Source: Deltaproteobacteria bacterium HGW-Deltaproteobacteria-18
Lineage (GTDB): Bacteria; Desulfobacterota; Desulfovibrionia; Desulfovibrionales; Desulfomicrobiaceae
Reading direction: 5' to 3'
Length of the DNA: 64,000 nucleotides
NCBI GenBank assembly: GCA_002841885.1
Contig: PHBE01000002.1
Location: 248,001-312,000, forward strand
In this document: positions 1 through 64,000 of the stretch, piece after piece
How the letters are laid out: each line of letters opens with the position of its first letter
Numbering within the stretch: the first letter of the stretch is position 1
Notes under the pieces: model-generated
The model's database searches: none
What the model was told of the DNA's origin: nothing
The model's input: only the letters and a program-made list of their open reading frames with translations
Position numbers and translations under genes: made by a program

Positions 1-256
1 GGACGAAATCACCGGGCCGATCAATCTCGGCAATCCCAGCGAGATGACCATTCGCGAACTGGCCGAGACGATCATCGACATGATCGGATCGCGCTCTTCC
101 CTCATTTATCTCCCGCTCCCCTCGGACGATCCGAGGCAACGCCGCCCCGACATTTCCCTGGCCAGAAAGTCCTTGAATTGGGAACCCGGAACGCCTTTGC
201 GGGAAGGCCTTGCCCGGACGATCACGTATTTCAGGGAAATGCTGGGCAAGAAATGA
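1..256 (+). CDS. UDP-glucuronate decarboxylase / NAD-dependent sugar epimerase, C-terminal fragment
   Basis: The reading frame is open from base 2 and enters from outside the window, so only about the last 84 residues are seen. The segments INLGNPSEMTIRELA and DDPRQRRPDISLAR followed by LNWEPGTPLREGL are typical of the C-terminal part of extended short-chain dehydrogenases, closest in my reading to UDP-glucuronate decarboxylase (UDP-xylose synthase), which makes UDP-xylose for surface polysaccharide. The Rossmann fold and YxxxK catalytic residues lie upstream and cannot be checked. It is followed by a bidirectional terminator shared with the convergent phenylacetate-CoA ligase gene. A dTDP-glucose dehydratase-like or other sugar epimerase remains possible. 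Confidence 0.75.
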   Translation, partial: DEITGPINLGNPSEMTIRELAETIIDMIGSRSSLIYLPLPSDDPRQRRPDISLARKSLNWEPGTPLREGLARTITYFREMLGKK

Positions 257-373
257 GCGTGACATTCGCGCCTCAAGCGCAATGATGGCGTCTATTGATC
301 GAGAGCAGCATTGCAGGAACGATCCGCAAATTTGAGAACAAGCACGGCATGCCATTTTCCTTCGCCCCACGCA

Positions 374-407
374 AAAACGCCCCCGGCCAGACGACCAGGG
401 GCGTTTT
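374..407. terminator. Bidirectional intrinsic terminator
   Basis: A perfect 10-bp stem, AAAACGCCCC (374-383) against GGGGCGTTTT (398-407), lies between two converging genes. The A-run and T-run at the stem base give a U-tail in both directions, so it can end the upstream plus-strand sugar enzyme and the minus-strand ligase. Confidence 0.8.
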
Positions 408-427
408 GTTTGCGGATGAGAAAAAGC

Positions 428-1714
428 CTACATCTTGCGCCGGTCCACGATCCTGTCCCCGCTGCCCCTTTCGATGGTCCGCGGTTCCACCAGGCGGACC
501 TCGAAGGCCACCCCCAGTTCCGTCTGCAGGCGGATGCGCACGTTTTCAAGAATGCGCTGGGACTGCTTGATGGAATCGGTGCAGAATGATTCCGGGGCTT
601 CGAGCTTGATGGTGGCCAGATCCATGTGTCCGACCCGATCGAGAACGATCTGATAGTGCGGATCGATCAGACCCGTACCGGCGATTACCGCTTCGATCTG
701 GGACGGGAAGACATTGACGCCATGAATGATGAGCATGTCGTCGCTGCGTCCCGGGATGCGGGTCATGCGCTTTAGTGTCCGCCCGCAGGCGCAGGGGGCG
801 TCGATCAGGGTGGTCAGGTCCCCGGTGCGAAAACGGATCAGAGGGAAGGCTTCCTTGGTCAGGGTGGTCAGCACCAACTCGCCCTTGGCGTCGGCGGGCA
901 GGACCTCTCCGGTCTGCGGGTCCACGATCTCGGCCAGGAAATGATCCTCGTTGATGTGCAGCCCGGCCCGCTCCAGACACTCCCCGGCCACGCCCGTGAT
1001 CTCGCTCAAGCCGTAATTGTCCGTAGCCAGGATGCCGAGACGGTCTTCGATCTCGCGGCGCGTCTCCTCGGTCCAGGGTTCGGATCCGAACAGGCCGAAG
1101 CGAAGGCTGAGCGCCGTCTTGTTGACCCCCATCTCGTCCAGGGTGTCTGCCAGATGCAGGGCGTAGCTCGGGGTGCATACGAGGGCCGTGGTGCGGTAGT
1201 CCTGCATGATGGAAATCTGGCGGCGCGGGTCCCCTCCGGAGCTGGGGATGACCGACGCGCCGATAAGCTCCGCCCCGGAGTGCACGCCGAAAGCGCCGGT
1301 AAACAGGCCATAGTTGAAGGCGATCTGCACGGCATCGTCCTTGGTCACCCCGCCTGCCGTGAGGATGCGCGCAGCAAGCTCGGACCAGCGGCGCACATCG
1401 CCGGAAGTGTAGCCCACCACCGTGGGTTTGCCGGTTGTGCCCGTGGACGCCTGCATACGCACAACGTCGCGCAGGGGAACGGCAAAAAGGCCGTAGGGAT
1501 AGTTTTGCCGCAAATCTTCCTTGGTGGTGAAAGGCAGCCGCTTCACATCTTCCAAAGATTGTACGTCATAGGGATCGATGCCCAGTTCCGCGAAACGCTT
1601 ACGGTACAGCGGCACGTTGCGCGCCACCCGGTTCAGGGTGGCCTGCAGGCGCTCCAGCTGCAAGAGTTCCAGCTCTCCACGCTCCATGCATTCATATTCG
1701 CTCTGCCAGTACAT
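428..1714 (-). CDS. Phenylacetate-CoA ligase (PaaK family)
   Basis: A 428-residue adenylate-forming enzyme expected to activate phenylacetate or a related aryl/acyl acid to its CoA thioester with ATP. The AMP-binding P-loop is ASTGTTGKPTVVGYT at about residues 89-103, near NYPYGLFAVP, and the C-terminal hinge contains RIPGRSDDMLIIHGVNVFPSQ, the usual PaaK signature before the small C-terminal domain. Length matches the family (about 430). It lies downstream of livF on the same strand, separated by 148 bp containing a palindromic repeat, so it probably belongs to the liv transcription unit. That pairing suggests catabolism of imported aromatic amino acids by way of arylpyruvates/arylacetates; this role is inferred. 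The true acyl substrate cannot be read from sequence. Confidence 0.88.
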   Translation of the reverse strand: MYWQSEYECMERGELELLQLERLQATLNRVARNVPLYRKRFAELGIDPYDVQSLEDVKRLPFTTKEDLRQNYPYGLFAVPLRDVVRMQASTGTTGKPTVVGYTSGDVRRWSELAARILTAGGVTKDDAVQIAFNYGLFTGAFGVHSGAELIGASVIPSSGGDPRRQISIMQDYRTTALVCTPSYALHLADTLDEMGVNKTALSLRFGLFGSEPWTEETRREIEDRLGILATDNYGLSEITGVAGECLERAGLHINEDHFLAEIVDPQTGEVLPADAKGELVLTTLTKEAFPLIRFRTGDLTTLIDAPCACGRTLKRMTRIPGRSDDMLIIHGVNVFPSQIEAVIAGTGLIDPHYQIVLDRVGHMDLATIKLEAPESFCTDSIKQSQRILENVRIRLQTELGVAFEVRLVEPRTIERGSGDRIVDRRKM

Positions 1715-1751
1715 ATCTCCCCCTATAATCCCATAATTTCGGAATCATGCG

Positions 1752-1874
1752 CTGGACGCTTGAAAAGGTTCGAGTGCAAGGCGCAAGGGCAAAACGAGGT
1801 CGAAGCGTATCTTAATACGTGAGGCCTCGTTTTGGCCGCAGCAACGCAGCAATCGGGCCTTTTCAAGTGTCCAG
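1752..1874. repeat. Long imperfect palindromic repeat, copy 1 (overlaps livF 3' end)
   Basis: The two arms (1752 to about 1812, and about 1814 to 1874) are imperfect reverse complements. Both ends read CTGGAC(G/A)CTTGAAAAGG when read inward, both carry an inner AAAACGAGG block, and the centre is GTATCTTAATAC. Read from the livF strand, the first arm contains TTGCTGCGTTGCTGCGG and the second GAGTGCAAGGCGCAAGGG. The first arm contains the last LivF codons, including the TGA stop at 1863-1865. A second member of the family lies at 40050-40174. Confidence 0.8.
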
Positions 1875-2603
1875 CTCGCGGCCCAGGTAGGCGCGTTGGA
1901 CGTCTCGGTTGGCCAGCAGTTCGTCGGCCGTGCCCTGCAGAATGACCCGTCCGTTTTCGAGCACGTAGCCCCGGTCGGCAATCTTGAGCGCGCTGCGGGC
2001 GTTCTGCTCCACCAGCAGCACGGTCAGACCCAGCCGATCGCGCAGTTCCACAATGTGACGAAAAATATCCCTGGCCACCAGCGGGGCCAGACCCATGCCC
2101 GGCTCGTCCAGGAGCAGCAGCCTGGGCCGAGCCATGAGCGCCCGGCCGATGGCCAGCATCTGCTGTTCACCGCCGGACAGGGTCCCGGCGGCCTGGGCGC
2201 GGCGCTCGCGCAACACCGGAAACATGGAGTACATGGTCTCCAGATCCTCGGCAATGCCGGCGCGCTGCCGGAAACGCGGCCGGGTGTAGGCGCCGAGCCG
2301 CAGGTTGTCCTCCACGGAGAGCGGGCTGAACACCAGCCGCCCTTCGGGAACATGCGAGATCCCGGCGCGCACGATCTGCTCGGGACTGCGCCGCGCCAGG
2401 TCGAAGTCATCGAACATGACGCTGCCCTGCCCTGGCCGGATCAGTCCGGAGATGGTGCAGAGCATGGTGGTCTTGCCCGCGCCGTTGCCGCCAATGAGAG
2501 CCACGATCTCGCCCTTTCGGACGTGCAGGGTTGCCCGGCGCACGGCGTGAATGCGACCGTAGAAAACATCCATGTTCTTGAGTGAAAGAAGTGTGGGCTG
2601 CAT
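1863..2603 (-). CDS. livF: Branched-chain amino acid ABC transporter, ATP-binding protein LivF
   Basis: A 246-residue cytoplasmic ABC ATPase powering uptake of branched-chain (or aromatic) amino acids together with LivG. Walker A is GGNGAGKTT (residues 38-46), the signature is LSGGEQQM, and Walker B LLLLDEPGMGLAP is followed by the switch His region LVEQNA. Start was set at the ATG at 2603 because homology begins at MQPTLLSLKN and only 2 nt separate it from the livG stop; an in-frame extension upstream is shadow from livG. The last codons (ELDT and TGA) are inside the outer arm of a palindromic repeat, so the C-terminus may have been altered when that element arrived. Confidence 0.93.
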   Translation of the reverse strand: MQPTLLSLKNMDVFYGRIHAVRRATLHVRKGEIVALIGGNGAGKTTMLCTISGLIRPGQGSVMFDDFDLARRSPEQIVRAGISHVPEGRLVFSPLSVEDNLRLGAYTRPRFRQRAGIAEDLETMYSMFPVLRERRAQAAGTLSGGEQQMLAIGRALMARPRLLLLDEPGMGLAPLVARDIFRHIVELRDRLGLTVLLVEQNARSALKIADRGYVLENGRVILQGTADELLANRDVQRAYLGRELDT

Positions 2604-2605
2604 GA

Positions 2606-3379
2606 TCAGTCCTCGTCCCCGCCCAGATACGCGGCGATGACCCTGGGATCCTTCTGGACCTGCGCCGGGGTGCCGCGGCTGATGGTCTGACCGAAACACA
2701 GCACCAGGATGGAGTCGCTGATGCGCATCACGAGTTCCATGTCATGCTCGACCAGGATGACGGACAGATTGTAGGTGTCGCGAATGCGCATGATCAGGTC
2801 GGCCAGAAGTTGTGTCTCGGCGATGTTGAGCCCGGCCGCAGGCTCGTCGAGCAGCAGGAGCTTTGGCCGCGCCGCCAGCGCGCGCGCCAGTTCGAGCAGG
2901 CGCTGTTTGCCGAAAGCCAGATCCTTGGCCGTGGCTGAAGCCAGGTCGGACATGCCCACGAACTCCAGAGCTTCAAGGGCCTCGCGACGGACCTCGTCTT
3001 CCAGACGCCGGGATCTGGGCGTGCGCAGCAGGCTGTGCCAAGCCGGGACGGTCAGCCGTCCGTGGCAGCCCATGGTCACGTTTTCAAGCACCGTCATGTT
3101 GGAAAAAATTTCAAGGTTCTGAAAGGTGCGAACCATCCCGCCCCAAGCCCGCTTGTGCGCCTGCAGGGATGTGATGTCGCGTCCATCGAAAAGCATGGTC
3201 CCGTGACTCGGCGTGACCATGCCCGAAATGGCGTTCAGCAGCGTGGTCTTGCCCGCCCCGTTGGGTCCGATGATGGCCGTGATCTTTCCCTTTTCGGCCT
3301 CGAAAGCAATGTCGGCCAAGGCCTGCACACCCCCGAAACGCACCGCTACTCCGCTACAGGCGAGAATGGCATTATCCAT
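2606..3379 (-). CDS. livG: Branched-chain amino acid ABC transporter, ATP-binding protein LivG
   Basis: A 257-residue ABC ATPase, partner of LivF. Walker A GPNGAGKTT is at residues 38-46; the LivG-type insertion MVRTFQNLEIFSNMTVLENV follows; the signature region here is degenerate (AKDLAFGKQRLLELARAL, lacking a canonical LSGGQ), as is common in LivG proteins; Walker B is LLLLDEPAAGLN. The ATG at 3379 was chosen because the livM stop overlaps it by 8 nt and the protein aligns from MDNAILACSG. Tight spacing with livM and livF argues for one transcript. Confidence 0.93.
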   Translation of the reverse strand: MDNAILACSGVAVRFGGVQALADIAFEAEKGKITAIIGPNGAGKTTLLNAISGMVTPSHGTMLFDGRDITSLQAHKRAWGGMVRTFQNLEIFSNMTVLENVTMGCHGRLTVPAWHSLLRTPRSRRLEDEVRREALEALEFVGMSDLASATAKDLAFGKQRLLELARALAARPKLLLLDEPAAGLNIAETQLLADLIMRIRDTYNLSVILVEHDMELVMRISDSILVLCFGQTISRGTPAQVQKDPRVIAAYLGGDED

Positions 3380-4337
3380 GAGCACCCCCCGAAAGCCGGG
3401 CCTTGCCCCAGGACCACAGCCTGTTCCACCCACCGGCCATGCCGTCAGGCAGAAACATCATGCACAGAATCAGGATGCCGCCAAAAAGCAGCACCTCGAT
3501 ATTCTCGAAGGCACGCAGGAATTCAGGAAGGACAGTGATAAAAAATGCTCCCACGATGGCTCCCGGCACGCTGATCATGCCGCCCAGCACAACCATGACG
3601 ATAAGCTCTACGGAAAACATGAAGCCAAAGGACGAAGGGGCGATAAAGGTCAGGTAGTGTGCGTAAAGAACCCCGGCAATGCCCGAAAAGGCGGCGGACA
3701 GGACAAAAACGAGGAGCTTGTATCGCGCGATGTCCACCCCCATTGCCTCGGCCGCCCGCTCGGAGGTGTGCAGCGCGCGCAGGGCCCGGCCGACGCGGCT
3801 GTGCAGGAGGTTGAAGGCAAGCCAGACAATCAGGCACAGCATCACGGCCACGGCGCGATAAAGGGTCACATCCTTGCGCAGCTCAAGGCCGAAAAGGGAC
3901 AGACGCGGAATACCCACAAAACCCGACGGGCCGCCGGTTATATCCACGGTTTCGGTGAAGAGAATGGAAAGGATGATGCCGAACCCGAGGGTCGCCATGG
4001 CCAGATAGTGTCCTTTGAGCTTCAGCGACGGCAACCCCACCAGGATGCTGACCACCACTGTCAGGGCCACGCCTGAGAGCATGGACAGACCGACCGACAG
4101 GCCCACGGTCGTGCTCAGGTAGGAGCTGGTGTATGCCCCAAGACCATAGAAACCGGCATGTCCCAGGGATATCTGTCCGGCATGTCCGACCAGCAGGCAA
4201 AGGCCCACGGCGTTCATGGCATGCAGGCATCCAAGAATGAGGATGGTCAGATAGTAGTTGTTCGGCAGCAGCGTCGGGGCCAGCATCAGCAACCCGAAAA
4301 AAAACGCCAGCCAGATCATGTCCTTTCGATACGCCAC
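3372..4337 (-). CDS. livM: Branched-chain amino acid ABC transporter, permease LivM
   Basis: A 321-residue inner-membrane permease with about eight hydrophobic segments. The stretch GHAGQISLGHAGFYGLGAY near residues 50-70 is the characteristic LivM block, and the EAMGVDI (EAA-like) loop that contacts the ATPase lies near residue 200. It forms the translocation pore with LivH. Its 3' end overlaps livG by 8 nt, and its start sits 1 nt from the livH stop, consistent with translational coupling. Confidence 0.93.
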   Translation of the reverse strand: MAYRKDMIWLAFFFGLLMLAPTLLPNNYYLTILILGCLHAMNAVGLCLLVGHAGQISLGHAGFYGLGAYTSSYLSTTVGLSVGLSMLSGVALTVVVSILVGLPSLKLKGHYLAMATLGFGIILSILFTETVDITGGPSGFVGIPRLSLFGLELRKDVTLYRAVAVMLCLIVWLAFNLLHSRVGRALRALHTSERAAEAMGVDIARYKLLVFVLSAAFSGIAGVLYAHYLTFIAPSSFGFMFSVELIVMVVLGGMISVPGAIVGAFFITVLPEFLRAFENIEVLLFGGILILCMMFLPDGMAGGWNRLWSWGKARLSGGAHG

Positions 4338-4338
4338 T

Positions 4339-5220
4339 TCACACCCTTTTGGAATCTTTGAGGCCGAACAGGCCGGAAGGTTTGACGAAAAGAAGAATCA
4401 GCAGAATGACAAAGGCCAGCGCGTCCTTGTAGGCCGAGGACACGAATCCCGCCCCCAGCGATTCCAGCACTCCGAGTATCACGCCACCCGCCGCCGCCCC
4501 GAACGGATTGCCAAGCCCGCCCAGGATACAGGCCGCGAACCCTTTGAGACCGAGCATGATGCCGACGTCGTAGGAGGTCATGGTGATGGGCGCCAGAATC
4601 ACGCCGCCGACGGCACCGACCAGGGCGGAAATCATGAACGACAGGAGCACCATGCGCTGCACGCCGATGCCGACCAGGGATGCAGCCTTGGAGTCGTATG
4701 AGCAGGCCAGCATGGCCTTGCCGTGGATGGTCCCGGAAAAAAAAAGCTTCAAGGCCCCGAGCAGGAAAAGGCTTATGACCAGCACCCAGATGGCCTGCGG
4801 CATGATGGCAGCGCCCAGGAACATGATCGGCTGATTTCCGGAAAACGGCTCAAGGACATGAGTGTCCTTGCCCCAGAGCAGCATGGCCAGACCGCGGATG
4901 AGAATGGACACGCCGATGGTGATTATGATCAGGTTGATGGTCGGACAGTCGCGCACCGGACGGATGGCCAGACGTTCAACCAGAGCTCCGGCCATGGTGG
5001 CACCCAGGACGGCCAACACCACGGCTGTGGGCTCGCCAAGACCCAGGGAGTGCATGAAATAGACGCTCATCATCCCGCCGAGCATGACGAATTCGCCCTG
5101 GGCGAAATTGATGACGCCCGTGGTATTGAAGATGATGGTGAAACCGAGGGCGGTGAGCCCGTAGGTGCTGCCCAGCGTCAGGCCAGTGATCAGATATTGC
5201 AGCAGACTAGATGGATCCAT
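4339..5220 (-). CDS. livH: Branched-chain amino acid ABC transporter, permease LivH
   Basis: A 293-residue polytopic permease. The N-terminal region GLTLGSTYGLTALGFTIIF and the following TTGVINFAQGEFVMLGG are the classic LivH signature. It forms the heteromeric pore with LivM, its immediate downstream neighbour. It is 64 bp downstream of the binding-protein gene, with a terminator-like hairpin in the gap that would make the permease genes less expressed than the binding protein. Confidence 0.93.
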   Translation of the reverse strand: MDPSSLLQYLITGLTLGSTYGLTALGFTIIFNTTGVINFAQGEFVMLGGMMSVYFMHSLGLGEPTAVVLAVLGATMAGALVERLAIRPVRDCPTINLIIITIGVSILIRGLAMLLWGKDTHVLEPFSGNQPIMFLGAAIMPQAIWVLVISLFLLGALKLFFSGTIHGKAMLACSYDSKAASLVGIGVQRMVLLSFMISALVGAVGGVILAPITMTSYDVGIMLGLKGFAACILGGLGNPFGAAAGGVILGVLESLGAGFVSSAYKDALAFVILLILLFVKPSGLFGLKDSKRV

Positions 5221-5237
5221 GTTCTCACGTTAAAAAA

Positions 5238-5263
5238 GCCGGCGGATATGTTTTTCCACCGGC
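5238..5263 (-). terminator. Partial terminator/attenuator between livK and livH
   Basis: On the minus strand an 8-bp stem (GCCGGTGG / CCGCCGGC with one G-U pair) is followed by a run of six T. It lies after the livK stop and before the livH ATG, so some read-through is needed for livHMGF expression. Confidence 0.6.
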
Positions 5264-5284
5264 CTTATCAGCATTGATACATTG

Positions 5285-6424
5285 TTAGTTCAAGACCTTC
5301 CAGGTGCCGTTCTCGATGGTGACCATTATGAACGCGGACTCGTCGAGGCCGTTATGGTTATCGGGCGAATAGGTGTACACTCCCGAGGTACCCGCAAAGC
5401 CTGAAATCTTCTCCAGGTTGCCGCGGATATCGGCGGATTTGGCGGAACCGCCCTTGGAGATGGCTTCCATAACCAGAGCGAAGGCATCGTGGGCATAGCC
5501 GCCGAAAGACGAGACCTGGGTGCCGTAGGTTTTGGTGTATCCAGCCACATAGGCTTCAAGCGCCGCCTTCTGGGGATGATCGGCCGGGACCTGATCCACT
5601 GCCACCAACCGCCCGGCGGGCAGGACAAGCCCTTCGGCGGCTTCCCCGGCAAGCTCGATGAACTTGTTCGAGGCCACGCCGTGGCTCATGTACAGAGGCA
5701 CGGTCAGACCGAGCTGCACGCGGTTGCGCGCAACCACTGCCGGGCCGGGATTGGTGCCCCAGCAAATGATGGCATCGGCGCCAGAGCCCTTGATCTTGGT
5801 CAGCTGCGCGGTCATGTCCGTGTCCTTGGGCCCGTATACCTCATCGGCGGCAAGCTCGAATCCCTGCGCGGGGATGAGTTCCTTCAGGACGTTGCGACCG
5901 GCCTGGCCGTAGCCGTCGGAGACGGTCAGAATGGCGAGCCGCGAATACCCCTTGGCCTTGGCGTCCAGGAGAATTCTGGTCACGGCGTGGCGATCAAGCT
6001 GCGGCGTATTGAACACCCACGGATCGACAGGGCGCACGATCTTCTCTGCGGCTGCGCAAGAAACCAGCGGAACCTCGGCGGAAGAAAAAAACTTGGAAAT
6101 GGCCAGGGTATTGCCAGAAATGCTGGGCCCGATAACTACGGCCACCTGGTCCTGATCGAGCAGCTTCTTGGCGGCCATGACGCACTTGTTGACGTCGGAT
6201 TCGTCGTCGTAAACGATGACTTCGAGCATCTGCCCGTTCACCCCGCCGGCTGCGTTGAGTTGGTCCTGGAGCATGATCAGCGTGTTTTTTTCGGGCTCGC
6301 CCAAAAAGGACGCCGGACCGGTCACGGAAAGAATGGCGCCTATCTTGATGGCATCGGCCGCAAAGGCGGGAACACTCGCAAGCAGATACACTGCAAGCAC
6401 AACGATACATTTCGCCACTTTCAT
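5285..6424 (-). CDS. livK: Periplasmic branched-chain amino acid-binding protein
   Basis: A 379-residue type I periplasmic binding protein delivering substrate to LivHMGF. A Sec signal peptide is visible (MKVAKCIVVLAVYLLAS, cleavage probably after AFA, about residue 22). The mature protein begins with the family pattern DAIKIGAILSVTGPASFLGEPEK and contains KKLLDQDQVAVVIGPSISG. As the first gene of the operon it probably has the main promoter upstream (6425-6569). Ligand may be leucine/isoleucine/valine or an aromatic amino acid, given the linked PaaK-type ligase; sequence alone does not decide. Confidence 0.9.
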   Translation of the reverse strand: MKVAKCIVVLAVYLLASVPAFAADAIKIGAILSVTGPASFLGEPEKNTLIMLQDQLNAAGGVNGQMLEVIVYDDESDVNKCVMAAKKLLDQDQVAVVIGPSISGNTLAISKFFSSAEVPLVSCAAAEKIVRPVDPWVFNTPQLDRHAVTRILLDAKAKGYSRLAILTVSDGYGQAGRNVLKELIPAQGFELAADEVYGPKDTDMTAQLTKIKGSGADAIICWGTNPGPAVVARNRVQLGLTVPLYMSHGVASNKFIELAGEAAEGLVLPAGRLVAVDQVPADHPQKAALEAYVAGYTKTYGTQVSSFGGYAHDAFALVMEAISKGGSAKSADIRGNLEKISGFAGTSGVYTYSPDNHNGLDESAFIMVTIENGTWKVLN

Positions 6425-6569
6425 GGAACCCTCCGAAAATTTTGATGAAAAAAACGAAAAAAAAGCCTATCGAACGATAATCGATAACTTGATCGCACAG
6501 CAGTGTCAATTCATGGACTTTTCGAAGGCCACAGGGGTCCCAGAAGACCTATCCGCCCGCCCAAAAACA

Positions 6570-6603
6570 AAAAGCCCATCATGCAGCATCATGATGGGCT
6601 TTT
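6570..6603 (-). terminator. Intrinsic terminator of rpsT
   Basis: A perfect 14-bp stem (6570-6583 with 6590-6603, core AGCCCATCATG) with 6-nt loop and flanking A/T runs lies just downstream of rpsT on the minus strand. Confidence 0.85.
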
Positions 6604-6629
6604 ATTTCTGAATTGAAAGCGTAGAGTGA

Positions 6630-6890
6630 CTAGATTTTGTTCGAGGCCACGGAGAGCCTGGAAATCTTTCTGGCTGCTGTACGCCAGTGTACAATCTTCT
6701 TGCTCGCGGCCTTGTCCAGAATGGCGGTGACGTTCTTCAGGGCAGTTGTGACAGCTTCGGTGTCTTTGGACTCGATGGCTGCATGCAAAGCCTTTGTGGC
6801 ATTCTTCACCCGAGTTTTCATCATTCTGTTGCGCTCACGGGCCTTCAGGCTCTGGCGGTGTCTCTTCAGGGCAGACTTGTGATTGGCCAA
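6630..6890 (-). CDS. rpsT: 30S ribosomal protein S20
   Basis: An 86-residue basic protein binding 16S rRNA in the small subunit. The N-terminus ANHKSALKRHRQSLKARERN is diagnostic of S20. I place the start at a TTG codon (6890), because the family begins M-ANHKSA and an AAGGAG ribosome-binding site sits about 7 nt upstream of the TTG; an in-frame ATG at 6908 overlaps that site and would add an unsupported hexapeptide. S20 genes often use UUG starts for autoregulation, so the weak start may be functional. It has its own terminator downstream. Confidence 0.95.
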   Translation of the reverse strand: MANHKSALKRHRQSLKARERNRMMKTRVKNATKALHAAIESKDTEAVTTALKNVTAILDKAASKKIVHWRTAARKISRLSVASNKI

Positions 6891-6997
6891 AATATAACTC
6901 CTTCTCAAATTAAACGCGTGTTTCTATCAGCATCAAGATGCCTCTGCAATCTGGCGTCATTAGCTGAAGCGTTCGGGCGCTGTCAAGCTTTCATAGC

Positions 6998-9079
6998 CTA
7001 GACTTGGAATTTTCCAAAATCCGCGATGCGCCCCAGGGTGTTGACCAGTCGATAAAGCAAATTCAAGCGATTGGCACGCAGTCCGGGATCTTCGCACATG
7101 ACCATGACCCCGTCGAAGAATTCGTCCACGGCCGGGCGCAGCACCCTCAGACGGGACAGCATGTTCGGATAGTCCGCCGTCGCCGCCAGTTCGACCCAAA
7201 CAGGCTCGATCCCCTGCAGCGTGGCCCAAAACGATTTCTCCGCATCGACCTCAAGAAGGTCCTCGCGCACCACGCCCGAAAGATCCTGATCGGCCTGCTT
7301 ACGGATGATGTTCGCCGCACGTTTGAAGGTCAGCACCGAAGCTTCGAAATCATCTTCGCGGCTGAATTCCGCCAGGGCGTTCACACGCAGCCAGGTATCG
7401 TGAATGTCGGCAAAACCGGGAGCCATGGCCGCCTCCAGCACCAGGGTCGGAACACCCTGGCCGTTCCAGTAGGCGCGCAGGCGCTGCCCGAAGAAATCCA
7501 TGAGCTTTTCCAGGGCCTCGTCCTCGCCGAACTTCCAGTTTACTCCGGCATAACCCTGCTGAGCCTGGCGCAGCAGGACCGAGATATCGACCTTGAGTCC
7601 CAATTCCAGAATGATGCGGCACGCGCCAAGGGCGTTGCGGCGCAGCGCGTACGGGTCGGCAGCACCCGTGGGCATCATGCCCAGGCCAAAGCACCCGGCA
7701 AGGTTATCGAGCTTGTCGGCCAGAGACAGGATGGCGCCGGCCATGCTTGAAGGCAAATCCGAATCCTGCCCCGCAGGAAGGTACTGATCGTAGAGAGCCT
7801 GGGCCACGACCTCGCTCTCCCCCTTGAGACGGGCGTAGATGCCGCCCATCTTGCCCTGCAGGTCATCGAATTCGTAAACCATCTCCGAAACCAGATCGGC
7901 TTTGGAGAGGCGTCCCGCGCGGGCCATGGCGTCCTGCAGCTCGGGAGCGACGCTTGACGCGATGAAGGAACAGAGCTTTTCAAGCCTGCGGGTCTTTTCG
8001 CCCATGGTGCCCAGAGGCCCGATGAAGATGACCCTGTCCAGCTTGTCCAGCCAGTGATCGAAGGTCGCGGCGCAGTCGGCCTCCCAGAAAAAGCGGGCGT
8101 CCTCCAGGCGGGCGCGAAGCACCCTCTCCCAGCCCTTGCGCACAAGTGCCGGTTCGCGGGACTCGATGTTGGCGGCGGTCAAAAAATACGGCAGCAGCTT
8201 TCCGTCCGCACCGCGCAGGCCAAAGCTTTTCTGATGCGTCTCCATGCTGGTCAGCAGGACCTCGGCCGGAAGCTCAAGAAATTTTTCATGAAACCCGCCG
8301 AGCATGGCGCGAGGCGTCTCGACCAGATTGGCGACCTGATCGAGCAGGGACTGCGACCACTCGACGCTGCCGCCCACTTCGTCGGCAAGCCTGTCGCCCT
8401 CGGCCTTGATGGCATGCTTGCGGTCGGCGGCGTCCAGGATGACCTTGCCCTCTTCGGCAAGAATCCGGGCGTAATCGTCGGCATGAGACACCGCGAAGGG
8501 CCCAGGACCCATGACCCGGTGCCCCCTGGTCTGGCTGGAAGCCGTGAGGCCGGCAAAGTCGAAAGGAACAACATCACTGTCCAACATGGCCAAAATCCAG
8601 CGCACCGGGCGCCCAAAGGTGCATTCCTTGCCCATCCACTGCATTTTCTTGGGAAAAGTCAGATTCGGCAGAATCGCCCGGCAGGCTTCGGACAGGATCT
8701 CGACTGCAGTTCGCCCTCCCACGGTTTTCTTCAGGGCCAGATACTCGCCCTTGTCCGTCTTTTCCACGTAGATCCGCTCGAAATCCACGTCCTGGGACTT
8801 GGCGAATCCCAGTCCGGCCTTGGTCGGATTGCCATCGGCGTCGAAGGCGATGCGCGCCGGAGGGCCCGATACCACTATCTCCTCGGTCTTCTGCATGTCG
8901 GCCAGGCCTGAGATATCGACCACCAGCCGCCTCGGGGTTGATGCCGTGGCGACGCGGCCGTATTCCAGGCCCGTCTCGGACAGATGGGCCACAAAACGAT
9001 CCGCCAGTTCCCGGTCCAGAAGGGGCAGGAAACGCGCCGGCATTTCCTCCACACCGATTTCAAGAACAAAATGCCTCAT
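6998..9079 (-). CDS. glyS: Glycyl-tRNA synthetase, beta subunit
   Basis: A 693-residue beta subunit of the bacterial alpha2beta2 glycyl-tRNA synthetase; it binds tRNA(Gly) and supports the catalytic alpha subunit. The N-terminus FVLEIGVEEMPARFLPLL and internal FPKKMQWMGKECTFGRPVRW and YLPAGQDSDLPSSMAGAILS are conserved GlyS blocks; the C-terminal part resembles a DALR/anticodon-binding domain. It lies 40 bp downstream of glyQ in the same orientation. Length is normal for the family (about 690). Confidence 0.97.
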   Translation of the reverse strand: MRHFVLEIGVEEMPARFLPLLDRELADRFVAHLSETGLEYGRVATASTPRRLVVDISGLADMQKTEEIVVSGPPARIAFDADGNPTKAGLGFAKSQDVDFERIYVEKTDKGEYLALKKTVGGRTAVEILSEACRAILPNLTFPKKMQWMGKECTFGRPVRWILAMLDSDVVPFDFAGLTASSQTRGHRVMGPGPFAVSHADDYARILAEEGKVILDAADRKHAIKAEGDRLADEVGGSVEWSQSLLDQVANLVETPRAMLGGFHEKFLELPAEVLLTSMETHQKSFGLRGADGKLLPYFLTAANIESREPALVRKGWERVLRARLEDARFFWEADCAATFDHWLDKLDRVIFIGPLGTMGEKTRRLEKLCSFIASSVAPELQDAMARAGRLSKADLVSEMVYEFDDLQGKMGGIYARLKGESEVVAQALYDQYLPAGQDSDLPSSMAGAILSLADKLDNLAGCFGLGMMPTGAADPYALRRNALGACRIILELGLKVDISVLLRQAQQGYAGVNWKFGEDEALEKLMDFFGQRLRAYWNGQGVPTLVLEAAMAPGFADIHDTWLRVNALAEFSREDDFEASVLTFKRAANIIRKQADQDLSGVVREDLLEVDAEKSFWATLQGIEPVWVELAATADYPNMLSRLRVLRPAVDEFFDGVMVMCEDPGLRANRLNLLYRLVNTLGRIADFGKFQV

Positions 9080-9119
9080 AAAAACTCCCTATCTAAAAAC
9101 CCTTCAAAAAGGGGGACGG

Positions 9120-9989
9120 TTAGGATTTCAGGAGCGGGTGCCCCATGGCCTCGCGCTGCTCCACGTAAAGCCTGGCTACGTTCGACGCCAGGGCGCGCAC
9201 CCGGGCGATATACTTGGCCCGCTCGGTGATGGAGATCGCGCCGCGCGCATCCAGCAGATTGAAGGTATGGGAACATTTCAGGCAGAAATCATAGGCGGGC
9301 CAGGGCAATCCGGCTTCGCACAGCTTGGCGCTCTCGGCCTCGCAGGAATTGAAGAACCCCAGCAGCATGTCCTGGCTGGAGTGATCGAAATTGTATTTGG
9401 AGTGCTCCACCTCGGCCTGATGATAGACCTGCCCATACGTCACATGGTCGTTCCAGGCCAGGTCGTAGACTGACTCCTTTTCCTGCAGATACATGCACAG
9501 CCGCTCCACACCGTAGGTGATCTCGCAGCTTATAGGCTCAAGATTGATGCCCCCGACCTGCTGAAAATAGGTGAACTGGGTCACTTCCATGCCGTTGAGC
9601 CACACTTCCCAGCCCAGGCCCCAGGCGCCAAGCGTCGGGCTCTCCCAGTCGTCCTCGACAAAGCGGATGTCATGGACGTGCTTGTCGATGCCGAGAACCC
9701 CGAGGCTGTCCAGATAAAGTTCCAGAACATTGGCCGGAGAGGGCTTCAGGATGACCTGGAACTGGAAATAATGCTGCAGACGGTTCGGGTTCTCGCCGTA
9801 GCGCCCGTCCGTAGGCCTGCGGGTGGATTCGGGATAGGCCACCTTCCATGGCTCGGGCCCCAGCACCCGCAAAAAAGTGGACGGGTTGAACGTTCCCGCC
9901 CCGACTTCCATGTCGTATGGAAACTGCAACACACAGCCCTGATCGGCCCAGAAACGCTGCAGGTTGGTAATGACGTCCTGAAAATTCAT
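9120..9989 (-). CDS. glyQ: Glycyl-tRNA synthetase, alpha subunit
   Basis: A 289-residue catalytic subunit that makes glycyl-adenylate and, with GlyS, charges tRNA(Gly). It starts at [14 protein letters not shown] (ATG 9987-9989), preceded by an AAGGAG site; the longer frame upstream is shadow. Conserved blocks include [40 protein letters not shown] and [17 protein letters not shown]. It follows recO by 29 bp. Confidence 0.97.
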
Positions 9990-10018
9990 GCACAAGCTCC
10001 TTAAGGAATCTATTCTGC

Positions 10019-10762
10019 CTAGCTCCGCACGAAGCGATTGCCTTCGCAGGTCAGGCCAAGATGACATTGAACAAAAGCATCCACCAGACGGACGCACTCT
10101 TCCCGCACCTTGGCCGAAGGCACCCAGTCCGCCCATTCCCTGGGGCCGGAGCGGGCCAGGCCAAAAAGCAGGCTCAAGGTTTCGCGGGAAGTGGAAATTT
10201 TGGCACCACCGCCGGAAGGACACCGCAGGCAGTAAAGCCCGCCTTCCTGCACGGCGAAAACGGCGCGGTGATGGGCATCGAGCGGTCCTCCGCACTGCCG
10301 GCACCGCTGCAGATCCGGCTGATAGCCCTGGGAGAAGGCCATCTTGGCCCGGAACATGAGCGGGATGAACCATGATCCCGGCCGGTCCTCGTCCAGGGCC
10401 TCGAGAGTCTCGAGCAAAAGCTCGTGGGCCGGGGCATAACCGTCGGGAGTAAATGGCAGGGATTCGAAAAACCGCACGCAGTTGCTGACCATGCCGAGCT
10501 TCTTCAGATCACGCTTGAGCTCCCCGAAGCCGTTGATAAGCGTGCCCTCCTGCAGGCACAAATACTCCTGCCGCCCCTGGCTGACGCGAAAATGGACCTG
10601 ACTGAGCTGATCCAGACAGCCGCAGAAACGCTTGCGACTGCGGCGTCCGCCAAAGGCGAAGGCGGTCAGAAGGCCGTGCGTGGGAGAAAAAAAACGGACC
10701 CAGCAGTCCGCTTCTCGAAAAGTGCCCACCCGCAGCACCAGGACCTTTTCAGAAAATTCCAT
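10019..10762 (-). CDS. recO: DNA repair protein RecO
   Basis: A 247-residue recombination mediator that loads RecA with RecR in the RecF pathway. An N-terminal OB-fold is indicated by [20 protein letters not shown] and [17 protein letters not shown], and the C-terminal zinc site CRQCGGPL...YCLRC is intact. Length agrees with the family (about 240-250). It sits 30 bp after the RodZ-like gene in a same-strand gene run. Confidence 0.9.
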
Positions 10763-10792
10763 GTTCCGTCCCCGGTCCCACGTCTGCCGCGC

Positions 10793-11737
10793 CTATTCCA
10801 CGACCAGGGTCTTAACCTCGCCCAGAGCTCCCTCGAAGGGATAGGGCTGACCGTCGAGTTCAAGCTTGACCCCGCCCGCGTTGCCGAACTTGATGCTCAG
10901 GGATTCGCTGAAGGCAACCGTGGCTGACTCGCCCTTGCGCAGGAAATAATCCAGAATCTTGTCGTCGGGCCGGGCCTGCAGCCAACTCGCGGAATGAGCC
11001 ACAATGCGCAGGCTGCGTTCCCTGACGGGCGTCACGGGAGCGGCAGGCTGCTCCGGCCGGACGTCCTTAGCCACTTCGGCGGACGGTTCGACGGCGGCAG
11101 GCTGCGCCGGTTCCGGAGCGCCCGCTTCCACCACAGAAGCGGAGGCCTCGGTGGTGGCGTTCAGTGCGTCTTCAGCGGTGGCATTGGCGCCCATATCCGC
11201 TCCGGCCTGTGCCGTCGGCGTGGCCGCCACTTCCTGCATCTGGGTCATCGGGGCAGGCAGAGACCCGGACGGCAGAACTTCCGCCGGAGGGACCGCAGGG
11301 CTCATCTCTTCTTCCACCGGAGCGGGAGCTTCGGGAGTCCGCCCACGATAGTGGTCGAAAACATACCATCCCAGGGCCCCGAGGAGCAGAATGCCCAGAA
11401 TCGCTACAATGCGCACGGTGGTCACGACATTGCCCGAATCGTGCATCTTGACGTGGATATGGGGCGCATGGGAGTCCGCCTGATCGCTATCCTTGGGCAC
11501 TGGGTATTCACGACTGAAATGCGCGCACAATTCCTGCGCGTCCAGACCCAGCAACAAGGCGTAGCTCCGCACAAAACCCCTGGCGTAGACTGCGTGAGGA
11601 AATCTCGCGCTGTTGCCTTCTTCGAGGGCAACAATGACGGAAGGGGCTATCTTGGTCTTCTCTTCGACCGCCTCGACTGTCAGCCCTTTTCGTTCTCGGC
11701 CTTCGCGCAGTGCCGTTCCGATCTCAATCAAATCCAT
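10793..11737 (-). CDS. rodZ: RodZ-like helix-turn-helix membrane protein
   Basis: A 314-residue bitopic protein. An N-terminal Xre-type helix-turn-helix (residues about 5-70; IGTALREGRERKGLTVEAVE) is followed by one transmembrane segment (about 108-127), a Pro/Ala/Glu-rich periplasmic linker (about 135-235) and a C-terminal beta domain of the DUF4115 type containing SASWLQARPDDKILDYFLRK. This is RodZ architecture; RodZ links MreB to the elongasome and sets rod shape. No mre gene is in the window, so the cell-shape role is by family only. Confidence 0.8.
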   Translation of the reverse strand: MDLIEIGTALREGRERKGLTVEAVEEKTKIAPSVIVALEEGNSARFPHAVYARGFVRSYALLLGLDAQELCAHFSREYPVPKDSDQADSHAPHIHVKMHDSGNVVTTVRIVAILGILLLGALGWYVFDHYRGRTPEAPAPVEEEMSPAVPPAEVLPSGSLPAPMTQMQEVAATPTAQAGADMGANATAEDALNATTEASASVVEAGAPEPAQPAAVEPSAEVAKDVRPEQPAAPVTPVRERSLRIVAHSASWLQARPDDKILDYFLRKGESATVAFSESLSIKFGNAGGVKLELDGQPYPFEGALGEVKTLVVE

Positions 11738-11776
11738 ATTCAGGAAACTCCATGCATGGTTTGTCGAATCGCAGAC

Positions 11777-12694
11777 TTAAAGCTTGTTCTGGATGATGGC
11801 CTTGCCGCGCAGACCGTCCATGTATTCCTTGAAGCGCTCTTCCAGCTTGGGTCGCATGATGGCTTCCCGCACATCTTCATCCATGGCGGCCTGCTCCTGA
11901 GGCGCTCCGTCCCGACGGTTCAGCAGTTTCAGGATGACCCATTTGTCCTCGATCAGAAAAGGCTTGCTCAGTTCGCCCACACTCAGAGATCGCAGGCCTT
12001 CGCGCCATGGCTCGGCCAATTCCCTCCAACGCACGTCGCTCATGACGCCGTTGTCGGCCTTGGGACCGATGGAATAACGAGCCACGGCTTCATCCAGGCT
12101 GACCTCTCCCGCGCTCAAAGACTGCCAGACCGATTTGGCGCGCTCCTCTTCCACGAGCACGAGCATCTGCACGTCCACGATGCGTTCGGTGGTCAGTTCA
12201 GCGCTGTTCTGAGCCTTGTAGGCGTCAATCTCTTCCTGGGTGACCACGACCTTGCGTCGCACCATGTAGCCGAGCATCTTGTGCTTGATGATGTCTTCGT
12301 GGCTGCGCTCCTTGAATTGTTCGGGAGTCAGGCCCTGAAGACGCAAGGTGCGCTCGAAATCCTCTTCACTCAGACGGCGGCGGGCCTTGAACTGGCGGAT
12401 CTCATTATCCACTTCGGAATCGGAGACCTCGATCTTGAGCCGCTTTGCTTCCTGCCGCAGGATGATGCCATCGATCATTTCGCTGAGGACCTGGGGAGCA
12501 ATTTTTTCGGCCGTTTCGGGATCAGGGGTCTGGCCTACGACAAGACGGATCTGCTGCTGCAATTCCTGGTAGGTGATGATCTCGCCATTGACCACGGCCA
12601 CGATGCGATCGACCATCTGCGCGGCCTGACCGAGGCCCGCGAGGACACAGAAAAGAGAAAACGCCAAGACAGCACAAACACTGCATTTTTTCAT
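11777..12694 (-). CDS. SurA-like periplasmic peptidyl-prolyl isomerase/chaperone
   Basis: A 305-residue exported protein with a signal peptide (MKKCSVCAVLAFSLFCVLAG, cleavage after about residue 25) followed by MVDRIVAVVNGEIITYQEL, the usual beginning of mature SurA N-domains. One parvulin (PpiC) domain follows near residues 170-270 (ARYSIGPKADNGVMSDVRW; LIEDKWVILKLLNRRD). It should assist outer-membrane protein folding in the periplasm. It has one rotamase domain, whereas E. coli SurA has two. It begins a same-strand run with rodZ and recO. Confidence 0.85.
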   Translation of the reverse strand: MKKCSVCAVLAFSLFCVLAGLGQAAQMVDRIVAVVNGEIITYQELQQQIRLVVGQTPDPETAEKIAPQVLSEMIDGIILRQEAKRLKIEVSDSEVDNEIRQFKARRRLSEEDFERTLRLQGLTPEQFKERSHEDIIKHKMLGYMVRRKVVVTQEEIDAYKAQNSAELTTERIVDVQMLVLVEEERAKSVWQSLSAGEVSLDEAVARYSIGPKADNGVMSDVRWRELAEPWREGLRSLSVGELSKPFLIEDKWVILKLLNRRDGAPQEQAAMDEDVREAIMRPKLEERFKEYMDGLRGKAIIQNKL

Positions 12695-12890
12695 AAATCA
12701 GGTCTCATTTTATTTATTTGAGGAACCGCGCAGGCCCTTATGTCCCGCACATCATTTTCCGGACCGGCAACAAAGGCACTCTGGCAACCTTTCGGCTGCT
12801 CTCGAAGAAGTTGAGACAATGCGCCCACGTACTACCCTCCAGCGCTGACCGAGTCCAGTTCAAACTTGGAGAGGCTCCCGGCGCGGGCCT

Positions 12891-15800
12891 TCACAGCCTG
12901 ATCCGCTCCCTGAGCACCAGCAGCATGTCTTTGAGCGCATGCATGGCCAGGGTCGGCGAGGCACCGGACAGGCGCAGCTCAAGCTTGGCCGGAGGCAGAA
13001 TCCGGGCACAGGCGGCATTTTCGCCCACCCAATCCATGAGTTTGGAAAGGTCAATGTTGTGCCGGGTTTCGTCCCAGTGGATAAGCGCCCTTTCCTCGAA
13101 CAGATCCACCCGCACCGCGCCCAGCCTGCGCGTGTCGATCTTGATCATGAGCACGGCCACAAAGGTTTTCAGCGCCTCGGGCAGGGAGCCGAAACGGTCG
13201 CGCATGTCGTCCACGATCTCGACGATGGCCCCCTCGTCGTGGCAGGAGGATAAAGCCTTGTAGTAATGCAGGCGCTCCTTGCCGTCGGCCACGTATTCCT
13301 CGGGGATGAGGGCCTGGAAGCCGAGGTTGAGCTCGGGCTCGATCTCCGTCTCGACCTTTCCGCCGCGCAGCCTGGTGACCTCTTCTTCGAGCATCTCCAA
13401 GAAGAGGTCCAGCCCCACCTTGCCGATGGTCCCGGACTGGGCTTCGCCAAGAATGTTCCCGGCCCCGCGCAGACGCAGGTCCTCCATGGCCACCTTGAAA
13501 CCGGCCCCGAGGTAATCCATGTCGAGGATGATCTTGAGCCGCTTGCGCGAGGTCTCCTGCAGGCGGTCCAGGTCGGGGATGATGAAATAGGCGTAGGCCT
13601 GCTCGCTGGAGCGCCCCACCCGTCCGCGCAACTGGTAAAGCTGGCCGAGCCCGAAGAGCTGGGCCTGGTCGACGATGAGGGTGTTGGCGCGGGGAAAATC
13701 CAGACCCGACTCGATGATGGCCGTACACACCAGCACGTCGAGCTCGCCGTGCCAGAATTTGTGCATGGTCTCTTCGAGATCCTGGGCCTTCATCTGTCCA
13801 TGCCCCATGCCCACCCTGGCCCCGGGGACCAGGGAGGACACGAACTCCACCACCCGCTCCAGGCCCTGCACCCGGTTGTAGACCCAGAAAACCTGACCGC
13901 CCCGGGCCAGCTCGCGCTCCAGGATCGCCTTGAGCTGGGCCGGATCGCGTTCCAGCAGGGACGTCTCCACGGGTTTGCGGTCACGCGGAGGGGTTTCAAT
14001 GACGCTGAGGCCCCGGATGCCGGAAAGGGACAGTTGCAGGGTACGCGGAATGGGCGTGGCGGTAAGGGTCAGGACATCGATGGTCGAACGCATCTTCTTG
14101 ATGCGCTCCTTGTGCTTGACGCCGAAACGCTGCTCCTCGTCGAGAATCAGGAGAGCCAGATTGGAGAATTCCACATCCTTGGAGAGCATCCGGTGGGTGC
14201 CGATCAGAACGTCCACCTGCCCGCGCCTCACGGCTTCCAGGGTCCGCTTCTGCGCGGCAGCGGGAACAAAGCGGCTGAGCAGGCCCACAGTGATGGAGAA
14301 CGGCTCCATGCGCTGCCTGAAAGTCTGGTAATGCTGTTCGGCCAGGACGGTGGTCGGACACAACAGGGCCACCTGCTTTCCGTCCAGGACTGCCCTGAAG
14401 GCCGCGCGCAGGGCCACTTCGGTCTTGCCGAAGCCCACATCGCCGCAGACCAGCCGGTCCATGGGCTCGGGCTTCTCCATGTCGGCCAGGACGTCGGCGA
14501 TGGCCTTCTCCTGGTCGCGCGTCTCCTCAAACCCGAAGCTGGCTTCGAATTCCCAGTAAAGCTCCGAGATGGGATTGTACTGAAACCCCTTGGTGATCTT
14601 GCGGAAGGCGTACATCTCGACCAGATCGCGCGCGATCTTGGCGATGGACTGGCGGGTGCGCTCGCGGGCCTTGCTCCAGGCCGCGCTGCCCAGGCGGTCC
14701 AGGGCCGGGGCTGCGCCGTCCGGCCCCTTGTAGCGCTGCACCTGACCCAGGCGGTCCACGGGCAGATAGAGCCGATCCTCACCGTCGTACTGCAACAGAA
14801 GATAGTCGTTGGCGACATCTCCGAACTTGATGCGATGCAAGCCGCCAAAGCGGCACAGGCCGTAGTCGCGATGGACCAGAAGGTCCCCGCATTCAAGCTC
14901 ATCGAAAGCATCGAGACCCTTGAACGCCTTGCCCGCGCTGCGTTGCGCCTTGGGAGCACCCGGCTGGAGCACGGACTCGGGCAGAATCTGAATTTCGGCC
15001 CAGGGCAGGCGCATGCCATGCCCGAGGGAGCCTACCAGCGCGAAGATTCCCCTGCCCGTGGCGTCGTACTCGGTTTTGAGCACATGGTCGTCTTGGGCCG
15101 CGAGCTGCAGAAATTTCTTGCGGGACTGTTCGGTATGGAAACAGAAGATGGTCTGGGCGTAGGTCTTGCGCCAGACGGCAAGCTCCTGCATCAGCGCACG
15201 CCATGGCCTGGAGCGGCTTTCCGGAGTCCAGAACAGATCCTCAAAGGAGCTTACCCCCTCTTCCGGCAGGTCCAGCCCGTCCTCGCGCACGCCCATGACC
15301 AGGCTCTCACAGAGAATCTGCCGGTTGTCCTCCCAGGTCTTGCGCACATCGCCGGGGGTCTGGATCAGGCCGTGGCGCGGCCATTGCCGCTCGTCGTCGC
15401 GAAAAAAATTCTGCCAGGCCCAGCTTGTCTCGTCGAGCTTGGTCCGCAAGTCCTGGGCCTCGGCCATTACAAAGATGCTTCCTTCAGGCAGCCAGGCCTC
15501 CAGGCCCACGGTCCGTGGATAGTACATACTCGGCGGAAGGTGCGGCTGAACCTGCATCAGCTCCTTTTCAAGTTCCGCCCGCACAGGCTTTGAAATCTCT
15601 CCCAGACGCAGCCATCCGTCGAACATGCTCCGGGCCTCTTCCCTGTAGGTATCGGCGCCGATGCATCCGGCCACGGGCAGGATGGTCAAGGATTTGAGGT
15701 CGGCGCGGGACCGCTGGGACATGGGTTCAAAGAGCCGCACCCTTTCAAGGGTATCGCCGAAAAACTCCAGTCGCAGCGGGTGGTCGTATCCGGGACAGAA

Positions 15801-16328
15801 GATGTCCATGATGTCGCCGCGCAGGGAGGTCTCGCCCACGGCGGTGACCATGGACACGCGCGCATAGCCCCAATTGACCAGCGTCTCCAGGAGATCCTCC
15901 TGGGATATCTCTTCACCCTCCGACAGCTCCAGGTGCTCCCGCTGCAAAAGTTCCGGATGCGGCCATTTCTGGATCAGGTTTTCAAGCGGCAAGAGCACTC
16001 CGCGCCCCCGCTTCTTCCGTGCCAGGGCGAAAAGAGTCCGCCAGCGTTCCGGCCAGGGAGAACGGCGCGACTCTTCCACTGGATAATGGGGAAAGCGCAG
16101 CCAGCGTCGGTCCCAGAAGGAAAGATTTTTGTCTGCGGGCGAGAAGAGGCGAGCCAGGGAATCGTACAGGGGCAGATCCGCGCTCGGCGGCAGCACCAGC
16201 ACGACATTGTGCCCCTTTTCGATCAGCGCCTGAGCCAGGGACATCTGCGAGGCGGGACCGCTTTTGAAGATTCTGGTTTGACGCTCGGCGCCGTCGATGA
16301 GCTTCTGCAAGGCTTGAGGGATGATCAC
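12891..16328 (-). CDS. mfd: Transcription-repair coupling factor Mfd
   Basis: A large DNA translocase that removes RNA polymerase stalled at lesions and recruits UvrA. Visible are the UvrB-like N-terminal region, the CarD-like RNA-polymerase-interaction domain (DLLVHRDYGLCRFGGLHRI), RecG-type helicase motifs (CGDVGFGKTEVALRAAF; LALLILDEEQRFGVKHKERI; LTLTATPIPRTLQLSLSGIR) and a C-terminal TRCF domain. I chose the GTG at 16328 (1145 residues, close to E. coli's 1148): homology begins at IIPQALQKL, and a terminator-like hairpin (16362-16389) lies in the 35-codon upstream extension to an ATG at 16433. That ATG start cannot be excluded. Confidence 0.93.
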   Translation of the reverse strand: MIIPQALQKLIDGAERQTRIFKSGPASQMSLAQALIEKGHNVVLVLPPSADLPLYDSLARLFSPADKNLSFWDRRWLRFPHYPVEESRRSPWPERWRTLFALARKKRGRGVLLPLENLIQKWPHPELLQREHLELSEGEEISQEDLLETLVNWGYARVSMVTAVGETSLRGDIMDIFCPGYDHPLRLEFFGDTLERVRLFEPMSQRSRADLKSLTILPVAGCIGADTYREEARSMFDGWLRLGEISKPVRAELEKELMQVQPHLPPSMYYPRTVGLEAWLPEGSIFVMAEAQDLRTKLDETSWAWQNFFRDDERQWPRHGLIQTPGDVRKTWEDNRQILCESLVMGVREDGLDLPEEGVSSFEDLFWTPESRSRPWRALMQELAVWRKTYAQTIFCFHTEQSRKKFLQLAAQDDHVLKTEYDATGRGIFALVGSLGHGMRLPWAEIQILPESVLQPGAPKAQRSAGKAFKGLDAFDELECGDLLVHRDYGLCRFGGLHRIKFGDVANDYLLLQYDGEDRLYLPVDRLGQVQRYKGPDGAAPALDRLGSAAWSKARERTRQSIAKIARDLVEMYAFRKITKGFQYNPISELYWEFEASFGFEETRDQEKAIADVLADMEKPEPMDRLVCGDVGFGKTEVALRAAFRAVLDGKQVALLCPTTVLAEQHYQTFRQRMEPFSITVGLLSRFVPAAAQKRTLEAVRRGQVDVLIGTHRMLSKDVEFSNLALLILDEEQRFGVKHKERIKKMRSTIDVLTLTATPIPRTLQLSLSGIRGLSVIETPPRDRKPVETSLLERDPAQLKAILERELARGGQVFWVYNRVQGLERVVEFVSSLVPGARVGMGHGQMKAQDLEETMHKFWHGELDVLVCTAIIESGLDFPRANTLIVDQAQLFGLGQLYQLRGRVGRSSEQAYAYFIIPDLDRLQETSRKRLKIILDMDYLGAGFKVAMEDLRLRGAGNILGEAQSGTIGKVGLDLFLEMLEEEVTRLRGGKVETEIEPELNLGFQALIPEEYVADGKERLHYYKALSSCHDEGAIVEIVDDMRDRFGSLPEALKTFVAVLMIKIDTRRLGAVRVDLFEERALIHWDETRHNIDLSKLMDWVGENAACARILPPAKLELRLSGASPTLAMHALKDMLLVLRERIRL

Positions 16329-16361
16329 GTGGCGACCGGTCCGGGTTAAAGGCAACGGGTA

Positions 16362-16389
16362 AAAGCCGCCCCCGGGAAGGAGCGGCTTT
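16362..16389 (-). terminator. Terminator-like hairpin in the mfd 5' region
   Basis: An 8-bp GC-rich stem (AAAGCCGC / GCGGCTTT) with a short T-run on the minus strand lies just upstream of the proposed mfd GTG start. It could attenuate mfd, or it could be coding sequence if the longer start is used. Confidence 0.35.
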
Positions 16390-16609
16390 GGAGCCATTGG
16401 CATATTGAAGACAGGCGCGTGACCTGTCCGCATCGAATCGTTTTACGTTGCCCAAAAGAGGGGCAAGGTCAAGCACTTGCGCACGAGGCGGACAGCCTTC
16501 CCGCAAAGAGTACCGTCACGGCCGGACATTTTGGTGGACAGGTCTGAAGCGGGTGCGTATTGGTCGATCCGTACCTAACCGTTCACCACTCACTCCCAAG
16601 GAGCAGTTC

Positions 16610-16819
16610 ATGGCACGATTCCTTCCCAACGAGGATCCCTTCACCCTGGAAGACCAGCTCAAGATCCTCGGCAACGACGAGTTGCTTGATTTCTGGGAAG
16701 AAAGCCAGATGCTCGACCGCTACCTCGAACCCACGGAACATGAAGAACCGCCGTCAATGCACTACGAAAACGCCATCCTGAACGAACTCAGGCTGCGCTA
16801 CTCCATGGGCGAAATATAA
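16610..16819 (+). CDS. Small conserved-looking acidic protein of unknown function
   Basis: A 69-residue, strongly acidic protein (MARFLPNEDPFTLEDQLKIL...). The ATG at 16610 is supported by AAGGAG 7 nt upstream; the longer reading frame to 16448 has no such site. It has no signal peptide, membrane segment or cysteine. The central part LLDFWEESQMLDRYLEP looks helical and amphipathic. It has its own strong terminator and is divergent from mfd, so it is a monocistronic gene. I do not recognise a family; a small protein-binding factor would fit but is speculation. Confidence 0.8.
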   Translation: MARFLPNEDPFTLEDQLKILGNDELLDFWEESQMLDRYLEPTEHEEPPSMHYENAILNELRLRYSMGEI

Positions 16820-16842
16820 AATTCCTGCCATAGACGCTCCAA

Positions 16843-16870
16843 AGCTCCCTTTCCCGGGAGCTTTTTTTTT
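16843..16870 (+). terminator. Intrinsic terminator
   Basis: Stem AGCTCCC / GGGAGCT with loop TTTCCC, followed by nine T, ends the small acidic-protein gene. Confidence 0.9.
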
Positions 16871-16891
16871 GATTACGGACTAGGGCACGAT

Positions 16892-17308
16892 TCATTGGCG
16901 GCTTTCGGCGGGCAGAATGACAAGGGTCTGCGTCGTTTCCAGGAGCGGGACGGCGTCCACTCCGCCGCAGCTGGACTTGCTGATCTGGTTGAGCCTGAAT
17001 CTGAGTTCGTAGGTGCCCGGCACGTCGAAGACGAGGCGCGTATGGGGATACCCTGTCAGAATGTCCGGTTTTCCGCCCTGCGGCCGCTTCTCCACGTCGA
17101 CATTGATCGATGCGTACATGCCTTCAGGCACTTCGTAACCGCCCATCTCGAAAGTGGCGACAAGCTGCGCGCCGACAACCCGGTCTCCGGCAATGGTCAG
17201 CCGGGCGTCTTCTGCCTTCCCTATGTCCCTGGGCGGCGTATCGGCCGCGAAAACGGCTCCAGGCAAGAGCAAAGCCGCCATAAGCAGCAAAATATGAAAC
17301 CCGCGCAT
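16892..17308 (-). CDS. Exported protein of unknown function
   Basis: A 138-residue protein with a clear Sec signal peptide (MRGFHILLLMAALLLPGAVFA, cleavage after AFA about residue 21). The mature part alternates hydrophobic and polar residues (ARLTIAGDRVVGAQLVATF; YELRFRLNQISKSSCGG), as in a beta-sandwich, with a single Cys. The start at 17308 has a GAGGTGA site upstream; the longer frame is unsupported. It is divergent from the PAS-LuxR regulator and shares a 116-bp promoter region with TACCC heptamers, so co-regulation is possible. Family not recognised. Confidence 0.7.
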   Translation of the reverse strand: MRGFHILLLMAALLLPGAVFAADTPPRDIGKAEDARLTIAGDRVVGAQLVATFEMGGYEVPEGMYASINVDVEKRPQGGKPDILTGYPHTRLVFDVPGTYELRFRLNQISKSSCGGVDAVPLLETTQTLVILPAESRQ

Positions 17309-17352
17309 CACTTCACCTCGGATTTTGAGCGTTGTCCAAGCTGTCTTGCTGA

Positions 17353-17398
17353 TACCCCTTAAAAGAAATATGGCAAGTCCGTGGGTAGGCAATGGGTA
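17353..17398. promoter_or_regulatory. NarL-like TACCC heptamer cluster upstream of the PAS-LuxR regulator
   Basis: Three heptamers are seen: TACCCCT on the plus strand (17353-17359), and on the minus strand TACCCAT (17392-17398) and TACCCAC (17381-17387), the last two spaced exactly 11 bp. They fit, or nearly fit, the NarL heptamer consensus TACYYMT and lie in the divergent promoter region of the regulator and the exported protein. Confidence 0.5.
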
Positions 17399-17424
17399 GA
17401 TCAAGCAAACAACACAAGGGCCTC

Positions 17425-18765
17425 ATGAACGCAAAGGACTCCACATGTTATCAGATCCTGCTTGGGCTGACGGAAGCGCACCAGGACTACTTTCTCGCGC
17501 GCTGGTCCCTGCGCATGGAAGCTGCCGGGTATCTGCAACACACCACGGCAAAGCGCGTGGATTGCATGGTCGCCCTGAAGGAGTTTCTGCAGCCCATTAT
17601 CGAAGACATCGAGCACGACGTCATCCCTGACGAATTCTCCTCACTGCTGCGGCGCGACAACGGCTGGGAACGCTTTCTGATCGAGTCGTCCCGCCGTCAC
17701 CGCGCCCGCGGCATCACCTTCGACATGTTTCTGGGCTGCTTCAAGACCTTCGTCTACAGCCTGCTGGACGTCATCGAGAGCATGGATGCCCAGTACGACC
17801 GCAAGGTCGAGGCACGCAGGCTTGTCCGAATCTACGGAGACGCGCTGGAGGTCCTGTACCTGCAGGACTGGATCCGCATCTTCCCCGAGTTCTCGGACAA
17901 AAAACTCGACGACATGAACCGCCTCCTGACCCTCGAAAAGTGCCGCTTCGAGAACATCCTGAACGCCACTTCCGATCTCATGTTCGTGGTGGACGGCAAT
18001 GGATCGGTGGCCAACATCAATGCCGCGGTAAAGGCGGTCATGGGTGAGGCATCGACGCTGGGTCGCCCGATCTGGGAGGTTCTTTCCCTCGAAGGCTTCT
18101 CCGTTGAGGAGTTGCTGCGCTACTATCCGGTCGGCATCACCTGCGAGTTGGCTCCGATTGACGAAACCACAATCTACCGGATGCAGATAAACCCCATCAA
18201 CTCCGTGAGCCTGGCCAGCGACCAGTACATCTTCGTGCTGACCAACATGACCACGCAGGCCATGCAGCGTCAGACCCTGGAACGCATCGTCGACGAAAAG
18301 ACCGAGGCGCTGCGCAAGGAAAAAGCTCAGCTCGAGGAGATGAACATCACGTTGCGCAACGTCCTCAAAAGCGTCGGCAAGGAGCACGAGGACCACGCCA
18401 GCAACCTGGCCGCCAAGGTCAACACCCTTGTTTTGCCTGCACTGGAGCGCATCGAGTCGGAAAACGATCCGGCGATCCGCAAGGGCTACGTCACCGTCGT
18501 CAAGGACCAGCTTACGCGCCTGCTGCCCCGGGACTCAAGCGGCATGCCCCTGCTCCTCAAGCTCACCCAGATGGAAATGAAAGTCTGCCAGTTCATTCAA
18601 TCCGGCCACTCCAACAAGGACATAGCCGATCTCATGAACCTCTCCGTCGAAACCATCCAGACCCACCGCAAGAACATTCGCCGCAAGCTCGGCCTGCTCG
18701 GCAAGAGCATCAGCCTTTACGCCCATCTCAACACCATGGGGCTGAAAGACACACTGGGTAGATAA
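17425..18765 (+). CDS. PAS-domain LuxR-family transcriptional regulator
   Basis: A 446-residue cytoplasmic regulator. The N-terminal about 165 residues are helical and resemble RsbR-type (globin-like) sensor domains; a PAS domain follows (RFENILNATSDLMFVVDGNG onward); a coiled coil (IVDEKTEALRKEKAQLEEMN) leads to a C-terminal LuxR/GerE helix-turn-helix (LTQMEMKVCQFIQSGHSNKD, then ETIQTHRKNIRRKL). No receiver domain is present, so it probably senses a ligand or redox state directly. It is immediately upstream of the torD-molybdoenzyme operon and likely controls it. I chose ATG 17425 (AAGGG upstream) over ATG 17392, which overlaps the putative operator. Confidence 0.8.
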   Translation: MNAKDSTCYQILLGLTEAHQDYFLARWSLRMEAAGYLQHTTAKRVDCMVALKEFLQPIIEDIEHDVIPDEFSSLLRRDNGWERFLIESSRRHRARGITFDMFLGCFKTFVYSLLDVIESMDAQYDRKVEARRLVRIYGDALEVLYLQDWIRIFPEFSDKKLDDMNRLLTLEKCRFENILNATSDLMFVVDGNGSVANINAAVKAVMGEASTLGRPIWEVLSLEGFSVEELLRYYPVGITCELAPIDETTIYRMQINPINSVSLASDQYIFVLTNMTTQAMQRQTLERIVDEKTEALRKEKAQLEEMNITLRNVLKSVGKEHEDHASNLAAKVNTLVLPALERIESENDPAIRKGYVTVVKDQLTRLLPRDSSGMPLLLKLTQMEMKVCQFIQSGHSNKDIADLMNLSVETIQTHRKNIRRKLGLLGKSISLYAHLNTMGLKDTLGR

Positions 18766-18786
18766 AGCTACCCAACATATACCCTG
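18754..18786. promoter_or_regulatory. NarL-like TACCC sites at the regulator/torD junction
   Basis: Plus-strand TACCCAA (18769-18775) and TACCCTG (18780-18786) are spaced 11 bp, the same phase as the pair upstream of the regulator gene. CTGGGTA (18754-18760) is in inverted orientation, making TGGGTAG-N6-CTACCCA. The sites lie about 90-120 bp before torD, in position to act as an operator. Confidence 0.5.
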
Positions 18787-18874
18787 AATCCCGCCTGTTT
18801 AACATGGCGTCATGCACGTATTCGGTATACAAGGATGTGAAGAACCCTTTTCCCCGTTACCGAGGTGCGCCAGC

Positions 18875-19444
18875 ATGACCGACGCATGTATCACCTGCAT
18901 CGAAGACCTGCGCGATTTCTTTTCCGCTTCGACCGCCGTCGAACTGAGGGATGCTGCCACGCGCATCGCCGCAAGCGTCGATGCCGTCATCTCCCCCGAC
19001 ACGGACTGGACAACGGTCGAGTATGAATTCAACCGCCTGTTCGTAGGCCCTGCCGCCGTCCCCGCCCCGTTGTATGCCTCCGCGTATTGCGAATCCGACC
19101 GGGTAGTTATGGGCAAAGCAGCCCTGGAAGCCCGGCAGCTTTATCACCAACTCGGGCTAACCGTGCCGCAGGAGGGCGTCATCCCCGACGACCATCTGGC
19201 CTTTGAACTGGAAGCGATGATCGTCCTCAAAAGCGCTCTGGGCGCGGACGCCCCGCCCTCCCCGGAGACAAAGGCCCTGCACGCATGGTTCGTGCGCGAG
19301 CACCTGGCCCGGTGGCTTCCGCCCTTCATCCTGGCGACCAGGACACACGCATCCGCCGGCGGAGTCATTGCCCTTGCAGCGGACGCCCTGGCCGCGTGGT
19401 TCGACAAGGAACTCAACACAACTGCGCCGCCGCTCCCGGAATGA
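18875..19444 (+). CDS. TorD/DmsD-family molybdoenzyme maturation chaperone
   Basis: A 189-residue, mostly helical cytoplasmic protein. EYEFNRLFVGPAAVPAPLYA and ALEARQLYHQLGLTVP with PDDHLAFELEAM match the TorD-family pattern (Y-x-x-LF-x-GP...P-Y-S and the H/E-rich block). It should bind the twin-arginine leader and apo-form of the downstream catalytic subunit until cofactor insertion. The start at ATG 18875 is preceded by GAGG; 29 bp separate it from the catalytic subunit gene. Confidence 0.88.
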   Translation: MTDACITCIEDLRDFFSASTAVELRDAATRIAASVDAVISPDTDWTTVEYEFNRLFVGPAAVPAPLYASAYCESDRVVMGKAALEARQLYHQLGLTVPQEGVIPDDHLAFELEAMIVLKSALGADAPPSPETKALHAWFVREHLARWLPPFILATRTHASAGGVIALAADALAAWFDKELNTTAPPLPE

Positions 19445-19473
19445 CCGGACTGGCGACGCGCGAGGAGGATTGC

Positions 19474-21726
19474 ATGTCTCAAAAAACGAGAGCTCTCAGC
19501 AGGCGTCAATTCCTTAAAGGGATCTCCGTGGCCGGAGCGGCCTCGCTGCTCCCTCTAAGGCTGCTGATGCCGTATTCGGCCGAGGCCGCAACGGCGTTCA
19601 GGGAGCAGGATTTCCAGATCTTCAGGAACGCCTGCCCCAGAAACTGCTATGATACCTGTTCCATCAAGACGTACGTCAAGGACGGGGTGGTCAAATTCAT
19701 CGAGGGGGCGCAGGAATCCACGTTCACCCAGGGCGGCCTGTGCGTTAAAGGCTACGCCTACCCGAGACGGGTCTACAGCCCGGACCGGATCAAGTACCCC
19801 ATGGTGCAGGACGGCCGTCGCACGGGCAATTGGCGCCGCGTTACATGGGACGAAGCCATGGACCGCATCGCAGGCAAGATCCTCGAAATCAAGGAAAAGG
19901 ACGGTTCCCTGCTGGGAATGGGACTGACCAAGTATTCCGGAAATTTCGGCATCACCAACTACGGCGTCGAGGGCATGATGTCTTCGCTCGGCTATACGAC
20001 CCGCTTTGTGGGCACTCCCTGCTGGCCGGCCGGCATCGATGCCCAGAACTACGACCTCGGCGACATGTGGTGCAACGATCCCGAGGACATGGTCAAATCC
20101 AGGTACGTGATCGTCTGGGGGGCCAATCCGGCGTGGTGTTCGGTGCACTCCATGAAGTACGTCAACGAGGCCAAGCGGCGCGGGGCCAAGGTCGTGGTCG
20201 TCGACCCCGTTTTTACCCAGACCGCCGCCAAGGCCGATGTCTATTGGCAGCCCGAAACATCAAGTGACGGCGCGCTGGCGCTGGGCATGGCACGCCACAT
20301 CCTGGACAATGGCCTGGTGGACAGCGATTTCGTGAACAATCACGCCAAGGGCTTCGACGAATTCGCCGCCTACCTGCGCGATAACGTCACCGTGGAGTGG
20401 GCGGCAGGCGTGAGCGGCATCCCCGCCGACCAGATCAGGGAAGTGGCCGAGGAGTTTGCAAACGCCGATCCGGCCACAATCTGGATCGGTTACGGAATGC
20501 AGCGGCACACCAACGGCGGGGCTTCGGTCCGCGCCATCGACGCCCTCGTCGCCATGACCGGAAATGTCGGCAAGGAAGGCGGAGGGGCGCGCTACGGTCA
20601 CCTGCGGACTTGGGGCTTCAACTACCATGCGCTGCTCCAGAAGCAGCCCGAAGGTTCCCGGGGATTCATCGGGGCAACCGGTCCCAAGGGCGAATTCGAC
20701 TTCACCAAGGCCGAGGCCGCCAGCTTCACGGACCGCACCGTGAACATCAACAAGACGGCCCAGGCCATCCTGGACACCAAGGATCCCGCTTTGAGGATGC
20801 TCTGGGTTTCGTGCAAGAATCCCTTTGCCCAGGACTTTGACCGCCCCAAGCTGGAAAAAGCCTTCGACTCGCTGGAAATGGTCGTCTCGGTGGAACAGTT
20901 CTTCACCGAAACGGTGAACAACTCGGACATCGTGCTGCCGGTGACCACGCTGTTCGAGGAGTGGACCGTCAACGCCTCCTATTGGCATTATTGGGTGGGC
21001 ATCAACGAGCAGGCCATAAAACCCATGTACGAGACCAAGTCGAACATCGAGATTGCCGCCCTGCTCTCGAAGAAGATGAACGAACTCTCACCCGGATCCT
21101 GCACATTCCCGCAGGACATCGATACCAGGGAGTGGCTTGAGAAGGAATTCAACCAGGGCATTTACGACTACCTGGGCATAAAACACTGGACCGACCTCAA
21201 GAACGGTCCCGTCAAGGCAAAGCTGGCGTCCTCCGCTTCCTGGAGCGACAGGAAATTCGGCACGCCTTCCGGCCAGTACGAGTTTCACTCGGAACTGTGC
21301 CAGCAGAACGGCCACGATGCCCTGCCAAGATACAAGGAAGGACGAAAACCGTACGACGAATTCAGGCTGCTGACGCCGCATACGAAATTCGGCCTGCATT
21401 CTCAGTTTATCAATCTCGACTGGATGCATGAATTCAACAAGGAACCGTTTCTCTATATGCATCCCGATGACGCGCGAGAAAAGAAAATTGCGGATCTCGA
21501 CATGGTGCGTGTCTTCAACAAGGTTGGAGAGCTCAAGGTCAAGGTCAAGCTGACAAGCAACGTCGCCAAAAAATGTCTGGTCATCTATGAAGCATGGTTC
21601 GGCAAGGGGAATGACTTCAACGTCCAGAACCTGGTGGACGATGAATCCGCAGACATGGGTGCATACAAGACCGGAGCGCCTGGCGTCGCCATTCATGGCC
21701 AGTTCGCCAATGTGGAACGGGTCTAA
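19474..21726 (+). CDS. DMSO-reductase-superfamily molybdopterin oxidoreductase, catalytic subunit
   Basis: A 750-residue exported bis-MGD enzyme. The twin-arginine signal is SRRQFLK (residues 9-15), with the hydrophobic stretch to about 38. An N-terminal [4Fe-4S] site is formed by Cys54, Cys58, Cys62 and Cys90. At the expected metal-ligand position the sequence reads GTPCWPAG (Cys183), suggesting a cysteine rather than the serine of E. coli DmsA. The molybdopterin-binding blocks (VIVWGANPAWCSVHSMKYVN; LLTPHTKFGLHSQF) are intact. With the following Fe-S and DmsC-like subunits it forms a membrane-anchored periplasmic terminal reductase (or oxidase). Substrate unknown: polysulfide/thiosulfate, S- or N-oxides are all possible. 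Confidence 0.9.
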   Translation: MSQKTRALSRRQFLKGISVAGAASLLPLRLLMPYSAEAATAFREQDFQIFRNACPRNCYDTCSIKTYVKDGVVKFIEGAQESTFTQGGLCVKGYAYPRRVYSPDRIKYPMVQDGRRTGNWRRVTWDEAMDRIAGKILEIKEKDGSLLGMGLTKYSGNFGITNYGVEGMMSSLGYTTRFVGTPCWPAGIDAQNYDLGDMWCNDPEDMVKSRYVIVWGANPAWCSVHSMKYVNEAKRRGAKVVVVDPVFTQTAAKADVYWQPETSSDGALALGMARHILDNGLVDSDFVNNHAKGFDEFAAYLRDNVTVEWAAGVSGIPADQIREVAEEFANADPATIWIGYGMQRHTNGGASVRAIDALVAMTGNVGKEGGGARYGHLRTWGFNYHALLQKQPEGSRGFIGATGPKGEFDFTKAEAASFTDRTVNINKTAQAILDTKDPALRMLWVSCKNPFAQDFDRPKLEKAFDSLEMVVSVEQFFTETVNNSDIVLPVTTLFEEWTVNASYWHYWVGINEQAIKPMYETKSNIEIAALLSKKMNELSPGSCTFPQDIDTREWLEKEFNQGIYDYLGIKHWTDLKNGPVKAKLASSASWSDRKFGTPSGQYEFHSELCQQNGHDALPRYKEGRKPYDEFRLLTPHTKFGLHSQFINLDWMHEFNKEPFLYMHPDDAREKKIADLDMVRVFNKVGELKVKVKLTSNVAKKCLVIYEAWFGKGNDFNVQNLVDDESADMGAYKTGAPGVAIHGQFANVERV

Positions 21727-21738
21727 GGAGTGAATGCA

Positions 21739-22296
21739 ATGAAGAAACAATATGCCTTTTTGGTCGATTCGGAGAAATGCATCGGATGCTTCACCTGTGC
21801 CATGGCCTGCCGCAACTATTACCATCAGGAAAAAGGTGTCGTGTGGCGGCACGTCTACCCGCTCAATGAGGAAATATACCCGCATCGGGAGCGGGCCTTC
21901 TTCTCGCTGGCCTGCAACCACTGTGAAAATCCGGCCTGCCTCAACGTCTGCCCGGTGGAAGCCTACACCAAGCGCGAGGACGGAGTCGTCGTCCATCACC
22001 AGGAAAAATGCATCGGCTGCGGGAACTGCATCCGCTCATGCCCTTACGGCGCGCCGGTGTACAACCCAGTCGAGAAACGCGCGGAGAAATGCAGCTTCTG
22101 TCACGAACGGCTTGACGCGGGGCTTTTGCCCGCCTGCGTGCAAAGCTGCCCAACAGGCGCGCTGAAACTCATCGATCTGGCCACCCTTGAGCCCGGGAAC
22201 CATGTCCAGTTTCCTCCCGGATTTCCGAAAAACGACAAGGTGAACTCCTCCACCCGGTTCATCATGCCCAAAGTCCCGACAATGGTAAGGAGGTAG
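21739..22296 (+). CDS. Four-cluster ferredoxin-like electron-transfer subunit (DmsB/PsrB type)
   Basis: A 185-residue Fe-S protein with 16 cysteines arranged for four [4Fe-4S] clusters (CIGCFTCAMAC; CNHCENPACLNVCP; CIGCGNCIRSCPYG; CSFCHERL...CVQSCPTGA). It passes electrons between the DmsC-like quinol anchor and the Mo subunit. It has no signal peptide and would be co-exported with the Tat-signalled catalytic subunit. An in-frame GTG at 21730 is too close to the AAGGAG; ATG 21739 has correct 8-nt spacing. Confidence 0.93.
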   Translation: MKKQYAFLVDSEKCIGCFTCAMACRNYYHQEKGVVWRHVYPLNEEIYPHRERAFFSLACNHCENPACLNVCPVEAYTKREDGVVVHHQEKCIGCGNCIRSCPYGAPVYNPVEKRAEKCSFCHERLDAGLLPACVQSCPTGALKLIDLATLEPGNHVQFPPGFPKNDKVNSSTRFIMPKVPTMVRR

Positions 22297-22298
22297 GC

Positions 22299-23090
22299 AT
22301 GCAATCCATGGAATTACCACTGGTCCTGTTCACGGTGCTCTCGCAGGCCGCCATCGGTCTGGTTCTCATGAACGCCGTACGTCTCCACGCGGGCCCCGGC
22401 GAGGGCAACGCCCGCAAGGAATGGACGCTGATCGCGGCCTTCATGGGCGCGGGCATCGCGGCCTCTCTCTTCCATCTCGGCCATCCGCTTGAATCGTACC
22501 GCGCCCTTGCGCATCTTGAGAAAGCGTGGCTCAGCCGCGAAGTGCTCGCAGCGGGAATCTTTTTCGCGCTGGCGGCCTTTGCTGCAGCCACAGGGCGGGA
22601 AAAAGGCTCTCCCGTGCTGGTCTGGGCATCGGTCCTGGCCGGACTGCTGGCGCTCCTGGCCTCGGGCATGACCTATGCTCCTCCCGCGCTGCCGGCGGTG
22701 AACAACGCCCTGCCCACGGTCTTCTTCCTCATCTCCGCCGTGGTCCTGGGCGCCGGATTCGCAAGCTGGTTCGCCGCAGCGGTCAACCAGCCATTGCTGG
22801 CCCGCATCTTCGTGACGGCCCTCGTGGTCGGACTGGTCGTGCGCCTCACGGTTCCCTGCGCCTGGCTTTCCGGATCTGAAATCATGCGTCAGACAGGCCT
22901 GGCCTGGCTCGGCGCTCCGCTGTATTGGGCCCACATCGCGCTGATGGCGGCCTGCCTTGGCGTGCTCTGGAAGAACCGGACAATCCCCGTCTGGCTTCCG
23001 CTTCTGGCCCTGGCCGGAGAACTGGCGGGCCGTGCAGTGTTCTTTTCCGAAACAATCCACACAGCCGTCAATATCGGCGCACCCTATTAA
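22299..23090 (+). CDS. DmsC-like membrane anchor subunit
   Basis: A 263-residue integral membrane protein with about eight hydrophobic helices. The N-terminus ELPLVLFTVLSQAAIGLVLM and SLFHLGHPLESYRALAHLEK (His motif) resemble E. coli DmsC, the quinol-oxidising anchor of DMSO reductase. A strong AAGGAGG precedes the ATG. It starts 2 nt after the Fe-S subunit stop, making a dms-like operon torD-A-B-C. Confidence 0.87.
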   Translation: MQSMELPLVLFTVLSQAAIGLVLMNAVRLHAGPGEGNARKEWTLIAAFMGAGIAASLFHLGHPLESYRALAHLEKAWLSREVLAAGIFFALAAFAAATGREKGSPVLVWASVLAGLLALLASGMTYAPPALPAVNNALPTVFFLISAVVLGAGFASWFAAAVNQPLLARIFVTALVVGLVVRLTVPCAWLSGSEIMRQTGLAWLGAPLYWAHIALMAACLGVLWKNRTIPVWLPLLALAGELAGRAVFFSETIHTAVNIGAPY

Positions 23091-23101
23091 GAAATACCCG
23101 A

Positions 23102-23129
23102 GGGGACTGGACCGATTGGTTCGGTCCCC
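23102..23129 (+). terminator. Strong hairpin after the molybdoenzyme operon
   Basis: A 12-bp stem (GGGGACTGGACC with GGTTCGGTCCCC, two G-U pairs) with GATT loop lies 11 bp after the dmsC-like stop. No U-run follows, so it may act as a 3' stabiliser or a non-canonical terminator. The rest of 23130-23304 shows nothing I recognise. Confidence 0.5.
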
Positions 23130-23304
23130 GCCTGGTTTACCAGCCAGCAACCGCCCTGCCCCCCTCCTTGTTGTCAGGCCAGCAGAAATTGGCAACTCCA
23201 TAAACAATCCCTTGGAACACCTCGCAAGCAAATCATTCAAAACAAATCTTTCGCTGACTTCTTCAGGCTCCTGAATCCTTTACGCCACCACGCCGCGGCA
23301 CATC

Positions 23305-25233
23305 TCAGCCACGCGGATACACCATGGGCAGCCGCGCCAGAGGGTTTCGGAGCGCAACGCCCAGGCGGGATTCGTAGATGGCCGTGTAGGCGGCCACCTT
23401 TTCCACGTAGTTCCTGGTTTCATTATACGGGATGGTTTCTACCCAGACATCGGCGGGCATGGGGATTGACGGGAGCCAGCCTTTGACCCGGCTTTGCCCG
23501 GCATTGTAGGCGGCGGTGGCCAGCAAGGGATTGTTTTGCAGGTCGTCGAGCTGCCTGCGCAGGTAGGATGCGCCGTAGCGGATGTTGCGCTCGGGTTGCA
23601 GCAGCAAAATGGGATGGGACAATTTTTCGCCATGCCAGCGCGCGATGCGCCTGCCTGTCTGCGGCATGATCTGCATCAGCCCCAGGGCCCCGGCAGAAGA
23701 CCCTACGTCAGACATGAACAGGCTCTCCTGACGCGCCACCCCGTAGATCAGGGCCGGGCTGAGGCCCGCGGCGCCGGCCTCGGCAAAAACGATGTCCCTG
23801 TGCGGCAGGGGAAAACGTAGCTCCAGGTCCGTCATGTGCCCTGCCGCGGCGGTGGCCACAATGGCCCGGTCATGCCAGCCAAGCCCGTGCGCCCAGGCAG
23901 CGGCAGCAGCCAGCTCCATGGCGTCGAGGCCAGGCTGGGCCTGTTGCCACTCGCGTCGGGCCGGGCCGTAGCGCCCAAGGGCATGAAGTTCTGCGGCGCG
24001 CTGCAGGGCGGGCAGCTTCCCGACGCGGCGCACGGCCTCGTCCGAAACAGTCAGCGGGTCGTGCTGCACCACCAGCGGCCGACCCAGATGCCCCAGGGCC
24101 AGCATGGCGAAGTAATCCTGTCCTCCGGCCAGTGCTTCAAAAATTTCCCGCGCTTCCAGGTCCCGGCCATTCTCCTGCAAGGCGCGTCCCTTCCAGTATC
24201 GCCAACGGGACTCCTCTTTCTGGGCTGCGGTGAGGCTTTCAAGCATGCGCAGCGCCACCCGCCAGTCCTGCGTACGCAGAGCCGCACGCACGGCCCACTC
24301 GCGCACGGAGTCGCTGCGCAGGTCTTCCGGCATGGACTCCACCCGTGCCAGTGCGCCGGGCTCAAAACGCAGGCACATGTACATGACCGCATTATTTTCG
24401 ATGGCCGCAAATCGCGCACGATCAAGGCCGCTTCTGCGGCGCAGGCCGTCCCAGTCCGCAGCGGCCCTGGTCGCATCATTCCGGATCATCTTGCGCATGC
24501 CGTGGGCGAGGATTGCATCCATCCGATCGTGGGTCACCGAGGACCAGTCACGCTCCAGAATCAGGGAGGGCTGCCGGTCGACCCGCAGCCAGTAGTCGAG
24601 CCACTGCGCGTCGGCAGGACCAAGATGACGCTTCAGGTACTTGGCAAGACTGGTCTGCCCTCTGCGCATGGCCAGTTCGATGCGCTGCCAGGTCAAATCC
24701 CTGGTCAGGCCGCCACTTTTGATCCAGGCCTCGAAAAGGGGATCGCAGGACTTGGGGCGCGGCGACCCCGAAAGCCACAATGACCTGGCCTGGTCCATGG
24801 CCTCGGAACGCCTGCCCGTATTCAGCAGGGCCTGTCCGTATTCGCATTGCAGGTTCTCGTCGTTTTGCGGGCGATAGTCCTCGACAAAGCGGTTCCACTG
24901 GCCATTCCTGCCAAGCTGGGCGAGCCATGGCCTGCGCAGCGCATCGGCAGGCGGGGTGCCGTCGTAGTCGCGCAGAAAGACGCGCACCTCCCCGGCGATG
25001 CCGGGCTCCATGCGCCCTTCCAGATCCTGCTGCGTCAGATAGGGCAGCAGCGGATAATCGCCCAGTTCGGTCCTGCGGGCCAGGTAATCCTGACGCTGCC
25101 CCTTGCCGAGCGCCTCCTCGGCCTGGATAAAAATCTGGCGCCTGTATTCGCCAGAGGCATGGCTCGGCGAGGAAATCATGACACCGAAGGCAGCCATGCA
25201 TACGAAAACAAGAATGCGAGAGATGAAAATCAT
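23305..25233 (-). CDS. Soluble lytic murein transglycosylase (Slt70-like)
   Basis: A 642-residue periplasmic enzyme cleaving the MurNAc-GlcNAc bond to form anhydromuropeptides. It has a signal peptide (MIFISRILVFVCMAAFGVMI, cleavage near SHA-SG), a long helical superhelix (U/L-type) to about residue 480, and a C-terminal SLT domain: YGVARQESLFMSDVGSSAGA (catalytic Glu in RQES), LGLMQIMPQTG, and LLATAAYNAGQSRVKGWL. Length is near that of E. coli Slt70 (645). It stands alone on the minus strand. Confidence 0.93.
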   Translation of the reverse strand: MIFISRILVFVCMAAFGVMISSPSHASGEYRRQIFIQAEEALGKGQRQDYLARRTELGDYPLLPYLTQQDLEGRMEPGIAGEVRVFLRDYDGTPPADALRRPWLAQLGRNGQWNRFVEDYRPQNDENLQCEYGQALLNTGRRSEAMDQARSLWLSGSPRPKSCDPLFEAWIKSGGLTRDLTWQRIELAMRRGQTSLAKYLKRHLGPADAQWLDYWLRVDRQPSLILERDWSSVTHDRMDAILAHGMRKMIRNDATRAAADWDGLRRRSGLDRARFAAIENNAVMYMCLRFEPGALARVESMPEDLRSDSVREWAVRAALRTQDWRVALRMLESLTAAQKEESRWRYWKGRALQENGRDLEAREIFEALAGGQDYFAMLALGHLGRPLVVQHDPLTVSDEAVRRVGKLPALQRAAELHALGRYGPARREWQQAQPGLDAMELAAAAAWAHGLGWHDRAIVATAAAGHMTDLELRFPLPHRDIVFAEAGAAGLSPALIYGVARQESLFMSDVGSSAGALGLMQIMPQTGRRIARWHGEKLSHPILLLQPERNIRYGASYLRRQLDDLQNNPLLATAAYNAGQSRVKGWLPSIPMPADVWVETIPYNETRNYVEKVAAYTAIYESRLGVALRNPLARLPMVYPRG

Positions 25234-25398
25234 GCGTCCTTCCCGATATTTTGTTCCATACTGCCAAGGCTGCCCCAGGCCTGCAAGCCCGACAAATCAG
25301 AAAGACCCATGTCTTCCAAAAAACATCCGGCAGCCCACGAAATGACATCTCTCCCACAAATCTCTGCCGGGCAATTCAAATCCGCCCATTATCCTTTG

Positions 25399-25423
25399 AC
25401 CGGGGGCGATTTGCGCCCCCGGT
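25399..25423 (-). terminator. Terminator-like hairpin after the MacB-type ABC operon
   Basis: A perfect 10-bp stem (ACCGGGGGCG / CGCCCCCGGT) with a 5-nt loop lies 12 bp downstream of the ATPase stop on the minus strand. The U-run is poor. Confidence 0.6.
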
Positions 25424-25435
25424 GGTCACCCAGCC

Positions 25436-26113
25436 TCATCCATGACAGATCACGCCGTCGCGCACCCGCACCAGGGTGTCGGCACGGGCGGCGATGTCGG
25501 CGCTGTGCGTGACAAGGATGATGGTCTTGCCCTTTTGGACGAGATCTTCAAGCACGCCCAGCACCTCCGCCTCCGCGGCCGAGTCCAGGTTACCCGTGGG
25601 CTCGTCCATGAGCAGCACCGGCGGGTCGTTGGCCAGGGCCCTGGCAATGGCAACGCGCTGCTGCTGCCCGCCGGAAAGCTGCCCCGGCTTGGAATGCATC
25701 TTGTCCGAAAGCCCGACCAGCGCCAACAGTTCCTCGGCCCGCTCTTTTTGCCGCCTCTCGGAAACGGCGCCCAGCATCAGGGCCGTTTCCACATTTTCCA
25801 GGGCCGTGAGGCTCTGCAGCAGGTTGAAGAACTGGAACACGAACCCGATCTTGCGCGAACGCAGCGCGGCCAACTCGCCGTCGCCCAGCGTGAACATGTC
25901 CTGTCCGTCGAGATCGACCCGCCCGCTGCCGGGGCGATCCAGCCCCCCGAGCAGATGCATGAGCGTCGATTTGCCGTGCCCGGAAGGACCGACGATGCAG
26001 GTCAGGCCGCCGCGCGCGATTTCAAGGTCCACGCCGCGCAGGGCCTGGGTCAGGCTTGCGCCCTGGCCATAGGTCTTGGTCAGGCCCTGGGCCTTTATGA
26101 TTGAATCATTCAT
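25436..26113 (-). CDS. ABC transporter ATP-binding protein (MacB/LolD type)
   Basis: A 225-residue ATPase with Walker A GPSGHGKST, Q-loop FVFQFFNLLQSLTALENVE, signature LSGGQQQRVAIARAL, Walker B PVLLMDEPTGNLDS and the switch His in LVTHSAD. This is the LolD/MacB subfamily that works mechanically on periplasmic substrates via an FtsX-fold permease. The ATG at 26113 overlaps the permease stop by 8 nt, showing coupling. Note His in the P-loop (GHGKS), where Ser or Cys is usual. Confidence 0.9.
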   Translation of the reverse strand: MNDSIIKAQGLTKTYGQGASLTQALRGVDLEIARGGLTCIVGPSGHGKSTLMHLLGGLDRPGSGRVDLDGQDMFTLGDGELAALRSRKIGFVFQFFNLLQSLTALENVETALMLGAVSERRQKERAEELLALVGLSDKMHSKPGQLSGGQQQRVAIARALANDPPVLLMDEPTGNLDSAAEAEVLGVLEDLVQKGKTIILVTHSADIAARADTLVRVRDGVICHG

Positions 26114-27263
26114 AGCTGATGGCCTCCACCGGTGAAAGTCTGGACGCGCGCCATGCGGGATAGAGCCCGGAAAGCATGGCGATGAGCGTCGAAAAGAGCA
26201 CGGCCCCGGCCAGCATGAGCGGATCAACCCCGCCCTGCGCACCCTTGACGAAGGACGAGGCCGCGTTCTGGCTGATGAGCGGGGTCGCGAGCATGGACGC
26301 CACCAAACCCAGCGCGGCTCCGCCGATGCCGCCCAGCAGCCCGTAGATCCCGGATTCGAGCAGGAAGAGGCGAAAGATCGTCCCCCTGGTCGCGCCCATC
26401 GCCTGCAGGATGCCGATCTCGCGCTTGCGCTCGTAGGTCGCGGTCATCATGGTATTGACGATCCCGAAGGCCGCCGCCAGCACGGCCACCGCCGCGATGA
26501 GCTGCAGGGTCACGCTGACCGTGCCCACGATGGACAGGACCGAGGCCAGCATCTGCTTGTCCGAGACCACGCCGAGGCTGACCACATCCTTGATCCTCAG
26601 CGCATAGGCATCGACCTCTTCCAGGCGGTCCACCCGCACCGCCACGTACGAGACGCGATCCTGCTGATCGTAGAGCGCCTGCGCCACCGGCAGTGGCAGG
26701 AACACGGTCAGGTCGTCCTTGCCGCCCGTCTCTTCGAGCACCCCGAGCACCGGCAACTGCGTCCCGCGGATCGCCACTTCTCCGCCCGGCCCAAGGCCGA
26801 ACTGCCCGGCCACCACCGCGCCGAGCAACGCGCCGCGTTCGCCTGGAGCGTTGAAGTAACGTCCGTCCGCGATACGCCACCCCTTGAACGGCAGTGACTC
26901 CTCGGTCGGAACGCCCAGCACGGAAACCGGGCGGTTCTGGATGGCCGAACGTTCGGCCAGGAAGGGAATGGCCGTCATGCCGGGGATTGCGCGGATGGCC
27001 GCGACCTCTTCGGCGGTAATGGTGGTCGGCAGCTGTTCGCCGGTCAGGATCGAGACCTGCTCGAAGGCGCAGCTGCCCTTGGGAGTGACGACCAGGTTCG
27101 CGCCCAGGGCGGCGGACTCCTTGTTGATCTGCGCAGTGAGGCTTCCGCCCAGCGCCACGAAGGTCACAAAAGAGGCCATGCCGATGATTATGCCGAGAAG
27201 GGTGAAAACGAACCGCCCCCGACGACGGACGATGTTCTTGAAAACAAGTTTTGTCGGGGTCAT
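26106..27263 (-). CDS. ABC transporter permease, FtsX/MacB family
   Basis: A 385-residue permease with one N-terminal TM (GRFVFTLLGIIIGMASFVTF), a periplasmic MacB-core-like domain (about 45-245) and three C-terminal TMs (about 250-385), ending with GLYPAWRASRLSPVEAISYE, the diagnostic FtsX-family tail. Such permeases transmit ATP-driven movement to periplasmic or lipidated cargo instead of importing solutes. It overlaps the lipoprotein gene upstream by 4 nt (ATGA) and the ATPase downstream by 8 nt. Confidence 0.9.
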   Translation of the reverse strand: MTPTKLVFKNIVRRRGRFVFTLLGIIIGMASFVTFVALGGSLTAQINKESAALGANLVVTPKGSCAFEQVSILTGEQLPTTITAEEVAAIRAIPGMTAIPFLAERSAIQNRPVSVLGVPTEESLPFKGWRIADGRYFNAPGERGALLGAVVAGQFGLGPGGEVAIRGTQLPVLGVLEETGGKDDLTVFLPLPVAQALYDQQDRVSYVAVRVDRLEEVDAYALRIKDVVSLGVVSDKQMLASVLSIVGTVSVTLQLIAAVAVLAAAFGIVNTMMTATYERKREIGILQAMGATRGTIFRLFLLESGIYGLLGGIGGAALGLVASMLATPLISQNAASSFVKGAQGGVDPLMLAGAVLFSTLIAMLSGLYPAWRASRLSPVEAISYE

Positions 27264-27646
27264 TTGAAGGCCTCCAGGTTGTGCCGCGCCAGGATCTGCA
27301 CCGCATCCGCCTTGAACATGTATCCCGTGGCGTCCTTGACCATAACACCTGTAACCCTGACCTCATCGCCAATGGCCGGACGCGTGTCGCCGAGCCTGAC
27401 CGGAAGCAGCGCCTTGGTGCAGCCCGGGCTTGCACACTTCAATTCGCCCAGGTCCATGATGCCCATGACGCCAGGGTCCGAGCTGGAATAGGCATAGGCG
27501 ATCCCGATGACATCCATGGATCCGCTGAAAGCGCCGGGGTCCGACACCACCTGCCCCACGCCCAGAGGCGGGCTGTTTTTTTCACAACCTGTGACAAAGA
27601 GAGCCATGCCGACCAGAAAAATTCCGCAAATCGCAACAATGCGCAT
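27260..27646 (-). CDS. Lipoprotein with OB-fold-like region, unknown function
   Basis: A 128-residue predicted lipoprotein: MRIVAICGIFLVGMALFVTG precedes lipobox Cys21 (VTGC). The mature part has CASPGC and the C-terminal pattern GDEVRVTGVMVKDATGYMF...ILARHN, which reminds me of the OB-fold heme chaperone CcmE (strand pattern and ...LAKHD end), but the CcmE heme His is not identifiable. It is translationally coupled (4-nt overlap) to the permease, so it is probably the accessory or substrate component of this ABC system. Confidence 0.75.
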   Translation of the reverse strand: MRIVAICGIFLVGMALFVTGCEKNSPPLGVGQVVSDPGAFSGSMDVIGIAYAYSSSDPGVMGIMDLGELKCASPGCTKALLPVRLGDTRPAIGDEVRVTGVMVKDATGYMFKADAVQILARHNLEAFK

Positions 27647-27737
27647 GAATTCACTCCTGAAAAGAAAATGGGAAACGATCGCCGGATCGCGACTCTGTGC
27701 GTACCGGCGGCCTCAAAAAAAGAGAATCAGGAAAGGA

Positions 27738-28085
27738 TCAGATGAATTCAGGAGGGAATTCGGCGGCACGCAGAACAGGGTCGGGCGCAGCCAGGACGAG
27801 CTGCCAATCGAAACGGCTCGCGGTGCGGCTGACGGTCACGGGGAAAGCCTGTTCAGGCAGAAACGATAGAAAGCCGGAAATCATCCCGCAGACCGAATCG
27901 GCGCACTCGGCCGTCTCGGTGACGGGCTCCGGGGAGCAGTCCTCGCTGCAGCAGGCCTTTTCCAGGCTGTGCAGAAAAACCACCGTGGACACGGAGACGC
28001 AGATAAGCGTGAGCGCAAGCAGCGGCACCAGGACGACTCCAAAGAGACGACTATGCCACAGGTTTCCGTGTCCGCGTTTATTCAT
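27738..28085 (-). CDS. Small membrane-anchored Cys-containing protein, unknown function
   Basis: A 115-residue protein with one N-terminal hydrophobic helix (GVVLVPLLALTLICVSVSTV, about residues 16-40) and an extracytoplasmic part containing KACCSEDC and later CADSVC. The clustered cysteines could bind metal or form disulfides. It lies between the TPR gene and the lipoprotein gene in the same-strand unit (91 bp before the lipoprotein, 16 bp after the TPR gene). No family recognised. Confidence 0.65.
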   Translation of the reverse strand: MNKRGHGNLWHSRLFGVVLVPLLALTLICVSVSTVVFLHSLEKACCSEDCSPEPVTETAECADSVCGMISGFLSFLPEQAFPVTVSRTASRFDWQLVLAAPDPVLRAAEFPPEFI

Positions 28086-28101
28086 GGCTTCACGTCGCCG
28101 G

Positions 28102-28743
28102 TCAGCCGGCGGGGTTGGTCTTGGGGCCGAGCAATTTCTGTCCGCCGCCCGCGTCCTGCGCCGCGCCGGTCATCTCGCGCAGAATGTCCGCGATGGGCGT
28201 GCCGTTGGCGTTCACAGCCTGTGGGTTGATGCGCAGCAAATCCTGCCAGGCCGCGATGGCGCCTTCCTTGTCGCCGAGGTCGTAGAGCAGCACGATGCCT
28301 GTGTTCATGCGCGCCGTTTCATGCCGGGGATTCACGGCGATGGCCTTGGCGAAGGCATCCAGGGCCTTCTGGAATTCGCCCAATGAGCGATGCATGACGC
28401 CCATGTCCGTCAGCACGTTGGGATTACCAGGGCTGATCTCAAGGGCGCGGCTATAGGCCTCGACGGATTTGGCGGGCTGCCCCGTGTCGAAATAGAGGTT
28501 GCCGAGGGTGATCCAGCCGTTCACGTCCTGCGGGTTCAGGGCCACGCGATCGGAATAGACCTTGATCTGGCCAAGCATGTCATTGCCCTGGGTCTGGACA
28601 GGAGCATCGCCCTGTCCCTTGGTGGAATGGAAGGCCGTGCTGAAAGCGACGCCTATGAGCGCCCCGGCCATCAGGATCACGATTCCGTAAACCAGGGCAT
28701 TGTTCTTTTTGCCGGGCTGCTGTTTTGCCGATGATTTTGCCAT
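28102..28743 (-). CDS. Membrane-anchored TPR-repeat protein
   Basis: A 213-residue protein with an N-terminal TM (NALVYGIVILMAGALIGVAF, about 15-35) and three to four TPR units from about residue 60 (GWITLGNLYFDTGQPAKSVE; VLTDMGVMHRSLGEFQKALD; ARMNTGIVLLYDLGDKEGAI). The layout resembles NrfG/CcmH-type assembly TPRs. AAGGAG lies upstream of the ATG. It heads the five-gene unit ending in the MacB-type ATPase and probably serves as a periplasmic scaffold; exact role unknown. Confidence 0.8.
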   Translation of the reverse strand: MAKSSAKQQPGKKNNALVYGIVILMAGALIGVAFSTAFHSTKGQGDAPVQTQGNDMLGQIKVYSDRVALNPQDVNGWITLGNLYFDTGQPAKSVEAYSRALEISPGNPNVLTDMGVMHRSLGEFQKALDAFAKAIAVNPRHETARMNTGIVLLYDLGDKEGAIAAWQDLLRINPQAVNANGTPIADILREMTGAAQDAGGGQKLLGPKTNPAG

Positions 28744-28790
28744 GCATTCTCCTTGTCTGAAATTTTGACCCGGATTCGGGCGGATACGGA

Positions 28791-28803
28791 CCGGACCGTC
28801 CGG
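28791..28803. promoter_or_regulatory. 13-bp palindrome in divergent promoter region
   Basis: CCGGAC-C-GTCCGG is a perfect 6-bp inverted repeat around one base, 48 bp upstream of the TPR gene. The 325-bp gap 28744-29068 between the divergent TPR and 29069 genes holds nothing else I recognise apart from A-rich sequence near 28865-28895. Confidence 0.3.
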
Positions 28804-29068
28804 AGCGCATCAGTGCCCCAAGCAAGCTTCGGACCAGCCGGGGAGACCGCCACTACCGCAGTTCAAAAGAAAAAAAATCAAGAAAAACAAAATTCTGCAC
28901 ACTGGCTGCACAGCCGAACACTCAAAATTGCACATCGAACACAGCAGCAGGGGCACCTGCAAAGCATCCATTCAAGACGCAATCGGTTCGACAGGCAGTG
29001 CGTGTTGGGGTAGGGTTTATGCGACAAAGACGCATCACGCCGCGATCCCCGAAAATATCGGAGCCCCA

Positions 29069-30322
29069 ATGTACCTGACCGCCATGACCCATCGGGACGA
29101 ACTTTTCGACCTGACCATGCGCTGGATGAATGACGATTTCCAACCTGACGACGGGGAAACGCTGACCCGGATTTTTGTCTATGAGAGCGCCATTTCGACC
29201 CTGGTCATCGAACGCGTCCTGCGTCTGCTGGGAGGATTTTGGAACACCAGGCTGCATGCCCGGCGCATCCGCTTCAAGCAGGAACTACGCGAGCGCATCA
29301 TCACGCACATCGGGGCGCTCACACCGCGCATGAATGAACTGGCAGCCGATTTTCGCAGGAACCCCAAATATTTCTTCCCCTACCTGCCCATCGACGCCCT
29401 GGTCATCACCGATGATGATTCCCGACTGCTTGCGCTTGGCCGCATCAAGCGCATGGCCCGCGTGGCGGAAAAAGTGTCATTCAGACTGGTGGAGGCGCTG
29501 TACCGGGAAATCCGGGGCAAGGCCCGCCACTTTGCCGGGTTGCGTGCCACGCAGGCCGGCGTGCCCCTTGATGCGCTGCTGAGTTCGCAAGAGGCCATGC
29601 AGGACGATTTCGTTCAGGCGGAAGAGGCCGTGGCGCGCAGTTTCATGGACAGGACCGTCCAGATCAATACCGAGTCCCTGACCATAAATGACATCATCGG
29701 ATTCAAGATCATCGCGCCTCAGGAGACCCTTGACCGTCTTCCGGGCATGCTGGGGGACGAAGCCGGGATGCATATCGCAGAAATTGAAAAGCACACCGGC
29801 AACTACAACGCCATCAATCTGCTGCTGGATGTTGCCCTGCCTCCCACGGATGTGCTGACCGCCAGGCTTGCCGAAATGGATTGGGACGTGGCCCGCAGGC
29901 GGGGTCTGGACCGGGACGAGATACGGCGCAATATAGCCGGGTACGTGGAACAAGGCGCGGATTCGGTGCGCATCGAGCTCATCCTGACTACGCCGGAAGA
30001 ACTCATGGAGGCGGAGTTCGGCCGCTCCATCCATGAACTGCGCGTGCTGCGGCTGCGGCAGAGGCAGGAATATCGCGGCCCCCTGGGGCAGAACGCGGGC
30101 TATCTCATCGAATACATGCTGGCGCTGGCGTCTTCGCCCACGGTCCACGTTCCGGAGCTCCCCATCAAGATGTACGGCCGCTATCTGCCGGAAGAGATCT
30201 CCGCCCTGAAACGAGGCCTGTACGGCAACCCCATCGATGACGGCCTGCTCGGGGCGTTCTACCTGCACGAGGGGCAGGCCGAACAGATTCTTCCGATGGA
30301 CAGGCTGGCCAAAGAGATCTGA
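29069..30322 (+). CDS. Protein of unknown function, possible divergent RelA/SpoT-like domain
   Basis: A 417-residue soluble protein without signal or TM. Residues 1-150 are helical and unassigned. From about 195 to 325 the order of blocks recalls RelA/SpoT synthetase folds: NDIIGFKII (207-215; compare DLxGxRII), NYNAINLL (245-252; compare GYxSIH), and RIELILTTPEELMEAEFGRS then IH (301-322; compare EIQIRT...AE.G..AH). The usual His and Gln are replaced by Asn and Glu, so (p)ppGpp synthesis is doubtful. The start ATG 29069 has GGAG upstream; a longer frame exists but lacks support. It stands alone, convergent with atpG. Confidence 0.55.
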   Translation: MYLTAMTHRDELFDLTMRWMNDDFQPDDGETLTRIFVYESAISTLVIERVLRLLGGFWNTRLHARRIRFKQELRERIITHIGALTPRMNELAADFRRNPKYFFPYLPIDALVITDDDSRLLALGRIKRMARVAEKVSFRLVEALYREIRGKARHFAGLRATQAGVPLDALLSSQEAMQDDFVQAEEAVARSFMDRTVQINTESLTINDIIGFKIIAPQETLDRLPGMLGDEAGMHIAEIEKHTGNYNAINLLLDVALPPTDVLTARLAEMDWDVARRRGLDRDEIRRNIAGYVEQGADSVRIELILTTPEELMEAEFGRSIHELRVLRLRQRQEYRGPLGQNAGYLIEYMLALASSPTVHVPELPIKMYGRYLPEEISALKRGLYGNPIDDGLLGAFYLHEGQAEQILPMDRLAKEI

Positions 30323-30382
30323 ATTGTCCCTCGCCCAGGCAACCACGCGAGCAGTTCTTTTTGAAGCGCGAACAAGCTGCGG

Positions 30383-31276
30383 CTAGGACTTCGCCCCTTC
30401 CTGCGACAGGGCTTCAAAGCCCGCAATAACGTCAAAAAGCTCCGCATCGATCCCGGCCTGGCGCAAGCGATGAAAAGCCCCGGACATGTCGGCAAGCAGC
30501 TCCGCGATATTCTTCTCCGCCCGCTGCATGGCCACCAGGCGGCTCGCGTTCTCTGCGGCCAGGGATTCGGCGCAGGCCCGGAAAAGGGACACGAAAACAT
30601 ATTCGCGCACCAGTGCGCGCAGAGTGCGCTCCGGATCGCCCGCGATCTCCGGCAGGATTTTTGTGGGCCATGCCATGCTGCCGTAGCGCTGGCGCCACTC
30701 CCCATCCAGAGGCAGCAGCTGCAGGTGACGGGGAGTGCACTGCGTGCCGGCGTTTTGGCTGTTGTAAAAAAGATGCACCTGCGCACCATAGCCGAGCCGG
30801 GACTCGATCTCGGCCAGGATGCGCCCGATGAGCGGGGTGATGGCCTCCACTGTATTCGGCGCCGGGAACAACCCCGCGACATCCAGATCCGCCTCCTGCA
30901 GGAAACCCTGAACCCGCTCGCCCATGGCCCACACAACGGGAACCTGCGTCAGACCTTCCAGGAACTTTTTGGCCTGTTCCGCCACGGCCTCGTTGAACTG
31001 CCCCACCAGACCCTGGTCCGAGCCGAGCACGATCACGCCCGTCGCCCTTCCGCCACTGGCCTTGCCTTCCGCACTGGCGGCAGGCTGTCGCCCCGCTTCG
31101 CGCAGCGCCAACCCCAGCCCCAGTCTCACGCTGTGGGCATATTCTTCCAGTGCACGCACCGCCTGCTCGTAGCGCACGATATTGGACGAGGCCATGGCCT
31201 TCATGGCCCGGACCACGGAATGCAGATCGCCGGCGCTGCGGATTTTACGGCGCAGGCCCTGGGCAGTCCCGCTCAT
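30383..31276 (-). CDS. atpG: N-type ATP synthase gamma subunit
   Basis: A 297-residue rotor shaft subunit of F1. The N-terminal coiled coil [20 protein letters not shown] and the C-terminal helix [20 protein letters not shown] fit gamma subunits, though divergence from housekeeping AtpG is large, as is usual for N-ATPases. Its ATG overlaps the atpA stop by 4 nt. It is last in the operon atpDCQRBEFAG. Confidence 0.85.
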
Positions 31277-32799
31277 GGCTCGGTCAGCCCCGCGTCGAGG
31301 AGCGCCTGCCGGGCCATGCGGAGCAAAGCGTCCCGGTCATCGTCCGACAGGCTCTCGCGGTCCAGACGTTCCAGCATGCTCCCGGAAGCCAAAGCCACAG
31401 CCTGGCGCACGGCCTGCTCGGCTTCGGCCATGCGCGGAAGCGGGACAGCGCGGAACAGATCAGAGGTCAGGGCCAGAAGTAAAGCCAGTTGCTCCGGCAT
31501 GGGCACGGGGGCGAATTCCGGTTGCCGCAGGCAGGCCCGCAGGCGCCGCCCATGCGCCAGGGTTTCAAGGCTGGCGTCATCGAGACGCGCACCGAAGCGG
31601 GCAAAGGTCTCAAGTTCCTCAAACTGGGCGTAGGCCAGCTTCAGGTCCCCGGCCACCGCGCGGTAGGCTGGGCGCTGGGCCTTTCCGCCCACCCGCGAGA
31701 CCGACGTGCCGACATCCACGGCCGGCAGCACGCCCAGATGGAACAACGTCGGCGAGAGGCTGATCTGACCGTCGGTGATGGAGATAAGGTTGGTGGGAAT
31801 GTAGGCGGCCATGTTCTGGGCCTCGGTCTCGATGACGGGCAGTGCGGTGAGGGATCCGCCACCGCGTTCCGGACGCAGGTGCGTGGCCCGCTCCAGCAGC
31901 CGCGAATGGATGTAGAAAATGTCACCGGGAAAGGCCTCGCGCCCCGGAGGCCTGCGCAGCAGCAGCGACAGTTCGCGGTAGGACCGGGCGTGATGGGTCA
32001 GGTCGTCGTAGACGATGAGCACGTCGCGGCCCTGTTCCATGAAATGTTCGGCAATGCTGGTGGCCGCATAGGGCGCGATGTAGGACATGCCCGGCGGATC
32101 GCCGCCTTCGGCCACGACCACCACCGTGTAGCGCATTGCTCCCCTTTCCTTCAGCATGGCCACCGCCTTGGCCGTGGACGCGGCACGCTGCCCGATGGTG
32201 CAATAGACGCAGACGACATCCTTGTCATGCTGGTTGAGGATGGCGTCGAGGGCAATGGCCGACTTGCCGGTCTGGCGGTCGCCAAGGATCAGTTCGCGCT
32301 GCCCGCGCCCGATGGGGATGAGGGCGTCGATGACCTTGATGCCGGTCAGGAGCGGCTCGGTCACCGGCGCTCGATCCATGATGGGTGGAGCCGGGCGTTC
32401 GATGGGCAGGCGCTTTTCGCTGATCAGCGGCCCCAGGTTGTCCAGGGGGAGACCGAGCGGGTCGACGACCCGGCCCAGCAGCATGTCGCCCACGGGCACA
32501 TCCATGACCCGCCCCGTACGCTCCACGGTGTCGCCCGCACACAGATGCCCGTGATCGCCAAGCAGCACCACGCCGATCTCGTCTGCGTCCAGATTGAAGG
32601 CGATGCCGAAAATCCGTCCCGGGAAGGCCAGCATCTCCTCGAATTCAACGCCGGGCAGCCCCGACACCCTCGCAATGCCCGGAGAGACGCTGACGATATT
32701 GCCGATCTCCCTCGCGTCATGCGTCGGGACAAAATCCTCGCGAGCCTTGCGCAGGTTCCGGAAGGTCCTGTCCAGGGTGTCGGCAAGGGAGCAGGTCAT
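31273..32799 (-). CDS. atpA: N-type ATP synthase alpha subunit
   Basis: A 508-residue F1 alpha subunit, nucleotide-binding but non-catalytic. It shows [16 protein letters not shown] (P-loop), the [12 protein letters not shown] block and [20 protein letters not shown]. It overlaps atpF and atpG by 4 nt on each side. Gene order places it after atpF, as in N-ATPase operons. The enzyme is membrane-attached on the cytoplasmic face. Confidence 0.95.
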
Positions 32800-33584
32800 G
32801 CGTCCCTCCCTCCGTCTGCGGGAGCGACAGCTTCGGAAACGGAAAACAGCTCGTCCATGCTCTTTTGCATCCGGGCCAGATATTCCTCTATGCTCCAGGA
32901 AATCTTGCGGTTACCGGTCAGGATCTCGATGCCGCCGATGAGGTCCGGATCGGTTTCAAAGTACACCTTCGCGCTCCCTTCCAGGACGTCCTCCAGAGCT
33001 GAACGCACAGCGGCCCTGCTTTCTTCGGACAACTCAAAAGCACTGCGCACCCGCAACGGTCCGGACTTGGCATCGGCGATCAGATCGGAGCGCGAAGGCT
33101 CGTCCAGGGAGCGGACCCGCTGCGCGAAGACCAGACTGGCACGCTCATCGAAACTCGCCCCTGCCAGGTCGGACAGGGTCTTGCGCGCAATGGCGTAGGT
33201 TTCCTCCCGCGTGCGCCGGGCCATCTCATCGAGCAGGCAGTCCCGGTCCCGTTTCAGGGCCTCGCCCTGCCTTGCGCGCTCGGCTTCGGCGTCCACCCGC
33301 GCCTGGCCCAGGAGCTTCTGTCGTTCGTCCCTGGCTTCATTCCTGGCAGTTTCCAGAAGCTCGTCGCGGGTGTCTTCCAGGGCCTTTTTTCGGCGCTCGA
33401 ATTCCTCCCGCTCGCGGGCGGCCTCGGCCTGCATCCTTTCGCCATCGGCCAGTTCCCTGGCGATGCGTTCCTCGCGGGCGTCGATGGCGCCAAGGATCGG
33501 CTTGTAAAGAAAACGCTTCATGAGCCAGACCAGGACGAGAAAATTGACGACCTGCGCGCCGACGGTGAACCAGTCGATGAGCAT
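32796..33584 (-). CDS. atpF: N-type ATP synthase b subunit with delta-like C-terminus
   Basis: A 262-residue peripheral stalk subunit. It has one N-terminal TM ([20 protein letters not shown]), a long Glu/Arg/Ala coiled coil (about 40-150) and a C-terminal region, [20 protein letters not shown] then [20 protein letters not shown], that resembles the end of OSCP/delta. No separate atpH exists in the operon, so the fused tail may replace delta. Start ATG 33584 lies 2 nt after the atpE stop; the longer frame upstream is atpE shadow. Confidence 0.9.
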
Positions 33585-33586
33585 GG

Positions 33587-33868
33587 CTACTGCCCCGCTG
33601 CCTGCCCGACGGCATGGGTCCAGAACGGATTGGCGAAGAGCAGGATCATGGACAGCACGAAGCAGTAGATGGCCGTGGACTCGATCATGGCCACGCCGAC
33701 AAAGAGGGTGCGGGTGATGGTCATGGAGGCGTCGGGCTGCTGCGCCAGGGCGGTCAGGGCCTGGGCCACCGCGCGGCCCTCGCCCAGGGCCGGACCAAGG
33801 CAACCGATGCCCGTGGTCAGGCCGGCGGTGATGATGGAGGCTACGGCGATGAGGGTCATGCTGTCCAT
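33587..33868 (-). CDS. atpE: N-type ATP synthase c subunit (Na+-binding type)
   Basis: A 93-residue two-helix proteolipid forming the rotor ring. Helix 1 contains GPALGEGRAVAQAL with Glu30; helix 2 contains VAMIESTAIYCF with Glu63, Ser64 and Thr65. A second carboxylate in helix 1 together with the ES/T motif is the pattern described for Na+-binding c-rings of N-ATPases, so this pump is expected to use Na+. Ion choice should be tested; sequence evidence is good but indirect. Confidence 0.93.
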   Translation of the reverse strand: MDSMTLIAVASIITAGLTTGIGCLGPALGEGRAVAQALTALAQQPDASMTITRTLFVGVAMIESTAIYCFVLSMILLFANPFWTHAVGQAAGQ

Positions 33869-33884
33869 GTTCTCTCCTTTGTGG

Positions 33885-34571
33885 TCATTTGGTTGTCTCC
33901 CTGCGGGCCGAGACGGTGGTGGCGGCCGCGATGTAGACCGTGGCCAGGATGAAGAAAATATAGGCCTGGATCATGCCGGTCAGCAGCCCAAGCGCGGTCA
34001 TGACGATGGGAAAGAAAATCGGGGTGACCAGCAGCAGGATGGCCGCGATCATGGCCCCGCTCATCATGTTGCCGAAAAGGCGCACGGCCAGGGCCATGGT
34101 GCGGGAAAGCTCGCCGATGACATTGAAAGGCAGCATGAACGGGGTCGGCTGGGCATAGGAGGCCAGGTAACTACGCAGTCCCTGCTTGCGGATGCCGTAC
34201 AGCGGCACGGCCACGAACACGCACAGGGCCAGGGCCGTGGTGGTGGACAGCGAAGCCGTGGGCGCAGCATAGCCGGGAATGACGGAGCACAGGGAGGCAA
34301 GGGCCACGAAAAGAAAAAGAGTGGCCAGAAAACCCAGATAGTCCCGGGGGCTGGCAATGCCCACTTCGCGAATCTGCCTGTCCAGGGCAGTGACCACGAT
34401 CTCGAGCAGATTCTGCCAGCGCGAGCGATCACCATCCCCGGACAGTCGGCGGGTGATCAGCATCGCCGCCAGAGTCATGGCCAGCATGAGCGCCCAGGTG
34501 AAGGCGATGGTGGCATTTATCTTCACAAATCCGTACTGCCACAGGAGTATGGCATCGGGGCTGATACGCAT
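33885..34571 (-). CDS. atpB: N-type ATP synthase a subunit
   Basis: A 228-residue membrane stator with about five TMs. LSRTMALAVRLFGNMMSGAM carries the essential Arg of the a subunit (in RLFGNM), and IQAYIFFILATVYIAAA is the conserved last helix. The ATG at 34571 shares one base with the atpR stop. It forms the ion half-channels with the c-ring. Confidence 0.93.
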   Translation of the reverse strand: MRISPDAILLWQYGFVKINATIAFTWALMLAMTLAAMLITRRLSGDGDRSRWQNLLEIVVTALDRQIREVGIASPRDYLGFLATLFLFVALASLCSVIPGYAAPTASLSTTTALALCVFVAVPLYGIRKQGLRSYLASYAQPTPFMLPFNVIGELSRTMALAVRLFGNMMSGAMIAAILLLVTPIFFPIVMTALGLLTGMIQAYIFFILATVYIAAATTVSARRETTK

Positions 34572-34852
34572 CACTTCCCTCCGTTCATACAGCTCTTGGT
34601 CAGCCGCGTTGCAGCCATGCGCGCCACGACAAATCCGAGCAGACAGGCCGCAAGGCGCTCCCAGCGCCCGTCGCCGATCAGGTAGAACCCGCCCAGCGTG
34701 ACGCCGGTGCGGACCACGAAACTGCCCACGAACCAGGCCGCAGGACGGCTGGAGGCCAGAGCCCTGCGGGCGGTCCACCACAGGCCGCCGAAAAAGAAGG
34801 CCCCGAGCCCAAGGCCGGCGGCAAGAGCCAGCGCGAAATCGCTAAGTATCAT
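34571..34852 (-). CDS. atpR: N-ATPase membrane subunit AtpR
   Basis: A 93-residue, three-helix membrane protein specific to N-ATPase operons. It contains VGSFVVRTGVTLGGFYLIG, with an intramembrane Arg, as known for AtpR, which is thought to assist c-ring assembly or sealing. ATG 34852 was chosen because the protein begins MILSDFALALAAGLGLG after an overlap with atpQ; the upstream frame is shadow of atpQ. Confidence 0.85.
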   Translation of the reverse strand: MILSDFALALAAGLGLGAFFFGGLWWTARRALASSRPAAWFVGSFVVRTGVTLGGFYLIGDGRWERLAACLLGFVVARMAATRLTKSCMNGGK

Positions 34853-35160
34853 CGTCTTCCTGCTCCTCGCGGATTGCCCGGTCCTCCTTGGCCACCCAAT
34901 ACCAGGCGTTCCAGCAGCCCAGGACCAGCCCTGCCACGAGCAGGGCCAGGGTCCAGGACCGCCCGCCCGGATGATTCTGGTCCAGCCAGTAGCCCAGGAA
35001 CGCTCCAAGGATGGTCGGGATGCTCACCGACCAGCCTATGATCCCCATCATCCCGAGCCCGAACCATACCTCCCGCCCGGCGCGACTTCTGGCCCGCAGC
35101 TTGCGTCTGGCCCGCACATCGACTTCGCGCTCAAGGCCCGGCTTTTGCGGATTTTCGTGA

Positions 35161-35168
<8 letters not shown>
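34842..35168 (-). CDS. atpQ: N-ATPase AtpQ (AtpI-like) protein
   Basis: A 108-residue protein with two TMs (MMGIIGWSVSIPTILGAFLG and WTLALLVAGLVLGCWNAWYW) and a basic N-terminus, the AtpI/AtpQ pattern, with a charged acidic tail. I place its start at GTG 35168, overlapping the atpC stop by 8 nt; the ORF extending upstream to 35291 is antisense-like shadow of atpC. AtpQ is the second accessory membrane protein diagnostic for N-ATPase. Confidence 0.8.
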
Positions 35169-37021
<1,853 letters not shown>

Positions 37022-37061
37022 TTATCCCCCCTTCACCGGCCAGGGTCAAGCCTCTTCGTGG

Positions 37062-37853
37062 TCAGCGCCCCTTTGCGCTCTGGCCCTGCCCGCGAAATGT
37101 ACGAAGCATGAGCCAGAATCCGGACAGCACGCAGGGCACGCTCAGCCACTGCCCCACGGTCAGGAACTGGCCATATTCGTAGGCCGCCTGGGGTGTCTTG
37201 CAGAATTCGAGGACAAAGCGCGCGGCAAAGACCAGGACCAGGAACATACCGGCGAGCAGGCCCTGACGACGGCGCAGGCCTTGCGACTGATAAGCCAGGA
37301 GAAGGACAGCAAAAATAAGCAGATAGGCCGCGGCTTCGTAAAGCTGCACGGGATGACGCGGCAGATCGTCGACCCGCTCGAAGATCACGGCCCAGGGCAC
37401 TATGGTCGGTACGCCGACTATCTCGGAGTTCATGAAATTTCCGATGCGGATGAACGCCCCGCCGAGCGCGGCCGGGACGGCAATGCGGTCCAGCAGCCAC
37501 CAGAATTGCATGCCGCTGCGGCGAGCGTAAACACCAACGGCCGCAAGAATCCCGATCACCCCGCCATGACTGGCCAGCCCGCCTTCCCATATCTTGAGGA
37601 TCAGCAGCGGATTGGCCAGGTAATAGCCCGGATCGTAGAGCAGACAATGCCCGAGCCGTGCGCCGACAAGGGTTCCGGCAACCACAAATCCGAGCAGCGA
37701 ATCCAGGTCGTCGGTTGAACGCCCCTCACGCGCGAACATGCTACCCATGATCCACATCCCGGCAATAAAGGCCGCCGCGAAAAACATCCCGTACCAGTGG
37801 ATGGACAGGGGCCCGATGCTCACGGCGATGGGGTCTGCGTTCCAGTAGATCAT
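37062..37853 (-). CDS. lgt: Prolipoprotein diacylglyceryl transferase
   Basis: A 263-residue inner-membrane enzyme attaching diacylglycerol to the lipobox Cys of prolipoproteins. It has about seven TMs; conserved blocks are SIHWYGMFFAAAFIAGMWIM, EGGLASHGGVIGILAAVGVY (essential His) and IRIGNFMNSEIVGVPT with the invariant Arg. It is 46 bp upstream of atpD on the same strand and may share a transcript. Several predicted lipoproteins in this window would be its substrates. Confidence 0.95.
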   Translation of the reverse strand: MIYWNADPIAVSIGPLSIHWYGMFFAAAFIAGMWIMGSMFAREGRSTDDLDSLLGFVVAGTLVGARLGHCLLYDPGYYLANPLLILKIWEGGLASHGGVIGILAAVGVYARRSGMQFWWLLDRIAVPAALGGAFIRIGNFMNSEIVGVPTIVPWAVIFERVDDLPRHPVQLYEAAAYLLIFAVLLLAYQSQGLRRRQGLLAGMFLVLVFAARFVLEFCKTPQAAYEYGQFLTVGQWLSVPCVLSGFWLMLRTFRGQGQSAKGR

Positions 37854-37911
37854 GAAAAGAAGTCCTCCATAAAGATATCGACGAGCCCGAATCGTTCCGG
37901 GAAAACCGCCG

Positions 37912-39213
37912 TCATCCCCAGAAGGAACCGTACAGAAGCCCGGAAAACGTGGCCATGACGATGACCAGGGTCACGAAGACCACCGTCTTCTTCACGCCCA
38001 TGATGCTGTTGATGACCAGCATGTTCGGCAGGCTGAGAGCCGGTCCGGCCAGGAGCAGGGCCAGAGCCGGCCCCTTGCCCATGCCCGAGCCGATGAGCCC
38101 TTGCAGGATGGGCACTTCGGTCAGGGTGGCGAAATACATGAAAGCACCGGCAAAAGAGGCGAAGAAATTGGCCATGAATGAATTTCCGCCCACGGCGCTG
38201 GCCACCCAGTGCGAAGGGATAAGGCCTTCGTTGCCGACCCGGCCCAACAGCGCGCCCGCGATGAGCACGCCGAAAAGCAGCAGCGGCAGGATCTGCTTGG
38301 CAAACCCCCAGGACGACGAGAACCAGTCCCCGACCTCGCCATCATCCGTGCTGGTGAAGGCGGACAGCCCGATGACCCCGGCCGTGAAGGCCAGAAGCGG
38401 CTGGCCGGGAACGAAGACGGCCAGCAAGACCACTGGAATGGCGGCTGTTCCCACTTTCCATATTTTCACATCGAACCAGCGCACGAGCATGATGCCCAGG
38501 GCCACCGAGAATGCCGAAGTCAGCACCCACTTGGCCCCATAGATGGCTGCCCACAGTCCCGAATCCGTCTGGGGAGCCCCCCAGTTGGCGAAGACCAGGA
38601 TGGCGACCATGGAGGCGAAATAGAGGGCGTTCTGCCACAAGGGATGCTTCACTTCCTCTTCCAGCATGGCCATCTGCATGACCTGCCGCTCGGCTTCCTC
38701 CTTGCGGAAGAAGAAGTGCATCAAGAGGCCGATGATCACGCTGAACAGGATGGCTCCCACGGCACGTGCGATGCCCATTTCAGGTCCGAGGATGCGCGCG
38801 GTCATGACGATGGCCAGCACGTTGATGGCGGGACCTGAATACAGGAACGCGCAGGCGGGTCCAAGGCCCGCGCCCATGCGGTAGATGCCCGCGAAAAGCG
38901 GCAGCACCGTGCAGGAGCATACTGCCAGGATAGTGCCCGAGACTGCGGCCACGCCATACGCCAAAACTTTATTGGCCTTGGCTCCCAGGTACTTCATCAC
39001 CGCCCCCTGGCTGACGAAGACAGAGATGGCTCCGGCAATGAAGAAGGCCGGTATCAGACACAGCAGCACATGTTCTCTGGCGTACCATTTGACGAGATGG
39101 AAGGCTTCGAGGATGGCGTTGTCAAAACGCGGCAAGCCCACGGGCAGATAAAAGCAGGCCAGAAAGACCGTGACGATGATGGCCAGTGTTTTCCACTCTT
39201 CTTTCCAGTTCAT
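37912..39213 (-). CDS. DUF318/ArsP-like permease
   Basis: A 433-residue membrane protein with about ten TMs. The block GTILAVCSCTVLPLFAGIYR (Cys99-Ser-Cys101) and ACAFLYSGPAINVLAI are diagnostic of the DUF318/permease family that includes ArsP, an organoarsenical efflux permease. A cytoplasmic loop with FFFRKEEAERQ splits the two halves. It lies just downstream (9 bp) of an ArsR regulator with a CVC metal(loid) site, and next to a thiol-redox gene set, so export of a thiol-reactive metal(loid) is the best inference. Real substrate unknown. Confidence 0.85.
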   Translation of the reverse strand: MNWKEEWKTLAIIVTVFLACFYLPVGLPRFDNAILEAFHLVKWYAREHVLLCLIPAFFIAGAISVFVSQGAVMKYLGAKANKVLAYGVAAVSGTILAVCSCTVLPLFAGIYRMGAGLGPACAFLYSGPAINVLAIVMTARILGPEMGIARAVGAILFSVIIGLLMHFFFRKEEAERQVMQMAMLEEEVKHPLWQNALYFASMVAILVFANWGAPQTDSGLWAAIYGAKWVLTSAFSVALGIMLVRWFDVKIWKVGTAAIPVVLLAVFVPGQPLLAFTAGVIGLSAFTSTDDGEVGDWFSSSWGFAKQILPLLLFGVLIAGALLGRVGNEGLIPSHWVASAVGGNSFMANFFASFAGAFMYFATLTEVPILQGLIGSGMGKGPALALLLAGPALSLPNMLVINSIMGVKKTVVFVTLVIVMATFSGLLYGSFWG

Positions 39214-39222
39214 GACGAACCT

Positions 39223-39567
39223 CTATTTGGATTGCGACCGGGCAGGCCTGCCGATCATGGTGAAATGTTCCAGGGCGCGTGCGGACAGCACGGCCTCCAC
39301 GCAATGCATGAAATTCAAAACGCACGGGACCTTGAGGCTGTAATAGACCTGCTTGCCCCGCTTTTCGTCAGCCACGATTCCGGCCTGCTTGAGCACATTC
39401 AGGTGCTTGGATACGGTGGAGAAATCCGCGTCGATGACTTCGGCAAACTCGCACACGCATTTTTCGCCAGCTTCGAGCTGCTCAACCATCCAAAGCCTGG
39501 TCGGATGCGCCAGGGCCTTGAGGACCGCAGCCTTGGCCTCGTAAAATTTCCTGTCTTCAGCTTTCAT
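39223..39567 (-). CDS. ArsR-family transcriptional repressor (1)
   Basis: A 114-residue winged-helix repressor. KALAHPTRLWMVEQLEAGEK is the ArsR helix region; Cys37-Val-Cys39 in GEKCVCEF matches the As(III)-binding CVC motif at the start of the recognition helix; FSTVSKHLNVLKQAGIV is the DNA-binding helix and RGKQVYYSL the wing. Extra Cys in PCVLNFMHCVEAV may complete a trithiolate site. The start at 39567 has AAGGAG upstream; earlier Met codons are not supported. It is co-transcribed with the permease. Confidence 0.9.
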   Translation of the reverse strand: MKAEDRKFYEAKAAVLKALAHPTRLWMVEQLEAGEKCVCEFAEVIDADFSTVSKHLNVLKQAGIVADEKRGKQVYYSLKVPCVLNFMHCVEAVLSARALEHFTMIGRPARSQSK

Positions 39568-39590
39568 GGACGCTCCTTCATTTGCACAAA

Positions 39591-39605
39591 TTGCCAAATA
39601 TGCAA
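39591..39605. promoter_or_regulatory. Putative ArsR operator upstream of arsR(1)-permease
   Basis: TTGCCAAATATGCAA is an inverted repeat (TTGC-N7-GCAA) 24 bp before the arsR(1) ATG. ATTGCCAAATA occurs again at 39713-39723 before the divergent arsR(2), suggesting both regulators read similar sites. Confidence 0.5.
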
Positions 39606-39704
39606 GCATTCAAATTTCGTCAAGTGCGACCACAATCTGGCTGATCGTATTGAATTCATCGAAATCATGAAAAGGGAGGGGAAAGAAATTGACGAGAAGA
39701 ACGC

Positions 39705-39720
39705 TTGGCCATATTGCCAA
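39705..39720. promoter_or_regulatory. Putative ArsR operator upstream of arsR(2)
   Basis: TTGGCCATATTGCCAA is an imperfect 16-bp palindrome located 20 bp before the proposed ATG of arsR(2). It matches the site at 40215-40230 at both half-sites (TTGGCC-N4-KGCCAA). Confidence 0.55.
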
Positions 39721-39739
39721 ATAAAAAATGGAGACTCAC

Positions 39740-40060
39740 ATGCTCGTGCACCTGCGCCCGACCAGGGAAGATTTCGAGGCCCGCGCAAAGGTCATGAAAG
39801 CCTTGGCGCATCCGACCCGCCTCATGATGGTCGAGGAACTCTCACGCGGCGAACGCTGCGTCTGCGAACTGCGCGATCTGGCTGACCGCGACCTGTCCAC
39901 GGTCTCCAAACATCTCGCGATCCTGAAAAACGCGGGGATCGTGGAAGACGACAAACGGGGCAAGCAGGTTTTCTATCGCCTGCGCGTGCCTTGCGTGCTG
40001 AATTTCTTTCATTGCCTGGACTCGGTGCTCACGGCCCGGGACAGGCTGACAGGCCTTTGA
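39740..40060 (+). CDS. ArsR-family transcriptional repressor (2)
   Basis: A 106-residue paralogue of the divergent ArsR: KALAHPTRLMMVEELSRGER, Cys40-Val-Cys42 (GERCVCEL), LSTVSKHLAILKNAGIVEDD, RGKQVFYRL, PCVLNFFHCLDSV. The ATG at 39740 has GGAG 6 nt upstream, while the ATG at 39728 lies within that site. Its last codons and TGA stop (40058-40060) are inside the left arm of a palindromic repeat. It probably controls the downstream thiol-redox genes, since the same operator recurs at 40215. Confidence 0.9.
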   Translation: MLVHLRPTREDFEARAKVMKALAHPTRLMMVEELSRGERCVCELRDLADRDLSTVSKHLAILKNAGIVEDDKRGKQVFYRLRVPCVLNFFHCLDSVLTARDRLTGL

Positions 40061-40174
40061 AAAACGGCGATCTGCTGCGTCAGCGAATAAATCCAGACCG
40101 CTTATGTATTCGCAATACACCGCGCGTCCTGGATTTTTTCGCTTCCTTGCATCTCACCATTTTTGAAAGGCCTG
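40050..40174. repeat. Long imperfect palindromic repeat, copy 2 (overlaps arsR(2) 3' end)
   Basis: The arms (40050 to about 40111 and about 40113 to 40174) are imperfect reverse complements: CAGGCCTTTGAAAAACGG on the left against CAGGCCTTTCAAAAATGG read inward from the right, an AAATCCAG block, and a GTATT/AATAC centre. The first arm, read from the upstream gene, holds TCTGCTGCGT and the second GAGATGCAAGG, the same A/B arm order as copy 1 at 1752-1874. The arsR(2) stop TGA is at the matching place in the element. Confidence 0.8.
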
Positions 40175-40214
40175 CGAATTTGAATTTTTATGTCAATCGT
40201 GAGTAGACTGATTC

Positions 40215-40230
40215 TTGGCCGTAAGGCCAA
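40215..40230. promoter_or_regulatory. Putative ArsR operator upstream of the redox-disulfide gene
   Basis: TTGGCC-GTAA-GGCCAA is a perfect 16-bp palindrome 30 bp before the start of the redox-active disulfide protein, equivalent to the arsR(2) operator at 39705-39720. Confidence 0.6.
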
Positions 40231-40259
40231 TCAAAACTTCAACCGTTTACGGAGCTGTC

Positions 40260-40496
40260 ATGAAAAAAGTTCACGTCATGGGCCCAGGCTGCCCCAAGTG
40301 CACGGAAACCTACAAGATCGTCGAGGCCGCCATCGCCGAAACCGGCGTCGAAGCCAGTCTTGAAAAAGTCACCGACTTCACCGAAATCTCAAAATTCGGA
40401 GTGTTCACCACTCCGGCCGTGGCCGTGGACGGCACGGTCAAGGTCATGGGGAAGGTACCCAAAAAGGCCGACGTCATGGCTTGGCTGACCGCATAG
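40260..40496 (+). CDS. Mini-thioredoxin / redox-active disulfide protein 2
   Basis: A 78-residue cytoplasmic thioredoxin-fold protein. The active site is Cys11-Pro-Lys-Cys14 (GPGCPKCTE) and the cis-Pro loop is TTPAVAVDG. It matches the TIGR00412 redox-active disulfide protein family, commonly found beside ArsP/DUF318 permeases. ATG 40260 has GGAG upstream. It may reduce the substrate or the permease Cys pair; this is inference from context. Confidence 0.88.
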   Translation: MKKVHVMGPGCPKCTETYKIVEAAIAETGVEASLEKVTDFTEISKFGVFTTPAVAVDGTVKVMGKVPKKADVMAWLTA

Positions 40497-40502
40497 CGTC
40501 CC

Positions 40503-40550
40503 TTTCGCCGCAACGCTTCGTGAACTTTTCCGTGATGCGTCGCGGCGAAA
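40503..40550. repeat. Inverted repeat between redox protein and thioredoxin genes
   Basis: TTTCGCCGCAACGC (40503-40516) pairs with GCGTCGCGGCGAAA (40537-40550), one mismatch in 14 bp, with a 20-nt loop. There is no U-tail; it may be an mRNA stabiliser/processing stem or a partial terminator. Confidence 0.55.
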
Positions 40551-40602
40551 CGGCTTTACCTTCCGGCGCGTACCGATCGCCAATACACTGCACGGAGTTT
40601 TC

Positions 40603-40983
40603 ATGAAAATCCTTCGCTTTCTCGTTGCCCTCATCTTCCTCGCTTGTACCGCCGCAGCCGCAACCTCGCCTCTCATTTCCGGCGATCCGCAGGAGGTTCC
40701 CATCAAGGGCATGGTCACCATGGTCGATATTGGCGCAAAAGCCTGCATCCCGTGCAAGATGATGATTCCGGTCATAGAATCCCTGTCCGAGGAGTACGAA
40801 GGGCGGGCCGCCATCGTTTTCATCGACGTCTGGAAAAACCCGGACGAAACCCCGAAATTTGGCATCCGCGCCATCCCGACCCAGATTTTCTATGACAAGG
40901 ACGGCACAGAAGTCATGCGCCACGAAGGATACTTCTCCAAGGAAGACATCATCAAGGTTCTGACCAGGCTCGGGGCAGAATAA
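40603..40983 (+). CDS. Exported thioredoxin-like protein
   Basis: A 126-residue thioredoxin with an N-terminal signal/anchor (MKILRFLVALIFLACTAAAA). The active site is Cys48-Ile-Pro-Cys51 (GAKACIPCKMM) and the cis-Pro loop IRAIPTQIFYDKDG. It should act in the periplasm, fed with electrons by the CcdA-like protein encoded next; the genes overlap by one base. Its role beside the permease and ArsR genes suggests keeping a thiol-reactive substrate or carrier reduced. Confidence 0.9.
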   Translation: MKILRFLVALIFLACTAAAATSPLISGDPQEVPIKGMVTMVDIGAKACIPCKMMIPVIESLSEEYEGRAAIVFIDVWKNPDETPKFGIRAIPTQIFYDKDGTEVMRHEGYFSKEDIIKVLTRLGAE

Positions 40984-41687
40984 TGGACCAGTTCCTGATC
41001 CTCATCCACGAATGGATGGGGTCCGGCGTGGGTCTGGCGGCACTGGGCTGCTTTCTGTGGGGTGTGGTCAGCGTGCTCTTCAGCCCCTGCCACCTGGCCT
41101 CCATCCCGCTCATCGTCGGCTACGTGGCCGGTCAGGACAAAATGATCGAAGGTCGGCAGGCAGCATTTTATGCGGGCCTCTTCACCGCCGGGCTGTTCCT
41201 GACAATCGCCGCCATCGGAGTGATCTGCGCCATGCTGGGCCGGATGCTCGGCGACGTGGGGCCCTACTGGACCATCGTCGTCGGGCTCGTCCTGTTGTGG
41301 GTGGCCATGGACATGCTGGGCGTCTCCAAATGCTCCATGGGCGGGAACCTCATGGGCCGCTTCAGGCTGCGTGGCACGGGCGGAGCCTTCGTGCTCGGTC
41401 TGGCCTACGGAATCCTGTCGGGGTCCTGCACCTTCGGCTTCATCGCGCCCATCCTGGCCGTCATCACTGTCCAGGAAAGGATCATGACCGGCATCCTGTT
41501 CATCGGCCTCTTCGGCCTTGGACACTGCATCCCCATCGTCATCGCCGGCAGTTCCACCGCGCTGGTGCGCCGCCTCATGGCCAACGCCTCCTGGCAACGC
41601 GGAGGCACGGCTTTTCGACGCATTGCCGGAATCCTCATTGGCCTCATGGGCATCTACTTCATCGCCCGGCCGTTCCTGCCAGCCTAA
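40983..41687 (+). CDS. CcdA/DsbD-like transmembrane electron carrier
   Basis: A 234-residue protein with six TMs. The redox cysteines are in FSPCHLASIPLIVGYV (Cys36) and ILSGSCTFGFIAPIL (TM4), the usual CcdA pair that moves electrons from cytoplasmic thioredoxin to periplasmic thiol proteins. Start shares one base with the thioredoxin stop. CcdA also serves cytochrome c maturation, but the context favours dedicated partnership with the adjoining thioredoxin. Confidence 0.87.
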   Translation: MDQFLILIHEWMGSGVGLAALGCFLWGVVSVLFSPCHLASIPLIVGYVAGQDKMIEGRQAAFYAGLFTAGLFLTIAAIGVICAMLGRMLGDVGPYWTIVVGLVLLWVAMDMLGVSKCSMGGNLMGRFRLRGTGGAFVLGLAYGILSGSCTFGFIAPILAVITVQERIMTGILFIGLFGLGHCIPIVIAGSSTALVRRLMANASWQRGGTAFRRIAGILIGLMGIYFIARPFLPA

Positions 41688-41771
41688 GCCAGCCCGTCAG
41701 GGCAGTCCACCGTCGTGGTGCCTTTTGCACAAGGCGGCAGGCTTTGCACTGACAATATCCATAAGACGTCT

Positions 41772-42476
41772 TCATTCCTCCATCTGATCCGTGAACACCG
41801 TGGCATCCTTCATTTCGATCAAAAATCTGGCCGGACAAGACGATACTGAAATCGAGGCGTTGCAAAACCTCCCGAAAGCCTCGCGTTTGGACTCGCCGGT
41901 GAAAAGAAGAATCCCGGTCTGAGCCGTGAGCATGAGCGACAGGGACGAGGTCATCCGTTCCGGGGGCGGTTTGGGCGAATCGTCCATGACGATGAAACCG
42001 TGGTGCGGATCGGTTACGGAGTGATGATCCGGAAACAGAGCCCCGACGTGACCGTCCTCGCCGGAACTGAGCAGGATGATGTCGTAGCGGAATCCCTGCT
42101 TCGCGAGCACCTCTTCGTAGGCCCGTGTTCCGCGATCCGCAGCGGTCGTGTCCAGGATGAAAGGATGAGCGTTGTCCGGAGGGATTTTGCCTTCCCGCGC
42201 CAGCGGGGTGATGAGGTGATCCTTGAGCAGCCTGTAGTTGCTATCGGGATGATCGATGGGGACAAGTCTCTCGTCGACGATGAAAAAATGCACCCGGGTC
42301 CAGTCGACCAACTCCTGGCGCATCGCATCAAAAATCTTCGCAACGCTTCTCCCGCCAGGAACCGCCATGTTCACGGAGGATTGCACGGCCAGGGCATCCC
42401 GGAGTTTTTGACAAATGAACTGGGCGGCCTTTTGCAGGATCACGTCGGTATCGTTTTCCTTGATGATTGTGAGCAT
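41772..42476 (-). CDS. pgl: 6-phosphogluconolactonase
   Basis: A 234-residue cytosolic enzyme (NagB/DevB fold) hydrolysing 6-phosphogluconolactone in the pentose phosphate pathway. VNMAVPGGRSVAKIFDAM, RVHFFIVDERLVPIDHPDSN and ILLSSGEDGHVGALFPDH are the family blocks. The ATG at 42476 was chosen over 42503 since the protein aligns from MLTIIKEND and AAGGAC lies upstream. No zwf or gnd is in the window; it stands as a single gene. Confidence 0.9.
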   Translation of the reverse strand: MLTIIKENDTDVILQKAAQFICQKLRDALAVQSSVNMAVPGGRSVAKIFDAMRQELVDWTRVHFFIVDERLVPIDHPDSNYRLLKDHLITPLAREGKIPPDNAHPFILDTTAADRGTRAYEEVLAKQGFRYDIILLSSGEDGHVGALFPDHHSVTDPHHGFIVMDDSPKPPPERMTSSLSLMLTAQTGILLFTGESKREAFGRFCNASISVSSCPARFLIEMKDATVFTDQMEE

Positions 42477-42658
42477 GGAATGTGTCCTTTTGAAGTGAAT
42501 CATTACCTGCCGGCCCCTTCCTGGGTCTCGACCATTTATGACAAGTTGCCTGCGGAAAAATCACCATCGCTGACGAGCCAGCATACTCAATAACGCTTAT
42601 TCATCTTAAACAACAAGAGGTGTTGTTCCCGGCAAAAGGCTGACGTACTGCGTCCGGC

Positions 42659-43630
42659 ATGAAACCGGTCAACAACATTCACGACAACCTGTTCAGGTAC
42701 GCCATGAGCCACAGGGATGTGGCCGCCGACTTCCTGCTCCACTATCTACCGACGGACTTGACCGCTAACCTGCGGCTCGAGACCCTGACCATTGCCAAGG
42801 ATACCTTTGTGGATCCCGGACAACGGGAGCACTATTCGGACCTGCTCTACACAGTCTTTCTGAAAGGCGACACAGCAGCGTTCGTCTATTTCCTGTTCGA
42901 ACACAAAAGCCGACCCGATCATTTCGTAGCGCTGCAAGTTCTTCGGTACATGGTCGAAATCTGGGACTTGCACCGCAAGCAGAACAAACAAGCCAAGACT
43001 CTGCCGCTTATCATTCCCATCGTCGTCTATCACGGCAAAAACAGTCAGAAGGCATCAAGACTAGCCGACCTGATCGACCTTCCGACCATGGATTACAATG
43101 CTTACGTGCCACACTTCGACCTCGCGTTTTATGACTTCTCACCCGCATCTGATGAAAAGATCAAAGGAGCCATCACCCTGCGCCTGATGCTTGCGTGCTT
43201 TCGGGCCAAAAACAATCCAAGGACGGTTGGACATGTATTGGAAATTTTCGGTTTGCTTGGCAAACTCGACAACAGCGAAACCTCCATGCGCTGGATCGAG
43301 GTCATCGCGACCTACATGTTCCAGACCATGGACATCGACAGGAACGTCATGCACAATATCGCAACCCTGCAACTGGATGCGAGCAAGGAGGACACGATCA
43401 TGACTCTGGCTGAACGACTGCGCAAGGAAGGGCGTATGGAAGGCAAGCTGGAAGGGGAAGTTCTGGGCCGCCACGCCATGCTGCAGCGTCAGCTCAGCAA
43501 GCGTTTCGGAAAGGACATTCTGGACATCCGCATGCAGGAACGCCTGCGCACCGCCAGCGCCGAGCAGCTCGATCTCTGGGCGGAACGCATCCTCGATGCC
43601 AGAACCCTGGAGGATGTCTTCAGGGAATAG
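42659..43630 (+). CDS. Rpn-family recombination-promoting nuclease / PD-(D/E)XK transposase-like protein
   Basis: A 323-residue protein of the Transposase_31/Rpn (YhgA-like) family. The N-terminus NNIHDNLFRYAMSHRDVAAD, then YSDLLYTVFLKG (Asp61) and VYFLFEHKSRPD (Glu81, Lys83) provide the PD-(D/E)XK nuclease residues; LPLIIPIVVYHGK follows. The C-terminal tail is rich in EGxxEGxxEG (RMEGKLEGEVLGRHAMLQRQ), typical of Rpn proteins. Such proteins stimulate RecA-independent recombination. No flanking IS ends or TIRs were seen here. Confidence 0.85.
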   Translation: MKPVNNIHDNLFRYAMSHRDVAADFLLHYLPTDLTANLRLETLTIAKDTFVDPGQREHYSDLLYTVFLKGDTAAFVYFLFEHKSRPDHFVALQVLRYMVEIWDLHRKQNKQAKTLPLIIPIVVYHGKNSQKASRLADLIDLPTMDYNAYVPHFDLAFYDFSPASDEKIKGAITLRLMLACFRAKNNPRTVGHVLEIFGLLGKLDNSETSMRWIEVIATYMFQTMDIDRNVMHNIATLQLDASKEDTIMTLAERLRKEGRMEGKLEGEVLGRHAMLQRQLSKRFGKDILDIRMQERLRTASAEQLDLWAERILDARTLEDVFRE

Positions 43631-43737
43631 GCCATCCCATGCGGGCTCACGCCGCCGCGTCTTCGGGCTTGATGCGCCTAGACTTCATCGACCTGAATCG
43701 CCCTGCGCCACAACTTCCTGCCTCAACAAAAACCGCC

Positions 43738-45333
43738 CTATTCCGCCAAGTCGCCACCTGCCGCATCTGAAACGGGAGTTTCAAGCAACGCGCCCCAGTC
43801 CGTGCGTCCGCTCATCTCCCGCAGGATCTCCTGCGGCAGAAAATTCTTGCCGGACCGGGCTTCCCAGCCGCCGCCAAGAGCCTTGTAGGTGGCGATGAGG
43901 TTGATGAGCACCGAACCCTGCGTGGCGGTCAGCTGGTCCTGGGCCTGGACCTTGGAACGCTGCGTATCCAGAACGCGCTGAAAATCGGCCAGACCCTCGC
44001 GGTATTGGATCATGGATATCTCCACCGAGCGTTTGGCAGAGGCCACCCCCTGCTCCAAGAACGCCACTTCCTCCTGCGAGCGCGAAAAAGCGGACAGCGC
44101 GTCCTCGGTTTCCCGAGCGGCGGTAAGCACTGTGTTCTTGTACTGCTCCACAAGTTGCTGAAAACGGGCGTCCTGCACCCGGACATTATTGCTGATGCGT
44201 CCGTAATTGAAGACGTCCCAGCCAAAGCCCATACCTCCAGAATACTGCAGACTCTCCCCGCTCCAGAGGTCGCCCAGACTGCTCCCGCCCGGATACCCGG
44301 CAAAGGTCAGGGCTGCGTTGCTGGCGGAGAGGCCGATGGTGCCGAAAAGCGAAAAGCGAGGGTAGAGATCTGCCCGAGCCACGCCGATCAAGGCGCACTG
44401 GGCGGCCATTTGCGCCTCGGCGGCGCGGATGTCCGGACGCCGCCGCAACAGTTCCGCGGGTACCCCCACAGCCACGTCAGACGGTACCTGCGGGATGGGA
44501 CCCGGTCCGCCAAGCAGCCGATCCGCTTCACCGGGCAACATCCCGAGCAGGGCAGAGAGCCCGTTCTTGGCCTGCCGCAGTTGCGCCTCAAGACGCGGGA
44601 TGGAGGCCTGCGTCCCAGCCAGCAGTGCCCCGGCCTGGGTCACGTCGAGTTCGGTCACGTCCCCGCCCTCGTGCAGCACCTTTGCGATCTGCAGGGAGCG
44701 CTCCTGCACCGCCACGTTTTCATGCGCAATTCCCAGCCTCTGTTCCAGGGTGCGCAGGCTCACGTAGACCCTGGCCACCTCCGCCGTGAGCGTTACCAGC
44801 AGGTCATCATACCCGGCCGAGGCCGCATCAACGCTCCATGCCCCGGACTCCACCGCGCGCCGGAACTTGCCCCAGAAATCCAGCTCCCAGGCCGCGTCCA
44901 GCGCTACGGAAGCTGTGGCATAGTATCTGTCGATGGCCGGGGAGGTGTTGGCATTGTGTCTACTTAAACCCGTATCTGAGACATTGCCCTTGAGCTGCTG
45001 CAGCTGCGGGAATTGATTCCCGGTGGCGATGCCAAGCCGGGCCCGGGCTTCCAGGATGCGCAGCGCTGCAACGTGCAGGGTCGGGTTACGCTCCCCGACC
45101 AGCTCCACCAGCCGGTCCAGCACGGGATCGTTCAGCCGCTTCCACCAGTCCGCAAGCTCGGCCGGGCCGTCATTTACGCCTGCGCCCCCCTGGTCCAGCC
45201 ACTCCTGCATCTGTGGAGCCTGGGGACGCACGTAATCCGGTCCCACGGCACAGCCGGACATGAAAAAAAGGACAAAACCGAGAGTCGCAAACCGGAGCGT
45301 CCTGCCGCCCGTCGTCAGCCTGATATCCTGCAT
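43738..45333 (-). CDS. RND efflux outer-membrane lipoprotein (NodT/OprM family)
   Basis: A 531-residue TolC-like channel lipoprotein. Signal and lipobox FVLFFMSGCAVGPDYVRP place the acylated Cys near residue 28. The two OEP repeats of alpha-barrel helices (ARLGIATGNQFPQLQQL; VPAELLRRRPDIRAAEAQMA; ALIGVARADLYPRFSLFGTI) are conserved. It closes the efflux operon MFP-RND-OMF; 4 bp separate it from the RND gene. Confidence 0.93.
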   Translation of the reverse strand: MQDIRLTTGGRTLRFATLGFVLFFMSGCAVGPDYVRPQAPQMQEWLDQGGAGVNDGPAELADWWKRLNDPVLDRLVELVGERNPTLHVAALRILEARARLGIATGNQFPQLQQLKGNVSDTGLSRHNANTSPAIDRYYATASVALDAAWELDFWGKFRRAVESGAWSVDAASAGYDDLLVTLTAEVARVYVSLRTLEQRLGIAHENVAVQERSLQIAKVLHEGGDVTELDVTQAGALLAGTQASIPRLEAQLRQAKNGLSALLGMLPGEADRLLGGPGPIPQVPSDVAVGVPAELLRRRPDIRAAEAQMAAQCALIGVARADLYPRFSLFGTIGLSASNAALTFAGYPGGSSLGDLWSGESLQYSGGMGFGWDVFNYGRISNNVRVQDARFQQLVEQYKNTVLTAARETEDALSAFSRSQEEVAFLEQGVASAKRSVEISMIQYREGLADFQRVLDTQRSKVQAQDQLTATQGSVLINLIATYKALGGGWEARSGKNFLPQEILREMSGRTDWGALLETPVSDAAGGDLAE

Positions 45334-45337
45334 GGCG

Positions 45338-48300
45338 CTACTCCTCGCTCTTCACGTTGAAAAAGATCGCATACAGCACGGGCACGACGATCAGCGTCAG
45401 CACCGTCGCAAAACCCAGACCGAACATGATGGTCACCGCCATGGACACAAAAAAGGCGTCCTGCACCAGGGGCAGCATGCCAAGGATCGTGGTCAGGGCG
45501 GCCATGGACACGGGAATGAGCCGGCTGACCCCGGAATCGATAACGGCCCTGAAAGGCGACTTGCCGCTCCCGGTTTCCAAATCGATCTGATCGATCAGAA
45601 CAATGGCGTTCTTGATCAACATGCCCGAAAGGCTCATCAGTCCCAAAAGAGACATGAACCCGAAGGGCTGGTCGAAAAGAAGCAGGCCTGCGGTCACGCC
45701 GATGACGGACAGGGGTACCGTGAACCAGATGACCAGGGTCTTCTTGATGGAGTTGAAGAGCACGATGACGATAAGGATCATGAGCCCGAAAAACACCGGA
45801 ATGGTGCTCGATAGACGCGCATTGGCCTTGGCCGAGTCTTCGGATTCACCACCCCAGGCCATGTAATAGCCGGGCATGTCCTTTATGGGCCATTTATCGG
45901 AGTAGCCAACCTTGAGGGTCGAGGCGTCGTAGTCCTCTGAGAAGGGGTCCTCTCCGGACGCGAGTTTTTTTCCGAGCACCTGCGCCACGTCCACATTCAG
46001 GACCTGCTCGATCCTGGGCTTCACGCGCTTCATCAGCTCGCTCGGCAAGCCTTCGCTGGGATCGGCATGAATGCGCAGCATCTTGAACCGGTCCCGGCGC
46101 CACATGTAGGCGTCCTCGAACTCCACCGTTATGCCCTCAAGCACCTGGCCGATGGGAATCATGGATTGCGCGGCCGGACTCCAGATCGGGATGCCCTGCA
46201 TGCTGTCCAGGTCTTTGCGTTCCTCTTCCGGAGCGCGCGTGATGATCGGGAGCAGCTCGTCACGCTCCTTGAAAACCCCCACCCGGGTTCCCTCGAAAAC
46301 AGACTCAAAAGCCATGGCGATCTGCGGTCTCTCGATGCCGGCCCTCAGCGCCGGGGCCTCGGCCATCTGGGGCCGCATGACCTTGACCTTCTGCCGCCAC
46401 TCGTTGCGCACGGACTTGGCATGGGGGTCATCCAGCAGCACCTGTTCCGCCTTGGCCGCCAATTCCCTCAAGACCGTTGAGTCGGGACCGTACAGGCGTA
46501 GCTGGATCTTGCCGCCCACGGACGGGCCGAGCACAAAGAGCCGCACGCTGATTTGGGCCTGGGGGAACATGCGGTCGAGATCCCGCTGTATCTCCCGGGT
46601 CAGGTCCGGGATGCGTTTGTAATCGTCAACGTCCACAAGAATCTGGCCGAAGGCGTCGTAACTCTTCTCCGTCGGATAGGTCAGCAGGAAACGGACCTGC
46701 CCTCCCCCGATCATGGTCGTTATGTGGGACACGCCCTCGCGCTTGCCGATATCCGCTTCGGCTCGCTCCAGTTGTCGCTGGGTCTCGCGGATGTCCGTGC
46801 CCTCGGCGAACCAGAAATCCACGAAGAACTGGGCCCTGGTCGAATCCGGAAAAAAACTGTTCTTAAGCAGGCCAAAACCGACCAGGGACGCGATGAACAT
46901 GGCGACCACGACCGCCACCGTGATCCAGCGCCAGCGGATGCACCAGGTCAAAAAGACGCGATACGCGCCATAAAATCCCCCGCCGTAGGAGTCGGGAGAG
47001 CTGCTTGATCCGTCCGCGTTTTGCGGCCGGACCTTCAGAAATGCCTTGCAAAAGAGTGGGGTGGTGTTCACGGCCGTGACCCAGCTCATGAGCAGGGAAA
47101 TGAGAATGACATAAAAGAGTGAACGGCAATATTCGCCCGTGCTGTCTTGGGATGTGCCGATGGCGGCAAAGGCGGCAACAGCCACGAAAGTCGCGCCCAG
47201 CAGAGGCACCCCCACCTGGCCCACGACGTCTCGGGCTGACGTCAAGGCGTCCACCCCCCGGTTCATTTTCTCCTTCATTCCGTCCGTGACCACGATGGCG
47301 TTGTCCACCAGCATGCCAAGCGCAATGACCAGCGCACCGAGCGAGATCCGCTCCAAGGTGATGTCTCCCATATCCATGACAATGAACGTCGCCATGATGG
47401 TGATCACCAGGACCGCCCCGATGATGAGTCCGCTGCGCAACCCCATGAAAATGAGCAGAACCACGACAACGATCGCCACGGCCTCCAGTAGGTTAACCAG
47501 AAATCCGTTGATGGCCTCGGTCACGGCCTGGCTCTGGTGGGAGATGACGTGCAGTTCCATGCCCACGGGGCGCATGGATTCAAGCTCGTGAAAACGCTGA
47601 TCCAGGGATGCGCCCATGTCGACCACGTTGCCGCCCAGAACGGTGGAAACGGCCAAGCCGATGGCGGGCTTGCCGTCGTAGCGCAGGATCGTATCCGGCG
47701 GAGCGATATAGTCACGTTTGATGTCGGCCACGTCACGCAGGTAGACCGTACTGTCCGAACCCATGCCCTTGATGAGCAGCCCGCCGATGTCCTGTTCGGA
47801 CTCGAATTCGCCCGTGGGGCTGATGGGGATATATTCGGCCCCCAGCGGCAGATGTCCCCCGCTGGCCGGAATGTTCTTGGCCTTCAGAGCGGCAGCTATA
47901 TCGGACGGAGCGACGCCGAACTGGGACATCTTTTCGCGGCGCATCTCGATAAAGATGGCTTCCTTCTGCACGCCGTAGAGGTTGATCCGCTTGACATCCT
48001 GGGCCTTCAGGAGCTCGCGCTGCAGGAATTTCGCGTACTCGTAAATCTCGCGCGGCGTGTAGCCCTCGCCGGTGATGGCCAGGAACACGCCGTAAACGTC
48101 CCCGAAATCGTCGTTGACTATGGACGGCCCGGCCCCGGGAGGGAGGTTGCGCTGGGCGTCGGAGACCTTGCGCCGCAGCTCGTCCCAGACCTGCGGCAGG
48201 CTGGCCTTGTCGAAATTATCCTTCATCGTGACCTGCACGATGGACAGATCCCGCGAGGACCGCGATTCGACCCGTTCCAGTTGTCCCATCTCCTGGCAGG

Positions 48301-48511
48301 CCTTCTCGATCACGTTGGTGACCTCTTCCCCCACCTGGTCCGCCGAGGCCCCCGGATACGGGGTGATGATGACCGCCTCCTTGATGGTGAACTCGGGATC
48401 TTCCAGCCTGCTCAGGTTGTTGAAGGAGTACCATCCGACCACGAGAAAAAGGACGGTCATCACCCAGCTGATGACGCTCTTACGTATGCTCCACTCCGCG
48501 ATATTCATCAT
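45338..48511 (-). CDS. RND-family inner-membrane efflux transporter
   Basis: A 1057-residue AcrB-type proton antiporter with 12 TMs and two large periplasmic loops. The N-terminus IAEWSIRKSVISWVMTVLFL, ASADQVGEEVTNVIEKACQE and TM4 motif GALVIALGMLVDNAIVVTDG (proton-relay Asp) are conserved. It is closer to the less studied RND permeases with IAEWSIRK start than to AcrB itself. The C-terminus is VLYAIFFNVKSEE. Substrate class (drugs, solvents or metals) cannot be inferred; no regulator gene is attached. Confidence 0.93.
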   Translation of the reverse strand: MMNIAEWSIRKSVISWVMTVLFLVVGWYSFNNLSRLEDPEFTIKEAVIITPYPGASADQVGEEVTNVIEKACQEMGQLERVESRSSRDLSIVQVTMKDNFDKASLPQVWDELRRKVSDAQRNLPPGAGPSIVNDDFGDVYGVFLAITGEGYTPREIYEYAKFLQRELLKAQDVKRINLYGVQKEAIFIEMRREKMSQFGVAPSDIAAALKAKNIPASGGHLPLGAEYIPISPTGEFESEQDIGGLLIKGMGSDSTVYLRDVADIKRDYIAPPDTILRYDGKPAIGLAVSTVLGGNVVDMGASLDQRFHELESMRPVGMELHVISHQSQAVTEAINGFLVNLLEAVAIVVVVLLIFMGLRSGLIIGAVLVITIMATFIVMDMGDITLERISLGALVIALGMLVDNAIVVTDGMKEKMNRGVDALTSARDVVGQVGVPLLGATFVAVAAFAAIGTSQDSTGEYCRSLFYVILISLLMSWVTAVNTTPLFCKAFLKVRPQNADGSSSSPDSYGGGFYGAYRVFLTWCIRWRWITVAVVVAMFIASLVGFGLLKNSFFPDSTRAQFFVDFWFAEGTDIRETQRQLERAEADIGKREGVSHITTMIGGGQVRFLLTYPTEKSYDAFGQILVDVDDYKRIPDLTREIQRDLDRMFPQAQISVRLFVLGPSVGGKIQLRLYGPDSTVLRELAAKAEQVLLDDPHAKSVRNEWRQKVKVMRPQMAEAPALRAGIERPQIAMAFESVFEGTRVGVFKERDELLPIITRAPEEERKDLDSMQGIPIWSPAAQSMIPIGQVLEGITVEFEDAYMWRRDRFKMLRIHADPSEGLPSELMKRVKPRIEQVLNVDVAQVLGKKLASGEDPFSEDYDASTLKVGYSDKWPIKDMPGYYMAWGGESEDSAKANARLSSTIPVFFGLMILIVIVLFNSIKKTLVIWFTVPLSVIGVTAGLLLFDQPFGFMSLLGLMSLSGMLIKNAIVLIDQIDLETGSGKSPFRAVIDSGVSRLIPVSMAALTTILGMLPLVQDAFFVSMAVTIMFGLGFATVLTLIVVPVLYAIFFNVKSEE

Positions 48512-48528
48512 CGTTCTCCCGGCCGGTC

Positions 48529-49698
48529 TCAGAAGGTTCCATCAAAGGGCTTGACCCGCATCCCGTCCCGCAACTGGCTGGCCCCGCTCACCGCCACGAT
48601 CTCTCCGGCCTTGAGTCCCCCGGTTATGCGGATGCCCGCATCCCCGGCCACCTCGCCCGTGACGACCTCGCGGCGCTGCACCGCCATCGTGGCCGGATCG
48701 ACCACCCAGACATGGGCCACGCCCCGCTCGTCAGCAAAAACGGCCATGGCCGGGATGACGAACCGGCCGTCACCGTTGACTCCCTCCGGCGACGTGCCGA
48801 CGATCATGGCGGTCATGCCAGGCAGGATTGAAACGTCCTCTGGTTTCTTCATCTCGAAGACGACCTGAAAGGTTTGAGTTTTCGGATCGGCGCGGGTGGA
48901 GAATTCCTTGACGACAAGCGAATATTTCTTGCCGGGCAGCGCGGCGAATTCAGCCATCACCGGAGCCTCATTGCCGGTTCTGCCGGATGGCTCGTTTATG
49001 CGAGCGACGACGCTCTCCGGCAGATCGACCAAAATTTCCAGCGCCGAGATGTCGTCCAGACTGACGATGGGTTCCTTGGCCTGCACCTCCTGAAAATTTT
49101 CCACATGCCGCTTGGAGACAATGCCGGAAAAAGGCGCACGCAGGGTCGTGTAGCCAAGCTTGTCCCGGGCTGCGTCCACTGCGGCCTGGACGGACTCCAT
49201 CTCGGCCAGGGCCCGGTCCATGGCCTCGCGCCTCTTGACGACCATGCTCTCGCTGGTCGCACCGGGATCTTGCTTTCTGATCCGTAGAATCCGCTCGTAC
49301 TCGCTCCTGGCGCCCTGCAGAGCGGCGCGCACATTGCCAAGCTGCCCCTGGGCGTTACGCAGGCTGTTCTCGAAGTCGCGCTGGTCCAGCTGGGCCAGAA
49401 CCTGCCCTTCCTTGACCTCCTGCCCTTCCCCTGCTGGAAGCTGGGTGAGCGTCCCGGACACCTGGAAGGCCAGCTCCGCCCGCCTGGCCGCCCGAACGCT
49501 GCCCGGAAACGAGCGTTGCGCGGCTTGCGAAGCCGCACCGACGGTCAGCATCTTCACTGGCCGGGGCTCCTCCACTTCAGCTTGCCGCTCCGGTGCGCTG
49601 TCGCACGCGGCCAAAAGGAAAAATGCCAATACAGCCAAAAAGGCAGCGCCGGAGATGACACCTCCGCGGTGTTCTGAAATCCAGTAATTCCTGCTCAT
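48529..49698 (-). CDS. RND periplasmic adaptor (membrane fusion protein)
   Basis: A 389-residue lipoprotein adaptor: TM/lipobox AFLAVLAFFLLAACDSAPER places the acylated Cys near residue 32. The lipoyl/hairpin/beta-barrel order is recognisable in FPGSVRAARRAELAFQVSGT, QLDQRDFENSLRNAQGQLGN, LGYTTLRAPFSGIVSKRHVE and VFADERGVAHVWVVDPATM. It is the first gene of the operon; start 49698 lies downstream of a weak AAGGA, and an ATG at 49761 is less likely because homology starts at the signal. Confidence 0.92.
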   Translation of the reverse strand: MSRNYWISEHRGGVISGAAFLAVLAFFLLAACDSAPERQAEVEEPRPVKMLTVGAASQAAQRSFPGSVRAARRAELAFQVSGTLTQLPAGEGQEVKEGQVLAQLDQRDFENSLRNAQGQLGNVRAALQGARSEYERILRIRKQDPGATSESMVVKRREAMDRALAEMESVQAAVDAARDKLGYTTLRAPFSGIVSKRHVENFQEVQAKEPIVSLDDISALEILVDLPESVVARINEPSGRTGNEAPVMAEFAALPGKKYSLVVKEFSTRADPKTQTFQVVFEMKKPEDVSILPGMTAMIVGTSPEGVNGDGRFVIPAMAVFADERGVAHVWVVDPATMAVQRREVVTGEVAGDAGIRITGGLKAGEIVAVSGASQLRDGMRVKPFDGTF

Positions 49699-49925
49699 GC
49701 CAACACCATTTCCTTGTTTTTGCAGCTGCGCGAAAGTGGTTCCATATCTATCCGCCTCCAAAGATCCTGCTCACGATGCATCATCACGACCGCCCTTGAG
49801 CATCCTGCGGGACGGATACTAAAAAAATAAAACAAAAGAAACATCTCATCATACAAAATGCCAATCACTTTCGATTATTACCCACGTCTCGACACGACGG
49901 GCAGGGACTTCTCAACATACAGGCG

Positions 49926-50858
49926 TCAAGGTACCTGATAGGACCCGCTTGCGAGAGCCTCGATCACCGCCTGCCGGACCATGGAGTAGACCTCCTCGGG
50001 AGAACGCCCGAGGGTGAGAGGGCCGCCCACGCTGTCCAGGAAGGACATTTGCCCATCGGCATTGCGGTCGGACAGGCTCAGCAGGATTTCACCTGAATCT
50101 CCCGGCGCATGCACAAAGGCCTGCACAGACCAGAATGTCCCTTCCGTCAGACGCACCACTACGCGCCCCAGAGATGTCGCAAACCGAGCCTCATAAGCGC
50201 AGACACCTTGCGGGCACAGCGGAAGGCCACGGGCATCGAGGGCCGTTGCGCGGCTGAAAGGCCGCGTCAGTCCGAAAAGATTCGTGGCGCTGTTGAAGAT
50301 GAGCACTGCGTCCCCTGGGCGACAGAAGGCGAAAAGCCTGTCCATGTCTCCATTGTCCAGCGCAACGCAGCCTTCGGTCCAGTCCCGCTCCATACTCTCG
50401 CCGAACCGCCGGAGCACCCCGCCGCCATGGATGGCGATGCCGCATCCAAGGCCCGTGCCGCATGGCCCCGGCCGCGAACGGCGGACGGCATCCAGTATTT
50501 TCGCATATTCGGCCTCGGATATGATGCCGCCTGTCAGAGCCTTCTCGGCATCGGCTTGATTCGGATACGAAATACCCAGGGTGCGATGGTACTGGCTGGG
50601 ATCCTTTATGTATGATATGAAATACTGCCCCTCGGGAGTGGCAAAATCATGGGCCCTGCGCTTGTCCGAGACGGGATCGACGCCAAGCGAAACAGGGTAG
50701 GCGGCAATCTTTCGTCCATCCTTGAAAAGGACCATCTCGCGCCTGGCCTTGTCCACAACCAGGCACCGCTGCGATGCGGACCACGCATGAGCGGCAAGAA
50801 AATTCATGACTGCAACAGTCAGGATTAAAAATACAATCGTTTGACTTGGAAAATGCAT
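49926..50858 (-). CDS. L,D-transpeptidase (YkuD domain), first
   Basis: A 310-residue exported protein (signal SQTIVFLILTVAVMNFLAAH). The YkuD domain spans about residues 30-200 with AIHGGG and DWTEGCVALDNGDMD, containing the catalytic Cys of the (S/T)xGC motif. The remaining C-terminal region (ARFATSLGRVVVRLTEGTFW) is an extra domain not recognised. It would form 3-3 crosslinks or attach proteins to peptidoglycan. ATG 50858 begins the signal peptide; ATG 50903 is an alternative without clear ribosome site either. It is divergent from the Lpp-like gene. Confidence 0.85.
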   Translation of the reverse strand: MHFPSQTIVFLILTVAVMNFLAAHAWSASQRCLVVDKARREMVLFKDGRKIAAYPVSLGVDPVSDKRRAHDFATPEGQYFISYIKDPSQYHRTLGISYPNQADAEKALTGGIISEAEYAKILDAVRRSRPGPCGTGLGCGIAIHGGGVLRRFGESMERDWTEGCVALDNGDMDRLFAFCRPGDAVLIFNSATNLFGLTRPFSRATALDARGLPLCPQGVCAYEARFATSLGRVVVRLTEGTFWSVQAFVHAPGDSGEILLSLSDRNADGQMSFLDSVGGPLTLGRSPEEVYSMVRQAVIEALASGSYQVP

Positions 50859-50921
50859 ACGCTGTATTATATTACATAATCGTCTCATTTGAATCTGGCC
50901 CAAAACAAGGAGGATGAAAAG

Positions 50922-51239
50922 ATGTTCGCGAAAAAAACGTATCGAAATCTGTCCGTGGCCGTTTGTCTGGCCGCAGCCCTTGGTCTTGCCGGATGCGCAA
51001 CCTTGAGCAAAGAGGACCGCGCTCTCCTGGAAAGCGCAAGGCTGTCCGCCGAGGAAGCCAGGATTTCAGCCGCCAGGGCCGAAGCCGTGGGCGACAGGCT
51101 TGAGGCAATGGGCGTGCGCCTTGAAAGCGCGGCCGCCAGTGCGGAACAGTCCGCGACCAAGGCCGAAATGGCCGCCGCACGCGCCGAGGCAGCGGCCGAA
51201 AAGGCTGAGCGCATCTTCGACAAGTCCCTCAAGAAATAG
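50922..51239 (+). CDS. Braun (Lpp)-like alanine-rich murein lipoprotein
   Basis: A 105-residue lipoprotein: LGLAGCATLSKED gives lipobox Cys25. The mature 80 residues are an Ala/Glu-rich heptad coiled coil (SAEEARISAARAEAVGDRLE...), ending KSLKK. A C-terminal Lys is required in E. coli Lpp for covalent attachment to diaminopimelate by L,D-transpeptidases; genes for two such enzymes flank it. AAGGAGG is present upstream of ATG 50922. It is probably an outer membrane-peptidoglycan tether; covalent linkage is inferred. Confidence 0.85.
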   Translation: MFAKKTYRNLSVAVCLAAALGLAGCATLSKEDRALLESARLSAEEARISAARAEAVGDRLEAMGVRLESAAASAEQSATKAEMAAARAEAAAEKAERIFDKSLKK

Positions 51240-51249
51240 CCGGGCACGG

Positions 51250-52164
51250 TTATTGTTCCTTGGGCCGCGCGACAACCATGGGCACCCCGCTCTTTTCCTG
51301 CAGGATCTTTTCAAGGGCCTGACGGTCGATGTCGAGGGGGCCTATGGTTGCTTCGTGGTAAAGAAGCTCCTCCATGATCTTCATGAGAGGATTCTCGCCC
51401 CTGTTCTCAAAATCCTCGAAAGCCTGCACCCAGAACCTGCCGTCCGCCCACCCGTACTTGACCGGCTCGTAGATGACTTTCACCTTGGTACCTACCGGCA
51501 CCATGGGATAAAGCGCGCCGACGTCCTCGGGATAAAGGCGGATGCAGCCGTGGCTGACTCGCCGGCCGATGCCCCAGGGTTTGTTCGTGCCGTGGATGGC
51601 GTAGGCCCGGTGCGAAAGGCGGAAGGCATAGTCGCCAAGCGGGTTGTCCGGCCCCGGCGGCACGGAGGCGGGCAGGCTCGGGTCCTCCTGGCGGATGGAC
51701 TCCGGCACGATCCAGGTCGGGTTGGCGGTCTTGCTCTTGACGGTGTAGGTGCCAAGCTCGGTCAGGTACCCTTCCCTTCCGATCCCGGTGGGCGCGGTGA
51801 TGAAATAGTCGTGCCCGCCGTCGGAAAAAAAGTAGTAGAGCTGCATTTCGGCCAGATTGACGACAATGCCCTGGACCAGGCGCTCCCTGGGCAGCACGAT
51901 GGCCAGTGGCAATCGCACGATACTCCCCTCTGCGGGCACCCAGGGATCCACCCCGGGATTCGCGGCCACGACGTGATTGTACCCGAGGCCGAACTCTCGC
52001 GCGATATCGAGCAACGTGTCCTTCTCCTCCACCTGCACGTGACGTATGGTGCCGTAAAGGGCAGACTCCGGTGAAAGTACGAAAGAACGCAACGCCCATG
52101 CGGACCAGGGATTGAACAATGCGATTACAAGTGTCGCTACAAGAAACGCGGTTGTTCGCTTCAT
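51250..52164 (-). CDS. L,D-transpeptidase (ErfK/YbiS-like) with LysM-like domain, second
   Basis: A 304-residue exported enzyme (signal TTAFLVATLVIALFNPWSAW). A LysM-like segment (VEEKDTLLDIAREFGLGYNH) is followed by the YkuD domain with YAIHGTNKPWGIGRRVSHGC and IRLYPED; the catalytic Cys is in SHGC. This is the ErfK/YbiS/YcfS layout, the enzymes that link Lpp to peptidoglycan in E. coli. It is convergent with the Lpp-like gene, 10 bp apart. ATG 52164 was chosen at the signal peptide. Confidence 0.92.
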   Translation of the reverse strand: MKRTTAFLVATLVIALFNPWSAWALRSFVLSPESALYGTIRHVQVEEKDTLLDIAREFGLGYNHVVAANPGVDPWVPAEGSIVRLPLAIVLPRERLVQGIVVNLAEMQLYYFFSDGGHDYFITAPTGIGREGYLTELGTYTVKSKTANPTWIVPESIRQEDPSLPASVPPGPDNPLGDYAFRLSHRAYAIHGTNKPWGIGRRVSHGCIRLYPEDVGALYPMVPVGTKVKVIYEPVKYGWADGRFWVQAFEDFENRGENPLMKIMEELLYHEATIGPLDIDRQALEKILQEKSGVPMVVARPKEQ

Positions 52165-52487
52165 GGCTGAATAGTCCTCTTGCAGTCTGAAATCATCGAA
52201 ACAGGCAGTACATCCCGATCGGACCCGACAGACGTCACAACCTTTGACATGACACATCCCTAGCAGGATTCGCCATCACAGTTCCAGTCCTGATTTTCCG
52301 AAAACGACGCGTTTTCCCTCCCCATATCAGACACCGCCTCGGAATCGCCGTGAATCGTCGACCGCGGCCATCTTCCCGGACAGCAGCACATGCAGGTCTT
52401 TACCGCATGGCGCTTCGATTCGATCTCAACATCTTTCTGTACATCGCCATGAGGCACGGGTACGGAGGGCACTTTGGCAGCAGGATA

Positions 52488-52870
52488 AAAACATTTTATT
52501 TCAGACGGTTAAAAAACCACGTGAGATTTGCGCGATATCGTCAAGCAAAAAAAATAGATAGACACCAGTTCATTCATACAAAACCGACAAAAACAATTCT
52601 TTTTTATTTTTATAAACAAAATTTAAAAATAGTTTGAAATTTAAAAATGATATATTTATTCATATAAAATATAAATAGTTATAAAATCATATATTTAAAA
52701 TAAAATTATAAATCAGCAATAATATTTTTTTTTATAAATAAATATATTCATAAAAAATGTATGACATTTTTTCATAAATACTACATCATATTTTAATAAC
52801 TAAATTCTCATAAAAACAAAAATGCATAACATGTCAGACACATTGCAATATTCAATAGTATATGACAATG
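52488..52870. other. Extremely AT-rich island in the 751-bp gap before the chemoreceptor gene
   Basis: Across about 380 bp GC falls to roughly 10-25% against about 58-60% in neighbours, with ATAAA/TTTAT runs and a perfect 9-bp inverted repeat AAAAAATGT-ATG-ACATTTTTT (52752-52772). The rest of the gap (52165-52487) shows no recognisable gene. It may be a curved, H-NS-type silenced or UP-element-like promoter region for the methyl-accepting protein. Confidence 0.6.
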
Positions 52871-52916
52871 AAGTTCAAATTTACACTTTTCTCACTACAC
52901 CATCGCGGAGATCCCT

Positions 52917-54944
52917 GTGAAAAACATCAAACTCGGCACCAAACTCATCGGCGGATTCACCCTTACTGCCCTCATCGCCCTTGTCATAGGTCTGGTCAGC
53001 ATACTGACCATGCGTGACCTGTCCGGGGAAATCGAGTCCATGGGAACAAAGTCCCTCCCGTCGGTAGAACTCCTGTTGCGCGTCAAGGGAGGTATCGCGG
53101 ATCTGACAACGAACCTGCGCAGCCTGCTCAGCACGGAACTGACCGTCCAGGACCGCAAGGAGATTCCGGCACAGATAAACATTGTGCGCGAAGAATACCG
53201 CAAGTCTGCGGAGTCCTATGCCGCCTTGCCGCACAGCGAGGAAGAGACGGTTTTGTGGCGGGACATCCAGTCCAGCATTTCCAATCTGGACACAACCAAC
53301 AACAAGGTTCTCGGCCTCAACGGCCATCTCGTCCTGCTTGACATCATGAAGCCCGATGAACTCATGGGCAGACTTCAGCAATTTCGCGGCGACCACTACA
53401 GCCTCATGACCAATGTCGGGAGACTTCTGGCCACCGGTGAACATTTCGATGGAGGAACGGATCATCATGCCTGCAATTACGGTCAGTGGGCTGGAGGGCT
53501 GGCAACCACGAATACTAAAATGAAAAGCACCCTGGAAACCGTGTATCCCGTGCACCAGTCGTTCCATCAGACCATCGCCAAGATCAAGGAGCTTGCTGCC
53601 GCAGGGCGAAACGAAGAGGCACTGGATCTTTACAAAAAGCTTCTGCCAATCGCGACGGAAGTGTTCAAGCATTTCGGCGATATGCGCGGCCAGGCTCAGG
53701 AGGCTCAAGAAACCTTCCAGGGAATGGGCCAGCTGCTGATGGTTGAATCAAGGGCGGACCAGGCGAAGCTCGATCAAACCATGCTCCAGGCCGTGGACCT
53801 GACCACCCGCAACAGCGCGCAGGCCGCCACCGCTGCCGGGCAAGCGGCGACACAGGCCATAACCGTGACCAGCGTCGGCGTTGTACTGGGCGTCATCATC
53901 GCTCTGACCCTGGGTATCGTCCTGACCAGATCCATCACCGGACCAGTGTACAAAGGCGTGGATTTCGCCAAGAAGATCGCCCAAGGAGACCTGACCGCCG
54001 AAGTGGACGTGCACCAGAAGGACGAACTGGGCATCCTGGCCCAGGCCCTGCGCGACATGGTCGCGAAACTGCGCGAGATCGTCGGCGAGGTGCAGTCGGC
54101 ATCGGACAACGTGGCCTCGGGCTCCGAGGAACTGAGCGCTTCCTCCGAGCAACTCTCCCAGGGTGCCACCGAGCAGGCGGCCTCCGTTGAAGAGGTATCA
54201 TCGAGCATGGAAGAGATGGGCACCAACATCCGCCAGAATTCCGAAAACGCCAGCCAGACCGAAAAGATCGCGCTCAAGGCCGCCAAGGACGCAGAGGCCG
54301 GGGGCAAGGCCGTGAACCAGGCCGTAGGCGCCATGAAGAACATCGCCGAGAAGATCTCCATCGTCGAAGAGATCGCACGCCAGACCAACCTGCTGGCCCT
54401 CAACGCCGCCATCGAGGCTGCCCGCGCAGGCGAGCACGGCAAAGGCTTTGCGGTGGTCGCAGCCGAAGTGCGCAAGCTGGCCGAACGCAGCGGCACAGCT
54501 GCGGCCGAAATAAGCGAACTCTCCTCCTCCACCGTGAGCGTGGCCGACCAGGCCGGCCAGATGTTGACCAAGCTGGTTCCGGATATCCAGCGCACGGCAG
54601 AACTGGTGCAGGAAATCTCCGCCGCATCGAACGAACAGAACGCGGGCGCGGAGCAGATAAACAAGGCTCTGCAGCAGCTTGATCAGATCATCCAGCAGAA
54701 CGCCTCCGCCTCTGAGGAAATGGCTTCCACCTCCGAGGAACTGTCCAGCCAGGCCGAACAGCTGCAGTCGTCCATCTCCTACTTTCATCTGGGCGCGACC
54801 ACGGCCCGCGTCACCCGCCAGTCGATTCACAGAGGCAGCCCTGTCCGCAGGGCGCCAAAGTCCCTGCCCGCCAAGAAAGGGTCGTCCGGCCTGGCCCTTG
54901 ATATGGGGCGCGACGACGAAGACGACGAATTCGAAAGATTCTAA
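52917..54944 (+). CDS. Methyl-accepting chemotaxis protein with periplasmic CZB-like sensor
   Basis: A 675-residue receptor starting at GTG (52917) with GGAG 7 nt upstream. TM1 is about 11-32 and TM2 about 318-338. The periplasmic part contains [15 protein letters not shown] (Cys186, Gly189, Trp191), His160 and VHQSFHQTI (His213, His217), resembling the chemoreceptor zinc-binding (CZB) motif, which is more often cytoplasmic. A HAMP ([20 protein letters not shown]) and signalling domain ([40 protein letters not shown]) follow. It is encoded 20 bp before its own CheW. Confidence 0.92.
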
Positions 54945-54964
54945 CCAACGAATTGGAACGACTC

Positions 54965-55450
54965 ATGAGTGACAACACCACCCTGCAGTACCTTACCTTC
55001 GCCCTTGGCGAGGAGGTCTTTGCCCTGGAGACGGGCTGTGTGCGCGAGGTCATCGAACTCGTGCCGGTGACCCGCATCCCCAAGACCCCGCCCTTCATGC
55101 GCGGTGTCATCAACCTGCGAGGCCACGCCGTGCCCGTGGTCGATCTGCGCATCAAATTCGACATGCCAACGACCGAGGACACGGTGAACACCTGCATCAT
55201 CATCGTGGACGTGGAAGTCGAGGGCGAAAACAGCCATATGGGCGCGATAGTCGATTCCGTGCGTGAAGTCTTTGAAATGACAAACGACCAGATCAACCCG
55301 CCGCCGCGCATGGGCACGTCCGTCAGGGCGGACTTCATCCGGGGCATGGGCAAGCAGAACGAGGCGTTCATCATGATCCTCGACATCGGCAAGGTCTTCT
55401 CCCAGGAGGAACTGGCGCGCGTGCTTGAAAGCGAAGACGCCGATTCCTGA
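54965..55450 (+). CDS. cheW: CheW coupling protein
   Basis: A 161-residue adaptor joining receptors to CheA. LQYLTFALGEEVFALETGCV, VTRIPKTPPFMRGVINLRGH and VPVVDLRIKFDM are canonical CheW blocks. I use ATG 54965; a TTG start at 54953 would add four residues. Its position directly after the chemoreceptor implies a dedicated pair. Confidence 0.94.
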   Translation: MSDNTTLQYLTFALGEEVFALETGCVREVIELVPVTRIPKTPPFMRGVINLRGHAVPVVDLRIKFDMPTTEDTVNTCIIIVDVEVEGENSHMGAIVDSVREVFEMTNDQINPPPRMGTSVRADFIRGMGKQNEAFIMILDIGKVFSQEELARVLESEDADS

Positions 55451-55487
55451 CAGAGGCGTCCGGAAACCGGGTGCATCAGATGCAAAA

Positions 55488-55522
55488 CCCCCGCCGGGAA
55501 AATTCCAGGCGGGGGCTTTTTT
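55488..55522. terminator. Intrinsic terminator of the chemoreceptor-cheW operon (bidirectional)
   Basis: Stem CCCCCGCC / GGCGGGGG with T6 after it. On the other strand the convergent hcp gene ends 25 bp away and a T4 run follows, so it probably serves both. Confidence 0.85.
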
Positions 55523-55546
55523 ATCTCAACGGAACGAAGTTTTGAC

Positions 55547-57208
55547 CTACTTCCCGGCCATCATGGCGGCGATGTCGTCCTGCACCGTGCCGATGGGCTT
55601 GATGTCGAAGTTCTCCACCAGCACGTTGGCAACGGCAGGTGACAGAAAGCCCGGCAGTGTGGGCCCGAGACGGATGCCCTTCACGCCCAGGGCCAGGAGG
55701 GCCAGCAGCACGGCCACGGCCTTCTGCTCGTACCAGGCAATGTCGTAGGACACGGGCAGGTCGTTGATGTCGTCGAGGCCGAAAACCTCTTTGAGCTTCA
55801 GCGCGATGACGGCCAGGGAATAAGAATCGTTGCATTGTCCGGCATCGAGCACGCGCGGGATACCGCCGATGTCGCCCAGGTCCAGCTTGTTATAGCGAAA
55901 CTTGGCGCAACCCGCCGTCAGGATGATGGTATCCTTCGGCAGATTCTGGGCCACCTCGGTGTAATAGCCGCGCGACTTCTGCCGTCCGTCGCAACCGGCC
56001 ATGACCACGAACCGTTTGATGGCCCCGGATTTCACGGCTTCAACCACCTTGTCGGCCAGGGCCAGGACCTGATGGTGCGCAAAGCCGCCGACGATGGTGC
56101 CGGTCTCGATCTCCGTGGGCGGCGGGCACTTCCTGGCCTGGGCGATCATGGCCGAAAAGTTCTTGGCTCCGCCCTCCGGACGCTCGGGGATGTGCGTTGC
56201 GCCTTCGTAACCGACCACGCCAGTGGTATAGAGCCGATCGAGATAGGTGTTGTCTTTCTTGAGCGGCACCAGGCAGTTGGTGGTCAGCAGAATGGGGCCG
56301 TTAAAGGATTCGAATTCGGTGTTCTGCTCCCACCAGGAGCCGCCGTAGTTGCCGATGAAGTGGCTGAACTTCTTGAAGGCCGGATAGTAGTTGGCCGGGA
56401 GCATCTCGCCGTGGGTGTAGACGTCCACGCCCATGCCCTCGGTCTGCTTCAGGAGCTCTTCCATGTCCTTCAAGTCATGGCCGCTGATCAGAATGCCTGG
56501 GTTCTTGCCCACGCCGATGTTGACCGTGGTGATCTCGGGATTGCCGTAGGTCGTGGTGTTGGCCTCGTCCAGGAGGGCCATGGTGGTCACCGCCATGTTC
56601 CCGGCCTTCAGGACCAGGGCGACCATCTCGTCCACGGACAGGTTCTTGGTGGTGGAGGCCAGGGCTTCGAGCATGAAATCATCGATCTCGGACTTGCGAA
56701 AGCCCAGCACCGCCGCATGTTCGGCATAGGCGGCAATGCCTTTGAGGCCGATGATCAGCAGCTCGCGCAGGGAGCGCACGTCCTCGTTTTCCGTGGCCAG
56801 GATGCCCACGCTCCTGGCCTTTTCGGCAAAACCGGCAGAGTCTCCTTTCCAGGTCGCGGCTTCGGGCAGCGGATCGGCGAAGTCCTGGCCGTGTCTGGCC
56901 TTGTACGCGGCCAGGAATGCATTTTTCAGCTTGTCGCGCCGAGCCAGGGCGTCCTGGATCAAAGCCACGAACCGGGAGTCGTCCCAGTTGGCGTTGGTGA
57001 TGGTGGCGAAAAGCGCCTGCAGTACGAAATCGTCATTGGAGCGGTCCGCCTGGCCCAGTTCCTTGAGCCTTTCGCCATAAACGGCAATGCCGCGCAACAC
57101 GAAAATGAGCAGATCCTGCAGATTGGCGGTTTCTTCCGGTTTGCCGCACATGCCCTTGACCGTGCAGCCCGTATTCTTGGCCGTTTCCTGACACTGGAAG
57201 CAAAACAT
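55547..57208 (-). CDS. hcp: Hydroxylamine reductase / hybrid-cluster protein
   Basis: A 553-residue cytoplasmic Fe-S protein (prismane protein) involved in NO/hydroxylamine detoxification. The N-terminal cubane cysteines are Cys3, Cys6, Cys15 and Cys21 ([13 protein letters not shown]...CGK). Hybrid-cluster ligands are found in [15 protein letters not shown]-type block, [19 protein letters not shown] and [19 protein letters not shown]. Start at ATG 57208 with AAGGAGG. It is 66 bp downstream of the flavodiiron gene on the same strand, the usual nitrosative-stress pair of sulfate reducers. Confidence 0.96.
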
Positions 57209-57274
57209 AATGACCTCCTTTGAATCACCGTTTCTGGTCGTGCGACAACGCACCCCTCAAACCAATCACAAAAA

Positions 57275-58456
57275 TCAATCTTGAAAGCCACTCTCCCGAT
57301 GTCTGGCGGCAATGGCGTCCGCCAGGCGGTCCAAGGCGCCGAATGTGTCGTCCTTGGGCAAACCCTTGCACAGCACAGGCTCAAGCACCTCGACCTTCAG
57401 GTTGGGTATCATGCCGGCCAAGGTTTCCACGGTCTTGCCGCCCCACCCGTATGAGCCGATTATGGACAGATATCTGGCCTTGGGCCGCAAGGCGTTGGCC
57501 AGGAACGCGGCGTAGGCGGCCAGAGGGTGCGGCCCGGCAAGCACCGTGGGAGTTCCGAGCACTATGGTGCCAGCATCGACCAGGGACATGGCCAGCTTGC
57601 CGATATCGGTCACTGCCAGGTTGAAGAGCTCCACCCGCACCTCGCGTTCGGACAGGGCCGCCGTCAGATGGTCGACCATGAGCCGCGTGCTGCCGTGCAT
57701 GGAGACAAAGGCAAAGGCCACCAGATTGTGCGCCGCGCCCGAAACCCAGTCCCTGTAGGCGTCAACGATCCAGCCGGGACTGTCGTAGATCTGGCCGTGG
57801 CTGGGGGCGATCATGCGGATGTCATGGGGACTCAGTTTTTCCAGGTTTTTGGCGATGATGCTCCGATAAGGCATCATGATCTCCCCGAAATACCGTTTGG
57901 CTGCTTCATGCACCCGGCCCTGGTCACGCACGAAGAGGTCGCTGGTTGCGATGTGCGAGCCGAAAAAATCGCAACTGAACAGAATCTTGTCTTCGGCCAG
58001 ATAGGTGGACATGGTTTCCGGCCAGTGCACCCAGGGCGTGAGAATGAAGGTCAGCGTCTTGTCGCCAAGGGAGAGGGTTTCGCCATCGCCGACAACGATG
58101 AATTTCTCCTCGGGGATGAGCAAAAGGTCCATGAGCATGGACTTGGCCTTGGCGTTGGTGACGACCTTGGCTTCCGGGTAGAGGTCCAGCACCAGGGCGA
58201 TGGTCCCGGAATGATCCTGCTCGGCATGCTGGGAAATGACATAGTCGAGCTTTTCCACGCCCTCCAGATGCCCGAGCAGGACATCGACCATGTCCGGATC
58301 AACGGCATCGATGAGCGCGGTCTTCTCGCTGCCTTCCACGAGGTAGGCGTTATAGGTTGTCCCATCGGGGAGCGGAACCAGGGAATCAAAAAGCCGCCTG
58401 TCCCAATCCACGGCGCCCATCCAGAAAACACCGTCAGTAATTTTTTTCGTATGCAT
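57275..58456 (-). CDS. FprA-type flavodiiron protein (NO/O2 reductase)
   Basis: A 393-residue A-type flavoprotein. The beta-lactamase-like diiron domain has His77, Glu79, Asp81, His82 (QHAEQDHSG), His144 (TPWVHWPETM) and Asp163; the flavodoxin domain starts near residue 250 (VAFAFVSMHGSTRL). It reduces O2 to water or NO to N2O using rubredoxin. With hcp, NO defence is likely. The ATG at 58456 was chosen because MHTKKITDGVFWMG aligns from there and AAGGAC lies upstream. Confidence 0.93.
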   Translation of the reverse strand: MHTKKITDGVFWMGAVDWDRRLFDSLVPLPDGTTYNAYLVEGSEKTALIDAVDPDMVDVLLGHLEGVEKLDYVISQHAEQDHSGTIALVLDLYPEAKVVTNAKAKSMLMDLLLIPEEKFIVVGDGETLSLGDKTLTFILTPWVHWPETMSTYLAEDKILFSCDFFGSHIATSDLFVRDQGRVHEAAKRYFGEIMMPYRSIIAKNLEKLSPHDIRMIAPSHGQIYDSPGWIVDAYRDWVSGAAHNLVAFAFVSMHGSTRLMVDHLTAALSEREVRVELFNLAVTDIGKLAMSLVDAGTIVLGTPTVLAGPHPLAAYAAFLANALRPKARYLSIIGSYGWGGKTVETLAGMIPNLKVEVLEPVLCKGLPKDDTFGALDRLADAIAARHRESGFQD

Positions 58457-58481
58457 CGCAGAGTCCTTTTCCTGTTGTTGT

Positions 58482-58498
58482 GTTGCAGCGCTTGCAAC
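58482..58498. promoter_or_regulatory. Palindrome upstream of fprA-hcp
   Basis: GTTGCA-N5-TGCAAC, a perfect 6-bp inverted repeat (with central AGCGC on the gene strand), lies 26 bp before the flavodiiron ATG. A second palindrome TGAAGCTTCA (58500-58509) abuts it. This is CRP/FNR-like in form but I cannot match it to a known HcpR site from memory. Confidence 0.45.
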
Positions 58499-58535
58499 CT
58501 GAAGCTTCAAGCCATCGAGTCATGGCTCGTCCGCG

Positions 58536-59070
58536 TTAGAACCAAAATTCCGGATAACGCCTGCCCTTGGGGATGTTGTTGACCACCAGGGCCACCAGAA
58601 GCAGAAGCACCGCCCCCAGCCCCGCCGGAACCAGGGCGTACATGTACAAGGCTGTGCACCGAATCTCCGCCGATGACCGCGATCAGCGCCGTGGCTCCGC
58701 CAGGCGGGTACAGGGTCCTGGCCAGGTGCATGGCCGCGATGGCCGTGGCCACGGCCATCGCGGCGGCCAGCCAAGGCGTCGCGCCGAGAACCTAGTGTGC
58801 GCATACACCAATCAAAGCGGAAAGAACATGTCCGCCGAGCACATTTCTCGGTTTGGCCAGAGGACTGCGGACAGCCCCGTAAACCAGCACCGCCGTTGCC
58901 CCGAAAGATCCGATGAGCAAGGCCTGTCCGGCCTGGTCGACCAACCGCGCGTGAACGAGCCCCACAAGGGCGATGCCGATCACCGCGCCGACCCAGGACC
59001 ATAGCACCTCCGAGACGGACACCCGGGGCGGGCTTTGCGTCGTACCGCGCATTTTCCTGAAATATTCCAT
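58536..59070 (-). pseudogene. HPP-family membrane protein, disrupted by stop codon and frameshift
   Basis: The minus strand from 59070 encodes an HPP-type sequence (SEVLWSWVGAVIGIALVGLV; GSFGATAVLVYGAVRSPLAK; PRNVLGGHVLSALIGVCAH) to a TAG at 58792-58794. The same frame then continues as VLGATPWLAAAMAVATAIAA and MHLARTLYPPGGATALIAVI. Near 58647 a one-base insertion (or two-base loss) moves the rest, YMYALVPAGLGAVLLLLVAL and VVNNIPKGRRYPEFWF, to another frame ending at TAA 58536. Two separate lesions make a functional product unlikely. HPP proteins have been linked to nitrite transport in plastids; neighbouring hcp-fprA makes that suggestive only. Confidence 0.85.
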
Positions 59071-59073
59071 GGC

Positions 59074-59301
59074 CTACCTCCCGCACATGGCGCCGACAAG
59101 GTCGGTCCTGGTCACGATGCCGACGGGACGCCCCTCATGGTCGCAGATGGGCAGGCTTTTGATGGAATCCAATCCTGTGTTCAAGCAATGTCTATCCCGG
59201 AAGATTGCCTGAAACAAAGACATCATATCATTATTTTCGATCAGTTGGTAACACATCCATCCACTATCCCGATTTGCATCCCCCCCGCGTTTCCAGCACA
59301 T
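59074..59301 (-). pseudogene. CBS-domain remnant
   Basis: A 75-codon open frame ends with IKSLPICDHEGRPVGIVTRT and DLVGAMCGR, the second half of a CBS motif, while its N-terminal half lacks CBS pattern. It stops 3 bp before the HPP pseudogene. It looks like the 3' remainder of a larger CBS gene whose front was lost, in keeping with decay of this locus. Confidence 0.6.
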
Positions 59302-59330
59302 AAGGGAAAATTATTCTTCCGGAGGTAATG

Positions 59331-60608
59331 ATGACGCAGGAAGCTTATCGTGAAATGTGGGAAAATCTGAATCTGGATATCGCGGCCCATGACGGGCTTT
59401 TGGGCGTACTCGGCAAATTTTACGGCGACATCTACATGAGCCAGCAGGGTCGGCTCAAAGGGATGGAGTATCTCGATTTTGTTCTCTCGGAAGTGCACGG
59501 GCTGCGCATCAAGGAACTGCAGGACGCCAAGGCCCAGGGACGCAAGATCATCGGGACGTTCTGCGTTTTCGTGCCCGAGGAACTGGCCCTGGCCCTGGAC
59601 GCCGTGCAGGTCGGCCTGTGCGCCGGAGCCGACTCGGGCAAGGAAGCGGCCGAAACCCTGGTGCCGCGCAACACCTGCGCGCTGATCAAGTCCTTCATCG
59701 GGTTCAAGCTGGCCAGGCTGTGTCCCTACACCGAGTCCTGCGACCTGATCGTCGGGGAAACCACCTGTGACGGCAAGAAAAAGGCCTACGAGGCCTTTGC
59801 CGAGCACGCGCCCATGTACGTCATGGAAGTGCCCCAGACCAAGTCCCCTGCCGCCCGCGCCCTGTGGAAAGAGGAAATGCTGCGCTACATGGCCAAACTT
59901 GAGGATCTGACCGGCAAGAAAGTCACCGCCGAAAAACTGGCCGAAGCCATCAAGACCGTCAACGCCCGCCGCCGCGCCCTACAGCGCCTGAACAGGCTGC
60001 GCGCGAGCGTGCCCGCGCCCATCTCCGGCCGCGATGTGCTGCTCATCAACCAGGTCAGCTTCTACGATGATCCGGTCCGCTTCACCGCATCCATAAACAC
60101 CCTGTGCGACCAGCTCGAAGAGCGCATCAAGGCCGGAGAAGGCGTGGCACCCAAGGACGCCCCCCGGCTCATGCTCTCGGGCTGTCCCATGGCCGTGCCC
60201 AACTGGAAACTGCCCTACGTCATCGAAAGCTCCGGAGCGGTCATCGTCGGCGAGGAATCGTGCATCGGCACCCGCAACACCCGCGATCTGGTCGATGAGT
60301 CCGCCGGGACCCTGGAGGAAATGCTCGACGCCCTGGCCGACCGCTACATGAAAATCGACTGCGCCTGTTTCACGCCCAATGACGAGCGTCTGGAAAACGT
60401 CGAAGCCATGGCCTCGGACCTCAAAGTCGACGGGGTCATCCAGTACGCCCTCATGTTCTGCCAGCCCTACGCCCATGAAGGCATCAAGGTGGAAAAGCGG
60501 CTGACTGCGGCCAGCATCCCGAGCATGTCTTTGGAGACGGATTATTCCATGGAAGACGTGGAACAGCTCAAGACCCGCGTCGAGGCCTTCCTGGAAACCG
60601 TGAAATGA
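59331..60608 (+). CDS. 2-hydroxyacyl-CoA dehydratase-like double-cubane cluster protein (DCCP-like)
   Basis: A 425-residue soluble protein of the HgdB/BcrC superfamily. Conserved cysteine blocks are TFCVFVPEELALALDAVQVG, LVPRNTCALIKSFIGFKLAR, LCPYTESCDLIVGETTCDGK, LMLSGCPMAVPNW and GEESCIGTRNT. A stand-alone single-chain protein paired with one ASKHA activator corresponds to DCCP/YjiM, which carries an [Fe8S9] double-cubane and reduces small molecules such as acetylene or hydrazine in vitro. Its physiological substrate is unknown. Two adjacent ATGs follow GGAGG; 59331 has the better spacing (59328 alternative). It overlaps its activator by 4 nt. Confidence 0.85.
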   Translation: MTQEAYREMWENLNLDIAAHDGLLGVLGKFYGDIYMSQQGRLKGMEYLDFVLSEVHGLRIKELQDAKAQGRKIIGTFCVFVPEELALALDAVQVGLCAGADSGKEAAETLVPRNTCALIKSFIGFKLARLCPYTESCDLIVGETTCDGKKKAYEAFAEHAPMYVMEVPQTKSPAARALWKEEMLRYMAKLEDLTGKKVTAEKLAEAIKTVNARRRALQRLNRLRASVPAPISGRDVLLINQVSFYDDPVRFTASINTLCDQLEERIKAGEGVAPKDAPRLMLSGCPMAVPNWKLPYVIESSGAVIVGEESCIGTRNTRDLVDESAGTLEEMLDALADRYMKIDCACFTPNDERLENVEAMASDLKVDGVIQYALMFCQPYAHEGIKVEKRLTAASIPSMSLETDYSMEDVEQLKTRVEAFLETVK

Positions 60609-61381
60609 CGGTCCTGGGCATCGACATCGGCTCCCGTTCTATTGAAATCGTGGCCATGGCTCAGGGCAAGGTGGTGGAAAAGCGGCAGGCTCCCACCACC
60701 TTCAACCCGGTGGCGCAGCTGCTGGCGCTCCTTGACGGCCTTCATGCCAGGCGGGCCGTGGCCACGGGCTACGGCCGCAAGCTGGTGCAGGACCTGGACC
60801 TGAACTTTCCGGTCGAGACCATCACCGAAATAAAGGCCCACGGGCTGGGCGCGCACCATCTGTTCCCCCAGGGCCGGACCGTGCTCGACATCGGCGGCCA
60901 GGACACCAAGGCCCTGTCCCTTTTGCCCAGCGGCCGGGTCGGCAAGTTCGAAATGAATGATCGCTGTGCGGCGGGGACGGGGAAATTCCTGGAATACACG
61001 GCCCAGATCTTCCAGATCCCGGTCCAGGAATTCGGAGCCTATGCCCTCGGCGGCGACAAACCTCCCATCATCAACTCCATGTGCACGGTCTTCGCCGAGA
61101 CCGAGGCCACATCCCTCATGGCCCAGGGCGTGCGCCCCGAGAACATCGCCCTTGGCCTGCACCTCTCCATCGCCCGGCGCACGGCCAACATGCTGAGCCG
61201 CGTGGGCCTCACCCTGCCGCTCATCTTTGTCGGCGGCGTGGCCCACAACCCGTGCATGCGCCAGCTGCTCTCCGAACAGGCCGGCGCCGTCATAGGCGAA
61301 ACCCTGTTCATCCCGGAAGAACCGGACATGACCGGGGCTCTGGGCGCGGCGCTGTGGGCCGAAACATTGGATTCAGACTGA
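60605..61381 (+). CDS. ASKHA-family activator ATPase (YjiL/HgdC-type; DCCP reductase)
   Basis: A 258-residue ATPase that uses ATP-driven conformational change to pass a low-potential electron to the double-cubane protein. GIDIGSRSIEIVAM and LDIGGQDTKAL are the nucleotide-binding phosphate loops; Cys121 (NDRCAAGTGKFLE) and Cys160 (INSMCTVFAETEA), 39 residues apart as in HgdC, should bridge a [4Fe-4S] cluster between two monomers. Start ATG 60605 overlaps the upstream stop (ATGA). The pair forms a self-contained operon with terminator at 61411. Confidence 0.92.
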   Translation: MTVLGIDIGSRSIEIVAMAQGKVVEKRQAPTTFNPVAQLLALLDGLHARRAVATGYGRKLVQDLDLNFPVETITEIKAHGLGAHHLFPQGRTVLDIGGQDTKALSLLPSGRVGKFEMNDRCAAGTGKFLEYTAQIFQIPVQEFGAYALGGDKPPIINSMCTVFAETEATSLMAQGVRPENIALGLHLSIARRTANMLSRVGLTLPLIFVGGVAHNPCMRQLLSEQAGAVIGETLFIPEEPDMTGALGAALWAETLDSD

Positions 61382-61410
61382 CCGGATCTGCAAAACGATC
61401 ATCATGACCG

Positions 61411-61441
61411 ACCGGGGCCAGGCAATGGCTCCGGTTTTTTT
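61411..61441 (+). terminator. Intrinsic terminator of the double-cubane operon
   Basis: Stem ACCGGGGCCA / TGGCTCCGGT (one mismatch) with GGCAA loop and T7 lies 30 bp after the activator stop. Confidence 0.85.
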
Positions 61442-61445
61442 CGGT

Positions 61446-61740
61446 TCATCCGGTTAAAGCGTCCATCGCCTTATGATTCACTACCGATTCACTCCGGGTG
61501 GGACCGCCCAACTCTACGAAAACTCGTTCGAAGTCCGTCATTGCGAGAAGCCAGGCTCTGCGTGGGAGTCTTCGACGAAGCAATCCAGTTCTTGAACCGG
61601 TGAAGGCGGACAAAGCATGGATCGCCACGGCGAAGACGCCTCGCGATGACGATGATGAGGCATGTTTGGCAGCGTTTTTGACCCAAAGTTCAGGGGTGCA
61701 CAATGAATTTTCAACGAGCACGTACGCTTTAACCGGATGA
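61446..61740. mobile_element. MITE-like element with 17-bp perfect terminal inverted repeats
   Basis: TCATCCGGTTAAAGCGT (61446-61462) is repeated exactly inverted at 61724-61740, bounding a 295-bp non-coding unit. Inside is a second imperfect inverted repeat: CGTCATTGCGAG (61536-61547) against CTCGCGATGACG (61640-61651), with GACGAAGCAATCCAG-type sequence, a repeat core seen in many bacteria. No transposase is present. No target-site duplication is obvious. Confidence 0.75.
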
Positions 61741-61868
61741 GCCTTTTTTTCTTGGATATGGGCCAAAAAAACGGCCCAATGAGGCTTTTTGGAGAAGCCT
61801 GACGAAAAGGGATGGCTTGGGGAGTGGCCGGACAGCAAAGGTTTTCTGACAGATGCGAGGGAAAGGGA

Positions 61869-62645
61869 CTAGAATTCTCCAGCCGCGACCACTTCCTCTT
61901 CCAGCATATCAAGTATTCGTGCCGTCATTCGGGCGTACTCGGGATTGCTGCGGTCCCGCGGATGTTCAAGCCCGACATCGATCACTTCACGGATTCTGCC
62001 CGGCCGGGCCGTCATGACCACGATGCGGTCGGCCAAATATACGGCCTCGTCCACGCTGTGGGTGACCAGGATCACCGTCTTCCTCGTCTCCCGCCAGATG
62101 CGCAGCAGCTCTTTTTGCATGAGGATGCGCGTGTGCGCGTCAAGAGCGCCAAAGGGTTCGTCCATGAGCAGGACCTGCGGGTCCGTGGCCAGGGCCCGCG
62201 CAATGGCCACCCGCTGCCGCATGCCCCCTGACAGTTCGTAGGGAAAGGCTTCGGCAAACCGGGTCATCCCCACCAGGCCGAGATAATGCATGGCAATTTC
62301 GATCCGCGCCGCCTTTTTTTCCTGCAGGAACTCAAGCCCCAGGCAAACATTGTCGCGCACGGTGCGCCAGGGTAAAACCGAATATTCCTGAAAAACCATG
62401 CCCACATCCCGGTGAGGACGGTCCAGCGGGCGATCATTGTAAGTGGTCTGTCCGCCGTCGGCCCGCTCCAGGCCGGAAATGATCCGCAGCAATGTAGATT
62501 TGCCGCATCCCGATGGCCCGACAATGCACACGAACTCGCCACGGCCAATCTGCAGGCTTGCCTTTTCAAGTGCGGCAATAGCCAGTCCGCGTTCGGTTAA
62601 GAAGGATTTGCTCACTTCGCGGACATGCACAATATGGTTCATCAA
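61869..62645 (-). CDS. ABC transporter ATP-binding protein (SsuB/TauB/NrtD type)
   Basis: A 258-residue ATPase for import of an anionic compound (nitrate, sulfonate, taurine, cyanate or similar). Walker A GPSGCGKST, Q-loop MVFQEYSVLPWRTVRDNVCL, signature LSGGMRQRVAIARAL and Walker B VLLMDEPFGALDAHTR are intact. It starts directly (1 nt) after the permease stop. The group is used for nitrate/sulfonate/pyrimidine-precursor uptake; substrate specificity is set by the binding protein, which is cut by the window end. Confidence 0.92.
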   Translation of the reverse strand: MMNHIVHVREVSKSFLTERGLAIAALEKASLQIGRGEFVCIVGPSGCGKSTLLRIISGLERADGGQTTYNDRPLDRPHRDVGMVFQEYSVLPWRTVRDNVCLGLEFLQEKKAARIEIAMHYLGLVGMTRFAEAFPYELSGGMRQRVAIARALATDPQVLLMDEPFGALDAHTRILMQKELLRIWRETRKTVILVTHSVDEAVYLADRIVVMTARPGRIREVIDVGLEHPRDRSNPEYARMTARILDMLEEEVVAAGEF

Positions 62646-63485
62646 TTACCTCGCAAGCCGCTGCCACGAAAAGCATCTGCGTTCAATCCGCCTGAAAAGC
62701 CAATCCATGAGCGCTCCGGTCAGCCCGATGCTGAACATTCCGGCGACCACAATATCCGTCGAAGCCATGGTGTAGGCGTGGGTGATCAGATATCCGACTC
62801 CCGAGATGCTTCCGGGAAGCATTTCAGCCGAGACCAGGCACATCCAGGCCACGCCCAGGCCGATGCGCATGCCGTTGACCATGGACGGCAAGGCCGCCGG
62901 AAGCAGAATCTTGCGGAAAATATCAAACTCGCCGGCGCCGAGGACGCGAGCAGTGTCGATGAAGACACGATTTACATTTCGCACGCCGTGGATGCTGCTG
63001 GTCAGCACCGGATAGAAGGCGCCGATAAAAATGATGAATATCATCGAATACTTGAAATTATTGAGATAAACAAACCACAGTCCGCGATCCACCCCGAAGA
63101 GATCCGCGAAGCTCGCGATTCCGAACCAGGCCATGACCAGGGGAACCCAGGCCAGAGGCGGAATGGGGCGAAAGAGATTCAGGAAGTCTCCGAACATGGT
63201 GTGCACCGATACGTAGTATCCCATGGCGATGCCCAGCGGAATCGCGACAAGAACGGCCACGATATAGCCGATCAGCACTCTGAACAGGCTGACCACGACA
63301 TTGGTGATCAGGGAACCCATGCTCAGCAGGTCTTCGTTCGGGTGAAACAGCAGTTCGGCGACATCTCCCACCGTGGGCAGGATGACCTTGTTTCCGATCA
63401 GCAGTGCAGCCCACGACCAGATGGCAAGAAAGGCGAGAACAGTCGCCAAGGAAAGAATCCGGTGAAAAGAGCTGTGCATTGTCAA
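62646..63485 (-). CDS. ABC transporter permease (SsuC/TauC type)
   Basis: A 279-residue integral membrane protein with about six TMs and the EAA-type loop (DTARVLGAGEFDIFRKILLP). FRPIPPLAWVPLVMAWFGIA and GLGVAWMCLVSAEMLPGSIS are SsuC/TauC-family signatures. It lies between the binding-protein and ATPase genes in a minus-strand operon. Confidence 0.92.
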   Translation of the reverse strand: MTMHSSFHRILSLATVLAFLAIWSWAALLIGNKVILPTVGDVAELLFHPNEDLLSMGSLITNVVVSLFRVLIGYIVAVLVAIPLGIAMGYYVSVHTMFGDFLNLFRPIPPLAWVPLVMAWFGIASFADLFGVDRGLWFVYLNNFKYSMIFIIFIGAFYPVLTSSIHGVRNVNRVFIDTARVLGAGEFDIFRKILLPAALPSMVNGMRIGLGVAWMCLVSAEMLPGSISGVGYLITHAYTMASTDIVVAGMFSIGLTGALMDWLFRRIERRCFSWQRLAR

Positions 63486-63533
63486 TTCCGGGGCAACCGC
63501 CGACTCCCCTCCCTGGGGAGTCGGCGGCTCGTG

Positions 63534-64000
63534 TTAATTTTTGTTCAGGAAGCTGAAATCAAAGAGTTTGTCTTCGACTTCGGCGAGGCTTTTGCCTTTG
63601 AGTTCGCCCCGGAACTTGTTCATGGAATTGAGGATTTCAAGATAGGTGGCCTGACCGTTCATCCAGTTCTTGGATGGTTCGGTGGTGTAGACGATGGTGG
63701 ATTTCTGCACCGCTTCAGCCGGGGACCCCGTCCAACCGGCAAGAATCTGACCTTCCTCGGCCTTGTGATCGTTGCACCATTGACCGGACCTGCTCAAAAG
63801 CTCGACCGTCTTGCGCAGAACCTCGGGATGTTCGGCGATAACCGCATCCCGGGCCGCCATGACGCAGCAGGGGAAATTGTGCCAGGCTCCGGCCGGGGGC
63901 AGGTCTCGCAGATCAAGGGCGATATGCCCGACCTTCTTGAGTTCCGAGACTTCGGGATGCGGCGCGGGTCCGACCCAGGCATCGACCTGACCGCTGGTCA
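63534..64000 (-). CDS. ABC transporter substrate-binding protein, 3' part (N-terminus outside window)
   Basis: The frame is open to the window end and encodes the last 154 residues: SGQVDAWVGPAPHPEVSEL, GAWHNFPCCVMAARDAVIAE and VYTTEPSKNWMNGQATYLEI. This is the C-terminal lobe of a NMT1/SsuA-type binding protein. The pattern GQVDAW in the first lines is the usual ligand-binding crossover segment. It is the first visible gene of the uptake operon. Ligand unknown; the signal sequence is beyond the edge. Confidence 0.85.
   Translation of the reverse strand, partial: TSGQVDAWVGPAPHPEVSELKKVGHIALDLRDLPPAGAWHNFPCCVMAARDAVIAEHPEVLRKTVELLSRSGQWCNDHKAEEGQILAGWTGSPAEAVQKSTIVYTTEPSKNWMNGQATYLEILNSMNKFRGELKGKSLAEVEDKLFDFSFLNKN

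Follow-up and report, generated by a model that had tools for sequence, protein, structure and literature searches.

Double-cubane cluster proteins (DCCPs) carry a rare, nitrogenase-like cluster, and the closest described system is that of Carboxydothermus hydrogenoformans, to whose DCCP and DCCP reductase (DCCP-R) we take the structures 6ENO and 7YYL to belong. Acetylene, hydrazine and azide are reduced by DCCP in vitro, and the biological function of these proteins is stated to be unknown in the sections cited (PMC11971306). The two-gene YjiM/YjiL system of E. coli is of the same kind: yjiLM belong to a co-expression module with ynjXYZABCD, yedEF and ynjE, for which the use of Mo and Se is proposed in the cited part of the study (PMC7888660). 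BzdN (class I benzoyl-CoA reductase) and HadC (2-hydroxyacyl-CoA dehydratase), also of the PF06050 family, work, unlike DCCP, with a second, different subunit, and six cysteines of BzdN are described as binding an [8Fe-9S] cluster (PMC11971306, section 8).

A hint at selenium is already in print for DCCP (PMC10418091, PMC5322559, PMC7888660). In the passages cited from one of these reports, the type I mlp clusters include DCCP, which is described as 'provisionally linked' to this element (PMC10418091). As regards uptake, two sources state in the passages cited that a dedicated or high-affinity transporter for selenium is not known (PMC11097638, PMC9312934); no clear selenium-uptake phenotype followed when yedE and four further transporter loci were deleted in M. 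maripaludis, and the cited parts of the main text of that study do not mention a dehydratase-type gene (PMC11097638).

The window, i.e. the whole stretch of 64,000 nucleotides analysed here, comes from a sulfate-reducing bacterium and contains a system of this type: DCCP1, of 426 aa (59328-60608, + strand), and its reductase or activator, a BadF/BadG-type ATPase of 258 aa (60605-61381, +), their ORFs overlapping by 4 bp. The first-pass annotation, which began DCCP1 at its second ATG (59331), had described a two-gene unit of the DCCP/DCCP-R class, and both the ORFs and the families bear it out. DCCP1 scored 488.6 bits (cut-off 350) with NF040772, 'double-cubane-cluster-containing anaerobic reductase', and phmmer matched its residues 8-426 to the Carboxydothermus protein at E about 1e-140 (7yyl_C, 4.6e-140; 6eno_A, 1.3e-139), which likewise has one activator. 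The ATPase (PF01869) gave 201.6 bits (cut-off 125.4) with TIGR00241, acyl-CoA dehydratase activase, and matched HgdC-type activators and 7yyl_E, the chain solved together with DCCP. The cysteines reported in it at 121 and 160 are present, with another at 217; the two conserved cysteines of HgdC-family activators are cluster cysteines. Past the activator stop codon, a hairpin at 61410-61436 (+), with an 11-pair stem, a 5-nt loop and a T run, agrees as a pattern with the claim that the operon is self-terminated; since such sites number 10 per 6.5 kb, near the level of shuffled sequence (6.6, sd 2.5), it is the position and the 11-pair stem that suggest a terminator. No promoter-like site was reported upstream of the operon in the sequence scan. 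Judged by family and cysteine set, the pair is a predicted single-subunit double-cubane reductase with an ATP-hydrolysing electron activator, and by analogy with the solved DCCP, DCCP1 would be a homodimer holding a double-cubane cluster.

The probable cluster ligands of DCCP1, as read from the alignment, are C79, C117, C147, C312, C345 and C378, which align with cysteines of BzdN and of the Carboxydothermus DCCP. All six are common to DCCP1, the solved DCCP and YjiM, and the six cysteines shared with BzdN occur in 94/94 aligned DCCP rows. The cysteine pattern of a single-[4Fe-4S] dehydratase subunit, which would have spoken for another class, was not found: HadC lacks two of the six, at the places aligned to C79 and C312. 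No second, different catalytic subunit adjoins DCCP1, and a genome-wide search with the NF040772 model alone gave two matches at E <= 0.001.

The other match, DCCP2, is shorter than DCCP1 and lies at C2:312693-313793 (-), about 700 bp beyond the window edge. It belongs to an operon of the order DCCP2-SBP-permease-ATPase, which converges on that of DCCP1 and whose last genes occupy positions 61869-64000 (-) of the window: the C-terminal part of a substrate-binding protein (SBP) with a Cys-Cys pair (63534-64000, -; PF13379/PF09084), an ABC importer permease (62646-63485, -; PF00528) and, as the final gene, the importer ATPase (61869-62645, -; PF00005). On the fetched stretch L003 the whole SBP ORF spans 5535-6821, its conserved part reaching to about 6692, and the DCCP2 ORF spans 6685-7854. 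The window system thereby differs from that of Carboxydothermus in the second, shorter DCCP with an adjoining importer and in the selenium role proposed for it, and from that of E. coli, where YjiM is 36-38% identical to DCCP1 and DCCP2 and no ABC importer is found in the 12 kb around yjiML. The DCCP1 unit had been called stand-alone; this holds for two genomes of the same genus (G002 and G012), in which DCCP1 and the activator are kept without DCCP2 or importer, but not for the present locus. We lean towards reading the DCCP operon and the convergent importer operon together as a module for anaerobic selenium supply.

The association of DCCP with this importer extends well beyond the host. 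Among 247 genomes of its order (Desulfovibrionales), DCCP was found in 136 at E <= 1e-60 (134 over the cut-off) and SBP in 43, DCCP being present in 43/43 genomes with SBP versus 93/204 of the others. DCCP lies on the fetched stretch at 37 of the 44 SBP places, 36 of them within 5 kb and 36 on the strand of SBP, with a median gap of 74 bp. A wider scan of genome contigs gave 46 SBP loci, 30 with DCCP; the order sample already includes the contigs of 12 of these, and DCCP is found at 19 of the remaining 34. Several of the SBP loci without DCCP (7/44 in the order, 16/46 in the wider scan) are contig ends, and the genomes behind the wider-scan loci had a DCCP match in 25/25 searched (23 over the cut-off, two partial). 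In Bacillota, DCCP lies within 4 kb of SBP in 7 of 15 SBP genomes, 14 of which have DCCP and all 15 selD. A DCCP tree of 124 different proteins (68 near SBP, 50 not, and six ungrouped, being E. coli YjiM or too close to a contig end) requires 22 changes of the SBP-neighbour state, at least 14 of them forced by starred branches; it was built by a quick method, with sampling biased to SBP loci and a long-branch warning.

Locus comparisons showed that the importer ATPase and permease are conserved together with SBP and DCCP. When the ORFs of 43 order loci (42 genomes) were clustered, the cassette families reached 12-14 genera and the activator six. A further conserved partner was sought and rejected, the next families reaching four genera only, with a simple gene caller that misses some genes. 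By eye, these four-genus families comprise a PstC-like and a PstS-like family, a regulator and one antisense ORF.

The SBP has the fold of nitrate, sulfonate and bicarbonate binders, a fold class that does not name selenium as ligand. Its Cys-Cys pair is invariant in 39/39 called ORFs and in 34/34 sequences of an alignment (A2) covering 34 of the 46 SBP loci, from which L117 (stop codon), L111 (no stop) and ten short, redundant or partial ones were excluded. Selenocysteine in the pair was discarded, the codons being TGC/TGT in 42 of 44 loci, i.e. wherever the motif was printed; the exceptions are L065, which reads ACC in alignment A1, and L067, a fragment. E. coli YnjB was also rejected as a homologue of SBP, as it lacks the Cys-Cys pair and gave no BLAST match at 1e-3. 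SsuABC, TauABC and NrtABC share the SBP fold and Pfam class, whereas the SBP is about 13-17% identical to the solved members listed, has the invariant pair and reaches 53.9 of 163.5 bits with SsuA_fam. Membership of the importer in these groups was rejected, every model listed for an aliphatic sulfonate, taurine or nitrate importer being under its cut-off, and the importer ATPase fell under the cut-off of all 25 NCBIfam models listed, the best being SaoA.

This last model belongs to the SAO (selenocysteine-assisted organometal) operons, which also possess an SsuABC-type importer with Cys-rich parts, and which underlie the main alternative: importer and DCCP might act on an organometal, arsenic or the like, as proposed for SAO, the selenium genes being accounted for by the frequent use of selenocysteine proteins in such systems. 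The four loci to which the Sao models were applied (L063, L070, L103 and L170) offer some ground for it. SAO genes are contiguous with DCCP and activator in three of them: L070 (SaoA, SaoB, SaoX, SaoC, SaoE and SaoT over the cut-off, SaoP at 275.1 of 295), L103 (SaoX, SaoB, SaoC, SaoE and SaoA over the cut-off, alongside the DCCP-importer cassette) and L170 (SaoT, SaoE, SaoX, SaoB and SaoA); L063 has SaoB. Arsenic genes lie near DCCP in L171 (ACR3 over the cut-off and an ArsC-like gene) and L167 (an ArsR family gene over the cut-off, with ACR3 and ArsC-like pieces under it), and the invariant pair would suit a thiophilic metal, 3UN6 (zinc in its title) having Cys-Cys at the aligned place. The window's own transporter, however, scores under the Sao cut-offs (SaoA 242.8 of 360, SaoP 161.6 of 295 for the SaoP-like permease, SaoX 37.9 of 300, no SaoB match), with no SaoC, SaoE or SaoT named beside it, so that membership in SAO was rejected as well. 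Furthermore, selD, YedE, YedF or a Se/S carrier stands near many DCCPs, a comparison that is not a fair count, as metal-resistance genes were not searched equally. On balance, organometal or metalloid handling is considered unlikely.

Selenium genes themselves adjoin DCCP loci in several lineages. In the same genus, selD lies directly 3' of the importer ATPase in L032 and YedE on the cassette locus L024; elsewhere, YedF is found between DCCP and SBP (L108) or after the ATPase (L115), YedE near DCCP (L129 and L170) and a Se/S-carrier gene next to DCCP (L168), the stretches L180-L187 having been chosen because selD was near. By tblastn, YedE, YedF or selD was on the fetched stretch of only 6/44 order loci. 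A different reading would be methyl-selenide or methyl-sulfide salvage, in which DCCP would act with corrinoid methyltransferases, for instance in reductive C-Se cleavage. It would agree with the type I mlp clusters mentioned above and with L160, where three DCCPs are accompanied by a corrinoid protein, MtaA-like methyltransferases, an AcsV-like activase and a cysteine desulfurase-family (Sec lyase-like) gene, but no corrinoid gene family is among the recurrent cassette neighbours in the order, and we consider it quite unlikely.

At the level of whole genomes, the co-occurrence of DCCP with the selenium trait is near-strict in two samples. In raw counts, not corrected for phylogeny and ignoring kinship and strict anaerobiosis, selD is present in 92/93 Bacillota genomes with DCCP versus 112/206 without (299 genomes, a sample centred on one genome picked because it carries SBP), and in 130/136 versus 86/111 genomes of the order. 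Seven genomes have DCCP but no selD match (six of the order and G441 of Bacillota); YedF is over the cut-off in all of these and SelB in six. In the order, 3 of the 43 SBP genomes lack a selD match. Of 14 control genomes, DCCP and selD match in the same two (E. coli and M. jannaschii) and Hcp in four. The own genome has the trait, with selD at C23:27995-28912, YedF at C2:123060-123665 and selB at C22:285-2174. Since many genomes have selD without DCCP (112 Bacillota, 86 in the order), DCCP would be accessory at most.

It is on these uncorrected counts that a shared lifestyle could be invoked, DCCP, importer and selD being markers of strict anaerobes with no common pathway; the named hosts of the wider-scan SBP loci are presumably anaerobes. 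Against this, among Hcp-positive Bacillota alone selD is still found in 83/83 genomes with DCCP versus 76/134 without, while Hcp itself makes a smaller difference (selD in 159/217 with Hcp versus 45/82 without). The physical linkage of selD, YedE and YedF in several lineages and the E. coli co-expression data, in the part cited (PMC7888660), also argue against it, and lifestyle as the sole link appears very unlikely.

The first-pass annotation had guessed at a reduced nitrogen substrate from the genes upstream, and an hcp gene (55547-57253, -) does lie near the operon, together with an FprA-like one (57275-58510, -) and a broken HPP gene. Hcp was rarely near DCCP: in 60 stretches (L024-L083) reaching some 3-9 kb from DCCP it appeared only in L068 and L069, of the same genus, and in L077 (45% identity), and among the 46 SBP loci only in L104; in Bacillota, Hcp is found in 83/93 genomes with DCCP versus 134/206 without, a much weaker contrast than that of selD. 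Thus, although hcp and the FprA-like gene stand 0.8-3.8 kb upstream of DCCP1, and hydrazine and azide are reduced by DCCP in vitro in the account cited (PMC11971306), a role in azide, hydrazine, hydroxylamine or NO-derived chemistry is hardly credible, the hcp context being almost confined to the host genus and the co-occurrence weak.

As DCCP accompanies selenium-use genes in the sampled anaerobe genomes, selenium uptake or reduction is the task proposed for it. The more specific form of the selenium supply module, with DCCP as an ATP-driven selenium reductase making selenide for SelD and the Cys-Cys importer as a dedicated selenium uptake system, is put forward tentatively. The vicinal Cys pair of the periplasmic SBP would capture a thiophilic selenium species, to be imported by permease and ATPase; the activator, hydrolysing ATP, would feed electrons of low potential one at a time to the double-cubane cluster, and DCCP would reduce the imported or thiol-bound compound (candidates are zero-valent Se, a perselenide, an organoselenide or a Se oxyanion) to selenide, which SelD would convert to selenophosphate. 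The one activator found at this locus may serve both DCCP1 and DCCP2, and the two may share a substrate. At pH 7 the Se(0)/HSe- couple has a potential of about -0.7 V, lower than that of ferredoxin, which would give a reason for a donor driven by ATP.

Neither the DCCP-importer cassette with its invariant Cys pair nor the DCCP-selD counts were found in the literature searched, outside which the primary DCCP and SAO papers lie. If true, this reading would give a natural function to an orphan nitrogenase-like metalloenzyme and would provide the first dedicated selenium transporter, two questions that could be tested together in E. coli (yjiLM) and in Desulfomicrobium.

The first-pass annotation had seen here a double-cubane cluster protein (DCCP) with an ATPase activator as a two-gene operon, and this observation was confirmed. 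DCCP1 (59328-60608, plus strand, 426 aa), preceded by a ribosome-site-like GGAGG, matches the family model NF040772 at 488.6 bits (cut-off 350) and, by phmmer, the solved DCCP chains over almost the full length (E 4.6e-140 and 1.3e-139). The activator gene (60605-61381, plus strand, 258 aa), which overlaps it by 4 bp, encodes an HgdC/BadF-type acyl-CoA dehydratase activase that has Cys121 and Cys160; 3' of it (61410-61436, plus strand), a hairpin with a T run resembles a terminator.

The [8Fe-9S] cluster of BzdN has been described as bound by six cysteines (PMC11971306). When DCCP1 was aligned with chain parts of Ch-DCCP, BzdN and HadC and with the DCCPs of fetched loci (94 sequences), six DCCP1 cysteines are common to BzdN (79, 117, 147, 312, 345 and 378), each kept in 94/94 DCCP rows, whereas HadC bears non-Cys residues at 79 and 312. 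Since the six match BzdN while HadC differs at these two positions, the single-[4Fe-4S] pattern, set beforehand as the finding that would speak against the double-cubane class, is absent, BzdN-type cysteines being present instead; judging from count and alignment, the six are the probable cluster ligands.

The description of the protein as stand-alone holds only in part. A second NF040772 match (DCCP2) lies some 700 bp beyond the end of the window (host contig C2:312693-313793, minus strand), heading a minus-strand run of DCCP2, substrate-binding protein (SBP; C-terminal end at 63534-64000), permease (62646-63485) and ATPase (61869-62645), so that the host has an importer operon adjoining and convergent with that of DCCP1 and its activator. 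DCCP was found in 14/16 genomes of the genus sample; G002 and G012, of this genus, keep DCCP1 and activator, and neither DCCP2 nor SBP was seen in them, so the DCCP1-activator unit can stand alone. On the other side of DCCP1, an HPP-family membrane gene (58507-59301, minus strand) is interrupted by both an in-frame stop and a frameshift, and a CBS piece lies immediately upstream of it; two genomes of the same genus (loci L068 and L069) have a homologous HPP piece upstream of DCCP1.

The association of DCCP with this importer is conserved. Among 247 genomes of the order (Desulfovibrionales), DCCP was detected in 136 (E <= 1e-60; 134 over cut-off) and SBP in 43 (E <= 1e-20), DCCP being present in 43/43 SBP genomes vs 93/204 others. 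A DCCP occurs on the fetched stretch in 37 of the 44 SBP places, spanning 13 of the 14 SBP-bearing genera by genus label, and in 36 of those 37 the nearest one is on the strand of SBP (median gap 74 bp). A scan of genome_contigs with SBP alignment A1 and one peptide pattern gave 46 SBP loci, with titles from Desulfovibrionales, other deltaproteobacterial groups and Bacillota; 30/46 show DCCP, as do 19 of the 34 outside the order sample (12/46 being, judged by length, contigs already in it), and the genomes behind these loci gave a DCCP match in 25/25 searched (23 over cut-off, 2 partial). Furthermore, SBP occurs in 15 of 299 Bacillota genomes, 14 of them with DCCP and 7 within 4 kb. The cassette order is variable: DCCP may precede the importer, follow it or be divergent from it. 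In a quick tree built from 124 DCCPs, the state "near importer" requires 22 changes vs 38 in shuffles, at least 14 of the 22 on starred branches. Clustering in the order placed the cassette families in 12-14 genera and the activator in 6, with no further family in more than 4 genera around the cassette.

Three consecutive DCCP genes follow the importer on a Syntrophus contig (L129:2298-6131), with YedE downstream. A DUF1847 protein, a candidate extra partner, directly follows the importer ATPase at L099:11472-12119 and L126:12961-13587, with no adjacent DCCP. In Sporomusa ovata (L114:9959-16539), genes for an SBP-like protein, a 4Fe-4S membrane protein and a radical SAM protein come after the importer, as does a YedE match. 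Radical SAM genes like this one cluster with the importer in L058, L059 and L060 too, and no DCCP is nearby in any of these four loci.

SBP is of the NMT1/SsuA/NrtA class, and the AlphaFold2 model of a homologue (L085) has a mean pLDDT of 89.7. The closest folds listed among solved structures are those of nitrate, taurine, sulfonate, bicarbonate and Thi5-type proteins (about 13-17% identity), and both NCBIfam matches of SBP (SsuA_fam and SaoX) fall far under cut-off. A vicinal Cys-Cys is invariant (39/39 called ORFs; 34/34 in alignment A2), which suggests a thiophilic ligand. In PDB alignments, the S. aureus protein 3UN6, with zinc in its title, shows Cys-Cys at the aligned place, and Thi13/Thi5 a Cys-rich stretch.

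Selenium genes accompany DCCP in raw genome counts that ignore phylogeny. In Bacillota, selD was found in 92/93 DCCP genomes vs 112/206 without; for the comparison gene Hcp the figures are 159/217 vs 45/82. Hcp itself is in 83/93 DCCP genomes vs 134/206 others, and among Hcp-positive genomes selD is in 83/83 with DCCP vs 76/134 without. In the order, selD is in 130/136 DCCP genomes vs 86/111 others; for SBP genomes the values are 40/43 (order) and 15/15 (Bacillota). Of the seven DCCP genomes lacking a selD match, 7/7 have YedF and 6/7 have SelB over cut-off; neither selD nor SelB was matched in G015, a 510-contig draft, and in G441, the sole such Bacillota genome, YedF starts about 70 bp after DCCP. 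In 14 control genomes, DCCP and selD occur in the same 2 (E. coli and M. jannaschii) and Hcp in 4.

Physical linkage has also been found. In G009, of the same genus, a selD gene that contains an in-frame TGA (339.6 bits, cut-off 125) lies directly 3' of the importer ATPase. YedF (TIGR03527, over cut-off) stands between DCCP and SBP in L108 and immediately follows the ATPase in L115; YedE (TIGR04112, over cut-off) is on the cassette locus of same-genus G001 (L024), as well as close to DCCPs in L129 and L170; and a Se/S-carrier gene (PF11823) adjoins DCCP in L168. These linkages are illustrations and not rates, because by tblastn only 6/44 order loci have one (L024, L032, L034, L051, L056 and L057), and L180-L187 were fetched on account of nearby selD. 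In L180, L181 and L182, from a single genus within the order, DCCP1 and selD form a divergent pair with about 245 bp between them; these three stretches yielded no activator.

The main rival reading is that DCCP and importer handle organometals or metalloids, as in selenocysteine-assisted organometal (SAO) operons. Most of the SAO set is contiguous with DCCP and activator in L070:8928-16296, of the same order (SaoA, SaoB, SaoX, SaoC, SaoE and SaoT over cut-off, SaoP just below); so are SaoX, SaoB, SaoC, SaoE and SaoA in L103, together with the same cassette, SaoT, SaoE, SaoX, SaoB and SaoA in L170, where YedE and a selD match are nearby, and SaoB in L063. The L103 run (9905-20352, Sporotomaculum syntrophicum) brings Cys-Cys importer, DCCP, activator and Sao genes into about 10 kb. 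Arsenic genes several kb from DCCPs in Bacillota favour a metalloid: ACR3 over cut-off with an ArsC-like gene (L171:249-1840), and an ArsR family match over cut-off with ACR3 and ArsC pieces below (L167:8490-14405). Such handling could be the same chemistry as selenium supply from another side. A further locus, L160:3428-13937, is mlp-cluster-like and carries three DCCPs together with genes for a corrinoid protein, MtaA-like methyltransferases and an AcsV-like activase, and with a Sec lyase-like gene; nothing on this stretch was recognised as a DCCP activator.

Published work touches both DCCP and selenium. The E. coli co-expression module ynjXYZABCD, yedEF, yjiLM and ynjE, whose activity is higher in the absence of oxygen, has been proposed for molybdenum and selenium use (PMC7888660); yjiML is in an FNR regulon list (PMC3688515), and a table of a ygfI study has yjiM, yjiL and ynjE alongside hyc and hyp genes (PMC9068703). 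DCCP of mlp clusters is "provisionally linked" to selenium (PMC10418091), and a STRING table puts a 2-hydroxyglutaryl-CoA dehydratase subunit and activase beside the selenium genes YedE, YedF and DUF3343 (PMC5322559). Under CO, DCCP and its reductase decrease, and their unit includes a LysR-like gene (PMC7306483). It is also stated that DCCP function is unknown (PMC11971306) and that no dedicated selenium transporter is known (PMC11097638, PMC9312934); deleting yedE and four other loci led to no clear uptake phenotype (PMC11097638).

The DCCP of the window belongs to a known family, as a well-defined member of it, and its importer partner is conserved. For DCCP with this importer, the role with the best support is selenium supply under anoxia, in which a selenium species would be bound by the Cys pair of SBP and reduced to selenide.
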